Part shown: positions 1 to 64,000 of the stretch, in pieces
Layout of the letters: each line of letters begins with the position of its first letter
How positions within the stretch are numbered: position 1 is the stretch's first letter
NCBI RefSeq assembly: GCF_031195445.1
Contig: NZ_CP133480.1
Coordinates: forward strand, 1,970,001 to 2,034,000
DNA from: Acuticoccus sp. MNP-M23
GTDB lineage: Bacteria > Pseudomonadota > Alphaproteobacteria > Rhizobiales > Amorphaceae
Reading direction: 5' to 3'
DNA length: 64,000 nucleotides
Notes under the pieces: model-generated
The model's database searches: none
What the model was told of the DNA's origin: nothing
Seen by the model: only the letters and a program-made list of their open reading frames with translations
Translations under genes and position numbers: made by a program

Positions 1-755
1 TGGTCGGGTCGATCCTCGACGCAGTCGATGAGCTTGGCATCGCGGACAACACCATCGTGATGTACTCAACTGACAACGGGCCGCACCAGAACTCCTGGCC
101 CGACGCCGGCACGACCCCGTTCCGCAGCGAGAAAAACACCAACTGGGAAGGTGCTTTCCGCGTGCCTGCCGCGCTCCGCTGGCCCGGCCACATCGAGCCC
201 GGCACCGTCAAGACCGGGATGTTCTCGGGGCTCGACTGGTTCCCGACGCTGCTTGCCGCCGCCGGCGACGCCGACATCAAGGAGCGACTGCTCGAAGGCG
301 CCACTGTCGACGGCAAGGAGTACAAGGTCCACCTCGACGGCTATAATCAGCTTCCATACCTGACCGGCGAAACCGACGAGTCGGCCCGGAACGAGTTCTT
401 TTACTTCAACGACGATGGCGTCATCGTCGGCCTCAGATACGAGAACTGGAAGTTCGTGTTCCAGGAGCAGCGCGAAACGGGGACGCTGAACATCTGGGCC
501 GAGCCGTTCACGCCGCTGCGTGTCCCGAAGATCTTCGACCTGCGCTCGGATCCCTATGAGCGAGCCGACCGGACCTCGAACACCTACTATGACTGGGTGC
601 TGGACCACGCCTTCCTGCTGGTGCCGGCTCAGGCGGAAGTCGCGCGGTTCTTCTCGACCTTCGAGGAATATCCGCCGTCGCAGCGGGCTGCGAGCTTCTC
701 GGTCGACCAGATCCAGGAGCAGCTTGAGAACACTTTGAGCGGCATGGTTCAGTAA
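1..755 (+). CDS. Sulfatase, C-terminal part (5' end outside window)
   Basis: This is the C-terminal part of a type I sulfatase, an enzyme that hydrolyses sulfate esters using a formylglycine residue. The reading frame is open from base 3, so the gene starts left of the window and its catalytic Cys/Ser-x-Pro-x-Arg motif is not visible. What remains includes the metal-site motif STDNGP, the downstream lysine segment SEKNTNWEGAFRVP typical of the alkaline-phosphatase-like fold, and a C-terminal region with the LRSDPYERAD motif seen in arylsulfatases. The next genes on the same strand are an exported HAD phosphatase and a formylglycine-generating enzyme, which supports a sulfatase that needs maturation. 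The sulfate ester it cleaves cannot be told from this fragment. Confidence 0.93.
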   Translation, partial: VGSILDAVDELGIADNTIVMYSTDNGPHQNSWPDAGTTPFRSEKNTNWEGAFRVPAALRWPGHIEPGTVKTGMFSGLDWFPTLLAAAGDADIKERLLEGATVDGKEYKVHLDGYNQLPYLTGETDESARNEFFYFNDDGVIVGLRYENWKFVFQEQRETGTLNIWAEPFTPLRVPKIFDLRSDPYERADRTSNTYYDWVLDHAFLLVPAQAEVARFFSTFEEYPPSQRAASFSVDQIQEQLENTLSGMVQ

Positions 756-820
756 GAGCACCGAGCGCCCGCGGGGAATTTTTCTCGCGGGCCGATCACT
801 CCCATCAGTTGGAGTCTGCA

Positions 821-1795
821 ATGCGCCGCATCCTTGCCCTCGCTGCACTGTTCGCTCTGCCGGGCTTTGCCCACGCGGATCCGCTTCCCTCCTGGAACGA
901 CGGGGACGCCAAGGCCGCCATCGTCGAATTCGTCGAGAGCGTCACCGATGCCGCCGCCGACACCTACGTCACCCCCGCCGACCGGATCGCCGTCTTCGAC
1001 AATGACGGCACATTGTGGGCCGAGCAGCCGGTCTACTTCCAGTTCCTCTACGCGCTGGACAAACTGAAGGAGATGGCCGCCGCCGACCCCTCGATCCTGA
1101 CATCGGACCTGCTGAAATCGGCGGCCGCCGGCGACATGAAGGCGATCGCCGCAAGCGGGACGGAGGGGATGCTCGAAATTGCCATGGTCAGTCATTCGGG
1201 AATGGCAACCGATGACTTCAAGGCCAGCGTCCGCAGCTGGCTCGACACCGCACGCCACCCCGAGACCGGGATGGCCTACGACAGGATGATCTACCAGCCG
1301 ATGCTGGAGCTTCTCGCCTACCTGCGCGACGAGGACTTCCGCACCTTCATCGTTTCGGGCGGCGGGATCGACTTCATCCGCGTCTTCTCGCAGGAGGCCT
1401 ACAACATCCCGCCAGATCAGGTTATCGGCACCTCCGGCAACGCGCGCTACGAGGTCGCCGATGGAACGCCTGCGATCATGAAGGACCCCGGCATCTTCTT
1501 CATCGACGACAAGGAGGGAAAGCCGGTCGCAATCGAGAGCCGCCTCGGCAAGCGCCCGATCCTCGCTGCCGGCAATTCTGATGGCGATTTCCAGATGCTG
1601 GAATGGACGACCGCCGGGGACGGACCGCGGCTCGGCCTGATCGTTCACCACACCGATGCCGAGCGCGAGTTCGCCTATGATCGCGACGGCGCCGTCGGCA
1701 AGCTCGCGCGCGGTCTCGACGAGGCCGGGACGCGCGGCTGGCTCCTCGTCGACATGCAGGACGACTGGGCTACAGTCTGGCCCGGCAGTCGTTGA
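821..1795 (+). CDS. Exported HAD-superfamily phosphatase
   Basis: This 324-residue protein has a signal peptide (MRRILALAALFALPGFAHA) and is predicted to act in the periplasm. HAD motif I is DNDGT at about residues 60-64, where the first Asp would be the phosphorylated nucleophile. A motif II-like SGGG and the motif IV-like GNSDGD follow. The overall layout resembles phosphoserine-phosphatase-like HAD hydrolases. I chose the ATG at 821 because GGAG lies 6 bases upstream; an in-frame TTG at 809 would push the signal peptide inward. The gene lies between a sulfatase and a formylglycine-generating enzyme, so it probably removes phosphate from the same class of esterified substrate. That link is inferred from position only. 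Confidence 0.88.
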   Translation: MRRILALAALFALPGFAHADPLPSWNDGDAKAAIVEFVESVTDAAADTYVTPADRIAVFDNDGTLWAEQPVYFQFLYALDKLKEMAAADPSILTSDLLKSAAAGDMKAIAASGTEGMLEIAMVSHSGMATDDFKASVRSWLDTARHPETGMAYDRMIYQPMLELLAYLRDEDFRTFIVSGGGIDFIRVFSQEAYNIPPDQVIGTSGNARYEVADGTPAIMKDPGIFFIDDKEGKPVAIESRLGKRPILAAGNSDGDFQMLEWTTAGDGPRLGLIVHHTDAEREFAYDRDGAVGKLARGLDEAGTRGWLLVDMQDDWATVWPGSR

Positions 1796-1850
1796 CCTTG
1801 CCGGATACGCCAGAGACTCGCGCGATCAAGGCAATCGCGAAGGAGGGGCA

Positions 1851-2933
1851 GTGATACTGACACGATCCGCCGTTATTCTCTGCGCGCTCGGTGCCACGGG
1901 GTTCGCCGCCGGGGTCGTATTCGCGACCGAAGGGACATCGGTGCCCTTCGCGCAATCAGCTCCTGTCGCCTTGGCCGCGGCCGCCTGCCCGGAACGGCCC
2001 CAGGCCACCGGAGAGGTGTTCATCAAGGGCGGCGCGTTCACCATGGGCTCCGACAGCGACCGGCCGGAGGAGCGAATGGCCCACGACGTCCTGGTCTCGG
2101 ACTTTTTCATTGACCGGACGGAGGTGACGAACGCCGAATTCGCCGCGTTCGTGAAAGAAACCGGTTACATCACGATCGCCGAGCGCGGCATCGGCGCGGC
2201 CGGTCGCGGAAAGCTGCCCGACGCGCTGCTGCAGCCGGGCGGCATGGTGTTCGCCCCGCCCACCGAGCCGGTCGGCGACTTCACGGACGTTTCCAGGTGG
2301 TGGCGATGGGCGAAAGGGGCCAGCTGGCGCCATCCGGAGGGCCCCGGCAGCACCATCGAGGACCGGGACCATCATCCGGTCGTGCAGGTCTCGATTGAGG
2401 ATGCGTATGCCTACGCCAAATGGGCCGGCCGCGCGCTGCCGACCGAGGCGCAGTGGGAATACGCCGCGCGCGGCGGCCTGAAAGATAAGCGCTACACCTG
2501 GGGCAACACCTACGACGAGGCCGACGCCGACAAGGCGAACACATGGCAGGGCGCGTTCCCGACCAACGACGAGCAGATCGACGGTGCCCACGGCACGGCC
2601 GCGGTCGGATGCTATGAGGCGAACGGATATGGCCTTTACGACATGGCAGGCAACGTCTGGGAGTATGCGCAGAACTGGTGGGTGCCTGGCCACCCTGCCG
2701 TTGCTGCGACCGACCCCCTCGGCCCGACCGTTCGCGAAGCCTTGACCCATGGCACGGCGCTCGGCCCGCAGGTGACGGTCAAGGGCGGTTCATGGCTGTG
2801 TGCGCCCGTCTATTGCGCGCGCTTCAGGCCCTCGGCCCGGCAGCCCCAGGAGCTCGCCCTCGGATCAAATCACATCGGCTTTCGAACCGTGCGGCTCCCC
2901 GGCAGTCGAGTGCGAACGACCGATGTCCCATAA
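1851..2933 (+). CDS. Formylglycine-generating enzyme (SUMF1 family)
   Basis: This 360-residue protein has the FGE-sulfatase fold and should oxidise the active-site cysteine of sulfatases to formylglycine. An N-terminal hydrophobic segment suggests export or membrane anchoring. Family motifs visible are GGAFTMGS, IDRTEVTNAEF, RALPTEAQWEYAARGG and MAGNVWEY. Near the C-terminus KGGSWLCAPVYC holds two cysteines five residues apart (about C317 and C322), the spacing of the catalytic copper-binding pair in true FGEs, so this looks like an active enzyme and not one of the many cysteine-free paralogues. The GTG at 1851 is preceded by AGGAGG, which sets the start. The upstream sulfatase is the obvious client. 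Confidence 0.92.
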   Translation: MILTRSAVILCALGATGFAAGVVFATEGTSVPFAQSAPVALAAAACPERPQATGEVFIKGGAFTMGSDSDRPEERMAHDVLVSDFFIDRTEVTNAEFAAFVKETGYITIAERGIGAAGRGKLPDALLQPGGMVFAPPTEPVGDFTDVSRWWRWAKGASWRHPEGPGSTIEDRDHHPVVQVSIEDAYAYAKWAGRALPTEAQWEYAARGGLKDKRYTWGNTYDEADADKANTWQGAFPTNDEQIDGAHGTAAVGCYEANGYGLYDMAGNVWEYAQNWWVPGHPAVAATDPLGPTVREALTHGTALGPQVTVKGGSWLCAPVYCARFRPSARQPQELALGSNHIGFRTVRLPGSRVRTTDVP

Positions 2934-3165
2934 CGTCCCATTATGCGTCCGGCGCCGGAAATAGCAGTTTAGTATTGTCCCACTTCAGTAGATTTGAGAT
3001 GCGTCGCCAGACTACTCATCTCGTGGTCAATTATTGAGGTGAGGGATGTCGGTGTCGAAGCGGGGGCGTCCGCTAGTGAGTGTTCCCCGTCAGCACCTAT
3101 GGTCCAGAATTGAGATAGTGATTTAAGGAGGGTTTGGGTCTCGTCGTCCTGACGAAGGAACGAAG
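2934..3165. other. Non-coding stretch between FGE and IS remnants
   Basis: About 230 bases without a convincing gene. The motif TGTCCCA appears near 2925 and TTGTCCCA near 2977, which may be remains of insertion-sequence ends, but I cannot define a matching pair of terminal repeats. The last 50 bases lead into the OrfA transposase gene and contain AAGGAGG at about 3125 and GAAGGAACGAAG just before its start. Confidence 0.4.
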
Positions 3166-3540
3166 ATGAGATCCAAACTCTCGAACACGAAAAAGCCTGC
3201 GGAGCAGGTGGTAAAAGACATTTGTCGGGCAACCCGGCGGCACTTCTCGGCGGAAGACAAGATCCGGATCTTGCTGGATGGCCTGCGCGGCGAGGACAGC
3301 ATCGCCGAGCTCTGCCGCAAGGAATGCATTGCTCAGAGCCTGTATTACACTTGGTCGAAGGAATTCATGGAGGCGGGCATGCGCCGGCTTGCCGGTGACA
3401 CCGCCCGTGCCGCCACGACCGGCGAGGTGAAGGATCTGCGCCGCGAGGCCAGCGGGCTGAAGGAATGCGTCGCCGACCTGACGCTCGAGAACCGCCTGCT
3501 CCGCAAAAGCAGGAGCGCGGATGGGGGCGACGACGCATGA
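3166..3540 (+). CDS. IS3-family transposase OrfA (intact)
   Basis: This 124-residue protein is the first orf of an IS3-family element. It has the N-terminal helix-turn-helix (RRHFSAEDKIRILLDGL, then DSIAELCRKECI) and the C-terminal leucine-zipper-like helix LRREASGLKECVADLTLENR. Its reading frame is complete. The stop TGA at 3538-3540 overlaps the ATG of the following OrfB remnant at 3537, the usual arrangement for frameshift-coupled OrfA/OrfB. OrfB is badly deleted, so the element cannot move by itself. The intact OrfA may still bind related element ends. Confidence 0.85.
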   Translation: MRSKLSNTKKPAEQVVKDICRATRRHFSAEDKIRILLDGLRGEDSIAELCRKECIAQSLYYTWSKEFMEAGMRRLAGDTARAATTGEVKDLRREASGLKECVADLTLENRLLRKSRSADGGDDA

Positions 3541-4036
3541 GGTATCCCGGAACCCAGAAACTCGAGATTATCAGGATCGTCGAGCAGTCCCACCTGCCGG
3601 CGCGCAAGACGCTGGCGCATTTGGGTATCCCGCGCCGAACTTTCTGCCGCTCGTGAACCACAGGCCACGCCTGCTGCCAGATAATGGCCCTTGCTCCATC
3701 ACCAGCGATCTCGACGATTACATCGAGGCCCACAAGATGAATCATGTGCGCGGTGCGCCCTTCCACCCCAAGACCCAGGGCAAGATCGAGCGCTGGCACC
3801 AGACCATGAAGAGCCGCATCCTGCTGGAAAACGACTTCCGGCCCGGCGACCTCGAATGCCGGTTCGCAGCCTTCGTCGCGCACTACAATGACCGGCGGCA
3901 CCACGAGAGCCTGGACAACGTGACACCCGCCGATGCCGACTTCGGCAGGGCCGCTACCATCATCAAACAGCGTGAGAGGATCAAGCGACAGACCATCGAA
4001 GATCGGCGTTTGCAGCACCGCAAGCTCGCCGCCTAA
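3537..4036 (+). pseudogene. IS3-family transposase OrfB, internally deleted and frameshifted
   Basis: Two pieces of an IS3-type OrfB are visible. Frame 1 (3537-3656) encodes the N-terminal segment MRYPGTQKLEIIRIVEQSHL through GIPRRTFCRS and stops. Frame 2 (about 3655-4036) encodes the C-terminal part of the DDE integrase core, with LPDNGP, then HPKTQGKIERWHQTMKSRIL and ERIKRQTIEDRRLQHRKLAA. From my memory of the family, roughly 200 residues containing the first catalytic Asp are missing between them. The junction near 3650 is abrupt, which fits a single deletion. This is a dead element. Confidence 0.85.
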
Positions 4037-4110
4037 CATCAATCATCAGACGAGGCCGACACTCCGCAATCTACGCCCCGACCTGCGCCGAATGTTCTGA
4101 CGACGGACAG

Positions 4111-4233
4111 ATGCCGTGGGAGGTGCGCAAGCTACGTCAGCTCGAGGAGGAGAACACGAAGCTGAAGCGGCTCGTGGCGAACCTCTCGCTGGACAAGGCA
4201 GTGCTGCAGGACGTGCTTGCAGAAAAGCTCTGA
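4111..4233 (+). pseudogene. IS3-family (IS407-type) OrfA, 3' fragment
   Basis: This fragment encodes the C-terminal leucine-zipper helix of a second OrfA (VRKLRQLEEENTKLKRLVAN, then LSLDKAVLQDVLAEKL). The N-terminal helix-turn-helix is missing, apparently lost where the preceding IS remnant joins at about 4040-4110. It differs in sequence type from the OrfA at 3166, so two unrelated IS3-family elements are nested or abutted here. The following OrfB remnant starts in another frame a few bases before this stop, the normal IS3 OrfA/OrfB layout. Confidence 0.8.
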
Positions 4234-5095
4234 AGACTGCTCGCAGGCGCTGCGTGATGGATGAGGTTCGAGGGACCTGGAAGATTTCTGTCAGGCGCGC
4301 CCACGCGGTCCTGACGATCGATCGGTCCAAGTACACCGACCAATCGCGACGCGGCGATCAGGCTGCTCTGAGGGCGCGCATCAAGGAGATCTGCGAGACG
4401 CGGGTCCGCTACGGATCCCGGCGCGTCCACGTCCTGTTGCGACGAGAGGGTCGGCCGGTGAATGCGACGAGGATCTACCGACTAGATAAGGGGTCGGGCC
4501 TGCCGCTGCAAACCAGGGTCCCAAAGCGGCGTTTAAAGGCCAGGCTGCGCGATGACCGCAGGCCGGCCACGCAGACGAACGAGACGTGGACGACGGACTT
4601 CGTTCACGACCAGCTCGCCACCGGCCGCAAGGTTCGCATCCTGACGATCTTACGACACGTACTCGCGCTTCTCGCCGACAGTCGATCCGCGGTTTAGTTA
4701 TTGGAGAGAGGACGTGGTGCGGGCTCTCGAACGGACCTGCCGGGAACCAGGCTATCCGCAAGCGATTCGGGTTGACCAGGGGAGCGAGTTCGCCTTCCGC
4801 GACCTGGATCTGTGGGCCTGCCAGAAGGGCGTCGTTCTCGACTTCTCCCGGCCGGGCAAGCCGACCGACAATGCCTTCATCGAGTCCTTCAACGGCAAGC
4901 GTCGCACAGAATGCCTGAACGCCCACTGGTTCATGAGCCTTGACGACGCCTGGGCCAGGATGGAGGCTTGGTGTAGAGACTAGAACGAAGTTCGCCCTCA
5001 CAGCGCGCTGGGCCAGAGGACCCATCGAGCTGATGAAACCCGCTCAGGCCGCTTCACCACGGCTCGAGCGCACACCCCCGGAAATTCTCCAACCG
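4227..5095 (+). pseudogene. IS3-family (IS407-type) transposase OrfB, multiply disrupted
   Basis: The first part (frame ending at 4697) encodes RRAHAVLTIDRSKY, RYGSRRVHVLLRREG and the integrase-core start TNETWTTDFVHDQLATGRK. Near 4650 a frameshift moves the reading to the frame of 4714-4983, giving DVVRALERTCREPGYPQAIR, VDQGSEFAFRDLDLW, then DFSRPGKPTDNAFIESFNGK. A TAG at 4981-4983 replaces what should be the Tyr codon of the conserved RDYNEVRPHSALG segment. A second frame change follows before IELMKPAQAASP. The gene is therefore broken in at least three places. A 3' fragment of a related copy lies at 8685-8890. Confidence 0.85.
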
Positions 5096-5145
5096 GGTGG
5101 TCCAAAGACGGGGGGCACCTCAGATGCTTTGTCAGCGAGTTCGCA
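5030..5145 (+). repeat. 3' end of IS407-type element (copy 1 of shared right end)
   Basis: The segment from the ATCGAGCTGATGAAA block to the CCGGAAATTCTCCA and GGTGGTCCAAAGAC blocks has a close counterpart at 8803-8895 (CCGGAAATCCTCCA, GGCGGTCCAGAG) in the same orientation. It marks the right end of the element. The exact outer boundary and the target duplication cannot be fixed by eye. Confidence 0.6.
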
Positions 5146-5208
5146 TGTTAACTCAGCGGAACTTTCCACTTTCGGGGGGAATGTCCAGATCATCCATGCC
5201 GGGGTCCG

Positions 5209-7422
5209 TCAGGTGGCGATGGCAGTAGGCCGGCCGAGTAGATAGCCCTGGCCGAGACCGCAGCCCAGCTCAATCAGAAGCGCCTCCTGCTCGGGGGTCT
5301 CGATGCCCTCGGCCACCACCTCGAGGCCGAAATCGTCTGCAAGGCGCAGGACGGCCCGCACCAGGCGCTGATCGGACTTAGCGCTGGACAGGCCCATGAT
5401 CAGCGAACGGTCGATCTTCAGGAAATCGAACGGCATCGATTGCAAGATGCTCAGCGAGGAGTAGCCGCGGCCGAAATCGTCGATCGCAAGATGGACGCCC
5501 AACCTGCGGATCGCGCGCAAGCTGGCGAGAGCCGCGGCCGGCCGTTCGGCGATGGTGCTCTCTGTAATCTCCAGGCACAGCCGCTCCGGCGGAAACTCCC
5601 AGCGTTCCAGCGTGTTAATTACGGAAGACTGCAGGCCCGGATCGTCGAGTTCGAGGGGCGAGACGTTGACATTGAGCCGCCAGTCGCCGCCCACGCGCGT
5701 CGCAATTTCCACAGCCTGCTCGATGATGCTGATGCCGAGCGCGCGGATCTGACCCGTATGCTCGGCCACCTTCACGAACTCCTCGGGGCTGACGTCGCCG
5801 AGTTCGCTGTGCTGCCATCGTGCCAGTGCTTCCCGCCCGACCAGCTCGCGGCTGCCGAGGCGCATGATGGGCTGGAAGGAGGGGCGGATTTCTCCCGCCT
5901 CGATCGCCCGCTTGATGCTGTGCACGATCCGGGCGTGGCGCTCGACCTTCTCCTGAATTGCAGCGTCGAACGAAACGATTCGGTTCCGCCCCCCTTCCTT
6001 GGCCCGGTACATCGCGGCATCCGCCCGTCGCAGCACCCCCTCCAGCTCCAGGTCGTGGCCGTCGTGAACGAGGAGGCCGATGGAGGCCGTGACAAAGAAT
6101 TCCCGTCCGTCCAGGACGAAGGGCCCGGAGACGCGGTCGAAGACCTCCGCGGTCCGTGTCTCGAGCTCGGACAGGTCGTCGATTTCCTCGATCAGGATGA
6201 CGAACTCGTCCCCGCCAAAGCGGGCCACGGTGTGGGGAGAGCCGACAGCATCGACGAGACGCTGCGCGACCTGCCGCAGCAGCTCGTCGCCGATGCTGTG
6301 GCCGTGGCTGTCATTGACGAGCTTGAAGTGATCGAGGTCGAGGAAGAGAAGGCCGATCAGGTGGCCGCGCCGCTTCGCCCGCTTGGCGGCGCGCATCAGA
6401 CGGTCGGCAAGGAGCGATCGGTTGGGCAGGCCGGTCAGCATGTCGTGCATCGCCTGATGGGCGAGAAGGTCCTCCGCCTTTCGCCGCTCGGTGATGTCAC
6501 TGGCGGTCACCACGAGCCCGCCAACGGCCGGGTCCGCACGCAGGTCGATGGCGCGGGAGGCGAGCCAGCGCTGTCCGTCCGGCGTATCGACGAGGCAATC
6601 TGGCAGCGCCGTACCCCCGCCTTGCGTTCCCTCACCGAGGAGGGCGCTCGCCGCCGCCTCGACATTTTCTCGGTGGTCCGCGTTCAGTGCACTCCACCAG
6701 CATGCACCCGTCATGGTCCGCCCCGTGAGGCGCTGCACGGAGGGGCTTGCCCATGCCACCAGACCGTCCTCATCCATGACGAGGACGAGGTCTGAGGCGT
6801 GCTCCGTGATTGCGGCAAGGCGTGCCTGCGCGTTGGTCACCTGCCGTGCAGCGTCCCGGCGCACGAGCGCGGAGCAGACCACGTCGCTGACGGAGGTGAG
6901 GAGGCTCACCTCGCCGGCGGAGAAAATCCGGCGGGCGCGGACTGCGTCGAAGCCGACGAAGCCGAACAGCTCGCCGGCGTTCAGCATGGGCACCACAAGA
7001 AGCGACTTGACGCCCTGCCTTTCAAGAAGCTCGCGCTCTTCGGCCCGTACCGCCGGCAGCGCCTTCACGTCGGGAACGTACACCGGCCGGCCATCACGAA
7101 ACGGTCGCAGCCAGAACCGGATGATGTCCTGCGGCAGGTCCTGAAGCGTTTCGATCTCGGGCTGGATGCCGGGGGCGCACCATTCGTGGGTGTTGGTGAT
7201 GAGGGCACCGGGGCGCGTTTCGAAAACGTAGGTCCGATCGACGCTGACGAAGGCGCCGAGGCGGGCGAGCGCTTCGTCGACACCGGCCGGAACCTCGTGG
7301 AGCGCACGATGCACGAACTGACCGATGACCTCTGTCACCAGCGCCTGCATTTGCGTCAGCCGCTGATACGCTTCCCGCACGTCCTCGATCGGTTCGGTCG
7401 CAGGGCTGGCGACAGTCTGCAT
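5209..7422 (-). CDS. GAF-PAS-GGDEF-EAL cyclic-di-GMP signalling protein
   Basis: This 737-residue protein has a GAF-like sensor (about 25-190), a PAS domain (about 200-310), a GGDEF domain with the exact motif at 403-407 and an EAL domain whose motif is at 531-533. The GGDEF site looks competent for diguanylate cyclase activity. The inhibitory RxxD site that normally precedes it by five residues is GSPH (394-397), so product inhibition is probably absent. The EAL domain keeps IDDFGRGYSS, FLKIDRSLI and VAEGIETPEQ, so phosphodiesterase activity is also plausible. There are no membrane segments, so it is cytoplasmic. The ATG at 7422 has AGAGG upstream. The gene stands alone between insertion-sequence remnants. 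Confidence 0.93.
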   Translation of the reverse strand: MQTVASPATEPIEDVREAYQRLTQMQALVTEVIGQFVHRALHEVPAGVDEALARLGAFVSVDRTYVFETRPGALITNTHEWCAPGIQPEIETLQDLPQDIIRFWLRPFRDGRPVYVPDVKALPAVRAEERELLERQGVKSLLVVPMLNAGELFGFVGFDAVRARRIFSAGEVSLLTSVSDVVCSALVRRDAARQVTNAQARLAAITEHASDLVLVMDEDGLVAWASPSVQRLTGRTMTGACWWSALNADHRENVEAAASALLGEGTQGGGTALPDCLVDTPDGQRWLASRAIDLRADPAVGGLVVTASDITERRKAEDLLAHQAMHDMLTGLPNRSLLADRLMRAAKRAKRRGHLIGLLFLDLDHFKLVNDSHGHSIGDELLRQVAQRLVDAVGSPHTVARFGGDEFVILIEEIDDLSELETRTAEVFDRVSGPFVLDGREFFVTASIGLLVHDGHDLELEGVLRRADAAMYRAKEGGRNRIVSFDAAIQEKVERHARIVHSIKRAIEAGEIRPSFQPIMRLGSRELVGREALARWQHSELGDVSPEEFVKVAEHTGQIRALGISIIEQAVEIATRVGGDWRLNVNVSPLELDDPGLQSSVINTLERWEFPPERLCLEITESTIAERPAAALASLRAIRRLGVHLAIDDFGRGYSSLSILQSMPFDFLKIDRSLIMGLSSAKSDQRLVRAVLRLADDFGLEVVAEGIETPEQEALLIELGCGLGQGYLLGRPTAIAT

Positions 7423-7527
7423 GCTCGACCTCTGTCTACGTCAGTGCACGATACTATAAGGGCTGAGAAAGAAGACACTTCATTTATCAAATCAAATGAT
7501 GCCAATACCAAAAAATGCGGCGGCAAA
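7423..7527. promoter_or_regulatory. Divergent promoter region between c-di-GMP gene and transpeptidase
   Basis: This 105-base AT-richer gap separates two divergent genes. It contains ACTATAAG near 7453 and AT-rich DNA at 7478-7515 that could hold promoter elements. No clear operator palindrome is visible. Confidence 0.35.
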
Positions 7528-8673
7528 ATGGATGGAAGGCCATCAAAAGGGGGCTGTCGCCGGCGTTCGCACCCGCGGTCGTGGCATCTGGCCGCGCACG
7601 GGACGCAACACTGCATCGATGTTCTGAAGCCCATCGCGCGTTATGTGATCGAAAATCCGGGACGTCCCGATTCGTTTGTTCCACACTCGCGTCAACTGGG
7701 CGCCAACGAGCGGGAAAGGGCCAAGCACTTGCACGCAGCGACAAACTGCAGTCCTGGATCGCGATGGCGCGCCTGGCTGGCCGCCTTTGCCATCACCCTT
7801 ATTGCGCAGACCGCGCTTCCCGCAAGAAACGCCTCGGCCGCGGATGGCGGCGGTGCACTTCAGCCCGCCGCCATAGCCGCCGCCGAACGGATCCGCATCC
7901 CGGTGCCCGTGATCCGCGCGGCTGGGGCGCTGGAGCGACATGGGGAACGTTACGCGCTGGCCGGGATCGCCGTAACCGATCCCGATGAGGTGTGCGCAAA
8001 GGGGGCTCAACAATGGCCGTGCGGGCGCATGGCGCTCACTGCAATCAGGCGGTTCGTGCGCATGCGCACCGTTTTGTGCGAGCCGGCGACGGGGAAAGAC
8101 AACGACGCAGGCCGCGTGAACTGCACCGTTGGCGGACAGGACATTGCGGCCTGGCTCGTCACGCATGGCTGGGCGCGTGCGGAAATCCCATTCCACGCGG
8201 AGGCCGAACAGGCGGCAAGGGACGCAGGGCTGGGCGTTTGGAGCCCGTCCCGCCCCGGGATCGCAGCCGGGCTCACCCGGGCATCGGCCGTCGATGGTGC
8301 GGCGGCGGGCGACGCGGCTGTCTATGCCGAGGTGGACCTGTCCGATCAGGCGCTCACGCTTGTTCACCGCGGAACTGTCGTGGCGACGTGGCCGGTCTCA
8401 ACGGCCCGCCACGGAAAGGTCACGCCGGTGGGGCAATGGCGCGCGCAATGGCTGTCCCGCCACCACCGCTCCAGCATCTACAACAATGCGCCGATGCCCT
8501 ATTCCGTGTTCTTCAACGGCGACTATGCCATCCACGGCACCAACCAGATCGGCCGGCTCGGCAGCCCTGCCTCTGCCGGCTGCGTCAGGCTTCATCCCGA
8601 TCATGCGGCCATCCTGTTCGATCTTGCGCGCCGTGAAGGGCCTGCCAACACGCTGGTCGTGGTGCGGCAATAG
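7528..8673 (+). CDS. Thermonuclease-like domain fused to L,D-transpeptidase (YkuD)
   Basis: The C-terminal half is a YkuD L,D-transpeptidase domain, which cross-links peptidoglycan or attaches proteins to it. It has the signature HGTNQIGRLGSPASAGCVRL with the catalytic Cys in SAGCVR. The middle part resembles the staphylococcal-nuclease-like fold (FVRMRTVLCEPATGKDNDAG, then AAWLVTHGWARAEI, then ARDAGLGVW). A hydrophobic segment (WLAAFAITLIAQTALPARNASA) would be the signal peptide. The start is uncertain: ATG 7528 leaves about 75 residues before that segment, whereas TTG 7729, preceded by GGGAAAGGG, gives a normal export signal and is perhaps more likely. Whether the nuclease-like domain is catalytic is unknown. 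Confidence 0.82.
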   Translation: MDGRPSKGGCRRRSHPRSWHLAAHGTQHCIDVLKPIARYVIENPGRPDSFVPHSRQLGANERERAKHLHAATNCSPGSRWRAWLAAFAITLIAQTALPARNASAADGGGALQPAAIAAAERIRIPVPVIRAAGALERHGERYALAGIAVTDPDEVCAKGAQQWPCGRMALTAIRRFVRMRTVLCEPATGKDNDAGRVNCTVGGQDIAAWLVTHGWARAEIPFHAEAEQAARDAGLGVWSPSRPGIAAGLTRASAVDGAAAGDAAVYAEVDLSDQALTLVHRGTVVATWPVSTARHGKVTPVGQWRAQWLSRHHRSSIYNNAPMPYSVFFNGDYAIHGTNQIGRLGSPASAGCVRLHPDHAAILFDLARREGPANTLVVVRQ

Positions 8674-8684
8674 TCTGGCGGGTT

Positions 8685-8895
8685 GCCGAATGTCTGAACG
8701 CCCATTGGTTCATGCGCCTTGACGACGCCCAGGCCAAGACGGAGGCTTGGCGTCGCGACTAAAACGACGTTCGCCCGCACAGCGCGCTCGGACAGAAGGC
8801 ACCGATCGAGCTGATGAAATGCGTTCAAGACGCCTTGCCGGCCTGAATGTGCCCCCGGAAATCCTCCAGACGGGCGGTCCAGAGCCGAGGTGCGC
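8685..8895 (+). pseudogene. 3' fragment of IS407-type transposase OrfB plus element end (copy 2)
   Basis: Translation gives AECLNAHWFMRLDDAQAK, TEAWRRD, then a TAA stop, then NDVRPHSALGQKAPIELM, closely matching the end of the OrfB remnant at 4227-5095. The stop sits at the same Tyr codon that is TAG in the other copy. The following non-coding end (CCGGAAATCCTCCAGACGGG) also matches. Everything upstream of about 8685 in this copy is missing, replaced directly by the end of the transpeptidase gene. Confidence 0.8.
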
Positions 8896-8900
8896 GCTGG

Positions 8901-9902
8901 CTAACCGGACCGCAACTCGCGAAAACGCGATGGCGTCGTCCCCGCAAATCGCCGGAAAGCGCGCGAGAAGTGGGACGGATCATCGTAGCCGACCGCGTGC
9001 GCGATATCGGTAATGCGGACGGCGGGATCGTGCAGGAGTTCGCTTGCCCGTTGGTAGCGCACCTCTTCCAGAAGCCGGGAGTAGCTGACCGACGCATTCT
9101 GCAACTCGCGTTGCAGCGTGCGCACGCTCATCCCGACGATCTTCGCCGCACGCTCGATCGAAAGCGATCCTTCCGGAAGGTAGGACGGAATGAGCTGACG
9201 CAAGACGCCGACGACCTCGCGCGGCGGGTCCGGAACGGCGCCACCGTCAAGGCCTTCAGTTGCGCCCGCCAGGGGCGGAGCGGCAAGAGCGTCGATCGGA
9301 ATGTCGATCCACGTCGCCTTCTGACCGACGATCAGCCTTGAATTCGGCCATGCCTTCGCCATCGATGGGCGGATTGGAAACGTCGCATCGAAGGCGATCG
9401 TTCGCGGCATCCAGTTCGCGCCAAGGTAAAGCCGCACGATATCGATCGCGATCTTGTTCTGGATCCATTGCGTGTATTCAAGGCCCGGATGGACGTCCAG
9501 GCTGTGAATATGGCTGCACAGGCGAACCGAATTCCCGGTCGGCGACAACCAGCAGCTGGCGCAGTTGTCCTCCAGCACGGCGAGCATGCACCAGAGCCGC
9601 AGAGCGTCCAGCAACGTGGGTCGGCCACGCACCACCGCCTTGAACTGATCGGTGAGGTCGCTGTCGCAGACGTTGGCAAGCCCCCTGTGTGACAGGTCGT
9701 CGATCCCCTCGCCGCGCGCAGCGGCGACGACGAACGTCATGCTGGGGCGGACCGGCACCAACATGCAGGAGGGATCTTCGCCGATCTCGGGCAGACCGTA
9801 TGCATGCAATTGTCCGGCGAACGGTGAGCCGATTTCTCGCAGAATCTTCAGGTAGGCATCGAGATAAACAGCCCGTGTGACCGGAACAACGCGGCGGACC
9901 AT
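8901..9902 (-). CDS. AraC-family transcriptional regulator
   Basis: This 333-residue protein has an N-terminal arabinose-binding-like or OruR-type ligand domain and a C-terminal double helix-turn-helix of the AraC family. The latter includes LSIERAAKIVGMSVRTLQRE and RITDIAHAVGYDDPSHFSRA followed by FRRFAGTTPSRFR. The ATG at 9902 has a GGAGGG ribosome site 5 bases upstream; a longer in-frame start at 10004 has none. It is divergent from the DUF1254 genes and the 345-base gap between them holds a palindrome at 9920-9933, so it probably controls those genes or itself. Its ligand is unknown. Confidence 0.92.
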   Translation of the reverse strand: MVRRVVPVTRAVYLDAYLKILREIGSPFAGQLHAYGLPEIGEDPSCMLVPVRPSMTFVVAAARGEGIDDLSHRGLANVCDSDLTDQFKAVVRGRPTLLDALRLWCMLAVLEDNCASCWLSPTGNSVRLCSHIHSLDVHPGLEYTQWIQNKIAIDIVRLYLGANWMPRTIAFDATFPIRPSMAKAWPNSRLIVGQKATWIDIPIDALAAPPLAGATEGLDGGAVPDPPREVVGVLRQLIPSYLPEGSLSIERAAKIVGMSVRTLQRELQNASVSYSRLLEEVRYQRASELLHDPAVRITDIAHAVGYDDPSHFSRAFRRFAGTTPSRFRELRSG

Positions 9903-10247
9903 AGGCCCTCCTGTCTTCGCTGTATTGATACAGTCGAAGGTATGCAAAGAACAATCTATAGCAATCTTTGGCGTGAAATGGCCAGTCTCTTTGATATGTT
10001 GCAATTAATTCTACCCGCCGGCAGAGGGCGAAGGTGGGGCAAATAATGAGGGGCACCGGTCCGGAGGCGCGCCGCGTTCAGCGGGGCGGTGGCGGGCGTT
10101 GGTGGGCTCCAGCCGAACAGACCTGAAGGACTGGGGCCGGTCGACACTGCGCTGACCCTGCTGGCCCGGCCAGCGTTAGCCGAAGCCGGCCCTTGAGATC
10201 GCCACTGTTGGATCTTTCACGAAAACAGAGTTTCAAAGGAGCTAGGG
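9903..10247. promoter_or_regulatory. Divergent control region, with palindrome at 9920-9933
   Basis: This 345-base gap lies between the AraC regulator and the DUF1254 operon. It contains the perfect inverted repeat CTGTAT-TG-ATACAG (9920-9933), extended by CTTCG and CGAAG on either side with a one-base bulge, just upstream of the regulator's ribosome site. It could be an operator or a 5' untranslated hairpin. An AT-rich block (about 9940-10010) follows, then a GC-rich stretch with no recognisable gene. AAAGGAG before 10248 is the ribosome site of the next gene. Confidence 0.5.
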
Positions 10248-11867
10248 ATGGGTCTCAGAGCATCTTTCTGCATGTCAGTCATTGTCTGTCTGGGGATCAC
10301 GGGCATCGCGCGTGCCGAGGTCCCCGCCGAGGTGATCGATTCACTTTCGGCGCCGGACAGTATCGACACCCGGATCGGAACTCTCGAGTTCAACAATGGC
10401 GTGCCGACTGAGGAAACCGCGAAGAGCGTGTTCGACACGCTCTATTTCACCCGCGCGCTTAATGTCTACAACAACAGCTTTCGCGGCGCATCGGCACTTG
10501 CGCTGGTCAAAGGCTTTCAGGATCTGGGCGCCAAATCCGGCGACGTGATCGTTTTCTCCGAGTTGCTCGGCTCCAGCTCTCTCTTTCTGACCGGCAATGC
10601 CGACACCGTTTATTATCTGGCCTATGTCGACCTTTCGGATGGCCCGGTGGTGATCGAGCAACCATCGGACGGCCTCGGCACCATCAACGACATGTGGTTC
10701 TCCTGGATCATCGATATCGGCCGGTCGGGGCCGGACCGGGGCATGGGCGGCAAGTATCTGATCGTCGGTCCGGACTACAAGGGCACGCTTCCCGAAGGCG
10801 GCTACTTCATCGCCCACTCCAGGACGAATACAGTGCTCTACGCAGCGCGCGCCTTCATCTCGGACGGCAAAGATCCGAAACCCGCCGTCAAGAACGTCAA
10901 GCAGAATCTCAAGATCTATCCTTACGTTCCCGGCGCGTTCGGCACGAGCATCGCGCAGGCTCTCGAAGGTACGGTCGCGCTCGCGGGCGAGCCGAAAATC
11001 CCCGAGATGAATTTCATCGAAGGCAGCGGCAAGCCGGTCAACACCATCCCGCCGAGTGACTACGGCTTCTTTGAGCTGATCAACGAGAACGTCCAGAACG
11101 AACCTGCTACCAGCTACGACGTGGAGCTTGCCGGTCAGCTCGCCGCCATCGGCATCGTGCATGGCAAGGAGTTCAACCCCGACGAGCGGCACAAGGCGCT
11201 GCTGACGGACGCGGCTGCAGCGGGCCAGGCTGTCGGTCGTTCGCTGCAGTGGCGCTTTGCCGATGCGCATCCGGAGTGGGCGCACTACCCCGGCTCCAAC
11301 TGGTTCCTGCCGCTTTGGGAGGGCGGCGCCTTCTTCGAGACCCCGCCGCCGACCTTCGCGGACGGCAGGTTCACCCCGCTGCCGGCGACCGGCGCCAGAA
11401 CGCTCGATTCGCGCACGTGGTTCTACTACGCCTACACGCTGGATTCGCCGGGGATGATCATGCAGATTCCGGGTGTTGGCTCCCAGTATCTCGCCAGCTT
11501 CCTCGACAACAACGACGAAGCCTTCGACGGCGCCAGGACCTACAAGGTAAAGCTGCCGCCGAATATTCCGGCCCGTGCATTCTGGTCGTTCACGCTCTAC
11601 GACAACCAGACGCGCTCGATGCTTGCGACGCCGCAGCGATACCCGCGCGCCGGCTCGCAGAGCTATCCGTCCCCGGCGGCCGAAGCGGCGGATGATGGTT
11701 CGACGACAGTCTACTTCAGCCCCGTCCAGCCGGACGGTGTGGCGCGTGGCAACTGGATCCAGACCGATCCCGACAAGGGCTGGTTCATGCTGCTGCGCCT
11801 TTACAGCCCGCTGCCCTCGTTCTTCGACAAATCCTGGCGCCCCGGCGAGATCGAACCGGTTCAATAA
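10248..11867 (+). CDS. Exported DUF1254/DUF1214 protein, paralogue 1
   Basis: This 539-residue protein starts with a signal peptide ending near IARA and is predicted to be periplasmic. It carries an N-terminal DUF1254-type region (about 60-190, with LSDGPVVIEQPSDG and SGPDRGMGGKYLIVGPDYKG) and a C-terminal DUF1214-type region (LPPNIPARAFWSFTLYDNQT, then RYPRAGSQSYPSP and DPDKGWFMLLRLYSP). The biochemical function of this family is not established. AAAGGAG sits 7 bases before the ATG. It is the first of three tandem relatives and is read divergently from an AraC regulator. A signalling or envelope role is often guessed for the family; I see nothing here to decide. Confidence 0.9.
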   Translation: MGLRASFCMSVIVCLGITGIARAEVPAEVIDSLSAPDSIDTRIGTLEFNNGVPTEETAKSVFDTLYFTRALNVYNNSFRGASALALVKGFQDLGAKSGDVIVFSELLGSSSLFLTGNADTVYYLAYVDLSDGPVVIEQPSDGLGTINDMWFSWIIDIGRSGPDRGMGGKYLIVGPDYKGTLPEGGYFIAHSRTNTVLYAARAFISDGKDPKPAVKNVKQNLKIYPYVPGAFGTSIAQALEGTVALAGEPKIPEMNFIEGSGKPVNTIPPSDYGFFELINENVQNEPATSYDVELAGQLAAIGIVHGKEFNPDERHKALLTDAAAAGQAVGRSLQWRFADAHPEWAHYPGSNWFLPLWEGGAFFETPPPTFADGRFTPLPATGARTLDSRTWFYYAYTLDSPGMIMQIPGVGSQYLASFLDNNDEAFDGARTYKVKLPPNIPARAFWSFTLYDNQTRSMLATPQRYPRAGSQSYPSPAAEAADDGSTTVYFSPVQPDGVARGNWIQTDPDKGWFMLLRLYSPLPSFFDKSWRPGEIEPVQ

Positions 11868-11932
11868 CGACGCTCGGCGGTAGCGCCCCGGTGCGCTGCC
11901 GCCCCGATCCAACACACCTTCGGAGCAATGGG

Positions 11933-13435
11933 ATGAAGCACGCAGTCCGCATCAACGCGCTAGCGCTCGCGCTGGGCCTTGCCACATCGGCGACGGCTTA
12001 CGCGCAGGTCTCGCAGAAGACCCTCGATTCACTCTCGATCCCCGACAAGGTCGAGACCGCCATCGGCACACTGGATTTCTTCGACGGTGTCCCGACAGGC
12101 AACACGGTCGAGACCGTGTACGACAATCTCGACCGGATGCGCGCCCTCGACGTTTATCTCGACAACCTGGGCGCCGTGTCGATCAACAGCGTCCTCGACA
12201 ACTTTGCCGCACAAGGCGCGGACGCGTCCAACAAGGTGGCGCTCTTCGGGCAGCTGATGGATTCGGCGACGCTCGTCGTCACAGCCAACACCTCCACGCT
12301 CTACGCCTATTCCGGCACGGACCTTGGCCAAGACGGGCCGACGGTCATCGAAGTGCCGCCCGGCATGCTCGGCTTCCTCGACGACAGCTGGCAGCGTTTC
12401 GTCGGCAATATCGGCGTCACCGGACCGGACAAGGGCACGGGCGGCAAGTATCTCGTCCTGCCGCCCGGCTATTCCGGCGACATTCCGGACGGCTATTTCC
12501 TGCTGAAGCCGCCGACCAACCGCAACTTCCTGTTCCTGCGTGGTTCGATCGAGAATGGGCTGGAACCCGCGGTCAAGAACATCAAGGACGGACTGAAAAT
12601 ATACCCACTCAAGGACGCCGATAGTCCGGCGCCGACCGAGTTCATCGACATGTCCGGCAAGGCCTTCAACACGGTCTTCCCCAACGACATGAAATATTTT
12701 GAAATTCTCAACGACATCGTTCAGCGCGAACCGATCGACGCGATCGGTCCCGAGGTGCGCGGCGAGATCGCCGCCATCGGCATCGTCAAGGGCCAGAAGT
12801 TCGCCCCCGACGCGCGGATGACAAAGCGTCTGGCCGAGGCCGGCACCATCGGCAACGCCACGGCACGCGCCATCACCTACCATCCGCGCATCGGCGGCGT
12901 GTCGATCTATCCGGACAGTTCCTGGACGGTCGCCTACGCCGACAAGAACACGACCTTTCAGTCGGACGGTGCGATGGGGCTCGACGCCCGCGTGCTGTTC
13001 TACTTCAACGCGGGCGGCGTCACGCCCGCCATGGCGGTGACGAGGGCCGGTGCGGGCTCGGACTATGCGCTGGCCTATCTGGACGGCGAGCAGAAGCCGC
13101 TCGACGGCTCCAAGACCTACAAGCTGACCCTGCCGCCCAACGTGCCGGTGAACAACTTCTGGGCCGTGACGCTCTACGACACCCAGACCCGTTCGCAGCT
13201 TCAGACCGGCCAGAAATTCCCGACAATCGGCAGCCAGTCGGACGGAATTCAGCAGAACGCCGACGGTTCATACGACATCTACTTCGCACCGAAGCCCCCC
13301 GAGGGCAAAGAAAACAACTGGCTGGAGACTGTGCCGGGCAAGAGCTGGTTCACGATACTGCGGATGTACGGGCCTCTCGAACCGTGGATCGACAAGTCCT
13401 GGCGCCCGAGCGAAATCGAAATCGCCGAAAAATAG
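11933..13435 (+). CDS. Exported DUF1254/DUF1214 protein, paralogue 2
   Basis: This 500-residue homologue of the preceding gene has its own signal peptide (MKHAVRINALALALGLA through ATAYAQ). DUF1254-type motifs include VIEVPPGMLGFLDDSWQRF and TGPDKGTGGKYLVLPPGYSG. The DUF1214-type C-terminus has LPPNVPVNNFWAVTLYDTQT, but the PRAGSQSYPSP element of paralogue 1 is replaced by PTIGSQSDGIQ, so the two have diverged well. I chose the ATG at 11933 with CGGAG upstream. It lies 65 bases after paralogue 1 and is probably co-transcribed. Its function is unknown. Confidence 0.9.
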   Translation: MKHAVRINALALALGLATSATAYAQVSQKTLDSLSIPDKVETAIGTLDFFDGVPTGNTVETVYDNLDRMRALDVYLDNLGAVSINSVLDNFAAQGADASNKVALFGQLMDSATLVVTANTSTLYAYSGTDLGQDGPTVIEVPPGMLGFLDDSWQRFVGNIGVTGPDKGTGGKYLVLPPGYSGDIPDGYFLLKPPTNRNFLFLRGSIENGLEPAVKNIKDGLKIYPLKDADSPAPTEFIDMSGKAFNTVFPNDMKYFEILNDIVQREPIDAIGPEVRGEIAAIGIVKGQKFAPDARMTKRLAEAGTIGNATARAITYHPRIGGVSIYPDSSWTVAYADKNTTFQSDGAMGLDARVLFYFNAGGVTPAMAVTRAGAGSDYALAYLDGEQKPLDGSKTYKLTLPPNVPVNNFWAVTLYDTQTRSQLQTGQKFPTIGSQSDGIQQNADGSYDIYFAPKPPEGKENNWLETVPGKSWFTILRMYGPLEPWIDKSWRPSEIEIAEK

Positions 13436-13454
13436 TTCTGGAGGGCCAAGCAAC

Positions 13455-14222
13455 ATGATGCGGGATATGAATTCGATGAAATACAAGGCAGCAGCTGCGG
13501 CACTGGTCCTGTGTTGGGGCGGATCCGCCTTTGCACAGGCGCCGACGGAGTTGGTCACGCCGTGCGTGCCTTCACCGACACCACCCAGGGCGTGAGCATC
13601 GAGGCGATCCGGCGCGGTTGACGATCAGTGGCAGCGGTGGATCACCGACACCGGCCTGCCAGGACCTGACCGCGGCGAGGGGGGCGGCGAAGGCACTCCG
13701 ATCCCCGAAATCACCAAGGACGGTGCCAAGCCGTTCCCGCCCACCGGCTACCGCCAGCTGAACGCGCGCACATCGTTCATGTACGGCTATATCGGCATCA
13801 CGCCGGCCATGGCGATGCGCCTCACGAATATCGGTTCGCAATATCTCTTGACCGCTCAGGACGCCGACAAGAACTGGCTCGATGGTGCCAAGACCTACAA
13901 GGTGACCCTGCCGCCGAACATTCCCGAGGCGAACTTCTGGTCGTTCACCGTCTACGACACCATGACTTGCTCGATGCTCGACACACCGCAGCGCTATCCG
14001 CGGGCCGGCAGCCAGAGCTATCCTTCCCCCGCGGCAGAGGCGTCGGAAGATGGCTCGACCACAATCTGGTTTGCGCCCAAGCAGCCGGGCGGTGTGGCGC
14101 GCGGCAACTGGATCCAGACCGAGCCCGGCAAGGGCTGGTGGACGATACTGCGGCTCTACAGCCCGTTGGAGCCGTTCTTTACCAAGGAGTGGCGCCCGAG
14201 CGAGATTGAACTCGTCCAGTAG
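13455..14222 (+). pseudogene. DUF1254/DUF1214 paralogue 3, truncated and frameshifted
   Basis: The start is intact: ATG 13455 followed by a signal peptide ending in GGSAFAQ. The frame then closes at 13595 after 46 codons. Further pieces of the family appear out of frame: FTDTTQGVSIEAIRRG, then DDQWQRWITDTGLPGPDRG (matching the DSWQRF...GPDKG block of paralogue 2). From about 13779 the C-terminal DUF1214 region is intact, with TPAMAMRLTNIGSQYL, then LPPNIPEANFWSFTVYDTMT and RYPRAGSQSYPSP. The middle of the gene (about 250 residues) is missing. The C-terminal 147 codons are well preserved and closest to paralogue 1, which points to recent decay. Confidence 0.85.
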
Positions 14223-14359
14223 AAGCGATTGTCCGATCAGCCGCACGGCATTGCCAACGCCCTCCGCTACCTGCTGCGGAGCTCCCTTTACGATGCGGGC
14301 GTCGTCGAACCGCTGATCCACCCGCGCGTGTGCCGCAAGTCTGCCACGCTGCCGACAGC

Positions 14360-14405
14360 AATCAGGGCGTTGGTCGGAAGTCCGGTCAACGCCCTGATTT
14401 TATAG
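14360..14405. terminator. Strong intrinsic terminator after DUF1254 genes
   Basis: AATCAGGGCGTTG (14360-14372) pairs perfectly with CAACGCCCTGATT (14387-14399) around a 14-base loop and is followed by TTATA. It ends the plus-strand DUF1254 operon and lies 30 bases beyond the stop of the convergent minus-strand channel gene, so it may serve both. Confidence 0.85.
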
Positions 14406-14435
14406 TTGAATGGCGGCCTTTCCCGGGGGGTGGCC

Positions 14436-15593
14436 CTACTGACGGGCGCCGAAATATTTCGTTCGCAGCTCTTCGACCAAGCCCGACTCTTCCGCGCCAA
14501 TCAGTGCAACGGTCAGCGGCCGGCGCAGCGGGCTGTTCTGTGCGATGCCGAATCCGTATTTTTCCGGCTCGAACATTTCCCCGACAACGGACACGTCCCG
14601 CTGCGGTCGCGAGTGGGCGTAATAATCGAGCACCGGCGCATCGGCGACAATTGCGTCGACCTCTCCATCGAGCGAGCCCGTCACGGCATTGTCGATGTTG
14701 TCAAACGTGACGTGGCCGAGGCCGGACCTGATCACGAATTCCTCGCCCGTGCCGCCATCAAGCACGCCAACCGTCTTGCCCGGCAGGTCCGAAACGCCGT
14801 TGATCTGGTTGGTGAGGGTGAGCGTCGTCATCACGCTGGTGACGGATGACGTGACGTAGGCGATCACGGCCAGCCCGCAGATCAGCCAGAAGGCGGAGAG
14901 GATCCGGCCTGTCCAGCCGAACAGGTTCTTCCGCGACGGCGGCCGGCCCGAAACGGCAACCGACATGACGGTGTAGAAGCTGTCCGCAATGCCGTCGCGC
15001 CAACGCTGGGGAAACCCGTTATCGAACCTGCGGTCGAACAGGGTGAGAAGCAGTGTCGCGACAAGAATGACGCCGCCAATCCAGGCAAAAGCCTGAAGAT
15101 GACCGGTGTCGGCCAGGCCCTCCAGTATATTCCCGAAACTTGTTGGCGACACGTCACTGACCATGACCTGCAAACCACCGTCGAACCACGGGTAGGTGAA
15201 GTCGATGAATTCGGCCCGCCCCTCGGTGATGGTGAGGCCTGTCACGGCGGCGTCGATCTCGCTGCTCTGGATTGCCGCGAGCAGTTTCCGGATGCTCTCG
15301 AACTCGACGAACTCGGTCGCGACATCGCGTTCCTCGGCAATCGCGTTCCAGAGCTCGATGGCCATCCCTGTGAGGCCATCGTCGCTTTTCATCACAAACG
15401 GCGGACTGAGGTAGACGCCCGCGACGACCGAGTTCGTGGGTGCTGCGGCTTGTTCGCCGCCGCCGGCGGCCTGGCCGGGTGATGGCGGGCTGTCCTGCGC
15501 AAGGGCCGCGGGCATGGCAGTTGCGAAAAACAGCAGCCCGATCAGCATCACGGCAAACCAGTGCCTCGGAGAGCATCGCACTTGGTGTTCCAT
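14436..15593 (-). CDS. Ionotropic-glutamate-receptor-like channel (ligand domain split by a pore)
   Basis: This 385-residue protein has a signal peptide (about 1-32) and a bacterial solute-binding type 3 ligand domain split in two by a membrane pore module, the layout of prokaryotic glutamate-receptor channels such as GluR0. Lobe 1 (about 55-150) has LSPPFVMKSDDGLTGMAIEL and the ligand-carboxylate Arg in TEGRAEFIDFTYPW (about R126). Membrane segments lie at about 168-187 and 230-258, with a pore loop near 200-216 (SFYTVMSVAVSGR). Lobe 2 follows (LPGKTVGVLDGGTGEEF). The K+ filter TVGYGD is absent, so ion selectivity is unknown. The ATG at 15593 has AGGA upstream. Confidence 0.85.
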   Translation of the reverse strand: MEHQVRCSPRHWFAVMLIGLLFFATAMPAALAQDSPPSPGQAAGGGEQAAAPTNSVVAGVYLSPPFVMKSDDGLTGMAIELWNAIAEERDVATEFVEFESIRKLLAAIQSSEIDAAVTGLTITEGRAEFIDFTYPWFDGGLQVMVSDVSPTSFGNILEGLADTGHLQAFAWIGGVILVATLLLTLFDRRFDNGFPQRWRDGIADSFYTVMSVAVSGRPPSRKNLFGWTGRILSAFWLICGLAVIAYVTSSVTSVMTTLTLTNQINGVSDLPGKTVGVLDGGTGEEFVIRSGLGHVTFDNIDNAVTGSLDGEVDAIVADAPVLDYYAHSRPQRDVSVVGEMFEPEKYGFGIAQNSPLRRPLTVALIGAEESGLVEELRTKYFGARQ

Positions 15594-15932
15594 CCTGTTC
15601 CTCACACAACCATTCTCAAGCGCCGATCGCGCAGTCGAGGCCGAGCGTTTCAGCCCGCGCTGAACGAATTCGCGATGCAGCAATTTCGGCCATGGGTCGC
15701 CGCTTCACAATGCGCAGCAGAATATTTCGGCGCCATCGTTGGAATGGCTTTGACCGATGCTGAAAAGAACTTTTTAGTTTGTGGAAGAATATTCGGCGCT
15801 CCGGAGGTAATTGCGCCAACGGGTACAGCGGCCCTGCGGACTGGCCGCAATCGGGGGCGGATCCCGAGCCGACAATCCGGGTCTCGGTCCGAACCCGAAT
15901 TGTGCCGTTTCAGAGCGGGCCGGTGGGGCCGA
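15594..15932. other. Intergenic region between channel and BLUF genes
   Basis: About 340 bases without a convincing gene on either strand. An AT-richer block at 15715-15795 could carry the promoter of the minus-strand channel gene. I see no clear palindrome or repeat. Confidence 0.4.
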
Positions 15933-16349
15933 TCAAAGATCGCTGGGCGCCATCTCGCGCTTGTGGCGGAGCTTCACGAAAAACCCTTCGACCTCCTCGG
16001 CCGTAGCGTTGTCCACGACCCCGTTGTCCACGGCCTCGCGTGACCAGATCCACGATACGGCAGGGTCATGGAGCATGGCCCAGTCGCCAAACATCCGCTC
16101 CGATGCCGGCTCCGTCAGGTGGACTTTCATCTCGATGTGCCGATCATCGCGGCCGATGCGCTCGACCGTGTTCCGGACTGGAGCTTCAGGCCCTTCGAGG
16201 AGCTGCATGTAAATATTCTGGCGGCAGATCAACGCGCCGGTAATCCCGTTCCTGGCGTTCAGGCGGCGGGCGTCCATCAAGATGCCGTCCAGAATGGTTT
16301 CATCAAAACCGAAGGGACGCGATGTGTAGATGACCCGGTGGAGGTTCAT
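15933..16349 (-). CDS. BLUF-domain blue-light sensor
   Basis: This 138-residue protein consists almost entirely of a BLUF domain, which binds FAD and senses blue light. Signature features are RVIYTSRPFGF with the photoactive Tyr8, NARNGITGALI with Asn31, and IYMQLLEGPEAPV with Gln49. The Tyr/Asn/Gln spacing agrees with that of AppA-type BLUF domains to within one residue. EMKVHLTEPASERMFGDWAM contains the late Trp region. There is no output domain, so it must act through a partner protein. It is a single gene on the same strand as, and upstream of, the receptor-like channel, with a 340-base gap between them. Confidence 0.9.
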   Translation of the reverse strand: MNLHRVIYTSRPFGFDETILDGILMDARRLNARNGITGALICRQNIYMQLLEGPEAPVRNTVERIGRDDRHIEMKVHLTEPASERMFGDWAMLHDPAVSWIWSREAVDNGVVDNATAEEVEGFFVKLRHKREMAPSDL

Positions 16350-16733
16350 GGCGGCACCCTTTGCTGTTGCCTCGCATGGTGGCCCATATTGAAGCCCGAT
16401 GCACTGCCAAAGGTATTATCGAGCAATAAATTCCTCATCCCGCATCGTCGGTGGCGAGCAGGTGCCGCGAGCTGGCTTGCCCGGCCGCGCCAGTTTGATC
16501 CCGGCTAAGGCGCGGGCGCACCACGAGCCCTGCCATTCTGGCAAACGTGGCGTGCGGCAATCCGGTCGGAAGGCGCCGTACCGGGCGCAAGCGGTCAATC
16601 TGGACGAAATTCTTCAAATGCGCGGGTTGTGACCCTGGTCACGTGAAGATGACGAAGCCGTCATCATCTTCAATGCATCGGCAACGGGCCGGAACCCGAA
16701 ACAAACATTGCAAGCATCTGGAGATTTTCGACC
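16350..16733. promoter_or_regulatory. Upstream region of small basic protein gene, with two palindromes
   Basis: The first 230 bases hold nothing I recognise. From 16584 the sequence is shared with the inverted copy near 61 kb. It contains GTGACC-CT-GGTCAC (16629-16642) and GATGACG-AAGC-CGTCATC (16648-16665), two adjacent inverted repeats that look like operators or a 5' hairpin. In the other copy the first palindrome has one mismatch and the second is perfect. The gene starts at 16734. Confidence 0.5.
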
Positions 16734-17108
16734 ATGAATATCAAGAAAACCATTGTCGCTGCTTCCACCGCAATCGCACTGTCTGCCGCGGCTGTCGCAG
16801 CCCCCACCGCCGCTTCGGCAACCCCCTTCGCCGCGCTGAAAAGCGCCCAGATCGAAACCGGCGCGACCGCCGTTGACACCGTGGGCAGCCGCAACAGGCG
16901 CCATCGCCGCCCGCACCGCGGCCACCGCGGCCGCCACTTCAACAACGGCGCGGCGGCTGCCATCGGCTTCGGTGCCTTCGCCCTCGGCGCGGCCCTTGCC
17001 GCCAACGCTGCCCCGCAGCGGGTCTACTGCCGCGACGTGCGCACCGAGCGCTGGAGCCCGCGCCGTGGCGCCTACGTCATCCGCATCAAGCGCGTCTGCA
17101 ACTGACGC
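16584..17108 (+). repeat. Long inverted repeat, copy 1
   Basis: About 525 bases, from GGCGCAAGCGGTCAATCTGG through the small basic protein gene to just past its stop, recur in inverted orientation at 60660-61184. By eye there are only about a dozen or so differences. The two copies flank about 43.5 kb. The match ends abruptly at the stop codon: each copy has its own, different terminator. Confidence 0.92.
16734..17105 (+). CDS. Small exported basic protein, copy 1
   Basis: This 123-residue protein of unknown function has a signal peptide ending near TAASA. Then comes a short spacer, a strongly basic Arg/His-rich stretch (SRNRRHRRPHRGHRGRHF), an Ala/Gly-rich hydrophobic helix (AAAAIGFGAFALGAALAA), and a C-terminal tail with two cysteines (RVYCRDV ... 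IKRVCN) that may form a disulfide. This overall design resembles small BA14K/RcnB-like envelope proteins of alphaproteobacteria, but I do not claim membership. An almost identical copy (two differences seen: N/S and D/N) is encoded at 60663-61034 on the other strand. Both copies share their upstream control sequence. Confidence 0.85.
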   Translation: MNIKKTIVAASTAIALSAAAVAAPTAASATPFAALKSAQIETGATAVDTVGSRNRRHRRPHRGHRGRHFNNGAAAAIGFGAFALGAALAANAAPQRVYCRDVRTERWSPRRGAYVIRIKRVCN

Positions 17109-17438
17109 CACCCAACCATCGACGCTGAATTTCAACGGCACGACTTTCTAACGCTTTATTTCAAAAAACACTTTTCAGGATAACCAAAGCCCGCCTCGTT
17201 TCATGAGGCGGGCTTCTTGCGTCCTTCCGCGGAGCAGGAAAGAAGATCCACGTCCCCATGGGATGTTCCAACCGAAAGGCGTTTCCCCGGCCGGGTCGTG
17301 TCCCATCGTCTCCACCAGGCCGCGGCCCGGCGGGTGCATTCCGCAAGGGATCGCAAAAAGCTCGCAATTTCTGCCGTGCCCTTGCATAGGACGGAAAGCG
17401 TGTGGAAAAGCGTTGATCTGACGTGGAGGAAGGTGGCT
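17106..17438. other. Intergenic region with terminator between small basic protein and isomerase
   Basis: About 330 bases hold the terminator at 17187-17217 and the leader of the isomerase gene. Apart from the GGAGGAAGG ribosome site at 17424-17432, I see no further structure and no convincing small gene. Confidence 0.45.
17187..17217 (+). terminator. Intrinsic terminator after small basic protein gene, copy 1
   Basis: AAGCCCGCCTC (17187-17197) pairs perfectly with GAGGCGGGCTT (17205-17215) around a 7-base loop and is followed by CTT. It lies 80 bases beyond the stop of the small basic protein gene. Confidence 0.85.
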
Positions 17439-18212
17439 GTGCAAAAATTTCACGCAGGGTTGGTCTCTGTCACCTTCCGGCATCTTGCGCCGGGCGACGT
17501 CGCAGCGCTCGCCCGTCGCGCGGGCCTTGCCGCCATCGAGTGGGGTGCCGACGTTCATGTGCCTCCCGGCGATGCCGCGAACGCCGGCGCGGTCGCCGAA
17601 CTCACCCGCAATGCGGGCCTCACGGTCGCGGCATACGGCTCCTACCTCCGGATGCCAACGTCGACCGAAGCCGAGGTCGATAGCGTGATGGACACGGCGG
17701 TTCAGCTGGGCGCGCCTATGGTGCGCATCTGGCCGGGCGAACGTGGCCGAGCTTCGCACACCTACACGCCGGCCGAGCGGGCGGACGTGGCCCGCGCCAT
17801 CGACAAGGCCGCCGCCAGTGCCGCCAAACACGGGCTTTCGCTGGGGCTGGAATATCACCCCGATACGCTGACCGACAATCAGGCGTCGAGTGCCGCGCTG
17901 ATGGCGGATATTACTGCGCCCAACGTCTACCTCTACTGGCAGCCGAGCCCGGGGATCGACGAGGCCGCGGCGCTGGACGAACTCGATGCGCTCGGCCGCC
18001 ATGTGGCGCACCTTCATGTGTTTGCCTGGGACGGGGCGAAGGCCCGCTATCCGCTCCAGACGGCGCATTCGCAATGGCAGCGCTACATCGCTGCGGTGCC
18101 GCAGGGAAGATGGACCGGCCCGCGCTACGCGATGCTGGAATTTGTTGCGGGCGACGATCCGGGCGCTTTCCTCGAGGACGCAGAAACGCTGAAAAAGATG
18201 CTCAACGGTTGA
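17439..18212 (+). CDS. Sugar isomerase/epimerase-type TIM-barrel protein
   Basis: This 257-residue protein resembles the xylose-isomerase-like TIM-barrel family (sugar phosphate isomerases/epimerases). Typical features are the early barrel strand GLAAIEWGADVHVP, the central VRIWPGERG, the metal-ligand strand LGLEYHPDTLTDN and the late strands HVAHLHVFAWDG and MLEFVAGDD with their acidic and histidine metal ligands. The GTG at 17439 follows GGAGGAAGG by 6 bases; GTG 17433 is an alternative. It probably forms an operon with the acyltransferase fusion 30 bases downstream and faces the oligosaccharide-type importer genes tail to tail. The substrate is unknown. Confidence 0.85.
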   Translation: MQKFHAGLVSVTFRHLAPGDVAALARRAGLAAIEWGADVHVPPGDAANAGAVAELTRNAGLTVAAYGSYLRMPTSTEAEVDSVMDTAVQLGAPMVRIWPGERGRASHTYTPAERADVARAIDKAAASAAKHGLSLGLEYHPDTLTDNQASSAALMADITAPNVYLYWQPSPGIDEAAALDELDALGRHVAHLHVFAWDGAKARYPLQTAHSQWQRYIAAVPQGRWTGPRYAMLEFVAGDDPGAFLEDAETLKKMLNG

Positions 18213-18243
18213 GTTGAGCCTGCAAACGCCGCAAGAATTGCAC

Positions 18244-19971
18244 ATGCCAGCAAAACCCGCAATCGAAACCGAAGCCTCGCCACCGCAGCACGGGCCGGGC
18301 GCCAAGGCGCTCTCCGCTGCGGAACGCCGAGCCCGGGCAGGCTGGATGCCCTGGACGCAGCCCGGCGACGCAGAGACCGCGGCCGAGCAGCGCGAACGGC
18401 AGCAGACGCTTGCGGCGCAATTCGGTGCCAGTCTGGCGTCGGATGTCTTCATTGCGCCCGATGCGCAGGTGTTTACCGACCAGCTGACCATGGGGGCGCG
18501 CAGCTGGATTGCCGCCGGCGCGCTGGTGCGCGGTGATGTCACCATGGGGGCGGACTGCACGGTCAATCCCTATGCCTGCCTTTCGGGGCAGCTGGTGATC
18601 GGCGACGGGGTGCGCATCGCCTCCCATGCCACCCTCGTCGGCTTCAACCACGATGCCGATGATCTCGACGTGCCCATCTTCCGGCAGGGGACCTCCGCGC
18701 GGGGCATCAAAGTCGGCGACGATGTGTGGATCGGCGCCAACGCCGTGCTGCTCGATGGTGTGACCGTCGGCAACCACGTGATCGTCGCCGCCGGCGCCGT
18801 GGTCAGCCGCAACGTGCCGGACTACAGCGTTGTCGGCGGCGTCCCGGCACGGGTGATCCGCGATCGGCGCGACAGGACCGTCCCCGCCAGGCGCGCACCG
18901 GCCGAAGCGGCGCTTGAAAGCCTTGGCGCAATGGCGTCTGCCGAGTGGCAGGCCATTGTTGACGCGGCGCGGGACCCGGATGCGCCGGGCTTCCTCTCGG
19001 TGGATGCACATGGTCGGCGCCAACTGACCGCGCGCCACCTTTGCGACGTGATCGAAATTGCGACCAGCTTCGGCGCGGAGGCGCCGCTGGCGGACCGGGC
19101 GGAGGCTGTCGACTGGCTGCAAGGCCTGCAGGACGAGGACACGGGCCTCTTTCCGGACCCGTTCCAGCCGCCCGCGCCGGGGACGGCGCAGGACGGTGAC
19201 GGCCTTGCGCTCTACAATGTGCTCGCCGTCGGTTACGCGCTCGAATGCCTTGGGGCAGCCCCGCGCGCGCCCGTCCGGGTGTTTGAAGAGATGTCCGGCG
19301 AGGCGCTGTGCCGGTGGCTGGAAAGGCTGCCGTGGGCAAGCCGGGCCTGGGGCGCAGGCGCTGCGGTCGATGCGCTTGGCACCGCGCTCTATTTCAACCG
19401 GCGCTACCACCAGAGCGGGCGGCATCTGGAAACGCTGTTCGGCTGGCTCGCGCTCAACGTGGACAAGGTGACGGGGGTGTGGGGCCGGCCCACCGAGGCC
19501 GAAGCGATGTTGCAGCCGGTCAATGGATTCTACCGGCTCACCCGCGGCACCTATGCGCAGTTCGGCGTGCCGCTTCCGGCTCCGGACGCTGCCATTGACA
19601 CCGTTCTTGCCCACCGGCGCCATTTTCGAGGCTTTCAGGGCGCGCGCTATAACGCCTGCAACATCCTCGACATTGTGCACCCGCTGTGGCTCGCCACCAG
19701 GGAGACGGACCACAGGCGCTGCGAAATCGAGGCGCTGATGGCGGGCGAGATCGTGCGTGCAGCTGCAGCGTGGAAACCCGGCGCGGGTTTCGCGTTCGGG
19801 TCAGGCCAGGCCGCGGGGCTTCAGGGGACCGAGATGTGGTTGTCGACGGTGTACCTGATGGCCAACATTCTCGGCCTTGCAGGCGCATTCCCGTTTTGCC
19901 CCAAGGGCATCCACCGGACCGAACCGGTGGGGCAGGGGTCGCCCTCCACCATGCGGGCGGAGGGCGACTAG
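18244..19971 (+). CDS. Hexapeptide acyltransferase fused to an all-helical domain
   Basis: The N-terminal part (about residues 60-205 of 575) is a left-handed beta-helix acyltransferase of the maltose/galactoside O-acetyltransferase type. It shows repeated hexapeptides such as VTMGADCTVNPYACLSG, VGDDVWIGANAVLLDGVTVG and VVGGVPARVI, with the catalytic-type His in ASHATLVGFNHD. The rest (about 230-575) is a mostly helical region with Trp/Tyr-rich repeats (AVDWLQGLQDEDTGLFPDPF, RAWGAGAAVDALGTALYFNR) that resembles an alpha/alpha toroid but matches no family I can name. The ATG at 18244 is preferred; a TTG at 18214 would add 10 residues. It converges with the DUF2264 gene, leaving 13 bases between the two stops. 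Confidence 0.8.
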   Translation: MPAKPAIETEASPPQHGPGAKALSAAERRARAGWMPWTQPGDAETAAEQRERQQTLAAQFGASLASDVFIAPDAQVFTDQLTMGARSWIAAGALVRGDVTMGADCTVNPYACLSGQLVIGDGVRIASHATLVGFNHDADDLDVPIFRQGTSARGIKVGDDVWIGANAVLLDGVTVGNHVIVAAGAVVSRNVPDYSVVGGVPARVIRDRRDRTVPARRAPAEAALESLGAMASAEWQAIVDAARDPDAPGFLSVDAHGRRQLTARHLCDVIEIATSFGAEAPLADRAEAVDWLQGLQDEDTGLFPDPFQPPAPGTAQDGDGLALYNVLAVGYALECLGAAPRAPVRVFEEMSGEALCRWLERLPWASRAWGAGAAVDALGTALYFNRRYHQSGRHLETLFGWLALNVDKVTGVWGRPTEAEAMLQPVNGFYRLTRGTYAQFGVPLPAPDAAIDTVLAHRRHFRGFQGARYNACNILDIVHPLWLATRETDHRRCEIEALMAGEIVRAAAAWKPGAGFAFGSGQAAGLQGTEMWLSTVYLMANILGLAGAFPFCPKGIHRTEPVGQGSPSTMRAEGD

Positions 19972-19984
19972 GGCCTGGGGGAGG

Positions 19985-21874
19985 CTATGCGCGCCAGCCG
20001 GCGGCGGGCGGCGTGCCTGTGTCGCCGGGGAAGGGCGGCGGGGTGCCCTCGCGTCTTTCCATCCCCTTCACCGGCGTGCCGTTCGCGGCCATTTCCTCTA
20101 GCGCGGCAACCGTGGGCGCGGCCGGAATTGCGGCGGGCCAGCCGGCTGCGTCCGCCGGGGTGGTGCTCGCCACGAAGGCGCCCATCAGCCAGGTTGTGCC
20201 GGGTTCCAGAGTGCCGAAGAGGTGCGGCACATGGGTTTGCGGGAAATGAAGCGACGTATTGGGATGCGCCCGCCGGAGGGACTCGCCGCGCCCGTCCTCG
20301 CCGAGCGCGACGGCGAGGGAAGCATGGTCCGCGGTGACGACCAGCGCACGTCCGGCGTCGGCCACTTCCTCATCGGGCTCGCGGTCGGTGCGCTCGATGG
20401 CGAAGCCGCCCTCCGTGGTGAACAATTTCTTGTCCGTCGTCACCTTGTGGGCGCGGATGTGGAAGGGCGGGCGCGCCAGGAGCCAGGTTTCCACACTGAT
20501 CCCATCCGCAGGCTCCCAGCGGGCATAGAGCCAGTCGTCGCCGATCCGCGCATCCTCGTTGTGGCTGCGGGTGAGGAAGGTGCGCCCGTCCGGCGAGAGC
20601 GCCAGCATGTTGTCGAACGGGTTGATGGTAAACCCCAGCGACGCCGAGTCCATCGAGAAGCCAAGCGCCGTGGAGTAGGCGAATTTGGCGTATTTCTCGG
20701 CGTTCCCTCTGAGCGGCACCCGCATCTCGTTGCATGAGGACAGGACCACGCGCCCGGCGCCCGAACCGTAGCCGACCATGCCGGCGACATTGGAGGCATA
20801 GGTCGCGTCCGCGTTGGTCTTCGGCGCTTCGGGGGTGGACCAGAACGGGTGGCTCTCGGGAAGCGCCAGTGGGAGGTACGCCTTCAGCGCCCAGTAGGGC
20901 GAGCCTGGCGAATTGTACACCTCGCACATGTGGAGCGAGGGGTAGGCGTAGCCGATGCCCATGATGCCATCGCGGTCGAAATAGTCCCGCTCGCCCCACC
21001 AGCGCAGATTGCGCGCCCACAGGCCGCGGATCTCGCCCCACGGCAGGGCCTCCACGTCGGCAAAGGCAAGGCCGGCCCAGAAGGACGCCTGCGCAAAGCG
21101 GTAGGTCATCGACCGGCCAAAGGCGAGGCTCGCGCCCTTCGCATCGAACCAGTGCTGGAACTCCTGCGCGAATTCTGCCGCGCGGGCGCGGAAGCGGGCG
21201 GCGCGGGCATCATCGTCCGCCGCAAATCCGGCGTAGATGAGACCGTAAAAATGCATCGCGAAGCCGATATAGTGGTCGAACCGGCGCAGGACTCCGTCCG
21301 AATACCAACCGTCGCCGACGTAAAATTGTTCGAGCCTGTCGAGCGCCTCCTCGCGCACCGAAAGGTCGTGGTCGATGCCGACGTGGCTGAGCGCCATCGA
21401 CGCCAGAACGTGGAAGAAGTGCCAGTTGTTGTCGGCGGTGCGCTGGGTCAACGTGAACTTCAGCCAGTCCGCCACGTGGCCCTTGGCGGTGTCGTCCAGC
21501 GGATCCCACAGGTCCTTCTTTGCAAACAGGAGGCCGAACCCGATGGCGGCGGACTCCACCAGCCGCTGGTCCCGGCTTTGGAACGTGCCCCAATATTCGG
21601 GGTGCGCGGGGTCGGTGCCGTTGGCGTAGCCTTCGCGGAACATCGCCCAGTCGTCGAAGGGCAGGCCGCCGGCCGACAGCGGGGCGAGGCCGAAGAGCGG
21701 ACGGGAAAAGCCTTCCAGCTCCGCCGCAGTGCGGGTGAAGTGCGCCGCAGGCAGACCGAGCGAAACGCGCGCACGCCCCTTGCTGAAGAACGATTTCACC
21801 GGACGCCACAGGTCGACAACAGACCGCGCGAAATCCGCACGACTTTCGAGGGGATTGCCTTCAATCGGGTTCAT
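19985..21874 (-). CDS. DUF2264 family protein, likely polysaccharide-related
   Basis: This 629-residue protein matches the DUF2264 type. Its N-terminal half is rich in aromatic helical repeats (SRDQRLVESAAIGFGLLFAK, TADNNWHFFHVLASMALSHV, DGWYSDGVLRRFDHYIGFAM) like the alpha/alpha barrel of glycan-degrading lyases and hydrolases. The C-terminal half looks like a beta-sandwich. It has no signal peptide, so it would act in the cytoplasm on imported substrate. It is the last gene of the minus-strand importer operon, 41 bases after the ATPase gene. Neighbours include a Dpp/Opp-type ABC importer and a LacI regulator, which fits degradation of imported oligosaccharides. The substrate is not determined. 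Confidence 0.85.
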   Translation of the reverse strand: MNPIEGNPLESRADFARSVVDLWRPVKSFFSKGRARVSLGLPAAHFTRTAAELEGFSRPLFGLAPLSAGGLPFDDWAMFREGYANGTDPAHPEYWGTFQSRDQRLVESAAIGFGLLFAKKDLWDPLDDTAKGHVADWLKFTLTQRTADNNWHFFHVLASMALSHVGIDHDLSVREEALDRLEQFYVGDGWYSDGVLRRFDHYIGFAMHFYGLIYAGFAADDDARAARFRARAAEFAQEFQHWFDAKGASLAFGRSMTYRFAQASFWAGLAFADVEALPWGEIRGLWARNLRWWGERDYFDRDGIMGIGYAYPSLHMCEVYNSPGSPYWALKAYLPLALPESHPFWSTPEAPKTNADATYASNVAGMVGYGSGAGRVVLSSCNEMRVPLRGNAEKYAKFAYSTALGFSMDSASLGFTINPFDNMLALSPDGRTFLTRSHNEDARIGDDWLYARWEPADGISVETWLLARPPFHIRAHKVTTDKKLFTTEGGFAIERTDREPDEEVADAGRALVVTADHASLAVALGEDGRGESLRRAHPNTSLHFPQTHVPHLFGTLEPGTTWLMGAFVASTTPADAAGWPAAIPAAPTVAALEEMAANGTPVKGMERREGTPPPFPGDTGTPPAAGWRA

Positions 21875-21915
21875 TGGGCCTTGGTTCTCTTGGAGTGATT
21901 GGAAGCCGCGGCCGG

Positions 21916-23619
21916 TTACGCGCTGAGAAGGCGCCGGCGGTCGGGATCGGTGGCAGGAACGGCGGCAATCAGGCGCCGCGTGTAATCCTTTTCGGGGGTC
22001 TGGCAGACCGTGGCGGCAGAGCCAAGTTCGACCAGCTCGCCGTGGTGCATCACCGCAATCCGGTCGCAGAAGTAGCGAACCACGCCGAGGTCGTGGCCGA
22101 CGAACAGGTAGCTGACGCCAAGCTCCGACTGGAGGTCGAACAGGAGGTCGAGGATCTGCGAGCGGATCGAGCCGTCGAGCGCAGAGGTCGCCTCGTCGGC
22201 AATGATGACGCGCGGCTCCACCGCAATGGCGCGGGCGATGGAGATGCGCTGCCGCTGTCCGCCGGAGAAGGCGTGCGGGTAACGGCTCATCACGTTGGTG
22301 GGGAGGCCGACCCGCTCCAGAAGCTGTGCGACGCGGTCGCGGATCTCGGCAGGGGAGAGGCGCTTTTCCAGGGTCAGCGGTTCGGCGATGACCTGCTCCA
22401 CCGTCATCCGCGGGTTGAGCGAGGAGAACGGGTCCTGAAACACCATCCGGATCTCGCGGTTGAGGCCGGCGCTGCGCAGTGCATTGTCCTTCAGGAGATC
22501 GAACTCGCGCCCGTCCTTGGAGCGGTATACCGCGCGCCCGGCATCGGCCTTGAGGAGGCCGACGAGGGCGCGCACCAGCGTTGTCTTGCCCGACCCGCTT
22601 TCGCCGACGATGCCGAGATTTTCGCCTTCGTGCAGCGTGAACGACACGTTCTTCAGCGCATGGAATTCGCGCGTCTTGCGGAAGATCAGCCCGGTGCGCT
22701 TGCGGAAGGTGAGGTCGAGCCCATCGACTTCAAGCAGCGGCTTTGCAGTCGGTGCCGGCAAGGTCCCGCCGCGCGCATGGTCGCCGACGATGGAGAATTT
22801 TGCGGACGCGCCGATGAGGTGCCGGGCGTAGCGTGTTTTTGCGTGGTGGAAGAGTTTGCGGACAGGGCCGGTCTCCACCAGCTTGCCGCGGAACATCACC
22901 GCCACGCGGTCCGCCACTTCGGCGACCACGCCAAGGTCGTGGGTGATGAAGATCACCCCCATGCCGAGGCTGTCCTGCAGATGTTTGACGAGGCGCAGGA
23001 TCTCTGCCTGTGTGGTGACGTCCAGCGCGGTGGTGGGCTCGTCGGCAATCAGGATGTCGGGCTCGCACGAGAGCGCCATCGCAATCATCGCGCGCTGGCG
23101 CATCCCGCCCGAAAACTCGAACGAATACTGGTCGAGCGCGGTTTCCGGCGAGGGGATCTGCACCCGCCGCAGCGCCTCGATGGCGTCGCGGCGCGCCTCT
23201 GCCGCGGGCACATCGCGGTGGAGCTGGATCGTTTCGACAATCTGCTGGCCGATGGTGTGGACCGGGCTCAGCGACGACATCGGCTCCTGAAAGACGAGCC
23301 CGATTCGACCGCCGCGGATCGACCGCATCTTCGGTCCCTTGACGTCGATCTTCGCCAGATCGTCCGCCGTCCCGTCCGGGCCGTGGAGAAGGATCGACCC
23401 GCCGGTGATGATGCCGGGTTTCTCGATCCGCATCACCGCGCGGGCGGTGACGGATTTGCCCGATCCGCTCTCGCCGACCATGCACAGCGTTTCGCCGCGC
23501 GACAGGTCGAAGCTGACCGACTGGACGACGTCAATGGTCTGCTTGCGCACCGGAAACCCGACCGAGAGGTCGCGCACCGAGAGGAGACGGTTGGGATCAG
23601 GCTTGGCAGGGTTTTCCAT
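21916..23619 (-). CDS. Dpp/Opp-type ABC importer, double ATPase subunit
   Basis: This 567-residue protein joins two ATPase domains of the peptide/opine/nickel family that are usually separate DppD- and DppF-like proteins. Domain 1 (about 10-265) has Walker A GESGSGKS, signature FSGGMRQR and Walker B ILIADEPT. Domain 2 (about 300-560) has GESGSGKTT, FSGGQRQR and VIIADEAT. Both sets of motifs are intact, so both sites should hydrolyse ATP. The ATG at 23619 overlaps the stop of the upstream permease gene by one base (TGATG). It powers import through the two permeases at 23619-25824. Confidence 0.95.
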   Translation of the reverse strand: MENPAKPDPNRLLSVRDLSVGFPVRKQTIDVVQSVSFDLSRGETLCMVGESGSGKSVTARAVMRIEKPGIITGGSILLHGPDGTADDLAKIDVKGPKMRSIRGGRIGLVFQEPMSSLSPVHTIGQQIVETIQLHRDVPAAEARRDAIEALRRVQIPSPETALDQYSFEFSGGMRQRAMIAMALSCEPDILIADEPTTALDVTTQAEILRLVKHLQDSLGMGVIFITHDLGVVAEVADRVAVMFRGKLVETGPVRKLFHHAKTRYARHLIGASAKFSIVGDHARGGTLPAPTAKPLLEVDGLDLTFRKRTGLIFRKTREFHALKNVSFTLHEGENLGIVGESGSGKTTLVRALVGLLKADAGRAVYRSKDGREFDLLKDNALRSAGLNREIRMVFQDPFSSLNPRMTVEQVIAEPLTLEKRLSPAEIRDRVAQLLERVGLPTNVMSRYPHAFSGGQRQRISIARAIAVEPRVIIADEATSALDGSIRSQILDLLFDLQSELGVSYLFVGHDLGVVRYFCDRIAVMHHGELVELGSAATVCQTPEKDYTRRLIAAVPATDPDRRRLLSA

Positions 23620-24836
23620 CAGTGGCCCCCGTACGGGTCGGCGGCATCGCGCATGCCATCGCCGAGGAAGTTCATGGCGAGGATCGTCACCACAATCGCA
23701 AAGCCGGGCAGGAGCAGCCACGGTGCGTCCGCCACCGCGCGCAGATTCTGCGCCTCCTGCAGGAGGACGCCCCACGAGATCACCGGCGATTGCAGCCCGA
23801 GGCCGAGGAAGCTGAGGCTGGTTTCGGCGAGGATCATGCCCGGAATGGCGAGCGTTGCCACTGCGATGACGTGACTGGTGAACGACGGCAGCATGTGCCG
23901 CATGATGATGCGCAAATCCTTCGCGCCATCGAGCCGCGCCGCCGACACATAGTCCTCCGACTTCAGCGACAGGAAGCGGCTGCGGACCACGCGCGCAAGC
24001 TCGGTCCACCCGATCAGAGACAGGATCAGCGTGATTGCGAAGTAGTTCTGCATGGCCGACCAGTCGCGCGGCAAAGCTGCGGCAAAGCCCATCCACAAGG
24101 GGATCGGGGGGATCGAACGGATGAACTCGATCACCCGCTGGATGACGTTGTCGATCACCCCGCCATAGTAGCCGGAGACCCCGCCGATCAGGACGCCGAA
24201 GACGAGGCTGAGTGCAATTCCCGCGAGGCCGATCGAAAGCGTGATCCGCGCGCCGTAGATCATGCGGGACAGGAGATCGCGGCCGAGACGGTCGGTGCCC
24301 AGCAGGAACAGCGTTGCCCGCCGCCCGCCATCGACGCCGAAGAGATGATGCTCGATCGGGAACAGGCCCCACATCTGCGTTTCCCACGATTTGGGAAAGA
24401 GGACGAGGTTGTAGGTGGTGTCCGGGTCGACGACGAAGGTGCGGCGCAGAGCAACCGGATCGACCTCGACCTTGTAGCCGTGGACGTGCGGGCGGAAGGT
24501 CCAGTCATCCTCGAACAGGTGGATCATCTGCGGCGGCGCGTAGGTGTAGCGCGGGTTCACCTTCTGCGGATCGTTGGGCGCCAGAAATTCGGCGAAGGCG
24601 GCAACCAGATAGAGGAGCACGATCAGCACAAGGCTGATCATGGCAAGCTTGTGGGCGCGAAATGCCCGCCACACCAGCTGCCACTGGGTTTCCATCCCGG
24701 CGCGGGTCGTCGCGGTGGCGGCGCCGGTGTCGAGGAGGTCTGCCTCGAAGTCCGGGTCTTCCAGCGCGGTGTGCTCGGCTTCGGGGATGACCAGCGGCGC
24801 TTCGGTGCGCGAAAGGGGGAGCATCTTGTTACCCAT
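23619..24836 (-). CDS. Dpp/Opp-type ABC importer permease (DppC-like)
   Basis: This 405-residue inner-membrane permease has a long N-terminal cytoplasmic tail, one membrane segment (LAMISLVLIVLLYLVAAFAEF) and then, after a large periplasmic loop of about 150 residues, the core of five further segments. The permease-ATPase contact (EAA) loop is EDYVSAARLDGAKDLRIIMR. LFLLGTDRLGRDLLSRMIYG is the DppC-family hallmark. The extra-long periplasmic insert is a feature of the longer members of this family. The start overlaps the end of the DppB-like gene by 8 bases. Confidence 0.93.
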   Translation of the reverse strand: MGNKMLPLSRTEAPLVIPEAEHTALEDPDFEADLLDTGAATATTRAGMETQWQLVWRAFRAHKLAMISLVLIVLLYLVAAFAEFLAPNDPQKVNPRYTYAPPQMIHLFEDDWTFRPHVHGYKVEVDPVALRRTFVVDPDTTYNLVLFPKSWETQMWGLFPIEHHLFGVDGGRRATLFLLGTDRLGRDLLSRMIYGARITLSIGLAGIALSLVFGVLIGGVSGYYGGVIDNVIQRVIEFIRSIPPIPLWMGFAAALPRDWSAMQNYFAITLILSLIGWTELARVVRSRFLSLKSEDYVSAARLDGAKDLRIIMRHMLPSFTSHVIAVATLAIPGMILAETSLSFLGLGLQSPVISWGVLLQEAQNLRAVADAPWLLLPGFAIVVTILAMNFLGDGMRDAADPYGGH

Positions 24837-25824
24837 CGGCCATGCCTGCGCGAATTCTGGGGTCGATCCAGGCCAGCAGGAGGTCAGACACCAGGGTACC
24901 GACCAGAGTGAGGATGCCCATGAAGAGGATCAGCGCGCCCGCCAGGTGCATGTCCTGCGACAGCAACGAGCGCAAAAGGATCGGCGACAGCGTGGGCAGG
25001 TTGAGGACGATCGCCGTCACGATGGAGCTGGAGATGATTGTCGGCAGCACCCAGCCGACCGTGGCCACCAGCGGGATCATCGCAACGCGCACGGGGTAGC
25101 GCATGATGAGGTCGCGCTCCTTCATCCCCTTGGCGCGGGCGGTGACGACGTAGGGCTTGTGAAGTTCGTCGAGAAGGTTGGCGCGCAGCGTGCGGATGAC
25201 GTGCGCCGCCCCGCCGGTCGCGATCACCAGCACCGGGATCCAGACATGGCCGAGAAAGTCGATGATGCGGCCGATGGACCAGTGTGCGTTGGCATATTCC
25301 TGGGAGAACAGCCCCTGCGTCGCCGACCCGGTGAAGACGTAGATGATGTACATGATGAGCAGCGCGAACAGGAAGTTGGGCACTGCAAGGCCGATGAAGC
25401 CGAACACGGTGGCGAACATGTCGCCCACCGAATAGCGCCGCACCGCCGAATAGATGCCGATGGGAATTGCGATGCCCCAGAGGGCGACAACCGCAAGACT
25501 TTCCACCAGCAGCGAGATGCCGAGCCGGCTCTGGATGATTTCGGAAACCGGCTTCGACAGGTTGAAGCTGTAGCCGAGATCGCCGACGAGCAGGTTCCGC
25601 ACCCACTGGAAATACTGGACGATGAACGGCTGATCGAGGCCATAGCGCTCGCGCAGCATGTCCAGCGTCTGGGCGACGTTGCCGTCGCCCGAAGCGGCGA
25701 GCTCGGCGGCATAGGCCGAGATCACGTCACCCGGCGGGAGCTGGATGATGAAGAAGCACACGAACGACAGCGCAAACACCATTACGAGCATCGTCACGAG
25801 GCGATTGAGGATGAAGCGGATCAT
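24829..25824 (-). CDS. Dpp/Opp-type ABC importer permease (DppB-like)
   Basis: This 331-residue inner-membrane permease begins with the typical MIRFILNRLVTMLVMVFAL segment and has six predicted membrane helices. The EAA loop is KPYVVTARAKGMKERDLIMR. The ATG at 25824 has GAGGGA upstream; a longer in-frame start at 25863 lies inside the hairpin between this gene and the binding-protein gene and is unlikely. It pairs with the DppC-like permease to form the translocation channel. Confidence 0.93.
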   Translation of the reverse strand: MIRFILNRLVTMLVMVFALSFVCFFIIQLPPGDVISAYAAELAASGDGNVAQTLDMLRERYGLDQPFIVQYFQWVRNLLVGDLGYSFNLSKPVSEIIQSRLGISLLVESLAVVALWGIAIPIGIYSAVRRYSVGDMFATVFGFIGLAVPNFLFALLIMYIIYVFTGSATQGLFSQEYANAHWSIGRIIDFLGHVWIPVLVIATGGAAHVIRTLRANLLDELHKPYVVTARAKGMKERDLIMRYPVRVAMIPLVATVGWVLPTIISSSIVTAIVLNLPTLSPILLRSLLSQDMHLAGALILFMGILTLVGTLVSDLLLAWIDPRIRAGMADG

Positions 25825-25847
25825 GCCAGCGGTTCCCTCTCGGAAGC

Positions 25848-25876
25848 CGGCGCGCCCCGTCATAAGAGGCGCGCCG
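25848..25876 (-). terminator. Hairpin between binding-protein and permease genes
   Basis: CGGCGCGCC (25848-25856) pairs perfectly with GGCGCGCCG (25868-25876). There is no T-run, so it is probably an mRNA-stabilising or attenuating hairpin that lets the binding-protein gene be expressed more than the permease genes. Confidence 0.6.
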
Positions 25877-25894
25877 ATCCTCGGTTGCGGTTGA

Positions 25895-27787
25895 CTACTG
25901 GCGCTTGAACAGGATCGACGTGTTCATCGGACCCGGCGTCGGGTAAATCCAGGACTGCGGCTGCTTTTCGGGGACGTTTTGCATCTCGTTCGTGGCGATG
26001 CCGAAGGACAGCGGCGGCAGCGAGACGCCGATGGTGTAGAACTGGTCCTTCGCGGTCTCCAACACCTTGCGGAACAGCTCTGCGCGTTTCTCGTCGGTCG
26101 GCGAGCGGAACATCTCCTTGTAGGTCTCGATCTGCGCGGCGACTGCTGCGGGCGGCTCCTGCTTGTCGTTGGCATCGGGCTGGAAGAAGTTTTTCGCCCA
26201 CATCAACGCATAGGCGGATTCCTCGTCGGACGGTACGTAGTAGCGCGCGTCGATCTGCGCGTCGCCGAGCCCGCCGTCGCCCTTCCAGGCGTGCGCCATG
26301 TGGCGGTTGTTGTCCTTCAGCTCGTAGACGTAGCTGCGCTCGCCCTTGCGTGCATCGAGGTCCACCCCGATTTCCTTCCACTGCGGACGGACGAGTTCGA
26401 GGATGTCCAGCATCTGGCCAAGATCGGTGGTGACGTCGACGCGGATGCTGAGCGGACGGCCGTCGGGAAGCAGGCGGATTCCGTCGCCGTTGCGCTCGGT
26501 CAGGCCGATGTCGTCGAGCATCTGGTTGGCAAGGTCGGGGTCGTACTCGGTGTACTGCTTGGCCATCTCCTCGTCATAGAACCGGGATTCAGGTCGCGGT
26601 GCGGCCTGGTACGGCTCGCCGAGGCCGACGTACAGCGTGTCGATGATCTCCTGCCGGTCGATGCCGTGCGACAGCGCAATCCGGAAGTCCTTGTTCTGGA
26701 ACAGCTCGCGGAACCCGTCGTCTTCGTAGTTGAGGTTCAACTGGAAGATCAGCGTGTTCATGTCGGCGGGAACCGTCGAATACAGCTGGTAGCCGCCCTT
26801 CTCCTGATTGTCGAAGAACACCGGTTTGTTGGCGACGCTGTCGATATGCCGGTTGGTCATGTCAATCTCGCCGGCGATGCCCATCAGGACGATGGAGTTC
26901 ACGTCCTCCACCTGGGTCATCGACAGATCGTCGAGATAAGGGAGCTGGTTTCCCTCCTGGTCGACCTTGAAATAATACGGGTTGCGGGTGAACCGGATCG
27001 GCGACTTGATGCCATCGTAGTTGTCGACCTGATCCCACGCATAAAGTGTCGGGCGATCGGCATCACGGGCGCGGCCGACGCCGCAATGCTGGCGCATCAT
27101 CTCGCCCCAGCCGGCGAGGCCCGCGGCCTTCGCGTTTTCGTTGGCGTCCGGGTTGTATGCCGGGTGGAACTGGCTGCAGTACGCCTTCTGGAACTGCACG
27201 ACCTGGGTGCCGTTGACCGAGGCAAGCTCGGTGAGGAGCATGCCGTTGGGCGCGGGCATCTCGATGACGAGCGTTTCGGGGTCTGGCGCGGTCGCGGTCA
27301 CGCCCAGAAGCGCCTTGGGCCGGGTGCCGGTATAGTCGGCATTGTTGATCACATCCATGATCGCGAACACCAGATCATCTGAGGTGAACGGCGTGCCGTC
27401 GGACCATTTGTGGCCCTTGCGCAGATGGAATGTGTAGCGGGTGGCCTCGTCGTTCACCTCGAAGGACTCGGCGACGTTCGGCTCGATGCTGTTCCACTCG
27501 AAGTCGAATTTCACGAGCGGATCGTAGCCGGCGGAGCGGCGGATCCAGCCTTCATCGTTGTTGCCCTTCAGCGCCGATCGCCAGGTGCCGCCATAGACGC
27601 CAACTTCCGGTGCCTCGACCGTCATCGGAGTGGCCGGCAGGCGTTCCGCCACCGGTGGCAGCTGACCCGCCTCAACCTGTGCGGCCAGATCCGGCGCCTC
27701 GTTGTAGTCGGCAGCAAAAGCCGGCAAACCCAGCAAAAGCGCGAGGCTCGTCCCCGCAGCGCAGCCCATCAATCTGTTCCGAAGCAT
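25895..27787 (-). CDS. ABC importer solute-binding protein, family 5
   Basis: This 630-residue exported protein has a signal peptide (MLRNRLMGCAAGTSLALLLG, then LPAFA) and the solute-binding family 5 fold used for peptides, opines and oligosaccharides. Family motifs include YTFHLRKGHKWSDGTPFTSD and FRIALSHGIDRQEIID. It is longer than the usual 500-550 residues, as are many binding proteins of oligosaccharide importers in this class. It is the first transport gene of the operon, followed by a hairpin and the two permeases. With DUF2264, a hydroxyacid dehydrogenase and a LacI regulator nearby, a sugar-derived ligand is more likely than a peptide; that is inference. Confidence 0.92.
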   Translation of the reverse strand: MLRNRLMGCAAGTSLALLLGLPAFAADYNEAPDLAAQVEAGQLPPVAERLPATPMTVEAPEVGVYGGTWRSALKGNNDEGWIRRSAGYDPLVKFDFEWNSIEPNVAESFEVNDEATRYTFHLRKGHKWSDGTPFTSDDLVFAIMDVINNADYTGTRPKALLGVTATAPDPETLVIEMPAPNGMLLTELASVNGTQVVQFQKAYCSQFHPAYNPDANENAKAAGLAGWGEMMRQHCGVGRARDADRPTLYAWDQVDNYDGIKSPIRFTRNPYYFKVDQEGNQLPYLDDLSMTQVEDVNSIVLMGIAGEIDMTNRHIDSVANKPVFFDNQEKGGYQLYSTVPADMNTLIFQLNLNYEDDGFRELFQNKDFRIALSHGIDRQEIIDTLYVGLGEPYQAAPRPESRFYDEEMAKQYTEYDPDLANQMLDDIGLTERNGDGIRLLPDGRPLSIRVDVTTDLGQMLDILELVRPQWKEIGVDLDARKGERSYVYELKDNNRHMAHAWKGDGGLGDAQIDARYYVPSDEESAYALMWAKNFFQPDANDKQEPPAAVAAQIETYKEMFRSPTDEKRAELFRKVLETAKDQFYTIGVSLPPLSFGIATNEMQNVPEKQPQSWIYPTPGPMNTSILFKRQ

Positions 27788-27844
27788 TGTCGTCCCTCCC
27801 TTTCATTTTTGTTCTTTTGTCTCCCGCTTGCTGGGTGGTCGCCT

Positions 27845-28858
27845 TCAGGCGGCCGTTGCCCAGGTGCGGGAGCAGACTTCGTGGTTCAGCCTTCCCTCGG
27901 CGAGGTAGAGCGCCACCTCGTCGAGCGTGTTCTCGGTCATCCGGCGCAGCTCCGTGCCCATCGAGCCGGCAACGTGCGGCGTGACGATCACGTTGGGCAG
28001 CTGGAAGAAAGGCGAGTCGGCCGCAAGCGGCTCCGGCTCGGTCACATCCAGAACGGCGCTGATCCGCCCGGTCGAAACCTCTGCCAGAAGCGCGTCGTGA
28101 TCGACGAGACCGCCGCGTGCGGTGTTGATCAGGAGCGCGCCGTCACGCATCGCGGCAAGCTCGGTCCGGCCGATCATGTGCCGCGTTTCCGGCAGGAGCG
28201 GTGCGTTGATGGAAACAATATCGCTGGTGGCCATCAGCGCGTCGAGCGGCAGCCTTTTTGCGCCGCAGGCGTGCGCGTCGGCGTCGCTCACAAAAGGGTC
28301 GGCCAGCGTCACGTCGAGGTCGAAATGGCGCAGAAGCTCCATGAACCGCCGGCCCACCCGTGACGCGCCGATGACGCCGACCGTCTTGTCCATGTTGCCG
28401 ATGGCCGCGTGTTGGTCGCCGAAGCGGTCATCCATCACGAAGTCGGCGTGCGGGTTGCGGTAGACACTTTCCCAGTAGGGAAGCTGCTTGTTCCAGCGCA
28501 GGACCCACGAGATCAGAAATTCGGCCACGGGCACCGCGTTCTGGGTTGCAGAGTTGGTGCAGCGGACGCCGTGTTCGAGGAGAGCCGGGTCGACCACACC
28601 GCGCAGCGAGCCCATGCAGTGGGCGATGAGACCGAGTGACGGGCAGGTGTGCAAGATGGCGGGCGTCAGCATCGGGCTGCCCCAGCCGGTGAGAATGACT
28701 TCGATCCTTTCGGCGTCCGGGCAGGCGGTCAGCGACGCCAGACTGTCTGCCTGAAAAATTTCTGCCGTTTGCGCAATTGCGGTCAGCCGGTCCCGCTGTG
28801 CGGCGCCCACCGCCCGGTCGTAGGTGTACCGGGGCATTAATGCTGCAATTTTTGCCAA
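27845..28858 (-). CDS. D-2-hydroxyacid dehydrogenase, NAD-dependent
   Basis: This 337-residue protein has the D-isomer-specific 2-hydroxyacid dehydrogenase fold. The NAD-binding motif is VGVIGASRVGRRF. The catalytic residues are all present: Arg in INTARGGLVD, Glu in LDVTEPEPL and His in VIVTPHVAGSMG. It would interconvert a 2-keto acid and a D-2-hydroxy acid in the cytoplasm. The start is TTG 28858 or ATG 28837, and neither has a good ribosome site. It lies between the LacI gene and the binding-protein gene, so it probably handles a breakdown product of the imported compound. Confidence 0.92.
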   Translation of the reverse strand: MAKIAALMPRYTYDRAVGAAQRDRLTAIAQTAEIFQADSLASLTACPDAERIEVILTGWGSPMLTPAILHTCPSLGLIAHCMGSLRGVVDPALLEHGVRCTNSATQNAVPVAEFLISWVLRWNKQLPYWESVYRNPHADFVMDDRFGDQHAAIGNMDKTVGVIGASRVGRRFMELLRHFDLDVTLADPFVSDADAHACGAKRLPLDALMATSDIVSINAPLLPETRHMIGRTELAAMRDGALLINTARGGLVDHDALLAEVSTGRISAVLDVTEPEPLAADSPFFQLPNVIVTPHVAGSMGTELRRMTENTLDEVALYLAEGRLNHEVCSRTWATAA

Positions 28859-28902
28859 TTCGCCGTGCCGCCCTCTTCAACAGCGACGAATGGATCATTT
28901 TG

Positions 28903-28935
28903 CTGCAAGGATTGCAAGCTCTGAAAAACTTGCAA
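28903..28935. promoter_or_regulatory. Phased TTGCAA-type half-sites, putative LacI operator
   Basis: CTGCAA (28903), TTGCAA (28912) and TTGCAA (28930) are spaced by 9 and 18 bases upstream of the dehydrogenase gene. They resemble the half-site in the palindrome TGCAAAATTTGCA found at the start of the adjacent lacI-type gene (30080-30092). This suggests one regulator acting at both sites. Confidence 0.45.
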
Positions 28936-28941
28936 AGCCTT

Positions 28942-30054
28942 TCAGGCCGGGGCGGTGTCGCCATGGGTGCGCGCGGCGTCCGGGGCTGCCGTGCTGTCGC
29001 GCGAGATGAAATTCCCGCCAACTTGGAGGAAATGGACCGCCCGCTGCGGCTCAACCATCCGCGCGTGCAGCATTCGCGCGGTTTGCCGGCCGATCTCTTC
29101 CCAATCGATCCGGAAGGTGCTGAGCGGTGGTGAGGCAATCTGGGCGATCGGCATGTCGTCGAACCCGGCAACAGACACGTCTTGAGGGACCGAAAGTCCC
29201 ATCGCCTTCAGATATTCCACCGCCCACACAGCAGCGCCGTCATTGTAGCAGCACACGGCCGTAACCTGCCGTCCGCGGGTTTTCATGAATTCGGTGAATG
29301 CACTTGCATGATGGTCGGAAATGTCACTGCCGAGGTTGAGTTCGTCCACCGCTGCCCCGGCAACGCCCGATCCGTCCTCCACCCAGTCGCGAAAACCGAC
29401 AAACCGGCGTTGCAGCGTCTGCCGGTTGACGCCGGACAGGTAGAGAAACTTGCGGTGGCCGAGCGCCATCAGCTGCTGGGCCATGATCTTGCCGCCGCTG
29501 TGGTTGGCTGGCGAGATGGAATCCACCACAAGATCTTCGTCGATGCCGTTGCACACCACCACAGGAACGCCGCGCTCGACCAGGGCTGCACTCGTATCGA
29601 GGCCCGGCACGATGCCGAGAAAGATACAGCCATTGCGCGGGCCGAGTGTCTCCGCGATCGCGTCCGGGACCGGGTCGCCTTCGCGCGACATCACGGTCTC
29701 GATCTGTCCGGCGAGGCTTGCACTCTCCTGCTTGATCCCCTCCAGCAGCGCGAAATAGACGGAGGATCGCGTGTCCCGGAAGCTGTTGATCGTGCAAAGA
29801 ACGGTGATCGAATCCAGCCGTTCCACCGGCCGGCGTTCCTTGGTGGCGTAGCCGATTTCCGTGGCAGCCTCGACGATGCGCGCCTTCAACGCATCATTGA
29901 TGGCACTGGAATCGGCAAGTGCGCGCGACACGGTGCTGACCGAGACGCCCAGCATCCTGGCGATATCGGCCTGTCCGGGCCGCCCGCCCTCGGCGGTGCC
30001 GCCCTGTCTCGCCGCTCCCGCAGGCTTCGCCGCCCGCCTCGTCCTGCCTGCCAT
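28942..30054 (-). CDS. LacI-family transcriptional regulator
   Basis: This 370-residue protein has an N-terminal LacI helix-turn-helix (QADIARMLGVSVSTVSRALA) and a periplasmic-binding-protein-like effector domain (VSVAGFDDMPIAQIASPPLS near the end). About 15 Arg/Ala-rich residues precede the helix-turn-helix. I prefer ATG 30054; an in-frame TTG at 30084 would start inside a palindrome that looks like an operator. It lies directly upstream of the dehydrogenase-importer-DUF2264 operon on the same strand and most likely represses it until a sugar derivative binds. Confidence 0.92.
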   Translation of the reverse strand: MAGRTRRAAKPAGAARQGGTAEGGRPGQADIARMLGVSVSTVSRALADSSAINDALKARIVEAATEIGYATKERRPVERLDSITVLCTINSFRDTRSSVYFALLEGIKQESASLAGQIETVMSREGDPVPDAIAETLGPRNGCIFLGIVPGLDTSAALVERGVPVVVCNGIDEDLVVDSISPANHSGGKIMAQQLMALGHRKFLYLSGVNRQTLQRRFVGFRDWVEDGSGVAGAAVDELNLGSDISDHHASAFTEFMKTRGRQVTAVCCYNDGAAVWAVEYLKAMGLSVPQDVSVAGFDDMPIAQIASPPLSTFRIDWEEIGRQTARMLHARMVEPQRAVHFLQVGGNFISRDSTAAPDAARTHGDTAPA

Positions 30055-30079
30055 GGTCACCCAAGTCTGATTCTGGTTG

Positions 30080-30092
30080 TGCAAAATTTGCA
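30080..30092. promoter_or_regulatory. Palindrome upstream of lacI-type gene, putative operator
   Basis: TGCAAA-A-TTTGCA is a perfect inverted repeat 26 bases upstream of the preferred start of the LacI-family gene. Its half-site resembles the TTGCAA repeats before the dehydrogenase gene, so autoregulation is plausible. Confidence 0.5.
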
Positions 30093-30213
30093 GACATCAT
30101 CAGCCGAGGCGTGACCAAACGGAAGGGCCGGCAGTCGCCGCTCCTTAAAAAACTTGGCCGCAGTGCGGGTGGGCGGTCCCCGGAGCAAGCATCGCCGGGC
30201 GGGAGCGTGCTGT

Positions 30214-30261
30214 GACGCGCCGCGAAGGGGAAGGCTTCCGTTGCCTTCTTCGCGGTGCGTC
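30214..30261 (-). terminator. Hairpin at the end of TRAP operon 1
   Basis: GACGC and CCGCGAAG (30214-30227) pair with CTTCGCGG and GCGTC (30248-30261), with one unpaired base on each side. The hairpin lies just after the minus-strand stop at 30270. It has no T-run, so termination strength is uncertain. Confidence 0.6.
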
Positions 30262-30269
30262 AGCTGTGC

Positions 30270-31598
30270 CTATCGGCCGGTGATGCCCGGGAACATGATG
30301 AGCACCGCCAGCGCTACAATCTGCAGCGCGATGAACGGCAGAAGGGCCCGGAAAATGTCACCCAGCGATATGTCCGCCGGGGCGACGCTCTTCAGGTAGA
30401 ACGCAGCCGGACCGAAGGGGGGCGACAGGAACGAGACCTGCATGTTCATGCAGAAGAGCACACCGAACCAGACCGGGTCGTAGCCCAGCTCGACGATGAT
30501 CGGCACGAAGATCGGCAGGGTCAGGAGCGCAATGCCCACCCAGTCGAGGAACATGCCGAGGACGAACAGGATCAGCATCATGAAGAGCAGCACGTAGAGC
30601 GGCTCGTCGGAAATGCCGATGATCAGCGACGACACGAAGTCGATGCCGCCCATCAGGTTGAAGACGCCGACAATGGCGCTGGCGCCGATGCCGATCCAGA
30701 CGATCATGCCGACGGTGGCGAGCGTCTGCATTGCTGCGCCGCGCAGGAGCTCGAAGGTGAACTCGCCGCGCACGATGGTGGCCAGGAGCACGCCGCCAAC
30801 GCCGATGGCCGACGCTTCGGTGACCGATGCAATGCCGCCATAGATCGAGCCGAGGACGAACGTGACCACCAGCAGGGGCAGGATCAGGCCCTTCAGCAGC
30901 TTGATCTTCTGGGCGAGCGGAATGATTTCGGGGTCCGGGTCCGGCACCACGCCCTTGGTGAAATAGGCCCGGAACAGGACGTAAAGGACGTAGAAGCTCG
31001 CCAGCATCACGCCCGGAATGAAGGATGCCGTGAAGAGGTCGCCAATGGAGACGTTTGCGGCGAGCCCGTAGACGATGAGGACGATGGACGGCGGAATCAT
31101 GGTGCCGAGCGCGCCGCCCGCGCAGACGACGCCGATCGCAAGGCTGCGGTCGTAACCGAGGCGAAGCATCTGCGGCAGGGCGAGGAGGCCGAGCAGCACG
31201 ATCTCGCCGCCGATGATGCCGCTCATGGCGGCCAGGATAACGGCCACGAAAATGGTCTGGATCGCCACACCGCCGCGAACGCGGTTGGAGATCAGCTTCA
31301 TGGCGTCGAACAGGTCGCGCGCGATTCCCGATCGGTCGAGGATTGCCGCCATCAGCACGAACATCGGCACTGACACGAAGATGAACGACGAGACGAAGCT
31401 GAACACGCGGCTGGTGATCAGCGGCACAGCCATGGGGCCGAACCAGCCGAGCGCGAACACCAGCGCGACGAGAAGCGTGACGAAGGCCAGGGGCATGCCG
31501 GTCAGGAGCAGCCCGAACAGCATGAGGAACATCACCAGGGTGCCGTAGCCGATGCCCAGCGCCTTGAGGTTGATGCCGAAGTCGAAAAGCTCGGCCAT
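30270..31598 (-). CDS. dctM: TRAP transporter large permease (DctM-like), system 1
   Basis: This 442-residue membrane protein is the large permease of a TRAP (Na+-driven, binding-protein-dependent) transporter, with about 12 hydrophobic segments. Family motifs include GMPLAFVTLLVALVFALGWF near the start, GEIVLLGLLALPQMLRLGYD and CAGGALGTMIPPSIVLIVYG. It begins directly after the small permease gene. It forms a complete system with the genes at 31599 and 32277. The compound imported is not known. Confidence 0.95.
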   Translation of the reverse strand: MAELFDFGINLKALGIGYGTLVMFLMLFGLLLTGMPLAFVTLLVALVFALGWFGPMAVPLITSRVFSFVSSFIFVSVPMFVLMAAILDRSGIARDLFDAMKLISNRVRGGVAIQTIFVAVILAAMSGIIGGEIVLLGLLALPQMLRLGYDRSLAIGVVCAGGALGTMIPPSIVLIVYGLAANVSIGDLFTASFIPGVMLASFYVLYVLFRAYFTKGVVPDPDPEIIPLAQKIKLLKGLILPLLVVTFVLGSIYGGIASVTEASAIGVGGVLLATIVRGEFTFELLRGAAMQTLATVGMIVWIGIGASAIVGVFNLMGGIDFVSSLIIGISDEPLYVLLFMMLILFVLGMFLDWVGIALLTLPIFVPIIVELGYDPVWFGVLFCMNMQVSFLSPPFGPAAFYLKSVAPADISLGDIFRALLPFIALQIVALAVLIMFPGITGR

Positions 31599-32198
31599 TT
31601 AAACGTCCTGCTTCGAAACGCGCCGTGCGCGGCGAGCATGATTGACGGCGAGCACCAGGAACTGGACTGCCAGAATGATCATGACAAACAACAAGAAGCC
31701 CTTCAGGAGGGCCGGCGTCGGCGGGTTCCAGGCACTGCCCGTGCCTTCCATGTGGAAGTCGCCGGTGGGGGTCCAGAACGAGGTCTTGACCATGAGCCAG
31801 GAGGCCCAGGCGAAGAACGCCGCGGAGATTGCGCTGATGAGGTAGATCACAACGTCGAAGATCTTGCGGAAGCGCGGACCGAGCGCATCGTAGATCAGAA
31901 CCACGCGGATGTGACTGTTGCGCGCGGCGCAGAACAGGCCGCCATAGATGAACGAGATGGCGCACAGAAAGATGCTGGCCTCGTGCACCCAGTTTGTGGG
32001 GCTGTCGAGAACATACCGCATGAAGATCTCGAACAGGAGGATCGCCGCGGAAAGGACGATCGCCGAGGCAAAGATGTAGCCGCCCCACTCGATGCCCCGA
32101 CCGAGAATGCCGGCCTCGGGCACGGGAGCGCCGGTGCCTTCGCTGGTCGCACTCAGGTCCGGATCGGGTCCGTCCACGGCGATGGGATCACGAGTCAT
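31599..32198 (-). CDS. dctQ: TRAP transporter small permease (DctQ-like), system 1
   Basis: This 199-residue protein has the four membrane segments expected of a TRAP small subunit, with a 30-residue polar N-terminal extension. The central region RYVLDSPTNWVHEASIFLCA contains the typical Trp-x-x-Glu motif. Its stop abuts the start of the large permease gene with no gap, so the two are translationally coupled. Confidence 0.92.
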   Translation of the reverse strand: MTRDPIAVDGPDPDLSATSEGTGAPVPEAGILGRGIEWGGYIFASAIVLSAAILLFEIFMRYVLDSPTNWVHEASIFLCAISFIYGGLFCAARNSHIRVVLIYDALGPRFRKIFDVVIYLISAISAAFFAWASWLMVKTSFWTPTGDFHMEGTGSAWNPPTPALLKGFLLFVMIILAVQFLVLAVNHARRARRVSKQDV

Positions 32199-32229
32199 AC
32201 CCGGATTGTCCTTGGAGAGAAAAAAGAAA

Positions 32230-32255
32230 GCGGGCGAGGCGTGTGCCCCGCCCGC
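32230..32255 (-). terminator. Terminator/attenuator after dctP of TRAP operon 1
   Basis: GCGGGCG and GGC (32230-32240) pair with GCC and CGCCCGC (32245-32255). Read on the minus strand, the hairpin is followed by TTTCTTTTTT, a good intrinsic terminator. Partial readthrough would give more binding protein than permease. Confidence 0.8.
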
Positions 32256-32276
32256 CGGTCTTGATTGTGGCAGGGC

Positions 32277-33302
32277 CTACTCGGACTTGAGAAGGCCTTC
32301 CTCGTCGAGATACGTGGTCAGCGTGTCGTAGACCAGCTGTGCGTTACCGGACTGGCCAGCCTGCTTTTCCCACTCGCCAATGGCGATCTTGCGGAACTTG
32401 GCGCGCTCTTCGTCCGACCAGTCGTGGATGGTGGCACCCTCGGCCTTTGCGGCTTCGACGGCAGCGGCGTTCTTGTCAGCCAGTGCCGCGTTCTGGCGCT
32501 GTGCCAGCGCAACGACCGACTCTTCGAGCGTCTTCTGGACTTCCGGGGTGAGTGCGTCCCACTTCTGCTTGTTCATCGAGAACTCGATGAGGGGCATGGA
32601 ATGGAAGCCCGGGTACACCGGGTGCTGGGCGATCTTGTTGAGGCCCTGCGCCTGGTTGACGTGGAAGACGCTGTAGTCGGCTGCGTCGACGACGCCCTTG
32701 TCGAGCGCGGTGAACACTTCGGAGGTGGGCAGGTTCACCGGGGAGGCGCCAGCGGCTGCGAAGATGTTCTGGACGAGACCGGCCGGTGCGCGCAGCTTCA
32801 GGCCCTTGAGGTCGTCCACGCCTTCGAGCGGGGTGGAGGACACGAAGGCTTCGAGGCCCGGCGTGGTGCCGCCGAAGAAGTGCGTACCGTAAGGCTCGAC
32901 CAGCTCGTTCATGAGCTCCTTGCCGCCGCCGGTGTTGATGAACTTCAGCATCTGCTGCGGGTCCGACCAGGCACCGACCGGGTTGGCGATCAGACCGAAG
33001 GCTGCGTCCTTGCCTGCAAAGTAGGACGTGTCGGTGATGTGACCGTCGAGGATGCCTGCGCCAACTGCGTCGAGGGTTTCCTGAAAGTCGACAACGGCGC
33101 CGACCGGCAGAAGCTCGATGGACACGGCGCCGCCGGTTTCTTCGCTGACACCGTCAGCCCATGCCTTGTAGAGCTGATAGTTTGCATCGCCGGCGGGGTC
33201 GCTGGACTGGAACTTCAGCGCAACGCCCTGCGCCATTGCGCCGGTGGTCAGGACCGCGATTGCAGCACCGGCCAGCAGGGCCTTCATGGATGTCTTGAAC
33301 AA
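32277..33302 (-). CDS. dctP: TRAP transporter solute-binding protein (DctP family), system 1
   Basis: This 341-residue exported protein has a signal peptide ending in TGAMAQ and the DctP fold. The conserved ligand-carboxylate Arg is present in LKGLKLRAPAG. The downstream segment YSVFHVNQAQGLNKIAQHPV and FHSMPLIEFSMNKQKW resembles the 2-oxoacid-binding TakP-like branch. I chose TTG 33302 because AAGGGAG lies 7 bases upstream; the in-frame ATG at 33287 has no ribosome site. An organic acid ligand is likely. Confidence 0.92.
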   Translation of the reverse strand: MFKTSMKALLAGAAIAVLTTGAMAQGVALKFQSSDPAGDANYQLYKAWADGVSEETGGAVSIELLPVGAVVDFQETLDAVGAGILDGHITDTSYFAGKDAAFGLIANPVGAWSDPQQMLKFINTGGGKELMNELVEPYGTHFFGGTTPGLEAFVSSTPLEGVDDLKGLKLRAPAGLVQNIFAAAGASPVNLPTSEVFTALDKGVVDAADYSVFHVNQAQGLNKIAQHPVYPGFHSMPLIEFSMNKQKWDALTPEVQKTLEESVVALAQRQNAALADKNAAAVEAAKAEGATIHDWSDEERAKFRKIAIGEWEKQAGQSGNAQLVYDTLTTYLDEEGLLKSE

Positions 33303-33619
33303 GTGGCTTCTCCCTTAGCGTTTCAAATCGTCTACGGACCCCGGCGCCGCGCCCCGAAGGCGCGACATGCGCCCTCGGGCGCATCCATCCGGAAACCAGT
33401 AGTTTGTGCGCACCATACGGCTGGCGGCCCGCTCGTCAACGCGAATCCTGAGCGATTTTCTCAAGACGTTTGAAACGCTTGGAGAATTTGTCAGATTTTC
33501 TGCGGCTTGTATTGCTGGCGCTTCCTGCGGGCGTTGCTCCGGCGCAGTGCGCACAATCCCGTCCGCGCGCCCGGCCACCTTGTGGGAGCCGCGGCGAAAG
33601 GGCGCGCGGGATTTAAGAC
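33303..33619. promoter_or_regulatory. Promoter region of TRAP operon 1, with operator-like palindrome
   Basis: This 317-base gap has no gene. At 33462-33481 lies CAAGACGTTTGAAACGCTTG, a near-perfect palindrome around CGTTT-G-AAACG. Its half-site GCGTTTCAAA occurs again at 33318-33327, close to the ribosome site. The pair could form a looped repression site. No matching regulator gene is adjacent. Confidence 0.5.
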
Positions 33620-35122
33620 CTAGTCGCTGAAGAGATTTCGCTCGACGCCAGCCATGCGGAAGAGGTCGTCGCGCGAGGTCTCCAGCCGGGTCCGCAGCGC
33701 GGGAAGGTCCGCGTCCTGAACGGTGCCTTTCCACTTGCGCACCTTGCCGCCGACAATCACCGTCTCGACGTTGGAGCGGTCCATCAGCGTCACCACCGCG
33801 CCGGGCACATCGTTGAGCGGGGCGACGTTCCAGCTCGCGGCATCGAGGATCACGATGTCCGCAGCCTTGCCCGGCGTGAGGCTGCCGGTAACGCTGTCGA
33901 GGCCGAGGGCCTTGGCGCCGTTGATCGTGGCAAAGCGGATGACATCGCGGCAGGTGAGGAGATCCGGCGTGTTTTCGGCGCCCCGGATCGCCATGTCGTT
34001 GACCAGCGCGCGCTGGAGCGTGAAGACGCTGCGCATCTGAGTGAAGAAGTCCGCCGTCATGGTGCATTCGACGTCGGTGGACAGGGACGGCGCCATCCCC
34101 ATTTCGAGCGACTTGAGGACAGGTGGCATCCCGTGCCGCATTGCCATTTCGATGGGTGCTGCGATGGAGACCTTCAGCCCTGCGTCCCGCGCTGCCAGCC
34201 AGTGGGCGTCCGACATCTCGGTCATGTGGATCGCGATGACGTCAGGTCCGAGAAGGTCCGCGTCGATCAGCTTCTGGTAAGCGTCCGGAATGCCGAAGCT
34301 GCCGAAAAGGTGCGCGGCAATGGGAACGCCAAGCTCGCGCCCGATCTGCCAGCGCCGGTCTGCGGCGGGGAAGTAGATCTCGCCGCCCATGACGAAGGTG
34401 AGGAGCTGATCGGACGAGGAAAAATGCTCCGAGACGATGCGGAACGCATCTTCGGGGTATTGCGCGCGTTCGCCCTGCCCCTCGAAATAGCCGAAGGCGG
34501 CGCGGCGTCCGGCATCCTTCAACCCGGCGATGGCCGCATCCGAATGCTCGGGCGAGTGGTGGATCTGCGACACGTCGAGCACGGTGGTGACGCCGGCATC
34601 CATCTGGCTGAGGCCGGCGAACAGCTCCGCGATATAGACGTCTTCGGGCCGGTAGACCGGGGCGAACTTGCCGAGGATGTACTCGAAATAGTTGACCTCG
34701 CCGTGGGGTTTGCCGTCGTTGTAGAGGAGGCCGTTGGCCAGAAAGCTGCGCAGTGCCGTCTCGAACTGGTGGTGGTGGGTGTCGATGAAGCCGGGCATCA
34801 CGATCCGGCCGGCAGCGTCGATCACCTCGGCATCGCCAGCGTCGATCGACGGGGCGATCTCGGCGATCCGGCCGCCCTCCACCAGCACGTCGGCGCTTTC
34901 AAAATCGCCGACGGCATCGTCCATGGTCAGAACGGCACCGCCGCGGATGACGTAGCGCGTGCCGGGTGCGCCGGTTGCCGGGGGCGGGGCTGCGGCCTGC
35001 GCAGCGGCGGGCTGCACGCCGGCGCCAAGGAGCGCCGCACCGGCCCCGACCGCAGCGGAGGCTTGCATGAACCCGCGGCGCGATAGTCCCGAACCATTCT
35101 TCAGATCACAGATCTTGCACAT
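33620..35122 (-). CDS. Amidohydrolase (TRZ/ATZ-like) with Tat-type signal
   Basis: This 500-residue protein starts with a twin-arginine-like leader (SRRGFMQASAAVGAGAALLG), so it is probably exported folded. It then shows the metal-dependent amidohydrolase fold: GFIDTHHHQFETALRS with the HxH pair, later His in IAAHLFGSFG and AIHMTEMSD, and the active-site Asp region LSTDVECTM. C-terminal motifs LGLDSVTGSLTPGKAADIVI are typical of cytosine-deaminase/chlorohydrolase-like enzymes. The ATG at 35122 has GGGAGG upstream. It lies between two TRAP systems and may process the compound before uptake. Deaminase, hydrolase or dehalogenase activity cannot be told apart. Confidence 0.9.
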   Translation of the reverse strand: MCKICDLKNGSGLSRRGFMQASAAVGAGAALLGAGVQPAAAQAAAPPPATGAPGTRYVIRGGAVLTMDDAVGDFESADVLVEGGRIAEIAPSIDAGDAEVIDAAGRIVMPGFIDTHHHQFETALRSFLANGLLYNDGKPHGEVNYFEYILGKFAPVYRPEDVYIAELFAGLSQMDAGVTTVLDVSQIHHSPEHSDAAIAGLKDAGRRAAFGYFEGQGERAQYPEDAFRIVSEHFSSSDQLLTFVMGGEIYFPAADRRWQIGRELGVPIAAHLFGSFGIPDAYQKLIDADLLGPDVIAIHMTEMSDAHWLAARDAGLKVSIAAPIEMAMRHGMPPVLKSLEMGMAPSLSTDVECTMTADFFTQMRSVFTLQRALVNDMAIRGAENTPDLLTCRDVIRFATINGAKALGLDSVTGSLTPGKAADIVILDAASWNVAPLNDVPGAVVTLMDRSNVETVIVGGKVRKWKGTVQDADLPALRTRLETSRDDLFRMAGVERNLFSD

Positions 35123-35227
35123 GTGCCGTCCTCCCTGTGCCGCTTTTGCGCGGCGTTTGGTTGTTGGCCGGATGGCGGGTCTCGGCCGCGCCGGCTTCTT
35201 TCCCGCAAGGTCCCGCGTGCCGCGGCG

Positions 35228-36538
35228 TCATGATCGAGCGATGAACGTCGAGATCGACGGAAAGACGATCAGGACGATGAGGCACAGAAGCATTGCGCCA
35301 ACGAACGGCAGCGCGCCGCGGAAGATCTCGCCCACCGAAAGCGTGTCGTCATCGAGCGCGGCCTTGATGGTGAAGACCGAGAGGCCGAACGGCGGCGTCA
35401 GAAGCCCGATCTCGACAGCGAACACGGTGAGGACGCCGAACCAGATGAGGTCGAATTGCATCTCGCCCGCAATCGGCAGCGCCACCGGCAACAGGATCAG
35501 CATGATGGAGATCGAATCGATCAGGAAACCGAGGACGATGACCAGCACGAGATAGATCACGAGAAAGCCGTAGGGGCCGATGGAGGATGACAGCAGCAGC
35601 TCGGCGAGATGGTTGGGCAGCCCCGACATGGCGAGCATGCGGCTGAAGAAGCTGGCCGCCATGATGAGGAACAGCACCGACACCGTGATCCGGCCGGTCT
35701 CCACCAGCAGGGACCAGAACGAGCGGGGCGTCAGCGACCGCCGCAGGAGCGCGATCACGAGGGCGCCGAACGCACCGACAGCACCGGCTTCCGTGGGGTT
35801 GAAGAAGCCGCCATAAAGGCCGCCGAGGACGAGCCCCACGAGGATCACGATGGGGCTGCCCATCTTGACGGCGAGGCGGGCGGACAGCGGTTCGGCGGTC
35901 TGCTCCGCCTGCGCGGCGAACACCATCTCCGGCCGCCGCCGGGCAAGGAGCATGATCAGCGCCGTGTACCCGGCGACGAGGAGGACCCCCGGCCCGATGC
36001 CCGCAAGGAACATCCGCCCCACGGACTCTTCTGCGAGCACCGCGTAGACGATCATCAGGAGCGAGGGCGGTATCAGCATGCCAAGGACGGAGCTGCCTGC
36101 GACAACGCCGGTGGCAAAGCTGCGCGTATAACCGTGGCGCACCATCTCCGGCACCGCGACGCGCGCGAACACCGAGGCGGAGGCAATGGATATGCCGGTA
36201 ATGGAGGCGAAGATCGCGTTGGCGAACACGGTTGCGATGCCGAGCCCCCCCTTCACGCGGGCAAGGAGGCGCTGGAACAGCTCGAACGTATCCTTGCCGA
36301 CGCCCGACACGGTCACGAGAAGCCCCATCAGCACGAACAGCGGCACCACGGCGAACAGATATTCGCGGATGGAATCGTTGGCGACGGCGCCGATCATCCG
36401 CAGCGCGACCGTATCGTTGCGGATCATCGCGACACCGGCGAACGAGACGGCGAGCATCGCCACCGCAATGGGCATCCCCAGCGTGATCAGCCCGAGCAGC
36501 GCGACAATGGCCGCAATGCCGATTTCGATCCCGCTCAT
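35228..36538 (-). CDS. dctM: TRAP transporter large permease (DctM-like), system 2
   Basis: This 436-residue membrane protein has the typical DctM start (LLGLITLGMPIAVAMLAVSF) and about 12 membrane segments. Motifs include FANAIFASITGISIASASVF, VAGSSVLGMLIPPSLLMIVY and FNPTEAGAVGAFGALV. The ATG at 36538 overlaps the stop of the small permease gene (ATGA). It is only moderately similar by eye to the system 1 large permease, so this is a second, distinct transporter. Confidence 0.95.
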   Translation of the reverse strand: MSGIEIGIAAIVALLGLITLGMPIAVAMLAVSFAGVAMIRNDTVALRMIGAVANDSIREYLFAVVPLFVLMGLLVTVSGVGKDTFELFQRLLARVKGGLGIATVFANAIFASITGISIASASVFARVAVPEMVRHGYTRSFATGVVAGSSVLGMLIPPSLLMIVYAVLAEESVGRMFLAGIGPGVLLVAGYTALIMLLARRRPEMVFAAQAEQTAEPLSARLAVKMGSPIVILVGLVLGGLYGGFFNPTEAGAVGAFGALVIALLRRSLTPRSFWSLLVETGRITVSVLFLIMAASFFSRMLAMSGLPNHLAELLLSSSIGPYGFLVIYLVLVIVLGFLIDSISIMLILLPVALPIAGEMQFDLIWFGVLTVFAVEIGLLTPPFGLSVFTIKAALDDDTLSVGEIFRGALPFVGAMLLCLIVLIVFPSISTFIARS

Positions 36539-37095
36539 GCCGCACCGCCCGGCACGAATGCGCGCCGCAGCTGGCCCACCGCACTGAACAGGAATTGCAG
36601 CGCCGCGACCGAGATTCCAACGAGGATGAGGACGCGGAACGGCCAGGTCGGCACGGTCATCACGCCGGTCACGCCGATATACTCGCCGATGGACAGGTCG
36701 CGCGACAGGATGTTGAACGTCTGCCATGCGATGAGCGCGGAAACGGCGGCGCCTGCGAGGCAGAAAAGTGCCTCCAGAACATTGCCGACCCGCGGCGCGC
36801 TCTGGCCGATGACGGCCAGGAGAACATCGGTGCGGGCCAGCCGGTTCAGCCGGACCGTGGTGGCGAGTTGCAGGAACACGATCATCACCACCATCAGGGC
36901 GCCAAGCTCGGAGACCAGCGGCAGCGAGCCGCCGAGGATGTTGCGGGTCAGAACATCGGCAACGACCACGAGCATCAGGCCCACGATCATCACCGTGCCG
37001 AGCGCCGCCAGCCCGTCTACCAGCACGGCCCATGCGCGTGTGACGCCGGGGCGCTCCGTTTCCGCAGCGCCCCGGACCGGGTTGTCAGCCGGCAT
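36535..37095 (-). CDS. dctQ: TRAP transporter small permease (DctQ-like), system 2
   Basis: This 186-residue protein has four membrane segments, with VLTRNILGGSLPLVSELGAL as the conserved central part. It starts 5 bases after the stop of the binding-protein gene and overlaps the large permease gene by four bases, so expression is tightly coupled. Confidence 0.9.
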   Translation of the reverse strand: MPADNPVRGAAETERPGVTRAWAVLVDGLAALGTVMIVGLMLVVVADVLTRNILGGSLPLVSELGALMVVMIVFLQLATTVRLNRLARTDVLLAVIGQSAPRVGNVLEALFCLAGAAVSALIAWQTFNILSRDLSIGEYIGVTGVMTVPTWPFRVLILVGISVAALQFLFSAVGQLRRAFVPGGAA

Positions 37096-37100
37096 CGGGC

Positions 37101-38183
37101 TTAAAGATTCTCATCCCAGTTGCGCACCGGGGCCTCGCCGCGGTCGCGCAGGCCTTCCATGTACGCTTTCATGAATGCGCGGGCGCCAACGCCGCGGCCT
37201 TCCAGCTCTTCAACCCACTCGGTCGCAATGTCGGGCAGGTTGTTGACCCACGCCTCACGCTCGGCGTCCGGAATCTTGATGACGGTGACGGGCGTGCTTT
37301 GTCCGGCGCCGACCTCGACCATCTTGTCGATGGCCGCTTCGTGGCGCTCCACCAGATCGTTGGCGTGGGATTCGGTGTAGTAGGCGCCGGCCTCGACCAT
37401 GGCGTTCTGCACTTCTTCGGGCAGACCGTCCCAGGTGTCCTTGTTGATGGCGACAGCGCCCGAGAAGGCGGTGCCGATGTCGAACCGCGAAATGTAGGGG
37501 GCGACCTCGTAGGTCTTGGTCGGCAGGATGCCGAGCGCCAGCGACAAGGTCCCTTCCGAAACGCCGGTCTGAATGTCGGTGTAGTAGGTGGTCAGCGCAC
37601 CGTCGACGGCATTGGCGCCCGTCCCGCGCAGCCAGTTGCCCAGAACGCCGGGCGCGGAGAGCTTGATCCCGTCAAGATCCGCGAAGGTGTTGACCGGCTC
37701 GGCGGTGTACACATCGTAGCTGTCGGTGCCGGTGAGGCCCAGAACCTTGATGTTGTACTGCTCCCATTCCTTGCGAAACTCATCGTTGCTTTGCATGAGG
37801 TCCCAGGTCAGCGCGAGCTGGGCCGGCGGATTGGCCGTTGCAAACGGCGCGTAGGACGATGCCTGGCTCAGCGGCAGCTTGGCCGGCTCCAGCATCGAGA
37901 ACACCCAGCCAATGTCGGTGATGCCCTGCTCGACCGAGGTCAGCGTCGCGTTGATCTTGTAGAGCTGGCCGCCGAACGCTTCCTGCCAGTCGATCTCGTA
38001 GTTGCCGGTCCCGGCGAGGATCTCGTCGGTCTTCGCCATGAAGTGGCTCTTGATGAAGCCCACCCAGGGCACCGCGAGCGGATGGCTCGACGCAACGGTG
38101 ATGTTGATGCTCTCCGTCGCGAGCGCGTTGTAGGGGACCATGCAAACGGCGCTGGCAAGGAGCGCCTTTGTCAACTTGTTCAT
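37101..38183 (-). CDS. dctP: TRAP transporter solute-binding protein (DctP family), system 2
   Basis: This 360-residue exported protein has a signal peptide ending near NALATE. The fold is DctP-like, but at the place of the conserved carboxylate-binding Arg it reads DGIKLSAPGVLGNWL, with Ser in that position. A different ligand mode or a non-carboxylate ligand is therefore possible. I chose ATG 38183 because GGGAGG lies 8 bases upstream; ATG 38189 is too close to it. A CoA-transferase gene and a citryl-CoA-lyase-like gene precede it in the operon. Confidence 0.9.
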   Translation of the reverse strand: MNKLTKALLASAVCMVPYNALATESINITVASSHPLAVPWVGFIKSHFMAKTDEILAGTGNYEIDWQEAFGGQLYKINATLTSVEQGITDIGWVFSMLEPAKLPLSQASSYAPFATANPPAQLALTWDLMQSNDEFRKEWEQYNIKVLGLTGTDSYDVYTAEPVNTFADLDGIKLSAPGVLGNWLRGTGANAVDGALTTYYTDIQTGVSEGTLSLALGILPTKTYEVAPYISRFDIGTAFSGAVAINKDTWDGLPEEVQNAMVEAGAYYTESHANDLVERHEAAIDKMVEVGAGQSTPVTVIKIPDAEREAWVNNLPDIATEWVEELEGRGVGARAFMKAYMEGLRDRGEAPVRNWDENL

Positions 38184-38229
38184 CGTCATCCTCCCGAGGA
38201 TATTCTTGTTTGTTATTGGATCGTCTTGG

Positions 38230-39372
38230 TCAGGCGGTGGCGCGGTTCTTCAGTTCGCCGCGGATCTCATCGCCGTGTTCGTCGAGGGTCGGCGGTGCTG
38301 CCACATCGAGGTCGGCCTCGCCGTCGAACCAGTAGGGCGCACGCACCGTGCGGGAGGCGCCCATTTCGGGGTGGTCGGTGTCAACCGCAATGCGCAGATG
38401 CTGCGCCTGCGGACTTTCCAGCGCCTCGTCGGAATCGTAGGCCGGCGAATGGGGCACGCCTTCGTCCAGAAGGAGTGCGCACCAGTCATCGCGCATCTTC
38501 GTCCTGAAGACAGGCGTCAGGATCTCGATCAGGTCGTCCTGGTGGTTGATCCGCTCCAGCCGCTCCTCGAAGCGCGGGTCGGTGGTCAGCTCCGGCATGC
38601 CGACCGCTTCGGTGAGCCCGGTCCAGAATTTCGGCGGCGAGGACATGTGGATCGCGACCCATTTTCCGTCCGCGCATTCAAAGGTGTAGGACTGGGATAC
38701 GCTGGGGCGGCTGAGCGGCCCCATCACTTCGCCCACCGAGAAAAAGTGGGTGAAGGAGTCGAGGTTGAAGTGGCTCATCGCCTCCAGCATCGAGATGTCG
38801 AGGCGCCGGCCCTTGCCGCCCTGCGCGCGTTCCAGCAGCGCCGCCACCACGCCGAGCGCGGCGTAGTGCCCGGTCACCGCATCGGCAATGGCCGGGCCGA
38901 TCACCCGCGGGTTGGCGGGTGGGGTGAGGAGCCGCAGATAGCCGGATGCAGCCTGCGCAACGGTGTCGAATGCCGGCCGGTCTCGTGCCGGGCCGTCCTG
39001 CCCGAAGCCGGTGATGGCGCAATAGATCAGATCCGGTCGCCGCTTGCGCAGCGCATCCTCGCCAACGCCCAGCTTGTCGGCGACACCGGGGCGGAAATTC
39101 TGGATGAAGACGTCCGCTGTCTCGATCAGGTCGTAGAAGACGGCAAGGTCGTCGGGGTCCTTGGTGTCGAGCGCGATGGACCGCTTGTTGCGGTTGTAGG
39201 TCTGGTAATGGGGCGAGTAGAGGCCGCCCTTGAAGGCGCGGAACGGGTCACCGGTTTCCGGTCGCTCCACCTTGATGACGTCGGCGCCGAGATCCGCAAG
39301 GTGCATGGCGCAGGCAGGTCCGGTGATGAAGGTGCCCATTTCCACAACGCGGACGTTTTTCAGGATCTTCAC
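38230..39372 (-). CDS. CaiB/BaiF-type (class III) CoA-transferase
   Basis: This 380-residue protein belongs to the family that moves CoA between carboxylic acids. Typical motifs are RVVEMGTFITGPACAMHLAD, LGADVIKVERPETGDPFR, FIQNFRPGVADKLG and YCAITGFGQDGPARDRPAFD, where the last Asp is the likely catalytic residue. The GTG at 39372 has GAGGAG upstream. It would activate the acid imported by TRAP system 2 or one made from it. The gene upstream encodes a citryl-CoA-lyase-like protein, which fits a CoA-thioester cleavage pathway. Confidence 0.92.
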   Translation of the reverse strand: MKILKNVRVVEMGTFITGPACAMHLADLGADVIKVERPETGDPFRAFKGGLYSPHYQTYNRNKRSIALDTKDPDDLAVFYDLIETADVFIQNFRPGVADKLGVGEDALRKRRPDLIYCAITGFGQDGPARDRPAFDTVAQAASGYLRLLTPPANPRVIGPAIADAVTGHYAALGVVAALLERAQGGKGRRLDISMLEAMSHFNLDSFTHFFSVGEVMGPLSRPSVSQSYTFECADGKWVAIHMSSPPKFWTGLTEAVGMPELTTDPRFEERLERINHQDDLIEILTPVFRTKMRDDWCALLLDEGVPHSPAYDSDEALESPQAQHLRIAVDTDHPEMGASRTVRAPYWFDGEADLDVAAPPTLDEHGDEIRGELKNRATA

Positions 39373-39383
39373 GGCGGGGCTCC

Positions 39384-40181
39384 TCAATCGCGCTCTGGGG
39401 CGGCGGCCGGGCCGTCATAGGTGATCGACTGGTCGGCGTGGTTCGACATGATGAACCCGATGGAGCGCTGCGATTCCTCGAAGAGATGCGCCACCAGCCC
39501 TGCGGCGCGGGCCAGAAGAGGAATGCCCTTCATCGCGTCCACCGGCCAGCCGATGTCGATCATCACTGCGGGAATCGCGCCGGAAACATTGACCGGGAGC
39601 GGGCGGCCGTAAATGTCCGGCGCCACCCTGGAGAGCATCCGCGCGGTCGCGATGGCGCGGCCGGATGCGCCGTGCTCGTCGGCCAGCGCAAACAGCCTGT
39701 CGGCTCGCGGATCGCCTGCGGAATGCTGCGGATGGCCGAGCCCCGGCACCTTCTTCTTCTCGGCCCGCAACTCCGAAAGGCTGGCGCGGCAGGCCTCCTC
39801 AAGATCGCCGTCGCCCGCGCGCTCCATCACGGACACGAAATAGCGGCCCGAAACCTCGGAGCTTCCGGCAACCACCGAACCCATGCCGAGAAGGCCCGCC
39901 GACATTGCGCCCTGCCAGGCGTCCGGACCCGCCGCGAGCGTCATCCGTGCCGCCTGAACGCTGGGCACCAGCCCGTGCTCGGCAATGGAAACGAGGCACG
40001 CTTCGGTCAAAAGGCGCTGCGTCTCGCTCGGCTCGGTGCCGGTGACCAGCAGCCAGAAATAATCGGTGAAGCCGATGCGGCCGATCAGCTCGTTGCACAG
40101 ATCCTTGCCGCGGACGGTAACGCTCTCCGCATCGGAGGTCGCAATCGCAGTAAAGGCCTGATCCTGCTTGCCGATGCGCAC
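39384..40181 (-). CDS. Citrate synthase/citryl-CoA lyase-like protein
   Basis: This 265-residue protein has the short citrate-synthase fold found in citryl-CoA lyases, with VPGLGHPQHSAGDPRADRLF holding the conserved His. The region of the third catalytic residue reads LPVNVSGAIPAVMIDIGWPV, lacking the usual Asp of full citrate synthases; this is common in the short family. It likely cleaves or forms a C-C bond next to a CoA thioester. The GTG at 40181 follows GGGAGG by 5 bases; an upstream ATG at 40217 has no ribosome site. It is the first gene of the minus-strand operon and is divergent from an intradiol dioxygenase. Confidence 0.88.
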   Translation of the reverse strand: MRIGKQDQAFTAIATSDAESVTVRGKDLCNELIGRIGFTDYFWLLVTGTEPSETQRLLTEACLVSIAEHGLVPSVQAARMTLAAGPDAWQGAMSAGLLGMGSVVAGSSEVSGRYFVSVMERAGDGDLEEACRASLSELRAEKKKVPGLGHPQHSAGDPRADRLFALADEHGASGRAIATARMLSRVAPDIYGRPLPVNVSGAIPAVMIDIGWPVDAMKGIPLLARAAGLVAHLFEESQRSIGFIMSNHADQSITYDGPAAAPERD

Positions 40182-40220
40182 TGAAGCCTCCCTGTATGCG
40201 CAATCTTCGTCGCGCATTTA

Positions 40221-40254
40221 TTCGCTATGCGAAAATATTTTCGCTTGTCGAAAA
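40221..40254. promoter_or_regulatory. Stacked palindromes in divergent promoter, putative IclR operator
   Basis: Three overlapping inverted repeats share the core TTCGC/GCGAA: TTCGC-TAT-GCGAA (40221-40233), the perfect 16-mer GCGAAAATATTTTCGC (40229-40244) and TTTTCG-CTTGT-CGAAAA (40238-40254). They lie between the divergent lyase (start 40181) and dioxygenase (start 40338) genes. IclR proteins that control aromatic degradation are known to bind repeated palindromic sites, and an IclR gene is two genes away. Confidence 0.65.
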
Positions 40255-40337
40255 GTATGGAGCCTTTTAGTCTTGAGTCAAGCGGCGAACGCCGCACGCA
40301 GTGTTTGCTGCGATAGATGATTTGGGGAGATCGCGCC

Positions 40338-41189
40338 GTGGAGATCAATCAGTACAATCTGACAGATGCGGTAAAAGACAGCTTCAAGGCCAAGGATGAC
40401 GCCCGTTTTACGCTGCTGCTGGAGACGATGCTCGATCATCTCCACGATTTTGTGCGCGAAACATCGCTGACGCACGAAGAGTGGATGGGCATCCTCAATT
40501 TTCTTTATGATTGCGGAAAGATCTCCACGCCAGAGCGGCATGAATTCATCTTGCTGTCAGACGTGCTGGGTCTGTCTGCGCTGGTGGACATGATCAACAC
40601 CCGCGGCGGGGCGACGGAAGGCAGCAACCTCGGCCCGTTCTATCTGGACAATGCGCCCGTGAAGGCGCTCGGCGCCCATATTGCCGACGATCGGCCCGGC
40701 GCCACCGTGCTGTGCATGGGGCAGGTGCGCGACACGCTCGGCCATCCGCTGCCCGGCGCGGTGGTCGACACCTGGCAGGCGGACGGCGCCGGCACCTATC
40801 CCATCCAGGAGGAGGGCCAGGACAAGTACGACCTGCGCGCCAAATTCACCTGTGACGACGAGGGGCGCTACTTCTACACCACCGTCCTGCCCATGCCCTA
40901 CACCGTTCCCTATGACGGGCCGGTCGGCAAGCTCCTGCGCGCCGGAGACCGACATGCGTGGCGCGCGGCGCATCTTCACTATATCGTCGGCGCACCGCGG
41001 ATGCGGCCCATCACCACCGAGGTCTTCTTTGCCAACACCGACTATCTCGACAACGACGCGGTGTTCGGCGTGCGCGACTCGCTGATCGGCAAGGTCGTGC
41101 GCATCAAGCGCGGCGAGGAACTGGGCGTGGAGGTCGAAAAGCAGCCTGACGCTAAGCTCGCGTTCGACTTCGTCCTTGCACCGGCCTGA
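40338..41189 (+). CDS. Intradiol ring-cleavage dioxygenase (hydroxyquinol type)
   Basis: This 283-residue enzyme should cleave a catechol- or hydroxyquinol-type ring between the two hydroxyl groups with non-haem Fe(III). The N-terminal helical domain (HEEWMGILNFLYDCGKI, ERHEFILLSDVLGLSALVDM) is that of hydroxyquinol 1,2-dioxygenases. The likely iron ligands are Tyr in GAGTYPIQEEG, Tyr in MPYTVPYDGP and the two His in RAAHLHYIVG. I chose GTG 40338, which follows GGGGAGA; ATG 40317 has no ribosome site. Its stop overlaps the IclR start by one base. A homologous domain is fused to a GST at 45463-47349. Confidence 0.92.
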   Translation: MEINQYNLTDAVKDSFKAKDDARFTLLLETMLDHLHDFVRETSLTHEEWMGILNFLYDCGKISTPERHEFILLSDVLGLSALVDMINTRGGATEGSNLGPFYLDNAPVKALGAHIADDRPGATVLCMGQVRDTLGHPLPGAVVDTWQADGAGTYPIQEEGQDKYDLRAKFTCDDEGRYFYTTVLPMPYTVPYDGPVGKLLRAGDRHAWRAAHLHYIVGAPRMRPITTEVFFANTDYLDNDAVFGVRDSLIGKVVRIKRGEELGVEVEKQPDAKLAFDFVLAPA

Positions 41190-42070
41190 TGGGGCGACCG
41201 CTGAAACAGGGCGAGCCGCCCGACCCGTCACGCCGTTCGGAGTTCGTCGAAGGCCTCGCGAAGGGCCTTGCCGTGCTGGAATGCTTCGACGCCGAAAATC
41301 CGGCGATGAACCTCAGCGAGGTGGCGCGCCGGGCGGGGCTGTCCCCGTCCGCGGCACGCCGCAGCCTCATCACGCTGTCGGCGCTCGGCTACATCGGCCA
41401 GGCGGGCAAGACGTTCCACCTCAAGTCCAAGCTCCTCGGCCTCGGCTCCGCCGTGCTGCTGACCGCCCGGATCGAGGAAACGCTGAACCCGGAGCTGCGC
41501 GCTCTGGTCACCCGGTTCGGCGATGCGTCGTCGGTCGCGACGCTCGACGGGCATGACGTCATCTATGTGGCGCACCATTCGGTGCAGCGAGCCCGCCGCA
41601 GGATGGCGTTCGCCGGTGCGCGCTATCCCGCAACGGCAACCTCGCTCGGCAGGGTCATTCTTGCCGGCCTCCCCCCGCACGAGCTGGACGCCTTTTTCGC
41701 GACGCTGACCCCCGCCCCGCTCACCGAGCACACCGTCGTCGACAAGAGGCGCCTGCGCGAAATCATCGACGAGACGCGCCAGAACGACCACGCCGTCTCC
41801 GTCGACCAGCTGGACTACGGGATCACGGCGCTTGCAGTGCCGATCCGCGCGCCGGACGGGGCGGTGGTCGCGGCGCTCAACACCTCCGGCTATTCGGGCT
41901 CCGTCAGCCCCGAAAGCCTGATCGGGGACCGGCTCGAAGCGCTGCGCAGTGCCGCCGCCGTCATCGCGCAGACGCTGCTGCGTTACCCGGTCCTCACCAA
42001 CATCCTGCGGGCGTCGACGGTCATCGCGCCCGCATCAACCGAAACAGAATCCTCTGAAAGGACGCCATGA
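41189..42070 (+). CDS. IclR-family regulator, PcaR/PobR-like
   Basis: This 293-residue regulator has an N-terminal winged helix-turn-helix (FVEGLAKGLAVLECFDAENP, then MNLSEVARRAGLSPSAARR) and a C-terminal effector domain (SVDQLDYGITALAVPIRAPD). The sequence type is that of regulators of protocatechuate, p-hydroxybenzoate and similar aromatic pathways. Its ATG overlaps the dioxygenase stop (TGATG) and its end overlaps the MetE-like gene by 4 bases (ATGA), so the three genes form one operon. It probably acts at the palindromes at 40221-40254. Confidence 0.93.
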   Translation: MGRPLKQGEPPDPSRRSEFVEGLAKGLAVLECFDAENPAMNLSEVARRAGLSPSAARRSLITLSALGYIGQAGKTFHLKSKLLGLGSAVLLTARIEETLNPELRALVTRFGDASSVATLDGHDVIYVAHHSVQRARRRMAFAGARYPATATSLGRVILAGLPPHELDAFFATLTPAPLTEHTVVDKRRLREIIDETRQNDHAVSVDQLDYGITALAVPIRAPDGAVVAALNTSGYSGSVSPESLIGDRLEALRSAAAVIAQTLLRYPVLTNILRASTVIAPASTETESSERTP

Positions 42071-43098
42071 CCCTTCCCCTTCTTCCCACCTCGCTCGTCG
42101 GCAGCTACGCCCAGCCGGACTGGCTGATCGACCGTGCCCTGCTGGCAAAGCGCTTTCCCCCGCGCACCCGTGCGCGCGAGCTGTGGCGCATTCCCGAGGA
42201 GCACCTTGCCGAGGCGCTGGACGATGCCACCCGCGTTGCGATCCGTGAACAGGAGGACGCCGGCCTCGACATCATCACCGATGGCGAAATCCGGCGCGAA
42301 AGCTACTCCAACCACTTTGCGACCGCGCTGGACGGGATCGACATCGACAATCCGGGCACTGCGCTCGACCGTTCGGGACACCCCAACCCGGTGCCGCGGA
42401 TCGTCTCGAAGATTTCCCGCAAGCATGCCGTTGGCGTGCGGGACGTGAAGTTCCTGAAGGCGCACACGGACCGGCCGGTCAAGATCACCGTGCCGGGCCC
42501 CTTCACGATGTCCCAGCAGGCGCAGAACGATTTTTACCCGAGCCTCGAAGACGCCGCGATGGACTATGCCGATGCCGTCCGCGCCGAGGTGGAAGACCTG
42601 TTTGCCGCTGGTGCCGACTACGTGCAGCTGGACGAGCCCTACATGCAGGCCCGCCCCGAGGCCGCCGAGGAGTACGGCCTTGCCGCCCTCAACCGCGCGC
42701 TGGACGGCGTGCGCGGCACCACGGCGGTGCACATCTGCTTCGGCTATGCGGCGATCATCCACGAGCGGCCGCAGGGCTACTCGTTCCTGCCCCAATTGTC
42801 CGCCTGCTCGTGCAACCAGATCTCAATCGAGACGGCTCAGTCCAAGCTCGACTGCTCGGTCCTGAAGGAGCTGCCGGACAAGACCATCATCCTCGGCGTT
42901 CTGGATCTCTCCGACCCCGAAGTGGAAACCCCCGAGACGATTGCGGAGCGGATCCGCCGCGGCCTCGAATATGCCTCGCCCGAGCGGGTGATCGTCGCGC
43001 CCGACTGCGGCCTCAAATATCTGCCGCGCGACGTTGCCGCCGGCAAGCTGAGGGCGATGGCGGACGGTGCCGCGATCGTTCGCGCCGAGATTTCCTGA
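42067..43098 (+). CDS. MetE-like zinc methyltransferase (C-terminal-domain type)
   Basis: This 343-residue protein corresponds to the C-terminal barrel of cobalamin-independent methionine synthase, without the N-terminal folate-binding half. Zinc ligands are visible: His and Cys in TTAVHICFGYA and a late Cys in IVAPDCGLKYLP. DYVQLDEPYMQARPE holds the conserved acidic region. Such stand-alone proteins use thiols as acceptors for methyl, alkyl or epoxide groups. Co-transcription with an intradiol dioxygenase and an aromatic-type regulator suggests removal of a methyl group from a methoxylated aromatic or attachment of a thiol, not methionine synthesis. That is inference. Confidence 0.85.
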   Translation: MTLPLLPTSLVGSYAQPDWLIDRALLAKRFPPRTRARELWRIPEEHLAEALDDATRVAIREQEDAGLDIITDGEIRRESYSNHFATALDGIDIDNPGTALDRSGHPNPVPRIVSKISRKHAVGVRDVKFLKAHTDRPVKITVPGPFTMSQQAQNDFYPSLEDAAMDYADAVRAEVEDLFAAGADYVQLDEPYMQARPEAAEEYGLAALNRALDGVRGTTAVHICFGYAAIIHERPQGYSFLPQLSACSCNQISIETAQSKLDCSVLKELPDKTIILGVLDLSDPEVETPETIAERIRRGLEYASPERVIVAPDCGLKYLPRDVAAGKLRAMADGAAIVRAEIS

Positions 43099-43105
43099 AC
43101 GAGAT

Positions 43106-43129
43106 GGCCCGTCGCGTTTGCGGCGGGCC
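43106..43129. terminator. Bidirectional hairpin between convergent operons
   Basis: GGCCCG and CGC (43106-43115) pair with GCG and CGGGCC (43120-43129) around a GTTT loop, with one G-T wobble. It sits exactly between the stops of the MetE-like gene and the convergent deacetylase gene. Confidence 0.75.
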
Positions 43130-43776
43130 TACGACACGTAGGGCGCCATCGGCCGCATGATTTTGCCTTGCTCGATGGGCACGCAATCGGCCGGGAAGTC
43201 CTGCACGAAGGTGACGCCCTCGTCCTGAAGGGCGGCCAGAAAGCCGTCGAGCGCATCCATCGCACCGGTGGGGAGGTCGTGCAGCACGATCAGCGGCCAG
43301 TCCTCTTTCCCGGCCATCTCACGTGCGACGGCCGGCCAGCCGCGCGGGTTTTTCCAGTCCCCCGGCACCACGTTCCACAGAACCAGCGTGTAGGCTTCGG
43401 CGATCAGCATGTCGGACGCGGCCTCGCTGAGGAGATCCTCGTTGATCTCGCCGCCGCCGCCGTTGGGCCGGAAGAATTTGCGCGGGTGGGCCAGGTCGCC
43501 AAGCAGCGCCTCAGTCCGTGCAATCTCGATTTCGTGGGCGGCGGGGTCGAGGCTGGCCCCAATGGGGGCGAGGTGGTTGAAGGTGTGGTTGCCGATGTGG
43601 TGGCCCTCGCCATGCGCCCGCTCCGCCACGGCGCGGCGGGCAGGGTCGCGCAGCTTGTCGCCGAGCACGAAGAAGGTCGTGCGAATGTCCCGCCTCGCCA
43701 GGATGTCGAGGACGAAGGGGGTCGTTTCGGGGTCCGGGCCGTTGTCGAAGGTCAGCGTCATCTGGCGCAAATTCAT
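43129..43776 (-). CDS. Polysaccharide deacetylase (NodB homology)
   Basis: This 215-residue protein has the NodB-homology fold: TLTFDNGPDPETTPFVLDIL with the catalytic-base/metal Asp pair region, ILARRDIRTTFFVLGDKL, and GEGHHIGNHTFNHLAPIG with the two metal-binding His. It has no signal peptide, so it is probably cytoplasmic, like members that act on small amides and not on cell-wall polymers. The start overlaps the flotillin stop by 4 bases (ATGA). As the last gene of an aromatic uptake and degradation operon, it may hydrolyse an amide or N-acetyl group of a pathway compound. Confidence 0.88.
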   Translation of the reverse strand: MNLRQMTLTFDNGPDPETTPFVLDILARRDIRTTFFVLGDKLRDPARRAVAERAHGEGHHIGNHTFNHLAPIGASLDPAAHEIEIARTEALLGDLAHPRKFFRPNGGGGEINEDLLSEAASDMLIAEAYTLVLWNVVPGDWKNPRGWPAVAREMAGKEDWPLIVLHDLPTGAMDALDGFLAALQDEGVTFVQDFPADCVPIEQGKIMRPMAPYVS

Positions 43777-45425
43777 GTCTCGTCGTCGCTGGCGGTGGTG
43801 TCCTTTGCGGTCTTGGCCGCCTGCTTCATCGACAGGCCGAGCTCATCGCCGAGCGCCTTCAGCGCCGGGAGCTGCACCGCCATGCCGAGGATGGAATCCA
43901 GTGCCTGATTGACCGGCGGCTTGTCGCTGCCACCCTCCGCCCCGGCGCCCGCCTGTCCGCCGAGGCCATTGATGTTGTGGATGCGGATGGAATCGATCCG
44001 CTCGGCAGGCTTCACCATCTCGGAGATGGTCCGCGGCAGCGCCTCGATCCGCGCCAGCTCCTCGCGCATCGCCACAATGTGCGGCTCCAAAAGATTTTCC
44101 GCCTCGGCCAGAGCGCGCACGCCCTCCGCTTCGGCCATGAGGCGCTCCCGCAGCGATTTCGTGCGGCTGACCTCCGCTTCGGCCTCGGCGTTTGCGGCGC
44201 TGAGGCGGGCGGCGGCATGCCCCTCCGCCGCGTCCTTCTCTGCGAGTGCGAGAATGCGCAGGCGCTCTCCGTCCGCCTCCGCCGCCTCCTGCGCCACAAG
44301 GAGGGCGAGGGCCTTTTCGCGCTCGGCCTCGGCCATCCGGCGAGCGGTGACGATGGCCTCTTCGGCCTTCGCAGCCTCGGCGCGGGCGAAATCGGCGGCG
44401 GCACGGGCGGCGCTCTCGGCCTGCTGCCGTTCGGAAACTTTGATGCGGCGCTCCTGCTCCTGCAGTTCGAGGTCGAGCGACTTGCTGATCTCGGCGGCCT
44501 GCACCTCCAGGTCGCGCGCAATCTCGGAGGCGCGGATGGCGCGGTCGCTGGCGATGCGGGCTGCCTTGAGGCCGTTGTCCTTGGCAATGCGGGCTTCCTC
44601 CGCGGCGCGCTCGGATTCGGCTCTGCGGGCGGAGATCTCGGCCTGCTGCGCGGCCTTCCACGTTTCGATGTCGCGGTGCTGGCCGATGCGCGCCTCCTCC
44701 TCCTCGCGCTCGATCTCCAGCTTGCGGCGCGTCGCCTCCATGGCCGACAGCGTAACGGCGACCTCGGCGTCGGCGTCGATCCGCGCGCGCTCCTTCTTGG
44801 AGGTGGCGATCACCTCGGCAAGCTTGCGCATGCCCACCGCGTTGAAGGCGTTGTTCTCGTCGAGCGAGGCAAACGACGTCTGGTCCAGCGCGGTCAGCGA
44901 GACGGACTGGAGGCGGAGGCCGTTTTCCGCGAGGTCGTCGGCGATCATCTCGCGCACCTCGCGGACGTATTCCGAGCGGCCTTCGTGCAGCTCGTCCATG
45001 GTGCGGCGGGCGGCGACGGCGCGCAGCGCATCGACGAGCTTGCCCTCGACAATGTCCTTGATCTTGTCGGCGCTGAAGGTGCGGTCGCCCAGCGTCTGTG
45101 CCGCCCGCGCCACCGCCTCGGGCGTGCCGTCGACCGCGACGGCGAAGCTTGCTCCAATGTCGACGCGCAGGCGGTCCTTGGTGATGAGGCTCTGTTCGCC
45201 GGACCGCGCCACCTCCAGGCGGAGGGTGCGCATGTTCACCTCCGTCACGTCGTGGAAGTAGGGCAGCGCGATGGCGCCGCCGGCAAGGACGGTCTTCTGC
45301 CCGCCGAGGCCGGTGCGGATGAGGCTCACCTCCCGCGTTGCCTTGCGGTAGAGCCTTGCCAGCACCACCACCACCAGAACGATGATGAGGACGACAACGA
45401 CGAGAACGGTCACCAGGCCGGGCAT
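43773..45425 (-). CDS. Flotillin/SPFH-domain membrane protein
   Basis: This 550-residue protein has one N-terminal membrane helix (LVTVLVVVVLIIVLVVVVLA), an SPFH domain (about 30-200, with GGAIALPYFHDVTEV and KDRLRVDIGASFAVAVDG) and a long Ala/Glu-rich coiled coil (about 210-450). The C-terminal region has LPRTISEMVKPAERIDSIRI, the flotillin oligomerisation region seen in YqiK-type proteins. It would form membrane microdomain scaffolds. Its place inside a transport-catabolism operon, 37 bases after the GST-dioxygenase gene, is unusual; it may organise the membrane-bound permease-monooxygenase. That idea is untested. Confidence 0.92.
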   Translation of the reverse strand: MPGLVTVLVVVVLIIVLVVVVLARLYRKATREVSLIRTGLGGQKTVLAGGAIALPYFHDVTEVNMRTLRLEVARSGEQSLITKDRLRVDIGASFAVAVDGTPEAVARAAQTLGDRTFSADKIKDIVEGKLVDALRAVAARRTMDELHEGRSEYVREVREMIADDLAENGLRLQSVSLTALDQTSFASLDENNAFNAVGMRKLAEVIATSKKERARIDADAEVAVTLSAMEATRRKLEIEREEEEARIGQHRDIETWKAAQQAEISARRAESERAAEEARIAKDNGLKAARIASDRAIRASEIARDLEVQAAEISKSLDLELQEQERRIKVSERQQAESAARAAADFARAEAAKAEEAIVTARRMAEAEREKALALLVAQEAAEADGERLRILALAEKDAAEGHAAARLSAANAEAEAEVSRTKSLRERLMAEAEGVRALAEAENLLEPHIVAMREELARIEALPRTISEMVKPAERIDSIRIHNINGLGGQAGAGAEGGSDKPPVNQALDSILGMAVQLPALKALGDELGLSMKQAAKTAKDTTASDDET

Positions 45426-45462
45426 GGGCCCCTCCCTCTTGTGATACGGCAGGGCGCGGACA

Positions 45463-47349
45463 TCATCGGTCCTTCCGCGCCAGAACGAAATCGTAGGCGA
45501 CGCACCAGGCCGGCGATGGCACGGCGCGCCCGTCCGGCGCGCGAACGCCGGTCTTCTTCTCGAAGCTTTCGACGAGCGACTGCTTCACGCCGAACACCGG
45601 GTCGGCATCGAGGTAGGGGTCGCCCTCCAGGAAAAGCATGGTGGTGAGCCGGCGGAAGCCCGGTGCCTCGATGCGCACATGGACGTGGCCGGGGCGGACG
45701 GGCGAGCGCGCTGCGATGCGCAGGAGATCGCCGACCGTGCCGTCCTCGGGGATCGGGTAGCTGGCGGGCAGCACCGAGGTGAACCAGAACCGGCCCGCGG
45801 GGTCCGAGCGGAAGAGACCGCGCATGGCCGCCTCGTCGATCTCCGGGTTGAGGATGTCGTAGCCGCCATCGCCGTCGGCATGCCAGATGTCGATCCGCGC
45901 GCCGACGATGGGCTTTCCGTCTGTGTCGAGGACTTTGGCATTGAAGAACATCTTCTCGCCCTTGATGGGGCCGGAAATGTCCGCGCCGTTGTCGAAGACG
46001 GGGCGGTCCTCCACGAAGAACGGGCCGAGGACGGAGTTCTCCGTCGCGCCGCTCGGGAAGCGGTGGTTGATGAGGTCGACGCGGGCGGTGGCGCCCATCA
46101 CGTCGGACAGGAGGATGAACTCCTGCCGCCCGCCGACGCTGAGCTGCCCGGTGCGCGTCAGGAATTCGATGGCAAATTCCCACTCCTCCTCGGTCGGCTC
46201 CACCTCCTCCAGAAACGCGTGGAGATGGCGGGTGAACGCCGAGAGCACTTTCTTGGCGCGCGGGTTCGGCGTATCGCGGAATGTGGCGAGGACGGCGGCG
46301 GTCAGCGTGTCGTCGCGCACGTCGCGGCCATGGCCTGCCAAGGGTTCGTGCAGGCGCCGTGCGGCGGGCATCGGCAGCGTCGCCGCGGCGGGTTTTGCGC
46401 GCGCCGATGTGCCGGGGCGTTCAAGGCCGGCGGCGCGCATCGTCTCGCGGGCGGCAAGGCGCGTGGCGTAGGCGGCGACATGATTGCGCGGCGCGCCGTT
46501 CAGCGCATGGCCGCCGGTCCACGCGATGTCGAGGCCGAGCGAGGCGAGATGGCCAAGCGCGGCGGCCCACGCAACGTCGGCCAGGGTGAAGGCCTCGCCG
46601 GTGATCCACTGCCTGCCGTCGGCGAGGCGGGTGTCGAGGCCTTCGATCAGCGTCAGCACCTCCTCTACGGCGCCGCGCATCAACTCCGCCGATTGGGCAA
46701 AGACCTTGGCGGCGGCCTCCTTGCGGATGGCGGCATCGTAGGCCGCGATCAGGCGCGGATGGCCGATCGAGAGCGAGCGCCCCTCCATCATCTTGCGGAT
46801 GCGCGCATCGTGGACGCCGCGCACGGCCTCGCGCAGCGGCTCGGGCCTTGTGTCGCCGCCGGGGTGCGCGCCGTAGGGGAGCGCCTCGAAGGGGGCGGCG
46901 TCGACGAGCGCGGTCTCGCGGGCGATTTCGGTGCGAAGGCGCTGGGGGGAAAGGTCCGGGCCGGGGAGGGCGGCTATGTGGTCGAGCATCCGGAGAGGGT
47001 CGAGGATGACGCGCTCGGCGGCGGGGTCCACCAGCGCCGGGACGGCGGCGGGGTCGATGCCGTCGTGGCGCACGCTGGCGCGGCCGGAAAAGCCGTCGAC
47101 CATGGGGCGGCCGTCGATGCCGTCGAGGCGCAGGCGCACATAGGCGGGGTGGCCGGCATCGAAGCGGCGGCCGAGGATCTGCATCTCGTGCGCGGTTGCG
47201 GCGGCGCCCTTTTCGGCAAGCGCCAGCCGCACGGCCTTCGACCAGAGCGAGGGGGCGGCGTGGAAGAGGACGAGGCCGCCGTGGCCTTGCGCGGCACCGA
47301 GGGGCGCGCGGGCAGCGTCAAGGCGCTCCTGGAACTTGCGTTCGCTCAT
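45463..47349 (-). CDS. Glutathione S-transferase fused to intradiol dioxygenase
   Basis: This 628-residue protein joins two enzymes. The N-terminal third to half (about 20-310) is a GST: thioredoxin-like start LFHAAPSLWSKAVRLALAEK and the C-domain motif WITGEAFTLADVAWAAALGH. After a short linker, residues about 340-628 form a hydroxyquinol-type dioxygenase with helical domain (EEEWEFAIEFLTRTGQLSVG) and iron ligands Tyr in DGGYDILNPE, Tyr in PASYPIPEDG and two His in RPGHVHVRIEAPG. The ATG at 47349 overlaps the upstream stop (ATGA). Both active sites look complete. GST chemistry could dehalogenate, isomerise or detoxify the ring-cleavage substrate or product. Confidence 0.92.
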   Translation of the reverse strand: MSERKFQERLDAARAPLGAAQGHGGLVLFHAAPSLWSKAVRLALAEKGAAATAHEMQILGRRFDAGHPAYVRLRLDGIDGRPMVDGFSGRASVRHDGIDPAAVPALVDPAAERVILDPLRMLDHIAALPGPDLSPQRLRTEIARETALVDAAPFEALPYGAHPGGDTRPEPLREAVRGVHDARIRKMMEGRSLSIGHPRLIAAYDAAIRKEAAAKVFAQSAELMRGAVEEVLTLIEGLDTRLADGRQWITGEAFTLADVAWAAALGHLASLGLDIAWTGGHALNGAPRNHVAAYATRLAARETMRAAGLERPGTSARAKPAAATLPMPAARRLHEPLAGHGRDVRDDTLTAAVLATFRDTPNPRAKKVLSAFTRHLHAFLEEVEPTEEEWEFAIEFLTRTGQLSVGGRQEFILLSDVMGATARVDLINHRFPSGATENSVLGPFFVEDRPVFDNGADISGPIKGEKMFFNAKVLDTDGKPIVGARIDIWHADGDGGYDILNPEIDEAAMRGLFRSDPAGRFWFTSVLPASYPIPEDGTVGDLLRIAARSPVRPGHVHVRIEAPGFRRLTTMLFLEGDPYLDADPVFGVKQSLVESFEKKTGVRAPDGRAVPSPAWCVAYDFVLARKDR

Positions 47350-50246
47350 GACGCCCACCCCAGAATGCGCCGCATGACACCACCCAGTTCGCCGGCGGGG
47401 TCGGCGGCCAGCATTTGCGCGCGCCAGCCGACATACCCGTCCGGGCGGACGAGGACGCAGCCGGAATCGCTGACGCCGGAGACGAGCGCCCAGTCGCCGA
47501 AGGTGTCGTTGATGGCGCAGCCGGGGCCGATCTGGAGTGCGCGGACGTCGGCGCGGGTTTCGGCCGAGACGCGGGCGGCGGCTTCGACCCAGCCCGCGCC
47601 CGAGACGCCGGTGAGCACGGTGAAGCGGCCCCGGCCCACAAGGTCGAGCGTGGAGAGGGTTTCGCGGTCACGCTCGACCCAGACGTGGGGGAGGCGCGCG
47701 CCGGGCCATGTGGTGGGGTGGTAGTAGAGCTCGCGGTCACGGGTGTATTCGGGCTCGGGCGTGCCGTCCGGCACCACGGCGGCGGAGCGGTAGCGCTGGC
47801 CCATCTCCACGCCGTGGCAGTTGAATTCGTACGACTTGTTGCGGATCTGCGCGTTGAGTGCCTTGCGCTTGGCCTCCGCCTCCACCGTCGACGCCTTGCG
47901 GGTGTCGAGCTGGCGGCGCATCTCCTCCTGCGTCTCGGTCTCGGTGATGCCGAGCGTGTCGAAGATCGGCAGCGTGTCGGTGATCGACTTGTTGGCGCGG
48001 TTGACGATCTGCTTGCCGACAGGCTGGCGCTCGTCGTTGAAGGTTTCCAGCAGCGACGGGTCGGCGGTGCCGTCCAGAACGAGTTTGAGCTTCCAGGCGA
48101 GGTTGTAGGCGTCCTGGATGGAGGTGTTTGAGCCGAGCCCGTTGGTGGGCGGATGGCGGTGCACCGCGTCGCCCATGCAGTGCACGCGCCCGACCGAATA
48201 ATGCCGCGCGACAATGTTGTTCACCGCCCAGTAGCTGACCCGCGTCACCTTCAGCGGCACCTCTTCGCCGATCAGGCGGAAGAGGATCTGGCGGATTTCC
48301 TCGTCGGAATAATTGGGGCGGCCCTTGGCAATGTCGTAGCTCCACATGCCGAGCCATTTCTTCCACGGGCGGATCATCCTGAGCACGCCGGCGCCGATGC
48401 CGCCCGCCGAACCCGGCTGAAAAATCCAGTAGAGGACGGAGGGGCGGTGCTTCACCAGATGGCTGAGGTCGGCGTCGAACTCGATGTTCATGGAGCCGGC
48501 GAGGTCGGCCTTGCCTTCCAGCGGCAGGCCAAGGTCTTCGGCAATCCGGCTGCGGCCACCGTCGGCGCCGATCATGTATTTTGCGCGGATGCGGTAGGTC
48601 TGATCGGCGACGCGGTCGTGCACGGTGCAGACGACGCCGTTCTCGTCCTGCGTGTGGCTGATGTACTCGGTCTTGAAGCGGACGAGACAGCCCTCGCGCA
48701 TCGCCTTGCCGAAGATGATCGGCTCCAGCAGCGTCTGCGGGATGTCGACCATTTTCGACGGGCTCGCCAGCTCGTAGTCGGCGCGGCGGGCGGGGTGGTT
48801 GCCCCATGTGAGCAACCGGCCGACCTCTTCGCCGGCGAGGGATTCGCAGAAGACGTTGTTGCCCATCAGCTCCTGCGCCACGGCTTCCTTGGTAACCTCA
48901 TCCTCCACGCCAAGCTCGCGCAAAATCTCCATGGTGCGCTGGTTGGTGATGTGGGCGCGCGGCATGTTGGCGAGCCAGGAATATTTCTCGATCATCACGT
49001 TGGGGACGCCGTAGCCGGACAGGAGCGCCGCAGAGGCGACACCGGCCGGCCCGGAGCCGACGATGAGGACGTCGGTTTCGATATCGAACATGGTTGGAAC
49101 CTCGAGGGGCACATCCGCCCCGCTGATGCCGGGCGCAGGGGGCAGCCGCATTTCGCGCACGGGCTGGGTGTAGTCCGGCACCGGCGTGTCGGGCCCGATC
49201 AGCCTGCGGCGGGTGGGAAAGAGCGAGAAGTCTGTGCGCTCGACGACAAAACCCCAGATCCCCTTGGGCGCCACCAGCATGACGAGGATGGCAAGCCCGC
49301 CCAGCGCCATCAGGTACCAGGTGCCGAAGTCCGCCAGCCAGTTTTGCAGCGCGAACAGGATGAGCGCGCCGATGATGGGGCCTTCCAGCGTGCCGATCCC
49401 GCCGATGACGACGATGAAGAGGACGAACGCCGTCCAGTCGATCACCGAGAACGCGCTTTGCGGGGTGATGGACGCCTTCTGGTAGTAGATCAGCGCGCCG
49501 GTGATGGCAGCGCCCACCGCGGCGAAGACGTAGACGGCGAACTTGATGCGGCGGGTGTCGATGCCGAGGCTTTCGGCGGCATCCGGGTTGTCGCGCACGG
49601 CGGACAGGGCGAGGCCGTTGCGGGTGCGCAGGAATGCGTAGATCGCGCCGATGACGGCGACGGCCAGCACCAGCGCGATCCAGTAGGAGAGGATGTCGCG
49701 CGCATGGGAGGAGCGCACGTCGAACAGGGTCGCGACCGTGTCGATGCCGACGATGCTGCGCGCAACGTCGGACGGGAGCGAGGTGCCGGTGCCGCCGCCA
49801 AGCGTCTTCCACTGCGCGAACAGGAGCCGGTAGACCTCGGCTGCGACCCAGGTGCCGATGGCGAAATAGGCCCCTTCGAGGCGGAAGAGGATGAAGCCTG
49901 TCGGGATCGCCATCACGCCGCCGATGATGCCGGCGCACAGCATGGCAAGCAGGGGATCGAGCCCCGCGAGGATCGCAAGGCCGAAGCCGGCGTAGGCGCC
50001 AAGGCCGACGAACGCCTGCTGGCCGATGGAGACGAGCCCGCCAAAGCCCGCGAGAAGGTTCCAGCACTGGGCCAGCGTGATCATGGTGAGGACGAAGAAG
50101 AGGTCCTGCAGCAGCGATCGCGAGATGATCGCAGGCGCTGCCAGAAGCGCCACCACGCCAACGCCCATCACGGCGAGCGCGATCGCCGAAGCGCGGGTGG
50201 ATTTCGCGACCTTGTAGCGGGTGGGATCGAGGGCGGGACCGGCCAT
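47346..50246 (-). CDS. LivM-type permease fused in frame to FAD monooxygenase
   Basis: One uninterrupted 966-codon frame. Residues about 1-350 are a branched-chain-amino-acid-type ABC permease (LivM) with NLLAGFGGLVSIGQQAFVGL and RDNPDAAESLGIDTRRIKFA. After a Pro-rich linker, residues 386-966 are a phenol-hydroxylase/TfdB-like FAD monooxygenase with VLIVGSGPAGVASAALLSGY, YMIGADGGRSRIAEDLGLPL and VHCMGDAVHRHPPTNGLG. The junction Met (ATG 49091) has a weak GAGG upstream, so separate internal initiation is possible. The ATG at 50246 overlaps the LivH stop (TGATG), and the end overlaps the GST-dioxygenase start. The enzyme part would hydroxylate an aromatic compound using NAD(P)H and O2. Confidence 0.85.
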   Translation of the reverse strand: MAGPALDPTRYKVAKSTRASAIALAVMGVGVVALLAAPAIISRSLLQDLFFVLTMITLAQCWNLLAGFGGLVSIGQQAFVGLGAYAGFGLAILAGLDPLLAMLCAGIIGGVMAIPTGFILFRLEGAYFAIGTWVAAEVYRLLFAQWKTLGGGTGTSLPSDVARSIVGIDTVATLFDVRSSHARDILSYWIALVLAVAVIGAIYAFLRTRNGLALSAVRDNPDAAESLGIDTRRIKFAVYVFAAVGAAITGALIYYQKASITPQSAFSVIDWTAFVLFIVVIGGIGTLEGPIIGALILFALQNWLADFGTWYLMALGGLAILVMLVAPKGIWGFVVERTDFSLFPTRRRLIGPDTPVPDYTQPVREMRLPPAPGISGADVPLEVPTMFDIETDVLIVGSGPAGVASAALLSGYGVPNVMIEKYSWLANMPRAHITNQRTMEILRELGVEDEVTKEAVAQELMGNNVFCESLAGEEVGRLLTWGNHPARRADYELASPSKMVDIPQTLLEPIIFGKAMREGCLVRFKTEYISHTQDENGVVCTVHDRVADQTYRIRAKYMIGADGGRSRIAEDLGLPLEGKADLAGSMNIEFDADLSHLVKHRPSVLYWIFQPGSAGGIGAGVLRMIRPWKKWLGMWSYDIAKGRPNYSDEEIRQILFRLIGEEVPLKVTRVSYWAVNNIVARHYSVGRVHCMGDAVHRHPPTNGLGSNTSIQDAYNLAWKLKLVLDGTADPSLLETFNDERQPVGKQIVNRANKSITDTLPIFDTLGITETETQEEMRRQLDTRKASTVEAEAKRKALNAQIRNKSYEFNCHGVEMGQRYRSAAVVPDGTPEPEYTRDRELYYHPTTWPGARLPHVWVERDRETLSTLDLVGRGRFTVLTGVSGAGWVEAAARVSAETRADVRALQIGPGCAINDTFGDWALVSGVSDSGCVLVRPDGYVGWRAQMLAADPAGELGGVMRRILGWAS

Positions 50247-51112
50247 CAGTCGAACGCCCTTGGGAAAAGGCCGCGTGGGCGCACCAGCAGGACGAGGAGG
50301 AACACGACGTGACCCGAAAGGGTCTGCCATTCGGGCGAGATCTGCGCGCCGATGCTCTGCGCAAGGCCGAGGATGATGCCGCCCGCCAGGGTGCCCCAGA
50401 AGCTGCCGAGCCCGCCGATGATGACCGCCTCGAACGCGAAGATCAGCCGTGAGGGGCCGATCAGCGGGTCGAACGTGGCGCGCGCGCCGAGGTAGAGGCC
50501 GGCGATGGCGACCACAACCAGCGAAAGCGCCATGGCGAGCGAGAAGATGCGGGAATTGTCAATGCCCATCAGCTGGGCGATTTCGGGGTTGTCGGACGTG
50601 GCGCGGAAGGCGCGGCCCGTCTCCGTTCGGTAGAACAGCCAGTTGAGGAACACGATCACCAGCACGGCAGACGCGAAGGTGAGGAGCGGCACCACGCCGA
50701 CCGCGAGCCCGCCGCCAAGCGCAATGGAGGCATCGCCCAGCGCGCCGAAGGGAAGCCGGCGCGTGTCGGCGGAGAACGCCTCAAGCATCCCGTTCTGCAG
50801 GATGATGGAGAGGCCGAAGGTGACGAGGAGCGGCGGGAGGATGTCCTTGCCCAAGGTCCGGTTCAGCAGGAACGATTGCAACAGGTAGCCGAACGCGAAC
50901 ATCGCGATGCCGCCGAGGACTGCCGCGACGATGATCGGCAGGCCCAGCGCTTCCACGCCGATGAGGATGGCGAATGCCGCCACCACCATCAGGTCGCCGT
51001 GCGCAAGGTTGACGAGGCGCATCACGCCGAAGATGAGGCTGAGCCCGGTGGCGAAGAGGGCGTAGAGGCCGCCGAGCAGAATGCCCTGGATGAGGGTATC
51101 GGCAACGATCAT
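50246..51112 (-). CDS. livH: Branched-chain amino acid-type ABC permease LivH
   Basis: This 288-residue inner-membrane permease begins with LIQGILLGGLYALFATGLSL and contains MRLVNLAHGDLMVVAAFAIL and FRATSDNPEIAQLMGIDNSR, hallmarks of LivH. It has about eight membrane segments. It partners with the LivM-like part of the next gene. In this operon the cargo is probably an aromatic acid or phenol, not an amino acid, because a monooxygenase and a dioxygenase follow. Confidence 0.95.
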   Translation of the reverse strand: MIVADTLIQGILLGGLYALFATGLSLIFGVMRLVNLAHGDLMVVAAFAILIGVEALGLPIIVAAVLGGIAMFAFGYLLQSFLLNRTLGKDILPPLLVTFGLSIILQNGMLEAFSADTRRLPFGALGDASIALGGGLAVGVVPLLTFASAVLVIVFLNWLFYRTETGRAFRATSDNPEIAQLMGIDNSRIFSLAMALSLVVVAIAGLYLGARATFDPLIGPSRLIFAFEAVIIGGLGSFWGTLAGGIILGLAQSIGAQISPEWQTLSGHVVFLLVLLVRPRGLFPRAFD

Positions 51113-51115
51113 CGC

Positions 51116-51817
51116 TCAGCCCCCGAAATACGCGCGGGCGATCTGGTCGCGCCGGAGGTTATCGGGGCGGCCGGTGAGTGTCACACGGCCTTCGAGGAGG
51201 CAGTAGATGCGGTCGGCGACGGCAAGCGCCTGGCTGATGTTCTGCTCGACCACCACCACGGAGGCGCCCTCGGCCCGGATCTCGTCGAGGGCTGCGTAGA
51301 TGTCCTTGATCACGGAGGGGGCGAGGCCGAGGCTGATCTCGTCGCAGAGGAGAAGGCGCGGGTTGGACATCAGCGCCCGGCCGAGCGCCACCATCTGCTG
51401 CTGGCCGCCCGACAGCGAGGTGGCAGCCTGCGTGCGGCGCTCCTTCAGTACGGGGAAGAGGCGATAGATGGCGTCGAGGCTCCAGTGGCCGCGCACCTTG
51501 CGGCCGTAGTTGCCGATCATCAGGTTTTCTTCCACCGAGAGGGAGGGGAAGAGCTTGCGCCCCTCCGGCACCAGGGCGATGCCGCGTGCCATGATCTCGG
51601 CGGGCTTCATGCCGCCGATGGTCCGGCCGTCGAATTCCACCATGCCTGCCGGGGTCTGCCGCAGGCCCGTGATGGCGCCCAGCAGCGTCGACTTGCCGGC
51701 CCCGTTGGCACCGACAATGGCGATGGTCTCGCCCTCGTCCACATGGGCGTCGATGCCGTAGAGCGCCTGAAAATCGCCGTAAAATGCGGTGAGTTCGCGG
51801 GTTTCGAGGAGCTTCAC
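51116..51817 (-). CDS. livF: Branched-chain amino acid-type ABC ATPase LivF
   Basis: This 233-residue ATPase has Walker A VGANGAGKST, the typical LivF segment ALVPEGRKLFPSLSVEENLM, signature LSGGQQQMVALGRALM and Walker B LLLCDEISLGLAP. GTG 51817 follows GGGAGG. An in-frame extension to 51886 would overlap the LivG end and has no ribosome site. Confidence 0.95.
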   Translation of the reverse strand: MKLLETRELTAFYGDFQALYGIDAHVDEGETIAIVGANGAGKSTLLGAITGLRQTPAGMVEFDGRTIGGMKPAEIMARGIALVPEGRKLFPSLSVEENLMIGNYGRKVRGHWSLDAIYRLFPVLKERRTQAATSLSGGQQQMVALGRALMSNPRLLLCDEISLGLAPSVIKDIYAALDEIRAEGASVVVVEQNISQALAVADRIYCLLEGRVTLTGRPDNLRRDQIARAYFGG

Positions 51818-51848
51818 GGGGCCGCCTCCCGCCGTTCGCCGCGCGCGG

Positions 51849-52565
51849 TCATACTTCCATTCCGAGATAGATGCGGCGGACGGCATCGCTGGCCATCACC
51901 GCCTCGGGATCGCCCTCGCCGATGATCTTGCCGAAATCGAGCGCAACGAGGCGGGACACGACGGCAAGCAGCGCGTGGGTGACGTGCTCAATCCACACGA
52001 TGGTGGTGCCGTCCGCGTTGATCTGGCGGATCGTCTCGATCAGCGAGGTGCATTCGGCATCGGTGAGGCCGCCGGCAATTTCGTCCAAGAGCAGGAGCCG
52101 CGGCCGGGTGGCGAGCGCGCGCGCCATTTCGAGGCGTTTGCGCTCCAGCAGCGAGAGGGAGCCTGCCGGGAGGTTTGCCTTGGCGAGGAGGTCGGTGCGG
52201 TGGAGGACTTCGACCACACTCCCTTGCTCGGCGCGCTCCGAACCGCCTGCGCCGAAACAGGCGGCGACGGAGACATTCTCGTAGGTCGTCATCTGCTCGA
52301 ACGGCTGCGGGATCTGGAAGCTGCGGCCGATGCCGAGGTTGACGCGCCGCCGCGCCGGCAGGCGGCTGATCTCCGCCCCGTCGAGCCGGATCGAGCCGCC
52401 TTGCGGCGCAACGCGGCCGGTGATGAGGTTGAAGAGCGTCGACTTCCCCGCCCCGTTGGGGCCGATGATGCCGAGCGCCTCCCCCTCCGCGACATCGAGC
52501 GAGATGTCGTCGGCGACGGTCACCGCCCCGAAGGCGCGGTTGAGGTTGCGGATTTCCAGAAGCAC
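51849..52565 (-). CDS. livG: Branched-chain amino acid-type ABC ATPase LivG
   Basis: This 238-residue ATPase has Walker A GPNGAGKST, a LivG-type segment GIGRSFQIPQPFEQMTTYEN and Walker B LLLLDEIAGGLTDAE. The ABC signature, usually LSYGQ or LSGGQ, reads LSLLERKRLEMARALATR. This variant is known in some LivG-like proteins of aromatic-compound operons, so it need not mean loss of activity. Confidence 0.93.
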   Translation of the reverse strand: MLLEIRNLNRAFGAVTVADDISLDVAEGEALGIIGPNGAGKSTLFNLITGRVAPQGGSIRLDGAEISRLPARRRVNLGIGRSFQIPQPFEQMTTYENVSVAACFGAGGSERAEQGSVVEVLHRTDLLAKANLPAGSLSLLERKRLEMARALATRPRLLLLDEIAGGLTDAECTSLIETIRQINADGTTIVWIEHVTHALLAVVSRLVALDFGKIIGEGDPEAVMASDAVRRIYLGMEV

Positions 52566-52597
52566 GGCCGGCTCTCCGGGCGGCGCGCCCGGTTCGC

Positions 52598-53899
52598 TCA
52601 GCTGATCGGCCTCATTTCACTGGCGACCGGAATGTCCGGGTAGGTCTGGTTGTCGACGATGACAAGCTCGAACCGGCCGTTGTCGCCCTTGCGCCACTGG
52701 CCGCCCACCAGCGGCGTCTTGGTCACGTTCTTCTGGGCGAAGGGGGGCAGGTTCGCACCGTCCCACTTGATGGGGCCGACGATGGTGTTCATGTCGGTGG
52801 CAGCAATGGTCGCGGCCACGGCGTCGCCGTCGCGCGGATCGTCGGTGCGTTTCAGAACGTCGACCAGCACCTCGAACAGCGCATGCGCGAAGCCGAGCGG
52901 CTGGGTCCACTGGTTGCCGGTCGCGTCCTCGTAGCCGGCGCAGACCTCGCCCGCGTTCTGCCCCGTCAGCGAGGACTTGAACGGGTGGACGTTGGACCAC
53001 CACACCTCGGACGACAGGTTTTCGGCGGCGTCGCCGATGGCGTTGACGGCGGAGGGAAACAGGATCGCCTTGCCGACGGATGCGGCCTTGGGGCGGTAGC
53101 CCTGCTGCGCGGCCTGGGTCCAGAAGGTGGCAAAGTCCGGCGGGAGGACGACGCCGGTGAGGAGCTGGCAATCGCCGTTCTTGAACGCCGAGATCTGGGC
53201 GGAAAAGTCGTCCTGCAGGTTCTCGTAGCGGCCGGGGTCGAGGAGCTTGAAGTCGGCTGCCGTCAAAGCCGGCGGAAAGCCCACCTGCGGGTCGCCCCAG
53301 GCGTTGCCGTCGGCATCGTTGGGGAACAGGCCGCCGACCATGCGGTTGGTGTCCAGCTGGTTCCACATGTTGGTGAAGACGGCAATCACGTCCTCCAGCC
53401 CCCAGAAGAAGTGGTAGCCATAGTCGAATGGCTTCCAGCTCGACGGGTCCGTCGGGTTGCCCTGCCGGCCGATGAACCACGGCTGCCACGGCGCCAGCGA
53501 AGAGATCACGGGGTACTGCTCGATCTCGGCGATGGTGGAGACCGGGTTGGTGGTCTCCGGCGTGTTGCCCACCAGCATGATGTCGATCTCATCGTCGATT
53601 ATGAGTTCCTTGGCGACGTCTGCGGCGCGGTTGGGGTTGGACTGGCTGTCCTTGACGATGACTTCGAGGTTGTAGGTGCGGCTGCCGGACTTGATGCCGC
53701 CCGAAACCGCCTTCAGCACACCGTCGATGATGTACTGGTCGACCTCGGAGAAGGCCGCGAGCGGCCCGGTCTGCGGCGTGACGTAGCCGACGCGCACGGT
53801 GCGGGCCTGGGCGTGGACGGCAGGCGCGAACAGACCAACAGCAGCCGTGGCGGCGCCAGCTTTAAGGAACGTGCGCCGGTTTGTCTCAAGGCGTTTCAT
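52598..53899 (-). CDS. ABC importer solute-binding protein, Liv/aromatic type
   Basis: This 433-residue exported protein has a Tat-like signal (TNRRTFLKAGAATAAVGLFA) and the periplasmic-binding fold used by branched-chain amino acid and aromatic-acid importers. Motifs include VRVGYVTPQTGPLAAFSEVD, ELIIDDEIDIMLVGNTPETT and a C-terminal region with FGHALFEVLVDVLKR-like helices (FAHALFEVLVDVLKRTDD). It is the first gene of the 10-kb minus-strand operon. It is larger than LivJ (about 370 residues). The operon suggests an aromatic ligand. Confidence 0.9.
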   Translation of the reverse strand: MKRLETNRRTFLKAGAATAAVGLFAPAVHAQARTVRVGYVTPQTGPLAAFSEVDQYIIDGVLKAVSGGIKSGSRTYNLEVIVKDSQSNPNRAADVAKELIIDDEIDIMLVGNTPETTNPVSTIAEIEQYPVISSLAPWQPWFIGRQGNPTDPSSWKPFDYGYHFFWGLEDVIAVFTNMWNQLDTNRMVGGLFPNDADGNAWGDPQVGFPPALTAADFKLLDPGRYENLQDDFSAQISAFKNGDCQLLTGVVLPPDFATFWTQAAQQGYRPKAASVGKAILFPSAVNAIGDAAENLSSEVWWSNVHPFKSSLTGQNAGEVCAGYEDATGNQWTQPLGFAHALFEVLVDVLKRTDDPRDGDAVAATIAATDMNTIVGPIKWDGANLPPFAQKNVTKTPLVGGQWRKGDNGRFELVIVDNQTYPDIPVASEMRPIS

Positions 53900-54317
53900 G
53901 GGGATCCTCCGGATCGAATTATTTTTCTTGTTTTCGTCTTTGGCGAGACCATAACGCAGTCCCTCCGTCTTCCCAAGTGAGTGGTTGCATTCTGGTGGGA
54001 GCTGACGACGACTCCAGCCGGCAATGAGAGGTAATGGCGCGCGCCTTTGCAGCGCAGATCCATGCGTCTTCTCATGATCACCCTTTTGTTTGCAGAACGC
54101 CCGGCGGCCGGGCACGGGGGCGGCTCGCCGCCGAATGGAAAGCGGGACGATTCCTGCCTGCGCCACGGCGATCAGAACTGTGGGCACACCGCGACATAAA
54201 CCCGCGGGCAGGCCGACCGGATGAAGGTGCTGCAGCCGAGGAGGTTCGCGAACGAGATCTGCCGGCCGATCTCCCAAGGATGCCAGCTGCGAAGCCCAGC
54301 CCGTCGCGCGTTGGCCG
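53900..54317. other. Upstream region of aromatic operon; possible coding remnant
   Basis: About 420 bases between the ROK regulator stop and the binding-protein gene. The last 100 bases (53900-53990) should hold the minus-strand operon promoter. On the minus strand at about 54182-54317, an open stretch reads EIGRQISFANLLGCSTFIRS and ends in VYVAVCPQF; it has coding-like composition but matches nothing I know. I see no operator-like palindrome. Confidence 0.35.
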
Positions 54318-55550
54318 TCAGCTCCGCATCAGCGTGTTCTGGTCGATGGAGAAGCTTGCGTTCAGCGGCAGTGCGGCTGCACCGACGGCGCGGGCGATGG
54401 AGCCCCAGTGTCCGGCCTTTATTGCAGGATCGGAAAGCCCCTGACGGTCCATCGCGCTGAACGTATCGCGGATTTTCGCAACCAGCGTGTCGCGCACGTC
54501 GGGCGGGAAGCTCCCGTCGATCACCACCGTTTCAAAGTCGATGATCGAGAGCGAGGAGGCGATGGCATGCGCGATCCCGCGCGCTGCCAGATCGAGCCAT
54601 GCCTCTACGATGGCCGGATGCGCTGTCCATCCGTCGGGGTCGTTTCGCAAGCTGGCAGGGTCGTGACCCGCGTCGCGGAGCATCTGGTCGAGCACGGTGA
54701 GTGAGGCGTGGTCGATGAGGCGGTCTGCACCCGGTTCACCGCCCGGCACACGGAACGGCCCGAAGCCGCCGGCATTGCCCGTGCGGCCGAGAAAGACACT
54801 GCCGTTGAGGATGACACCGCCGCCGATGAGCGTGCCGACGAACAGATAGATGGCGTCCTGCGTGTCGCCGTTCATGTTGAAACTCATCTCGGCAACGCAG
54901 GCCGCGGTCGCGTCGTTCGCTGTGATGATGCTCCAGGGGACGGTCCGCGACAGAAGCTCTGTGAGCTTCACGTCGCGCCAGGCGTCCAGTGTGCCCTGCG
55001 GCACGCCGATTTCCGCGTTCCACCCCCAGATCTCGAACGGCATCGCGATCCCGAGCCCCAGCACCCGGTCACGGGGAACGCGGGCGGATTTCAGGATCTG
55101 CCTGATCCCGGATTTTGCAAACGCCTGAATGCCGTCAGGTGTGGGAAACGGATAGGCGGACGACACCGAGGCGCGCACGGTGCCCACAAAGTCGATGAGG
55201 ACGAGATCGGCGCTTCGCCGCCCGATCTTGAGGCCGGCATAAAGCCGTGCATCAGGGTTGAGGCGCACCGGCGTGGACGGCTGGCCGATCCGGCCCCTGA
55301 TGGGCGCATCCCGAATGATGAGCGCCGCATCTTCCAGCGAGCGGAAGATCACAGACACGGCGTTGGGCGACAGTCCGGTCGCGCGGATGGCTTCCGATTT
55401 GGTGAGGCCGGGATGCCATCTGACGAGCTGAAGAATAAGGCGCTCGTTGTAGCTGCGCACGGCAATCTGGTTGGAGCCCCGGTTGGGACTTTGCTGCATG
55501 GACCGGTCGCGGCCGCCGCCCGTTGTGGCTGTTGGCTTTTGTCCCACCAT
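54318..55550 (-). CDS. ROK-family transcriptional regulator
   Basis: This 410-residue protein has an N-terminal winged helix-turn-helix (LQLVRWHPGLTKSEAIRATG, then SPNAVSVIFRSLED) and a ROK sugar-kinase-like domain (IITANDATAACVAEMSFNM, FVGTLIGGGVILNGSVFLGR, TGNAGGFGPFRV). The zinc-binding cysteine motif of many ROK proteins is not evident. I chose ATG 55550; an in-frame TTG at 55598 and ATG 55499 are alternatives. It is divergent from a sugar ABC importer, with a perfect inverted repeat between them, and very probably represses it. Confidence 0.9.
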   Translation of the reverse strand: MVGQKPTATTGGGRDRSMQQSPNRGSNQIAVRSYNERLILQLVRWHPGLTKSEAIRATGLSPNAVSVIFRSLEDAALIIRDAPIRGRIGQPSTPVRLNPDARLYAGLKIGRRSADLVLIDFVGTVRASVSSAYPFPTPDGIQAFAKSGIRQILKSARVPRDRVLGLGIAMPFEIWGWNAEIGVPQGTLDAWRDVKLTELLSRTVPWSIITANDATAACVAEMSFNMNGDTQDAIYLFVGTLIGGGVILNGSVFLGRTGNAGGFGPFRVPGGEPGADRLIDHASLTVLDQMLRDAGHDPASLRNDPDGWTAHPAIVEAWLDLAARGIAHAIASSLSIIDFETVVIDGSFPPDVRDTLVAKIRDTFSAMDRQGLSDPAIKAGHWGSIARAVGAAALPLNASFSIDQNTLMRS

Positions 55551-55680
55551 GCCTCTTCGTATTCCATCCGACCTTTGTTCGCCGGTTGTGTCCCGCAAAC
55601 GGTCCGTACGGTCAATTTGTGCCGCTGCCGATGGCTGGCACGCGCTTTCAGCATAGGGGCGGGCAGGCCATCGTCAATAC

Positions 55681-55699
55681 ATACTTCATTTGGAAGTAT
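55681..55699. promoter_or_regulatory. Inverted repeat in ROK/ABC divergent promoter, putative operator
   Basis: ATACTTC (55681-55687) and GAAGTAT (55693-55699) form a perfect 7-5-7 inverted repeat, extended by AATA/ATT on the flanks. Directly after it, TTGACT (55703) with CTAACC 17 bases further on could be the promoter of the importer operon. An operator at this place would block the promoter. Confidence 0.65.
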
Positions 55700-55796
55700 T
55701 TATTGACTTGGGAAAAGTCCGGAGCCTAACCTCGCCATTATCCAAGGCCCGTTTTTCAGCGGGGCCGTGGTTTGTTGGGGCGCAAAGGAGGCTTCT

Positions 55797-58391
55797 TTGC
55801 AAGAAGCACCGGACATTTCCGAGCGGGGGGGAGACTCCGATCCCGCGGAAGCTGAAGAGGGCAAGGTTCTCTTGCGGCTGGTCGGCGCCACCAAGCGGTT
55901 CGGCGGCACGGTGGCCATCCACAACGTCTCGTTCGACATTCGCGCGGGCGAAGTGCTGGCGCTTCTGGGGGAGAACGGTGCGGGCAAGAGCACCTGCGTC
56001 AAGGTGCTTGCCGGTGTCTATCCGCCCAACGAGGGCAGCGTGGAAATGGGCGGCAAGGCGCGGGTCTGGGACTCGCCGCTGAGCGCGCAGCGTGCCGGCA
56101 TTGCGGTGATGCACCAGCATCCGGGCCTTTTTCCGGACCTCAGCGTTGCCGAAAACATCTTCTTCGGCCGTTTCCCCGAAACATCGCTAGGGGTGATCGA
56201 CACCGGCGCGATGGCCGACCGCGCGGCCGAAATTCTGGACACCATCGGGCTTGATGTTTCGCCGTCGCAACCGCTGCGGACACTGAGCGTCTCCGAGCAG
56301 CAGCTTGTCGAAGTGGCCCGCGCGCTGTCGTCGGACGCCGACATTCTCATCATGGACGAGCCGACCGCGGCGCTTTCCCACCGCGAGGTGCAGAAGCTTT
56401 TTGCGGTGGTCGCTCAACTGAAGGCGCGCGGCGTCGGCATCGTCTTCGTCGGTCACCGGATGGACGAGATCTTCGACGTGTCCGACCGCATTGCCGTCCT
56501 GCGCGATGGCGAGCTTCTGACGGTGGAGCCGGCTGATGTGCTGACCCGGCAGGACGCGATCAACCTGATGGCCGGCCGCACCCTCGTCGCCGGATATCCG
56601 GAGCGCGATCAACCGCCCGGCGATGTCATCCTGCAAGTGGAGGATCTCAGCCGTGCCGGCGAATATTCCGGCATTTCGTTCAATGTGCGCGCGGGCGAGG
56701 TGTTGGGGATAGGCGGGCTGGTCGGCAGCGGCCGGACTGAGGTGGCGCGCACGATCTTCGGCATCACGCGGCCCAGCAGCGGCGACATTGCGATCGACGG
56801 CGCGCCGGTCCGCATCGGTTCGCCGGGGGAGGCCATGCGCAAGGGCATTGCCTACGTGTCCGAGGACCGCCTCTCGCAAAGCCTGATTGCCGAGTTTCCC
56901 ATCTTCGTGAACGGCTCCCTCACCGTGCTGGAGCGCTGCACCCACCACGGCCTGTTGCAGCGCGAGCGCGAAATCGGCGCGGTGAAGGAGCAGCTGGAGC
57001 GGCTGAAGCTGCGCTATGCCAGCTTCGACCAGGAAATTTCCGGCCTGTCCGGCGGCAACCAGCAAAAGGTGGTGCTGGCGAAATGGGTCGCCACCCGGCC
57101 CCGCATCCTGATTCTCGACGAGCCGACCCAGGGCATCGACGTCCAGTCGAAGGCCGAAGTCCATGCGATGATCGCCGACCTTGCCAGACAGGGGCTGGCG
57201 ATCGTCCTCATCTCTTCGGAGATGCCTGAGCTTCTGGGGATGTGCGACCGCATCGTCGTCCTCAATGAAGGCCGCCAGGTCGCAACGTTCGATCGCGCCG
57301 AGGCAACCGCCCCCAAGGTGCTGGAGGCCGCCACCCGCAGCGCGGCGCCGGTGGACGCCGGACCCGAAACGCATGAGGTGCCGGAGGCACCGGCGCAGCA
57401 GTCCTTTGCGCAATCGCTCCGCAATCTTCTCAAGCGGCGCGAGGTGGGGCTTCTGGTTGCGATCCTTGCCGTCATCATCCCGGTGACGATCATCAACCCG
57501 CGCATGATGAGTCCGGCGAACCTGACGCCGCTCACCATGGACGCGGCTCTCCTCGGCTTCGTCGCACTCGGCCAGATGCTCGTCATTCTGACGCGCAACA
57601 TCGACCTTTCCGTCGCGTCCGTGATCGGGCTGACGGCCTACACCTCCGCGGGCCTGATGTCCGCCAACCCGGAACTCCCGGCCATTGCCGGGGTGGCCTT
57701 CGCCTGCGTGCTGGGCGCAGGGCTCGGCAGCATCAACGGCCTCATCATCGCCTATGGGCGCGTGCCGTCCATCGTTGCCACGCTGGGCACAATGTCGATC
57801 TTTCGCGGCCTCCACTCGCTGTGGGCCGGCGGCGACCAGATCAGCGCCGACGAGGTTCCGGCGCACTGGCTCGCCCTTGCAGGCACCGAGGTGCTCGGCA
57901 TTCCGCTGATCGTGCTTCTGGCGGTGGTCGTGCTGGCCGTCGCGGCCTTCGTCCTCAGCCGCACCCGGTGGGGGCGCGAGCTGTATGGCGTCGGCTCGAA
58001 CCCCGGCGGTGCCGACCTCATCGGCATACCCTCCACCCGGCGCATCTTCAGCGCGTTCGTTCTGGCCGGCGCGCTGGCGGGGCTGACGGGTGCCCTGTGG
58101 GCCTCGCGCTATGCCACGGTGGATGCCCGCGTCGCCTTCGGTTTCGAGTTGACGGTGGTGGCTGCGGTGGTGGTCGGCGGTGTCGCGATCCGCGGGGGAT
58201 CGGGCACCGTTCTCGGCATCGTGCTCGGTGCGCTGGCGCTTCTCATCATCCGCAACGGGCTCGTCCTGGTGCGCGTCGATCCGCTCTGGCTGCAGGGGAT
58301 CTACGGCCTCGTCATTCTGGTGGCGATCACCATCGACGCCAAGATCGCGGCCCGCCACGAACGAAGATTGCAGCGCAGGGCCACGCCATGA
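55797..58391 (+). CDS. Sugar ABC importer: double ATPase fused to permease
   Basis: This 864-residue protein combines an RbsA-type double ATPase with an RbsC-type permease. ATPase 1 (about 20-245) has Walker A GENGAGKST and Walker B ILIMDEPTAAL. ATPase 2 (about 260-500) has the degenerate GLVGSGRTEVAR, signature LSGGNQQKVVL and ILILDEPTQG. From about 540 onward come eight or more membrane segments, with ILTRNIDLSVASVIGLTAYT and VGSNPGGADLIGIPSTRRIF of sugar permeases. I chose TTG 55797 because AAGGAGG lies 5 bases upstream. Gene order matches lsrACDB and RhaT-P-Q-S with the first two genes fused. Confidence 0.92.
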   Translation: MQEAPDISERGGDSDPAEAEEGKVLLRLVGATKRFGGTVAIHNVSFDIRAGEVLALLGENGAGKSTCVKVLAGVYPPNEGSVEMGGKARVWDSPLSAQRAGIAVMHQHPGLFPDLSVAENIFFGRFPETSLGVIDTGAMADRAAEILDTIGLDVSPSQPLRTLSVSEQQLVEVARALSSDADILIMDEPTAALSHREVQKLFAVVAQLKARGVGIVFVGHRMDEIFDVSDRIAVLRDGELLTVEPADVLTRQDAINLMAGRTLVAGYPERDQPPGDVILQVEDLSRAGEYSGISFNVRAGEVLGIGGLVGSGRTEVARTIFGITRPSSGDIAIDGAPVRIGSPGEAMRKGIAYVSEDRLSQSLIAEFPIFVNGSLTVLERCTHHGLLQREREIGAVKEQLERLKLRYASFDQEISGLSGGNQQKVVLAKWVATRPRILILDEPTQGIDVQSKAEVHAMIADLARQGLAIVLISSEMPELLGMCDRIVVLNEGRQVATFDRAEATAPKVLEAATRSAAPVDAGPETHEVPEAPAQQSFAQSLRNLLKRREVGLLVAILAVIIPVTIINPRMMSPANLTPLTMDAALLGFVALGQMLVILTRNIDLSVASVIGLTAYTSAGLMSANPELPAIAGVAFACVLGAGLGSINGLIIAYGRVPSIVATLGTMSIFRGLHSLWAGGDQISADEVPAHWLALAGTEVLGIPLIVLLAVVVLAVAAFVLSRTRWGRELYGVGSNPGGADLIGIPSTRRIFSAFVLAGALAGLTGALWASRYATVDARVAFGFELTVVAAVVVGGVAIRGGSGTVLGIVLGALALLIIRNGLVLVRVDPLWLQGIYGLVILVAITIDAKIAARHERRLQRRATP

Positions 58392-59386
58392 AGAGACCCG
58401 CCTGGATTTCCAACTGGGACGCCTTCATCTGCGCGGTGGCCGTTGCCGTGCTCCTGATCGGCTTTCTGGCGTTCAAGAATTTCGGCAGCGCCTTCAACAT
58501 CTCGCAGATGATTGCCGGCGTGTCCGAGCGTGCGCTGATTGTCCTGCCGATGATGCTGCTCCTCATCACCCGCGACATCGACCTGTCGGTGGCCAGCACC
58601 CTTGCCCTCACCAGCGTGGTCCTCGGCCTTCTCCTTCAGGCGGGAATGCCGCTGGCGCCCGCAATCGTGCTCACGCTCGTTTCGGGCGGTTTGCTCGGCG
58701 CCTTCAACGGTGCGCTGGTGACGGTGGTGGGGCTCCCCTCGCTCGTCGTCACCTTGGGCACGATGGCGCTGTTCCGGGGCATCGGGTACATGCTGCTCGG
58801 CAGCGGTTCGGTGAACGTGCTGCCCGATGCGCTGCTGGATTTCGGCTTCACCAACGTTGCCGGCCTGCCCGTACCGTGGACCATCGTGCCCTTCCTGGTG
58901 ATCCTGCCGATCTTTGCGGTGGTGCTGCACCGAACCATCCTCGGCCGGCGCATCTTCGCCATCGGCGGCAACCCGATGACGGCGCTGTATTCCGGCATTT
59001 CCGTTGAGCGGATCCGCTTCGGACTGTTCGTGTTTTCGGGCGTCATCTGCTCCATCGCCGGCATCATCTACACCGCACGCCTTGCCAATGCGCGCGCCAA
59101 CAACGCGTTCGGCATGGAGCTGGACGTCATCACCATCGCGATGCTCGGCGGCGTCAGCGTGTTCGGCGGCAAGGGCGGGGTGGTCGGCGTTGTGGGCGCG
59201 CTTTGCCTCGTTGCGCTGATCCGCAACCTTCTCGGCATCAACGGGGTCGGCGGCGACGCCCAGAGCACGCTGATCGGCATCATGCTGATTGCGGCCCTGC
59301 TCGCCGGCACGTTCGTCCCCCGCGTCGTCGCCAGCGCAAGGCGCCGGCGGGACAACAAGGTCTTGGGCGGCACAAGAAACGCCTGA
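58388..59386 (+). CDS. Sugar ABC importer permease (RbsC/LsrD type)
   Basis: This 332-residue permease has the RbsC fold with LLLITRDIDLSVASTLALTS, VVGLPSLVVTLGTMALFRGI and AIGGNPMTALYSGISVERIR. It has about nine membrane segments. Its ATG overlaps the stop of the fused ATPase-permease gene (ATGA). It forms a heterodimeric channel with the permease half of that fusion. Confidence 0.94.
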   Translation: MKRPAWISNWDAFICAVAVAVLLIGFLAFKNFGSAFNISQMIAGVSERALIVLPMMLLLITRDIDLSVASTLALTSVVLGLLLQAGMPLAPAIVLTLVSGGLLGAFNGALVTVVGLPSLVVTLGTMALFRGIGYMLLGSGSVNVLPDALLDFGFTNVAGLPVPWTIVPFLVILPIFAVVLHRTILGRRIFAIGGNPMTALYSGISVERIRFGLFVFSGVICSIAGIIYTARLANARANNAFGMELDVITIAMLGGVSVFGGKGGVVGVVGALCLVALIRNLLGINGVGGDAQSTLIGIMLIAALLAGTFVPRVVASARRRRDNKVLGGTRNA

Positions 59387-59425
59387 GGAATTACGGCCAA
59401 AGAACAACCCATGGAGGAAACAACA

Positions 59426-60421
59426 ATGCTGAAGAGAACACTGCTTGCGACGGTCTGCACCGCCGTTTTGTTGACCGGCGCGGCACAGGCGCAGGACTGC
59501 CTGACCGAGCCCGGCACCATCGGCTTCCTGCCCAAGCTCGACACCGACCCCTACTTCCAGGTCGCCAATGACGGCGCCAAGGAAGCTGCGGGCGAAATGG
59601 GCGGCACCGTCATTCAGGCCGCGCCCAGCCAGGCGACCGCGGAAGCCCAGGTGGAGTTCATCAACAACCTCGTCGCGCAGCAGGTCGACGTGATTGCGAT
59701 CTCCGGCAACGACGCCAATGCCGTTGCCCCGGCGCTCAAGCGCGCGGCGGCCAATGGCGTGCGCGTGATCTCCTACGATTCCGATGTGGCGCAGGGCGCG
59801 CGGACCGTGTTCGTCAACCAGGCGCTCGGCTCAAGCCTTGCCGAGATGATGCTCCAGTCGATGAACGACATGATCGGAAAAGGGAAATTCGCAATCCTGT
59901 CCTCGACGCCGACAGCAACGAACCAGAACGCCTGGATCGAGCAGATGCGCGGCGAACTGGACAGCAACCCCGACTATAGCGGCCTTGAGCTTGTGACGGT
60001 GGTTTATGGCGAGGAAAGCGAGCAGGTGAACCAGCAGCAGGCGCTTGCGCTGGCCCAGACCTACCCGGACCTCAAAGGCATCATCGTGCCCGCCGGCATC
60101 GGCCTTCCCGCAGCCGCCCGCGCCCTCGAAGAGGCCGGCATGACGGGCCAGATCAAGCTCACCGGCCTCGCCCCGGCCTCCTTGATCCGCAAATACATCG
60201 AGGACGGTTCGGTTCAGGACATCTGGTGGAACGTGACCGATCTCGGCTACCTCGCCTACCATGCCGCGCAGGCGGTTGCGATGTGCAAGATCACCGGCGA
60301 AGAGGGCGAGACCTTTGACGCCGGCCGGCTTGGGTCCTACACGGTCGGCAAGGCTGGCGAGGTCGTCCTCGGTCCGGCCAAGATCGTCACGCCGGAGAAT
60401 GTCGACGAGTTCAAGTTCTAG
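59426..60421 (+). CDS. Sugar-binding protein, LsrB/RhaS-like
   Basis: This 331-residue exported protein has a signal peptide ending in GAAQAQ and the type 1 periplasmic sugar-binding fold. IGFLPKLDTDPYFQVANDGA, VAPALKRAAANGVRVISYDS and the C-terminus IVTPENVDEFKF resemble LsrB (autoinducer-2) and RhaS (rhamnose) proteins. I cannot tell the ligand from sequence alone. ATG 59426 is preceded by GGAGG at 59413. The gene ends the importer operon and is followed by a hairpin. Confidence 0.9.
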   Translation: MLKRTLLATVCTAVLLTGAAQAQDCLTEPGTIGFLPKLDTDPYFQVANDGAKEAAGEMGGTVIQAAPSQATAEAQVEFINNLVAQQVDVIAISGNDANAVAPALKRAAANGVRVISYDSDVAQGARTVFVNQALGSSLAEMMLQSMNDMIGKGKFAILSSTPTATNQNAWIEQMRGELDSNPDYSGLELVTVVYGEESEQVNQQQALALAQTYPDLKGIIVPAGIGLPAAARALEEAGMTGQIKLTGLAPASLIRKYIEDGSVQDIWWNVTDLGYLAYHAAQAVAMCKITGEEGETFDAGRLGSYTVGKAGEVVLGPAKIVTPENVDEFKF

Positions 60422-60432
60422 AACTGAACAAC

Positions 60433-60459
60433 GCTTCGGGCGGTTTTTCTGCCCGAAGC
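60433..60459 (+). terminator. Hairpin after sugar importer operon
   Basis: GCTTCGGGC (60433-60441) pairs perfectly with GCCCGAAGC (60451-60459). The loop holds a T-run but no T-run follows the stem. It lies 12 bases beyond the stop of the sugar-binding-protein gene. Confidence 0.7.
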
Positions 60460-60552
60460 GGACCAGCGCACCGAACGAGAGCGCTGCCTCGAATTTTTCC
60501 GGTGGTTCCATACTTGCCGGGCCCGCCTCGGCCAGCAGGCGGTGGTCATCAT

Positions 60553-60582
60553 TAAAAAGCCCACCCCTGAAACAGGGGCGGG
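60553..60582 (-). terminator. Intrinsic terminator after small basic protein gene, copy 2
   Basis: Read on the minus strand, GCCCGCCCCT pairs with AGGGGTGGGC around a short GTTTC loop (one mismatch) and is followed by TTTTTAAT, a classic intrinsic terminator. It lies about 80 bases beyond the stop at 60663, the same distance as the unrelated terminator of copy 1. Confidence 0.85.
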
Positions 60583-60659
60583 CCGACTGGTACTGAAATC
60601 ACTATAAGAAACAAATATGTATCGGCAGATTGAAAAGTCTTTTCCTGTAATTGAAGTGC

Positions 60660-61184
60660 GCGTCAGTTGCAGACGCGCTTGATGCGGATGACGTAGGCGC
60701 CACGGCGCGGGCTCCAGCGCTCGGTGCGCACGTTGCGGCAGTAGACCCGCTGCGGGGCAGCGTTGGCGGCAAGGGCCGCGCCGAGGGCGAACGCGCCGAA
60801 GCCGATGGCAGCCGCTGCACCGTTGTTGAAGTGGCGGCCGCGGTGGCCGCGATGCGGGCGGCGATGGCGCCTGCTGCGGCTGCCCACGGTATCGACGGCG
60901 GTCGCGCCGGTTTCGATCTGGGCGCTTTTCAGCGCGGCGAAGGGGGTTGCAGAAGCGGCGGTGGGGGCTGCGACAGCTGCTGCAGACAGTGCGATTGCGG
61001 TGGAAGCAGCGACAATGGTTTTCTTGATATTCATGGTCGAAATTCTCCAGATGCTTGCAATGTTTGTTTCGGGTTCCGGCCCGTTGCCGATGCATTGAAG
61101 ATGATGACGGCTTCGTCATCTTCACGTGACCAGCGTCACAACCCGCGCATTTGAAGAATTTCGTCCAGATTGACCGCTTGCGCC
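60660..61184 (-). repeat. Long inverted repeat, copy 2
   Basis: This is the inverted counterpart of 16584-17108. It spans the upstream control palindromes and the whole small basic protein gene. The shared sequence ends just after the stop codon on one side and at CCGCTTGCGCC (about 61184) on the other. Confidence 0.92.
60663..61034 (-). CDS. Small exported basic protein, copy 2
   Basis: This 123-residue protein is nearly identical to the one at 16734-17105: Ser replaces Asn in the basic stretch (SRSRRHRRPHRGHRGRHF) and Asn replaces Asp in the tail (VYCRNV). All other residues I compared are the same, while several silent base differences are present, which suggests that the protein sequence is under selection in both copies. 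Signal peptide, basic stretch, Ala/Gly helix and two C-terminal cysteines are as in copy 1. The function is unknown. Confidence 0.85.
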   Translation of the reverse strand: MNIKKTIVAASTAIALSAAAVAAPTAASATPFAALKSAQIETGATAVDTVGSRSRRHRRPHRGHRGRHFNNGAAAAIGFGAFALGAALAANAAPQRVYCRNVRTERWSPRRGAYVIRIKRVCN

Positions 61185-61217
61185 GTCCATCCCGCGTTGC
61201 CCGCAAAATGGATTGAA

Positions 61218-61238
61218 GCCGCCGGTGGCACCGGCGGC
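61218..61238 (-). terminator. Hairpin at the end of the ProVW-type operon
   Basis: GCCGCCGGTG and CACCGGCGGC form a perfect stem around a single base, 13 bases beyond the minus-strand stop at 61252. TTCAATCCATTTT follows on the minus strand, so it may act as a terminator. Confidence 0.65.
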
Positions 61239-61251
61239 GCGCAAGCAATCC

Positions 61252-63243
61252 TCAGCTGAGGTGCAGCTTGCGCCTGCGCTCGGCGGCCCACGCGCCAATC
61301 AGCCGATCCGCCGTCATGGCAATGAATGCCACGGACACGCCGGCCACAATGCCCATGCCCACGTCGGCGCGGGTGAGGGCGATGTAGACCTCCTGGCCAA
61401 GGTCGCTGGTGCCCACGAGTGCGGTAATCACGAGCATGGACAACGCCATCATGATCGTCTGGTTGACGCCGAGCATGATCTGCGGCGTCGCCAGCGGCAG
61501 CTTCACGCGCCACAGGATCTGCGAGGGCGTGCAGCCGGACATGGTCGCCGCCTCGATGGTTTCGGTCGGGACCTGCCGGAGGCCATGGTCGGTGTACCGC
61601 ACCGCGGGCGCGATGGCGTAAAGGACGATGGCGATCATCGCCGAGAAGTCGCCCACCTGAAACAGCATCACCACCGGGATCAGATAGACGAAGCTCGGCA
61701 GCGTCTGCAGCGTGTCGATGCCGATGGAGATGATCTTGCGGGCGCGCCTGCTGGCGGCGGACCAGATGCCGATCGGTATGCCGATGAGGCACGCAATCAC
61801 CACGGACGTCCCGCACAGATAGACCGAGACCATCGCCTTTTCCCAGTTGCCGGTGAAGGCGATGAAGGCGGACATGCAAAAGAGCATCGCCGCAAGGCGC
61901 AAGCCGGAAAGGCGCCATCCGAGGAGCGCAACGCCGGTTGCCACTGCCAGCCACGGCACCTCGACGAGAAGGCGCTTCACCGGGATCATCACATGGATCA
62001 GCAGGAATGCCTTGATCGCGTCGAGCGTGTCGTAAAGGTGGATGTTGATGAGGCGGATCAGCTCGTCCCAGAAGGGGCCGGTGTCCAGAACGAGAGCCTG
62101 CGGATAGATCGACAGCGCCGGAAACAGCGCAGCAACCAGCATCCCGAGGCCGAGAATGACGAGGACGCCGAGTGGCGTCGATACCGCCAGCAGCCCGTGG
62201 CGGTCAGCGCGAGGCGCCTTGCGGCCGCGGTTGGCAAGCGCCTGGCACAGCCGGTCGATGGCGATGGCGAGGAGCGTGATGGCGACACCCGCCTCCAGCG
62301 CATCGCCGATGGCGAGGCGCTTCAGCGACGTCAGCACGTCGCGCCCCAGCCCGCCGGCACCGATCATCGAGGCGATGATCACCATGTTGAGCGAAAGCAT
62401 CACCACCTGATTGACGCCGATCATCAGGCTATCGCGCGCGGCCGGCAGCTCGATCCGCCACAGCATCTGACGCGGGGTGCAGCCGGCCATGTCGCCAAAT
62501 TCCAGGAGGTCGCCGGGGACCGAGCGCAGCGCAACGATGGTCACGCGGACCATGGGCGGCATGGCGTAGATGATGGTCGCGATCATCGCGGAGACCTGGC
62601 CGAAGCCGAAGAGAACGAGAACCGGCAGCAGGTAGGCAAAGACCGGGACGGTCTGCATCAGATCCAGAATGGGGGAGATGACCCGCTCGGAGGCTGAATG
62701 CTTGTAGGCCAGAATGCCGAGCAAAAGCCCGACGAGGATGCCGATGGGCACGGCAACCAGCACCGAGGAGAGGGTGATCATCGCGCTTTGCCACTGGTCG
62801 AAGACGGCGAGGTAGGCAAAGCAGGCGAACATCAGCACGGCGAGCCCCGTGCCGCCAACGCGCCATCCCATGAAGACCATTGCCAGCAGCAGCCCGAACC
62901 AGGGCAGCGGCGCGATGTCCACCTCGGTCAGCGGCACCGTCCACCCCGAGGCCAGCAGCGCAGTCAGGGCGGCAAGCGGAAGGGACAGCACATAGGCAAC
63001 CCCCCGCGTGAAATCCTCGAACGTGAAGAGACCGAAGCTGAGATCGTCGACGAGGAAATCCATGCCATCGGAGATCCAGCTGGCGAACGGGATGACGAAT
63101 TCCCGGCGCGGATCGTCCAGCAGCGGAACATTGGGCGCGACGACGAAGATCACGGCGAGCACGGCAAGGGCGACGCACCAGAAAAGGGCGTTGTTGCGGG
63201 CCGAGGGCGCAGGGCGGGCGGCGATGGTGGCGGCGATGCTCAT
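61252..63243 (-). CDS. proW: Glycine betaine/proline-type ABC permease, duplicated domain
   Basis: This 663-residue membrane protein contains two ProW-type permease units in tandem. Unit 1 has SPILDLMQTVPVFAYLLPVL and EFGDMAGCTPRQMLWRIELP; unit 2 has ISIGIDTLQTLPSFVYLIPV and EAATMSGCTPSQILWRVKLP. Each unit carries its own ATPase-contact loop, so one polypeptide supplies both halves of the channel. Known ProW-type permeases import compatible solutes such as glycine betaine, proline betaine or choline. Its ATG overlaps the stop of the ATPase gene (TAATG). A substrate-binding protein gene is not in the window. Confidence 0.92.
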   Translation of the reverse strand: MSIAATIAARPAPSARNNALFWCVALAVLAVIFVVAPNVPLLDDPRREFVIPFASWISDGMDFLVDDLSFGLFTFEDFTRGVAYVLSLPLAALTALLASGWTVPLTEVDIAPLPWFGLLLAMVFMGWRVGGTGLAVLMFACFAYLAVFDQWQSAMITLSSVLVAVPIGILVGLLLGILAYKHSASERVISPILDLMQTVPVFAYLLPVLVLFGFGQVSAMIATIIYAMPPMVRVTIVALRSVPGDLLEFGDMAGCTPRQMLWRIELPAARDSLMIGVNQVVMLSLNMVIIASMIGAGGLGRDVLTSLKRLAIGDALEAGVAITLLAIAIDRLCQALANRGRKAPRADRHGLLAVSTPLGVLVILGLGMLVAALFPALSIYPQALVLDTGPFWDELIRLINIHLYDTLDAIKAFLLIHVMIPVKRLLVEVPWLAVATGVALLGWRLSGLRLAAMLFCMSAFIAFTGNWEKAMVSVYLCGTSVVIACLIGIPIGIWSAASRRARKIISIGIDTLQTLPSFVYLIPVVMLFQVGDFSAMIAIVLYAIAPAVRYTDHGLRQVPTETIEAATMSGCTPSQILWRVKLPLATPQIMLGVNQTIMMALSMLVITALVGTSDLGQEVYIALTRADVGMGIVAGVSVAFIAMTADRLIGAWAAERRRKLHLS

Positions 63244-64000
63244 TACCCCTCCGCAAGCAGGGCGATGACGGCCTCGCGGTTGATCTGGCCGATCCGCTTC
63301 TGCCTTTTGTCGACCACCGCGAAGGGCTCGGTTTCGCCGACAACTCTTACGGCAAAGTCGCAGACCCGCTCGGACGCGCCGATCTCGCCGGCGTGGCTGA
63401 CAGCAGGGTCGAACCCTTCCATTAGCGCGCGGGCCGACAAAACCTTCGAGCGGCTGACCGCGCGCGTGAATTCCTCCACGTAAGGGGAGGCGGGCCGCAC
63501 GACGATGTCCTCCGGCGTGCCGATCTGGACGACCTCGCCGTGGTTCATGATTGCGATGCGGTCTGCGATCCGGATTGCTTCGTCAAAATCATGGGTGATG
63601 AAAACGATCGACTTGTTGAGGACCCGTTGCAGCCGCAGGAACTCGTCCTGCATCTCGCGGCGGATCAGCGGGTCGAGGGCAGAGAAGGGCTCGTCAAGGA
63701 ACCACAGCTCGGGTTCGGTCGAGAGCGAGCGGGCAATGCCGACCCGCTGTTGCTGGCCGCCGGAAAGCGCATCCGGAAAGTCGTCCTCGCGCCCCTTGAG
63801 GCCCACGAGGTCGATCATCTCCCGCGCCTTGGCCTCGCTCTCGGCCCGGCTGACGCCCTGCACTTCCAGCGGAAAGGCAACGTTGCGAACGACGGAGAGG
63901 TGGGGCAGCAGCGCAAAATGCTGGAACACCATGCTCATCTTGTGCCGACGCATCTCGATGAGATCCTTGCGGGAACAGGCAAGGAGGTCCCGTCCTTCAA
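63243..64000 (-). CDS. proV: Glycine betaine/proline-type ABC ATPase (5' end outside window)
   Basis: This is the C-terminal part (about 252 residues) of a ProV-type ATPase; the Walker A end lies beyond the right edge. Visible features are the family segment MRRHKMSMVFQHFALLPHLS, the signature LSGGQQQRVGIARSL, Walker B LWFLDEPFSALDP and ITHDFDEAIRIADRIAIMNH. The C-terminal 90 residues look like a single CBS-type unit, where many ProV proteins have two. It drives the duplicated permease encoded just downstream. Uptake of compatible solutes is the likely role. Confidence 0.92.
   Translation of the reverse strand, partial: EGRDLLACSRKDLIEMRRHKMSMVFQHFALLPHLSVVRNVAFPLEVQGVSRAESEAKAREMIDLVGLKGREDDFPDALSGGQQQRVGIARSLSTEPELWFLDEPFSALDPLIRREMQDEFLRLQRVLNKSIVFITHDFDEAIRIADRIAIMNHGEVVQIGTPEDIVVRPASPYVEEFTRAVSRSKVLSARALMEGFDPAVSHAGEIGASERVCDFAVRVVGETEPFAVVDKRQKRIGQINREAVIALLAEG

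Follow-up and report, generated by a model that had tools for sequence, protein, structure and literature searches.

Why should one subunit of an uptake channel and a catabolic enzyme be encoded as a single protein? The question arises from a window of the Acuticoccus sp. MNP-M23 genome (the window being the whole stretch of DNA analysed, 64 kb), in which positions 47346–50246 of the reverse strand form one 966-codon frame, with its ATG at 50246, a TGA ending at 47346, and no internal stop. The single chain matches BPD_transp_2 (1.1e-32), FAD_binding_3 (1.3e-108), and Rng_hyd_C (3.1e-20) in Pfam, and comprises three parts, all on the reverse strand—a LivM-type ABC permease domain (fusion residues 1–345; 49212–50246), recognized by PF02653, a BtuC-type fold, and dN/dS; a linker (residues 346–385; 49092–49211), delimited by alignment, dN/dS, and pLDDT; and an HbpA-type FAD monooxygenase domain (residues 386–966; 47349–49091, with the stop codon at 47346–47348), recognized by Pfam, structure, and catalytic residues. 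An earlier note on this DNA had described a permease running without a stop into a monooxygenase through a linker of about 40 residues, with both parts complete. This description holds: coordinates and translation agree on 966 codons, the linker of the window protein has 40 residues, the FAD_binding_3 profile is matched over positions 1–349 of 349, and the permease domain lies above the PF02653 cut-off.

The LivM–monooxygenase frame is open in seven genomes, with 68–96% full-length identity among the proteins and a linker that is always in frame and 39–41 residues long (40 in five genomes, 41 in L029, and 39 in L135). Beyond the window genome, these are a genome of the same genus (G007, locus L025), the isolate Thetidibacter halocola KMU-90 (L026), two Silicimonas bins (L027 and L028), a Geminicoccaceae bin (L029), and a genome from the Thetidibacter family (G795, L135). 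Homologues aligning across the junction, which the earlier note had proposed to look for, thus exist in seven genomes, and the sequencing error near 49100 that it feared might hide a stop is excluded because the frame is open in all of them. On the sequence evidence, then, LivM–monooxygenase is a true gene fusion in which both parts are complete, and, with no stop between livM and the monooxygenase, a ribosome translating LivM would enter the enzyme unless the frame shifts.

The permease part scored 113.7 bits against PF02653 (cut-off 26.8) and only 103.3 bits against the NCBIfam LivM model NF008450 (cut-off 366), so that it is better described as LivM-type than as E. coli LivM itself. No solved relative was found by sequence at an E-value of 0.001. 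The predicted fold resembled BtuC most closely (Z 14.6, rmsd 5.2 over 262 residues, with model residues 11–326 on BtuC 1–324), a score barely above the Z of ~13 common for helical bundles; the top nine fold matches were nonetheless all ABC importer permeases (Z 11.7–14.6), and the tenth dropped to 7.7. LivM and BtuC-type permeases thus share PF02653, operon partners, and fold with this part of the fusion, which differs from them by the 581-residue enzyme at its C-terminus. ABC permease–ATPase fusions likewise combine transporter genes in one ORF, but they join transporter parts to one another and not to a catabolic enzyme. A few kilobases away, on the forward strand (55767–58391), lies an 874-residue ORF in which two matches to ABC ATPases are combined with a BPD_transp_2 permease domain, a fused ABC transporter in its own right.

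Both termini of BtuC are, we assume, cytoplasmic, and FAD and NADH are cytosolic; the enzyme should then face the cytoplasm, and the cytoplasmic placement put forward in the earlier note is probably right, given the LivM model over BtuC and the location of the two cofactors. In the full-chain model (mean pLDDT 84.3, pTM 0.63), both domains were well predicted, while residues 348–386 fell below a pLDDT of 50. The linker is thus predicted to be disordered, and would serve as a flexible tether. The model predicted no docking of the domains at the channel mouth, and the more specific proposal that the enzyme sits at the inner mouth of the channel found no backing, as a pTM of 0.63 and a linker pLDDT below 50 leave the domains unplaced.

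Turning to the enzyme, both monooxygenase domains are present (PF01494, matched over 1–349 of 349; PF21274, over 2–105 of 107), as are GSGPAG, GADGGRS, and GDAVHRHPP, which we take to be flavin motifs. The best solved relatives are HbpA (598 bits) and PieE of piericidin biosynthesis (6u0p; 546 bits), and the predicted enzyme superimposes on the best HbpA chains with TM-scores of 0.96–0.97 at 46% identity over ~580 columns. A classical phenol 2-monooxygenase was rejected as a candidate, with NF006144 at 118.6 bits (cut-off 560) and the fungal phenol hydroxylase 1pn0 at 78.7 bits. The phenol-hydroxylase-type label given earlier is accordingly replaced—judged by its sequence, the enzyme is of the 2-hydroxybiphenyl 3-monooxygenase (HbpA) type. 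In HbpA, His48 and Asp117 are reported as catalytic and Arg242 as an active-site residue; replacing His48 or Asp117 with alanine abolished product formation, whereas the same replacement at Arg242 left ~15% conversion (PMC4515095). The equivalents in the fusion, residues 432, 501, and 623, are kept in 7/7 sequences. Fold and catalytic residues are thus shared with the HbpA of Pseudomonas azelaica, although solved HbpA has no permease part and its substrate need not be that of the fusion enzyme. After the fusion itself, the protein of the window genome that matches the enzyme part with the best E-value is 29% identical to it.

The fusion belongs to a compact run of genes on one strand, in the order binding protein, LivG, LivF, LivH, LivM–monooxygenase, and glutathione S-transferase (GST)–dioxygenase, and so shares an operon with a second permease, two ATPases, and a binding protein. 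The LivH-type permease (50246–51112; PF02653, 4.2e-30) has a stop that overlaps the LivM start. Upstream of it lie the LivF-type ATPase (51116–51886; PF00005, 7.7e-29) and the LivG-type ATPase (51849–52565; PF00005, 2.4e-29; PF12399 at 1.7e-4, below cut-off). The true start of the LivF ORF may lie further in, as several relatives align only from about residue 20–26. The periplasmic substrate-binding protein (52598–53899; NF011933 at 8.6e-09, below cut-off) starts at residue 127 of the ORF 52598–54277, with a predicted SD of -9.5 at that ATG, and has syntenic homologues of 72–90% identity in six loci of the fused clade. Directly after the operon, still on the reverse strand, a 550-residue ORF (43773–45425) is flotillin-like by reading of its translation. 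Farther on, on the forward strand (40317–43095), genes for a PcaR-type IclR regulator and a MetE-like protein come after another intradiol dioxygenase, which shares 40% identity with that of the operon; on the opposite strand nearby are a TRAP transporter (35231–38189), a CoA transferase, and a citryl-CoA lyase-like gene.

The last gene of the operon is itself a fusion (45463–47349, reverse strand), whose ATG overlaps the monooxygenase stop and which joins a GST domain (~46369–47349) to a hydroxyquinol-type intradiol dioxygenase (~45466–46323). The dioxygenase falls below the cut-off of all five intradiol NCBIfam models listed; its best solved relative is the hydroxyquinol 1,2-dioxygenase 1tmx, at 259.7 bits versus 121.8 for chlorocatechol 1,2-dioxygenase. 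Of the seven LivM–monooxygenase genomes, six carry GST–dioxygenase as an uninterrupted frame; in the seventh, G007, contig C83 breaks off with the GST part, and the dioxygenase part is found on contig C195. Among 394 genomes of the Thetidibacter family, at an E-value limit of 1e-90, it occurs in exactly the three with LivM–monooxygenase (G777, G779, and G795), and in G795 some 54 kb of a single contig separates the two fusions, which means that adjacency does not explain their pairing there. A GST match on the dioxygenase was found in none of eight unfused alphaproteobacterial operons, those mapped ones in which LivM precedes the enzyme (L133, L134, L010, L011, L013, L136, L037, and L070). The genes of the seven genomes share ancestry, however, and the pairing is therefore not seven independent events.

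What the pathway consumes is suggested by its neighbors. A maleylacetate reductase lies just upstream of the binding protein in four clade loci (L163, L164, L027, and L028), which, together with a dioxygenase closest to the hydroxyquinol type, makes a dihydroxybenzene or a substituted phenol the likeliest substrate. No close maleylacetate reductase was found in the window genome (best 30% identity), and the stretches L165 and L025 showed no such gene either, which leaves the later pathway uncertain.

These observations can be assembled into the following reading, to which we would give a probability of roughly 0.6. Because no stop codon separates livM from the monooxygenase gene, the two would yield one protein of ~105 kDa, the LivM part of which, to go by family and operon, pairs with LivH, LivF, LivG, and the binding protein to form an ABC importer, with a flexible tether of ~40 residues holding the HbpA-type enzyme on its cytoplasmic side. 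Judging from the families involved, the importer would bring in a phenolic compound, the tethered enzyme would hydroxylate it next to its hydroxyl group using NADH, FAD, and O2, and GST–dioxygenase would then cleave the ring of the resulting catechol or hydroxyquinol. The fusion would thus be a single-origin, selected importer carrying a cytoplasmic hydroxylase that acts on the entering phenolic before ring cleavage; selection probably kept it by coupling uptake to immediate trapping and by fixing the ratio of enzyme to importer, whereas direct hand-over of the substrate from importer to enzyme is a guess.

Could the same gene also make a free enzyme? We consider it possible that the gene has two products, the LivM start giving the fusion and the junction ATG a free, soluble monooxygenase, so that tethered and soluble pools coexist—a tentative idea that we hold at somewhat worse than even odds. 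The junction ATG (49089–49091) follows a GAGG at 49100–49103, a possible internal start by anti-SD prediction. The ribosome site there had been called weak, but it is predicted to be better than that: the anti-SD duplex, at -7.1 kcal/mol, ranks first of 23 internal ATGs in the fusion ORF and fifth of 75 ATGs in eight ORFs of the window. An SD-like sequence precedes the junction ATG in 7/7 fused genes (predicted -6.6 to -9.9 kcal/mol), ranking first in four, second in two, and third in one, among 18–26 internal ATGs per ORF; the junction Met is likewise conserved in 7/7, and L135 keeps GGAGGAG despite its differing linker. Set against this, randomizing the seven upstream codons by each gene's own synonymous usage revealed no selection on synonymous sites for the junction SD, the real codon choice being no better than random recoding (single P 0.12–0.58, combined 0.42, n = 7; P 0.31 with five less related sequences). 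The junction comparison covered 52 rows, six fused (with L001 and L009 representing the window and L025) and 46 unfused, and 25 of the 46 unfused rows had a predicted ribosome site stronger than the best fused one. With synonymous choice so ordinary, the SD motif may simply be dictated by the encoded residues, or be left over from an earlier state. The earlier note had allowed for either a fusion or separate initiation; the fused frame stands, and internal initiation retains the universal SD-like sequence but gains no selection signal from the recoding.

How the fusion arose bears on whether it confers anything. In the monooxygenase tree, the seven fused sequences among 130 rows formed one clade (support 100, a single label change), and the same seven among 82 rows did so in the LivM tree (96/99), which fits a single origin of the fusion from genes that relatives carry within one operon. 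Fused status in the monooxygenase tree was assigned by an in-frame test, under which the out-of-frame overlaps L013, L037, L039, L103, L113, L120, and L133 are not fused; that tree omits loci whose monooxygenase match was incomplete or split, and both leave out L001, L009, and L126–L130 as duplicates of the window and L025–L029. The trees differ in their neighbors—the fused enzymes group with nine Bradyrhizobium and two other rows (18 rows, support 97, whose branching order the tree does not settle), whereas the fused LivM clade stands beside all 62 other close rows together. Gene order varies too: in Bradyrhizobium L031 and L043 it is dioxygenase, monooxygenase, binding protein, LivG, LivF, LivH, LivM. 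The plasmid operons of Rhizobium sp. C104 and Shinella sp. PSBB067 have the order found here (LivG-LivF-LivH-LivM-monooxygenase-dioxygenase), with LivM and enzyme 55–58% identical to the fusion parts; unlike in the window, the two are separate genes, the dioxygenase has no GST match, and a maleylacetate reductase and a further dioxygenase lie upstream.

The fusion is rare. It was found in 2/397 genomes drawn from the order, in 1/385 of the class (the window genome itself), in 3/394 of the Thetidibacter family, and in 1/31 of the family of the Geminicoccaceae genome; the first three draws scored the two best candidates per genome, and some matches were judged by query range alone (a start of at least 345), namely 8/38 in the order and 22/52 in the Thetidibacter family. 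Such rarity implies that unfused genes serve most bacteria well, which counts against our preferred reading, as does a further LivM of 54–56% identity elsewhere in the fused genomes G779 and G780, and as would any free enzyme made from an internal start.

A bleaker view is that a stop codon was lost by accident between tolerant neighbors, without benefit, the halves working as if apart. The mutation would have been easy, for an unfused livM lies directly upstream in 45 of the 130 monooxygenase loci (and within ~1 kb in 13 more), and among the 46 unfused rows, 23 have a livM stop that runs into the start of the monooxygenase, by one base in 15 (TGATG or TAATG), by four in one, and by more in seven. 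By sequence, the fusion thus required little change to a gene order already in place, and it was kept in only one clade among the rows examined. Yet that clade contains no unfused row although its synonymous sites are far diverged (pooled pS ~0.5), and a second pathway fusion, GST–dioxygenase, accompanies it.

The linker itself speaks to the same issue. Its first 15 residues, RRRLIGPDTPVPDYT, are identical in 7/7 fused sequences, while the second half is variable; the LFP(I/V)RRRL-like part is common to most of the 46 unfused LivM tails, and the motif that follows it in the fused linkers occurs in none of them (0/46). Pooled dN/dS (Nei-Gojobori counts with Jukes-Cantor correction; six fused sequences, L135 left out) was 0.206 for the linker, compared with 0.194 for LivM (residues 20–340) and 0.167 for the enzyme, and split into 0.077 for the first 22 linker residues and 0.457 for the last 18. 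Variable columns at codon positions 1/2/3 numbered 19/11/36 of 40 across the linker (n = 7), made up of 4/2/18 of 20 in the first half and 15/9/18 of 20 in the second (chi-square 3.0). By these patterns the linker evolves as coding sequence. Its second half is, on the same measures, a spacer under loose constraint, a point for the accident and against our preferred reading, whereas the strong constraint on the first half (dN/dS 0.08) is hard to square with an accident. We also simulated 40 linker codons evolving without constraint, under a simplified model with substitutions alone and indels ignored; all seven linkers stayed open with a chance of 0.005 when the rate was scaled to synonymous divergence, of 0.03 when it was halved, and of 0.16 when it was set very low. 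The simulation supports selection for an open linker frame without proving it. On balance, we judge an accident unlikely, at rather less than one chance in three.

A further idea, which strikes us as more doubtful still, is that the tether serves the enzyme rather than transport, recruiting it to the membrane where hydrophobic phenols partition, by whichever route these come in, or letting its oligomers cluster importers. HbpA is reported to be tetrameric (PMC4515095), so the enzyme part could, speculatively, tie several importers together, and a disordered linker would permit several importers per enzyme tetramer; what the enzyme is joined to, however, is one particular subunit of the importer encoded in its own operon and not a general membrane anchor. 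Finally, that the fused frame is an artefact of sequencing or assembly is a negligible prospect: four of the genomes (L025, L027, L028, and L029) have records titled MAG, but the frame is common to seven genomes, including the strain Thetidibacter halocola KMU-90, whose record bears no such title, and an error or a lost stop in a single assembly was rejected on that ground.

Returning to the importer with a tethered hydroxylase, every part comes from a known family, and what may be new is that a flavin hydroxylase of catabolism is fused to an ABC permease. No LivM–monooxygenase or permease–monooxygenase fusion was found in the titles and abstract starts of the open-licence PubMed Central literature, and, to our knowledge, the tethering of enzymes to transporters has mostly been approached with engineered fusions. 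According to a survey of metabolic gene fusions, the partners are most often transporters, regulators, and metabolic enzymes, and the reasons given for fusing them are bottlenecks, toxicity, competing pathways, and complex assembly; the survey also notes that channelling by fusion alone has been challenged; its main text names no ABC permease–monooxygenase fusion and uses the word "permease" 0 times (PMC4921024).

Whether a physical tie to a partner benefits an enzyme is a disputed question (PMC4921024), and a fusion found in a few alphaproteobacteria permits a direct test of whether an enzyme tied to its own uptake channel helps the cell. Nature seems to have set up the experiment already, in that the fusion of an ABC permease with what is probably the first enzyme to act on the imported aromatic compound apparently formed once and was kept under constraint, with unfused sister operons as controls and an isolate at hand. 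A bolder extension, which we regard as improbable at about the level of a one-in-four chance, is a vectorial machine in which the importer delivers its aromatic substrate to locally concentrated, tethered hydroxylase whose tetramers bridge several importers, the product passes to the co-inherited GST–dioxygenase, and the internal start tunes a second, soluble pool; if true, it would be a natural membrane-bound catabolic assembly coupling ABC import to oxygenation.
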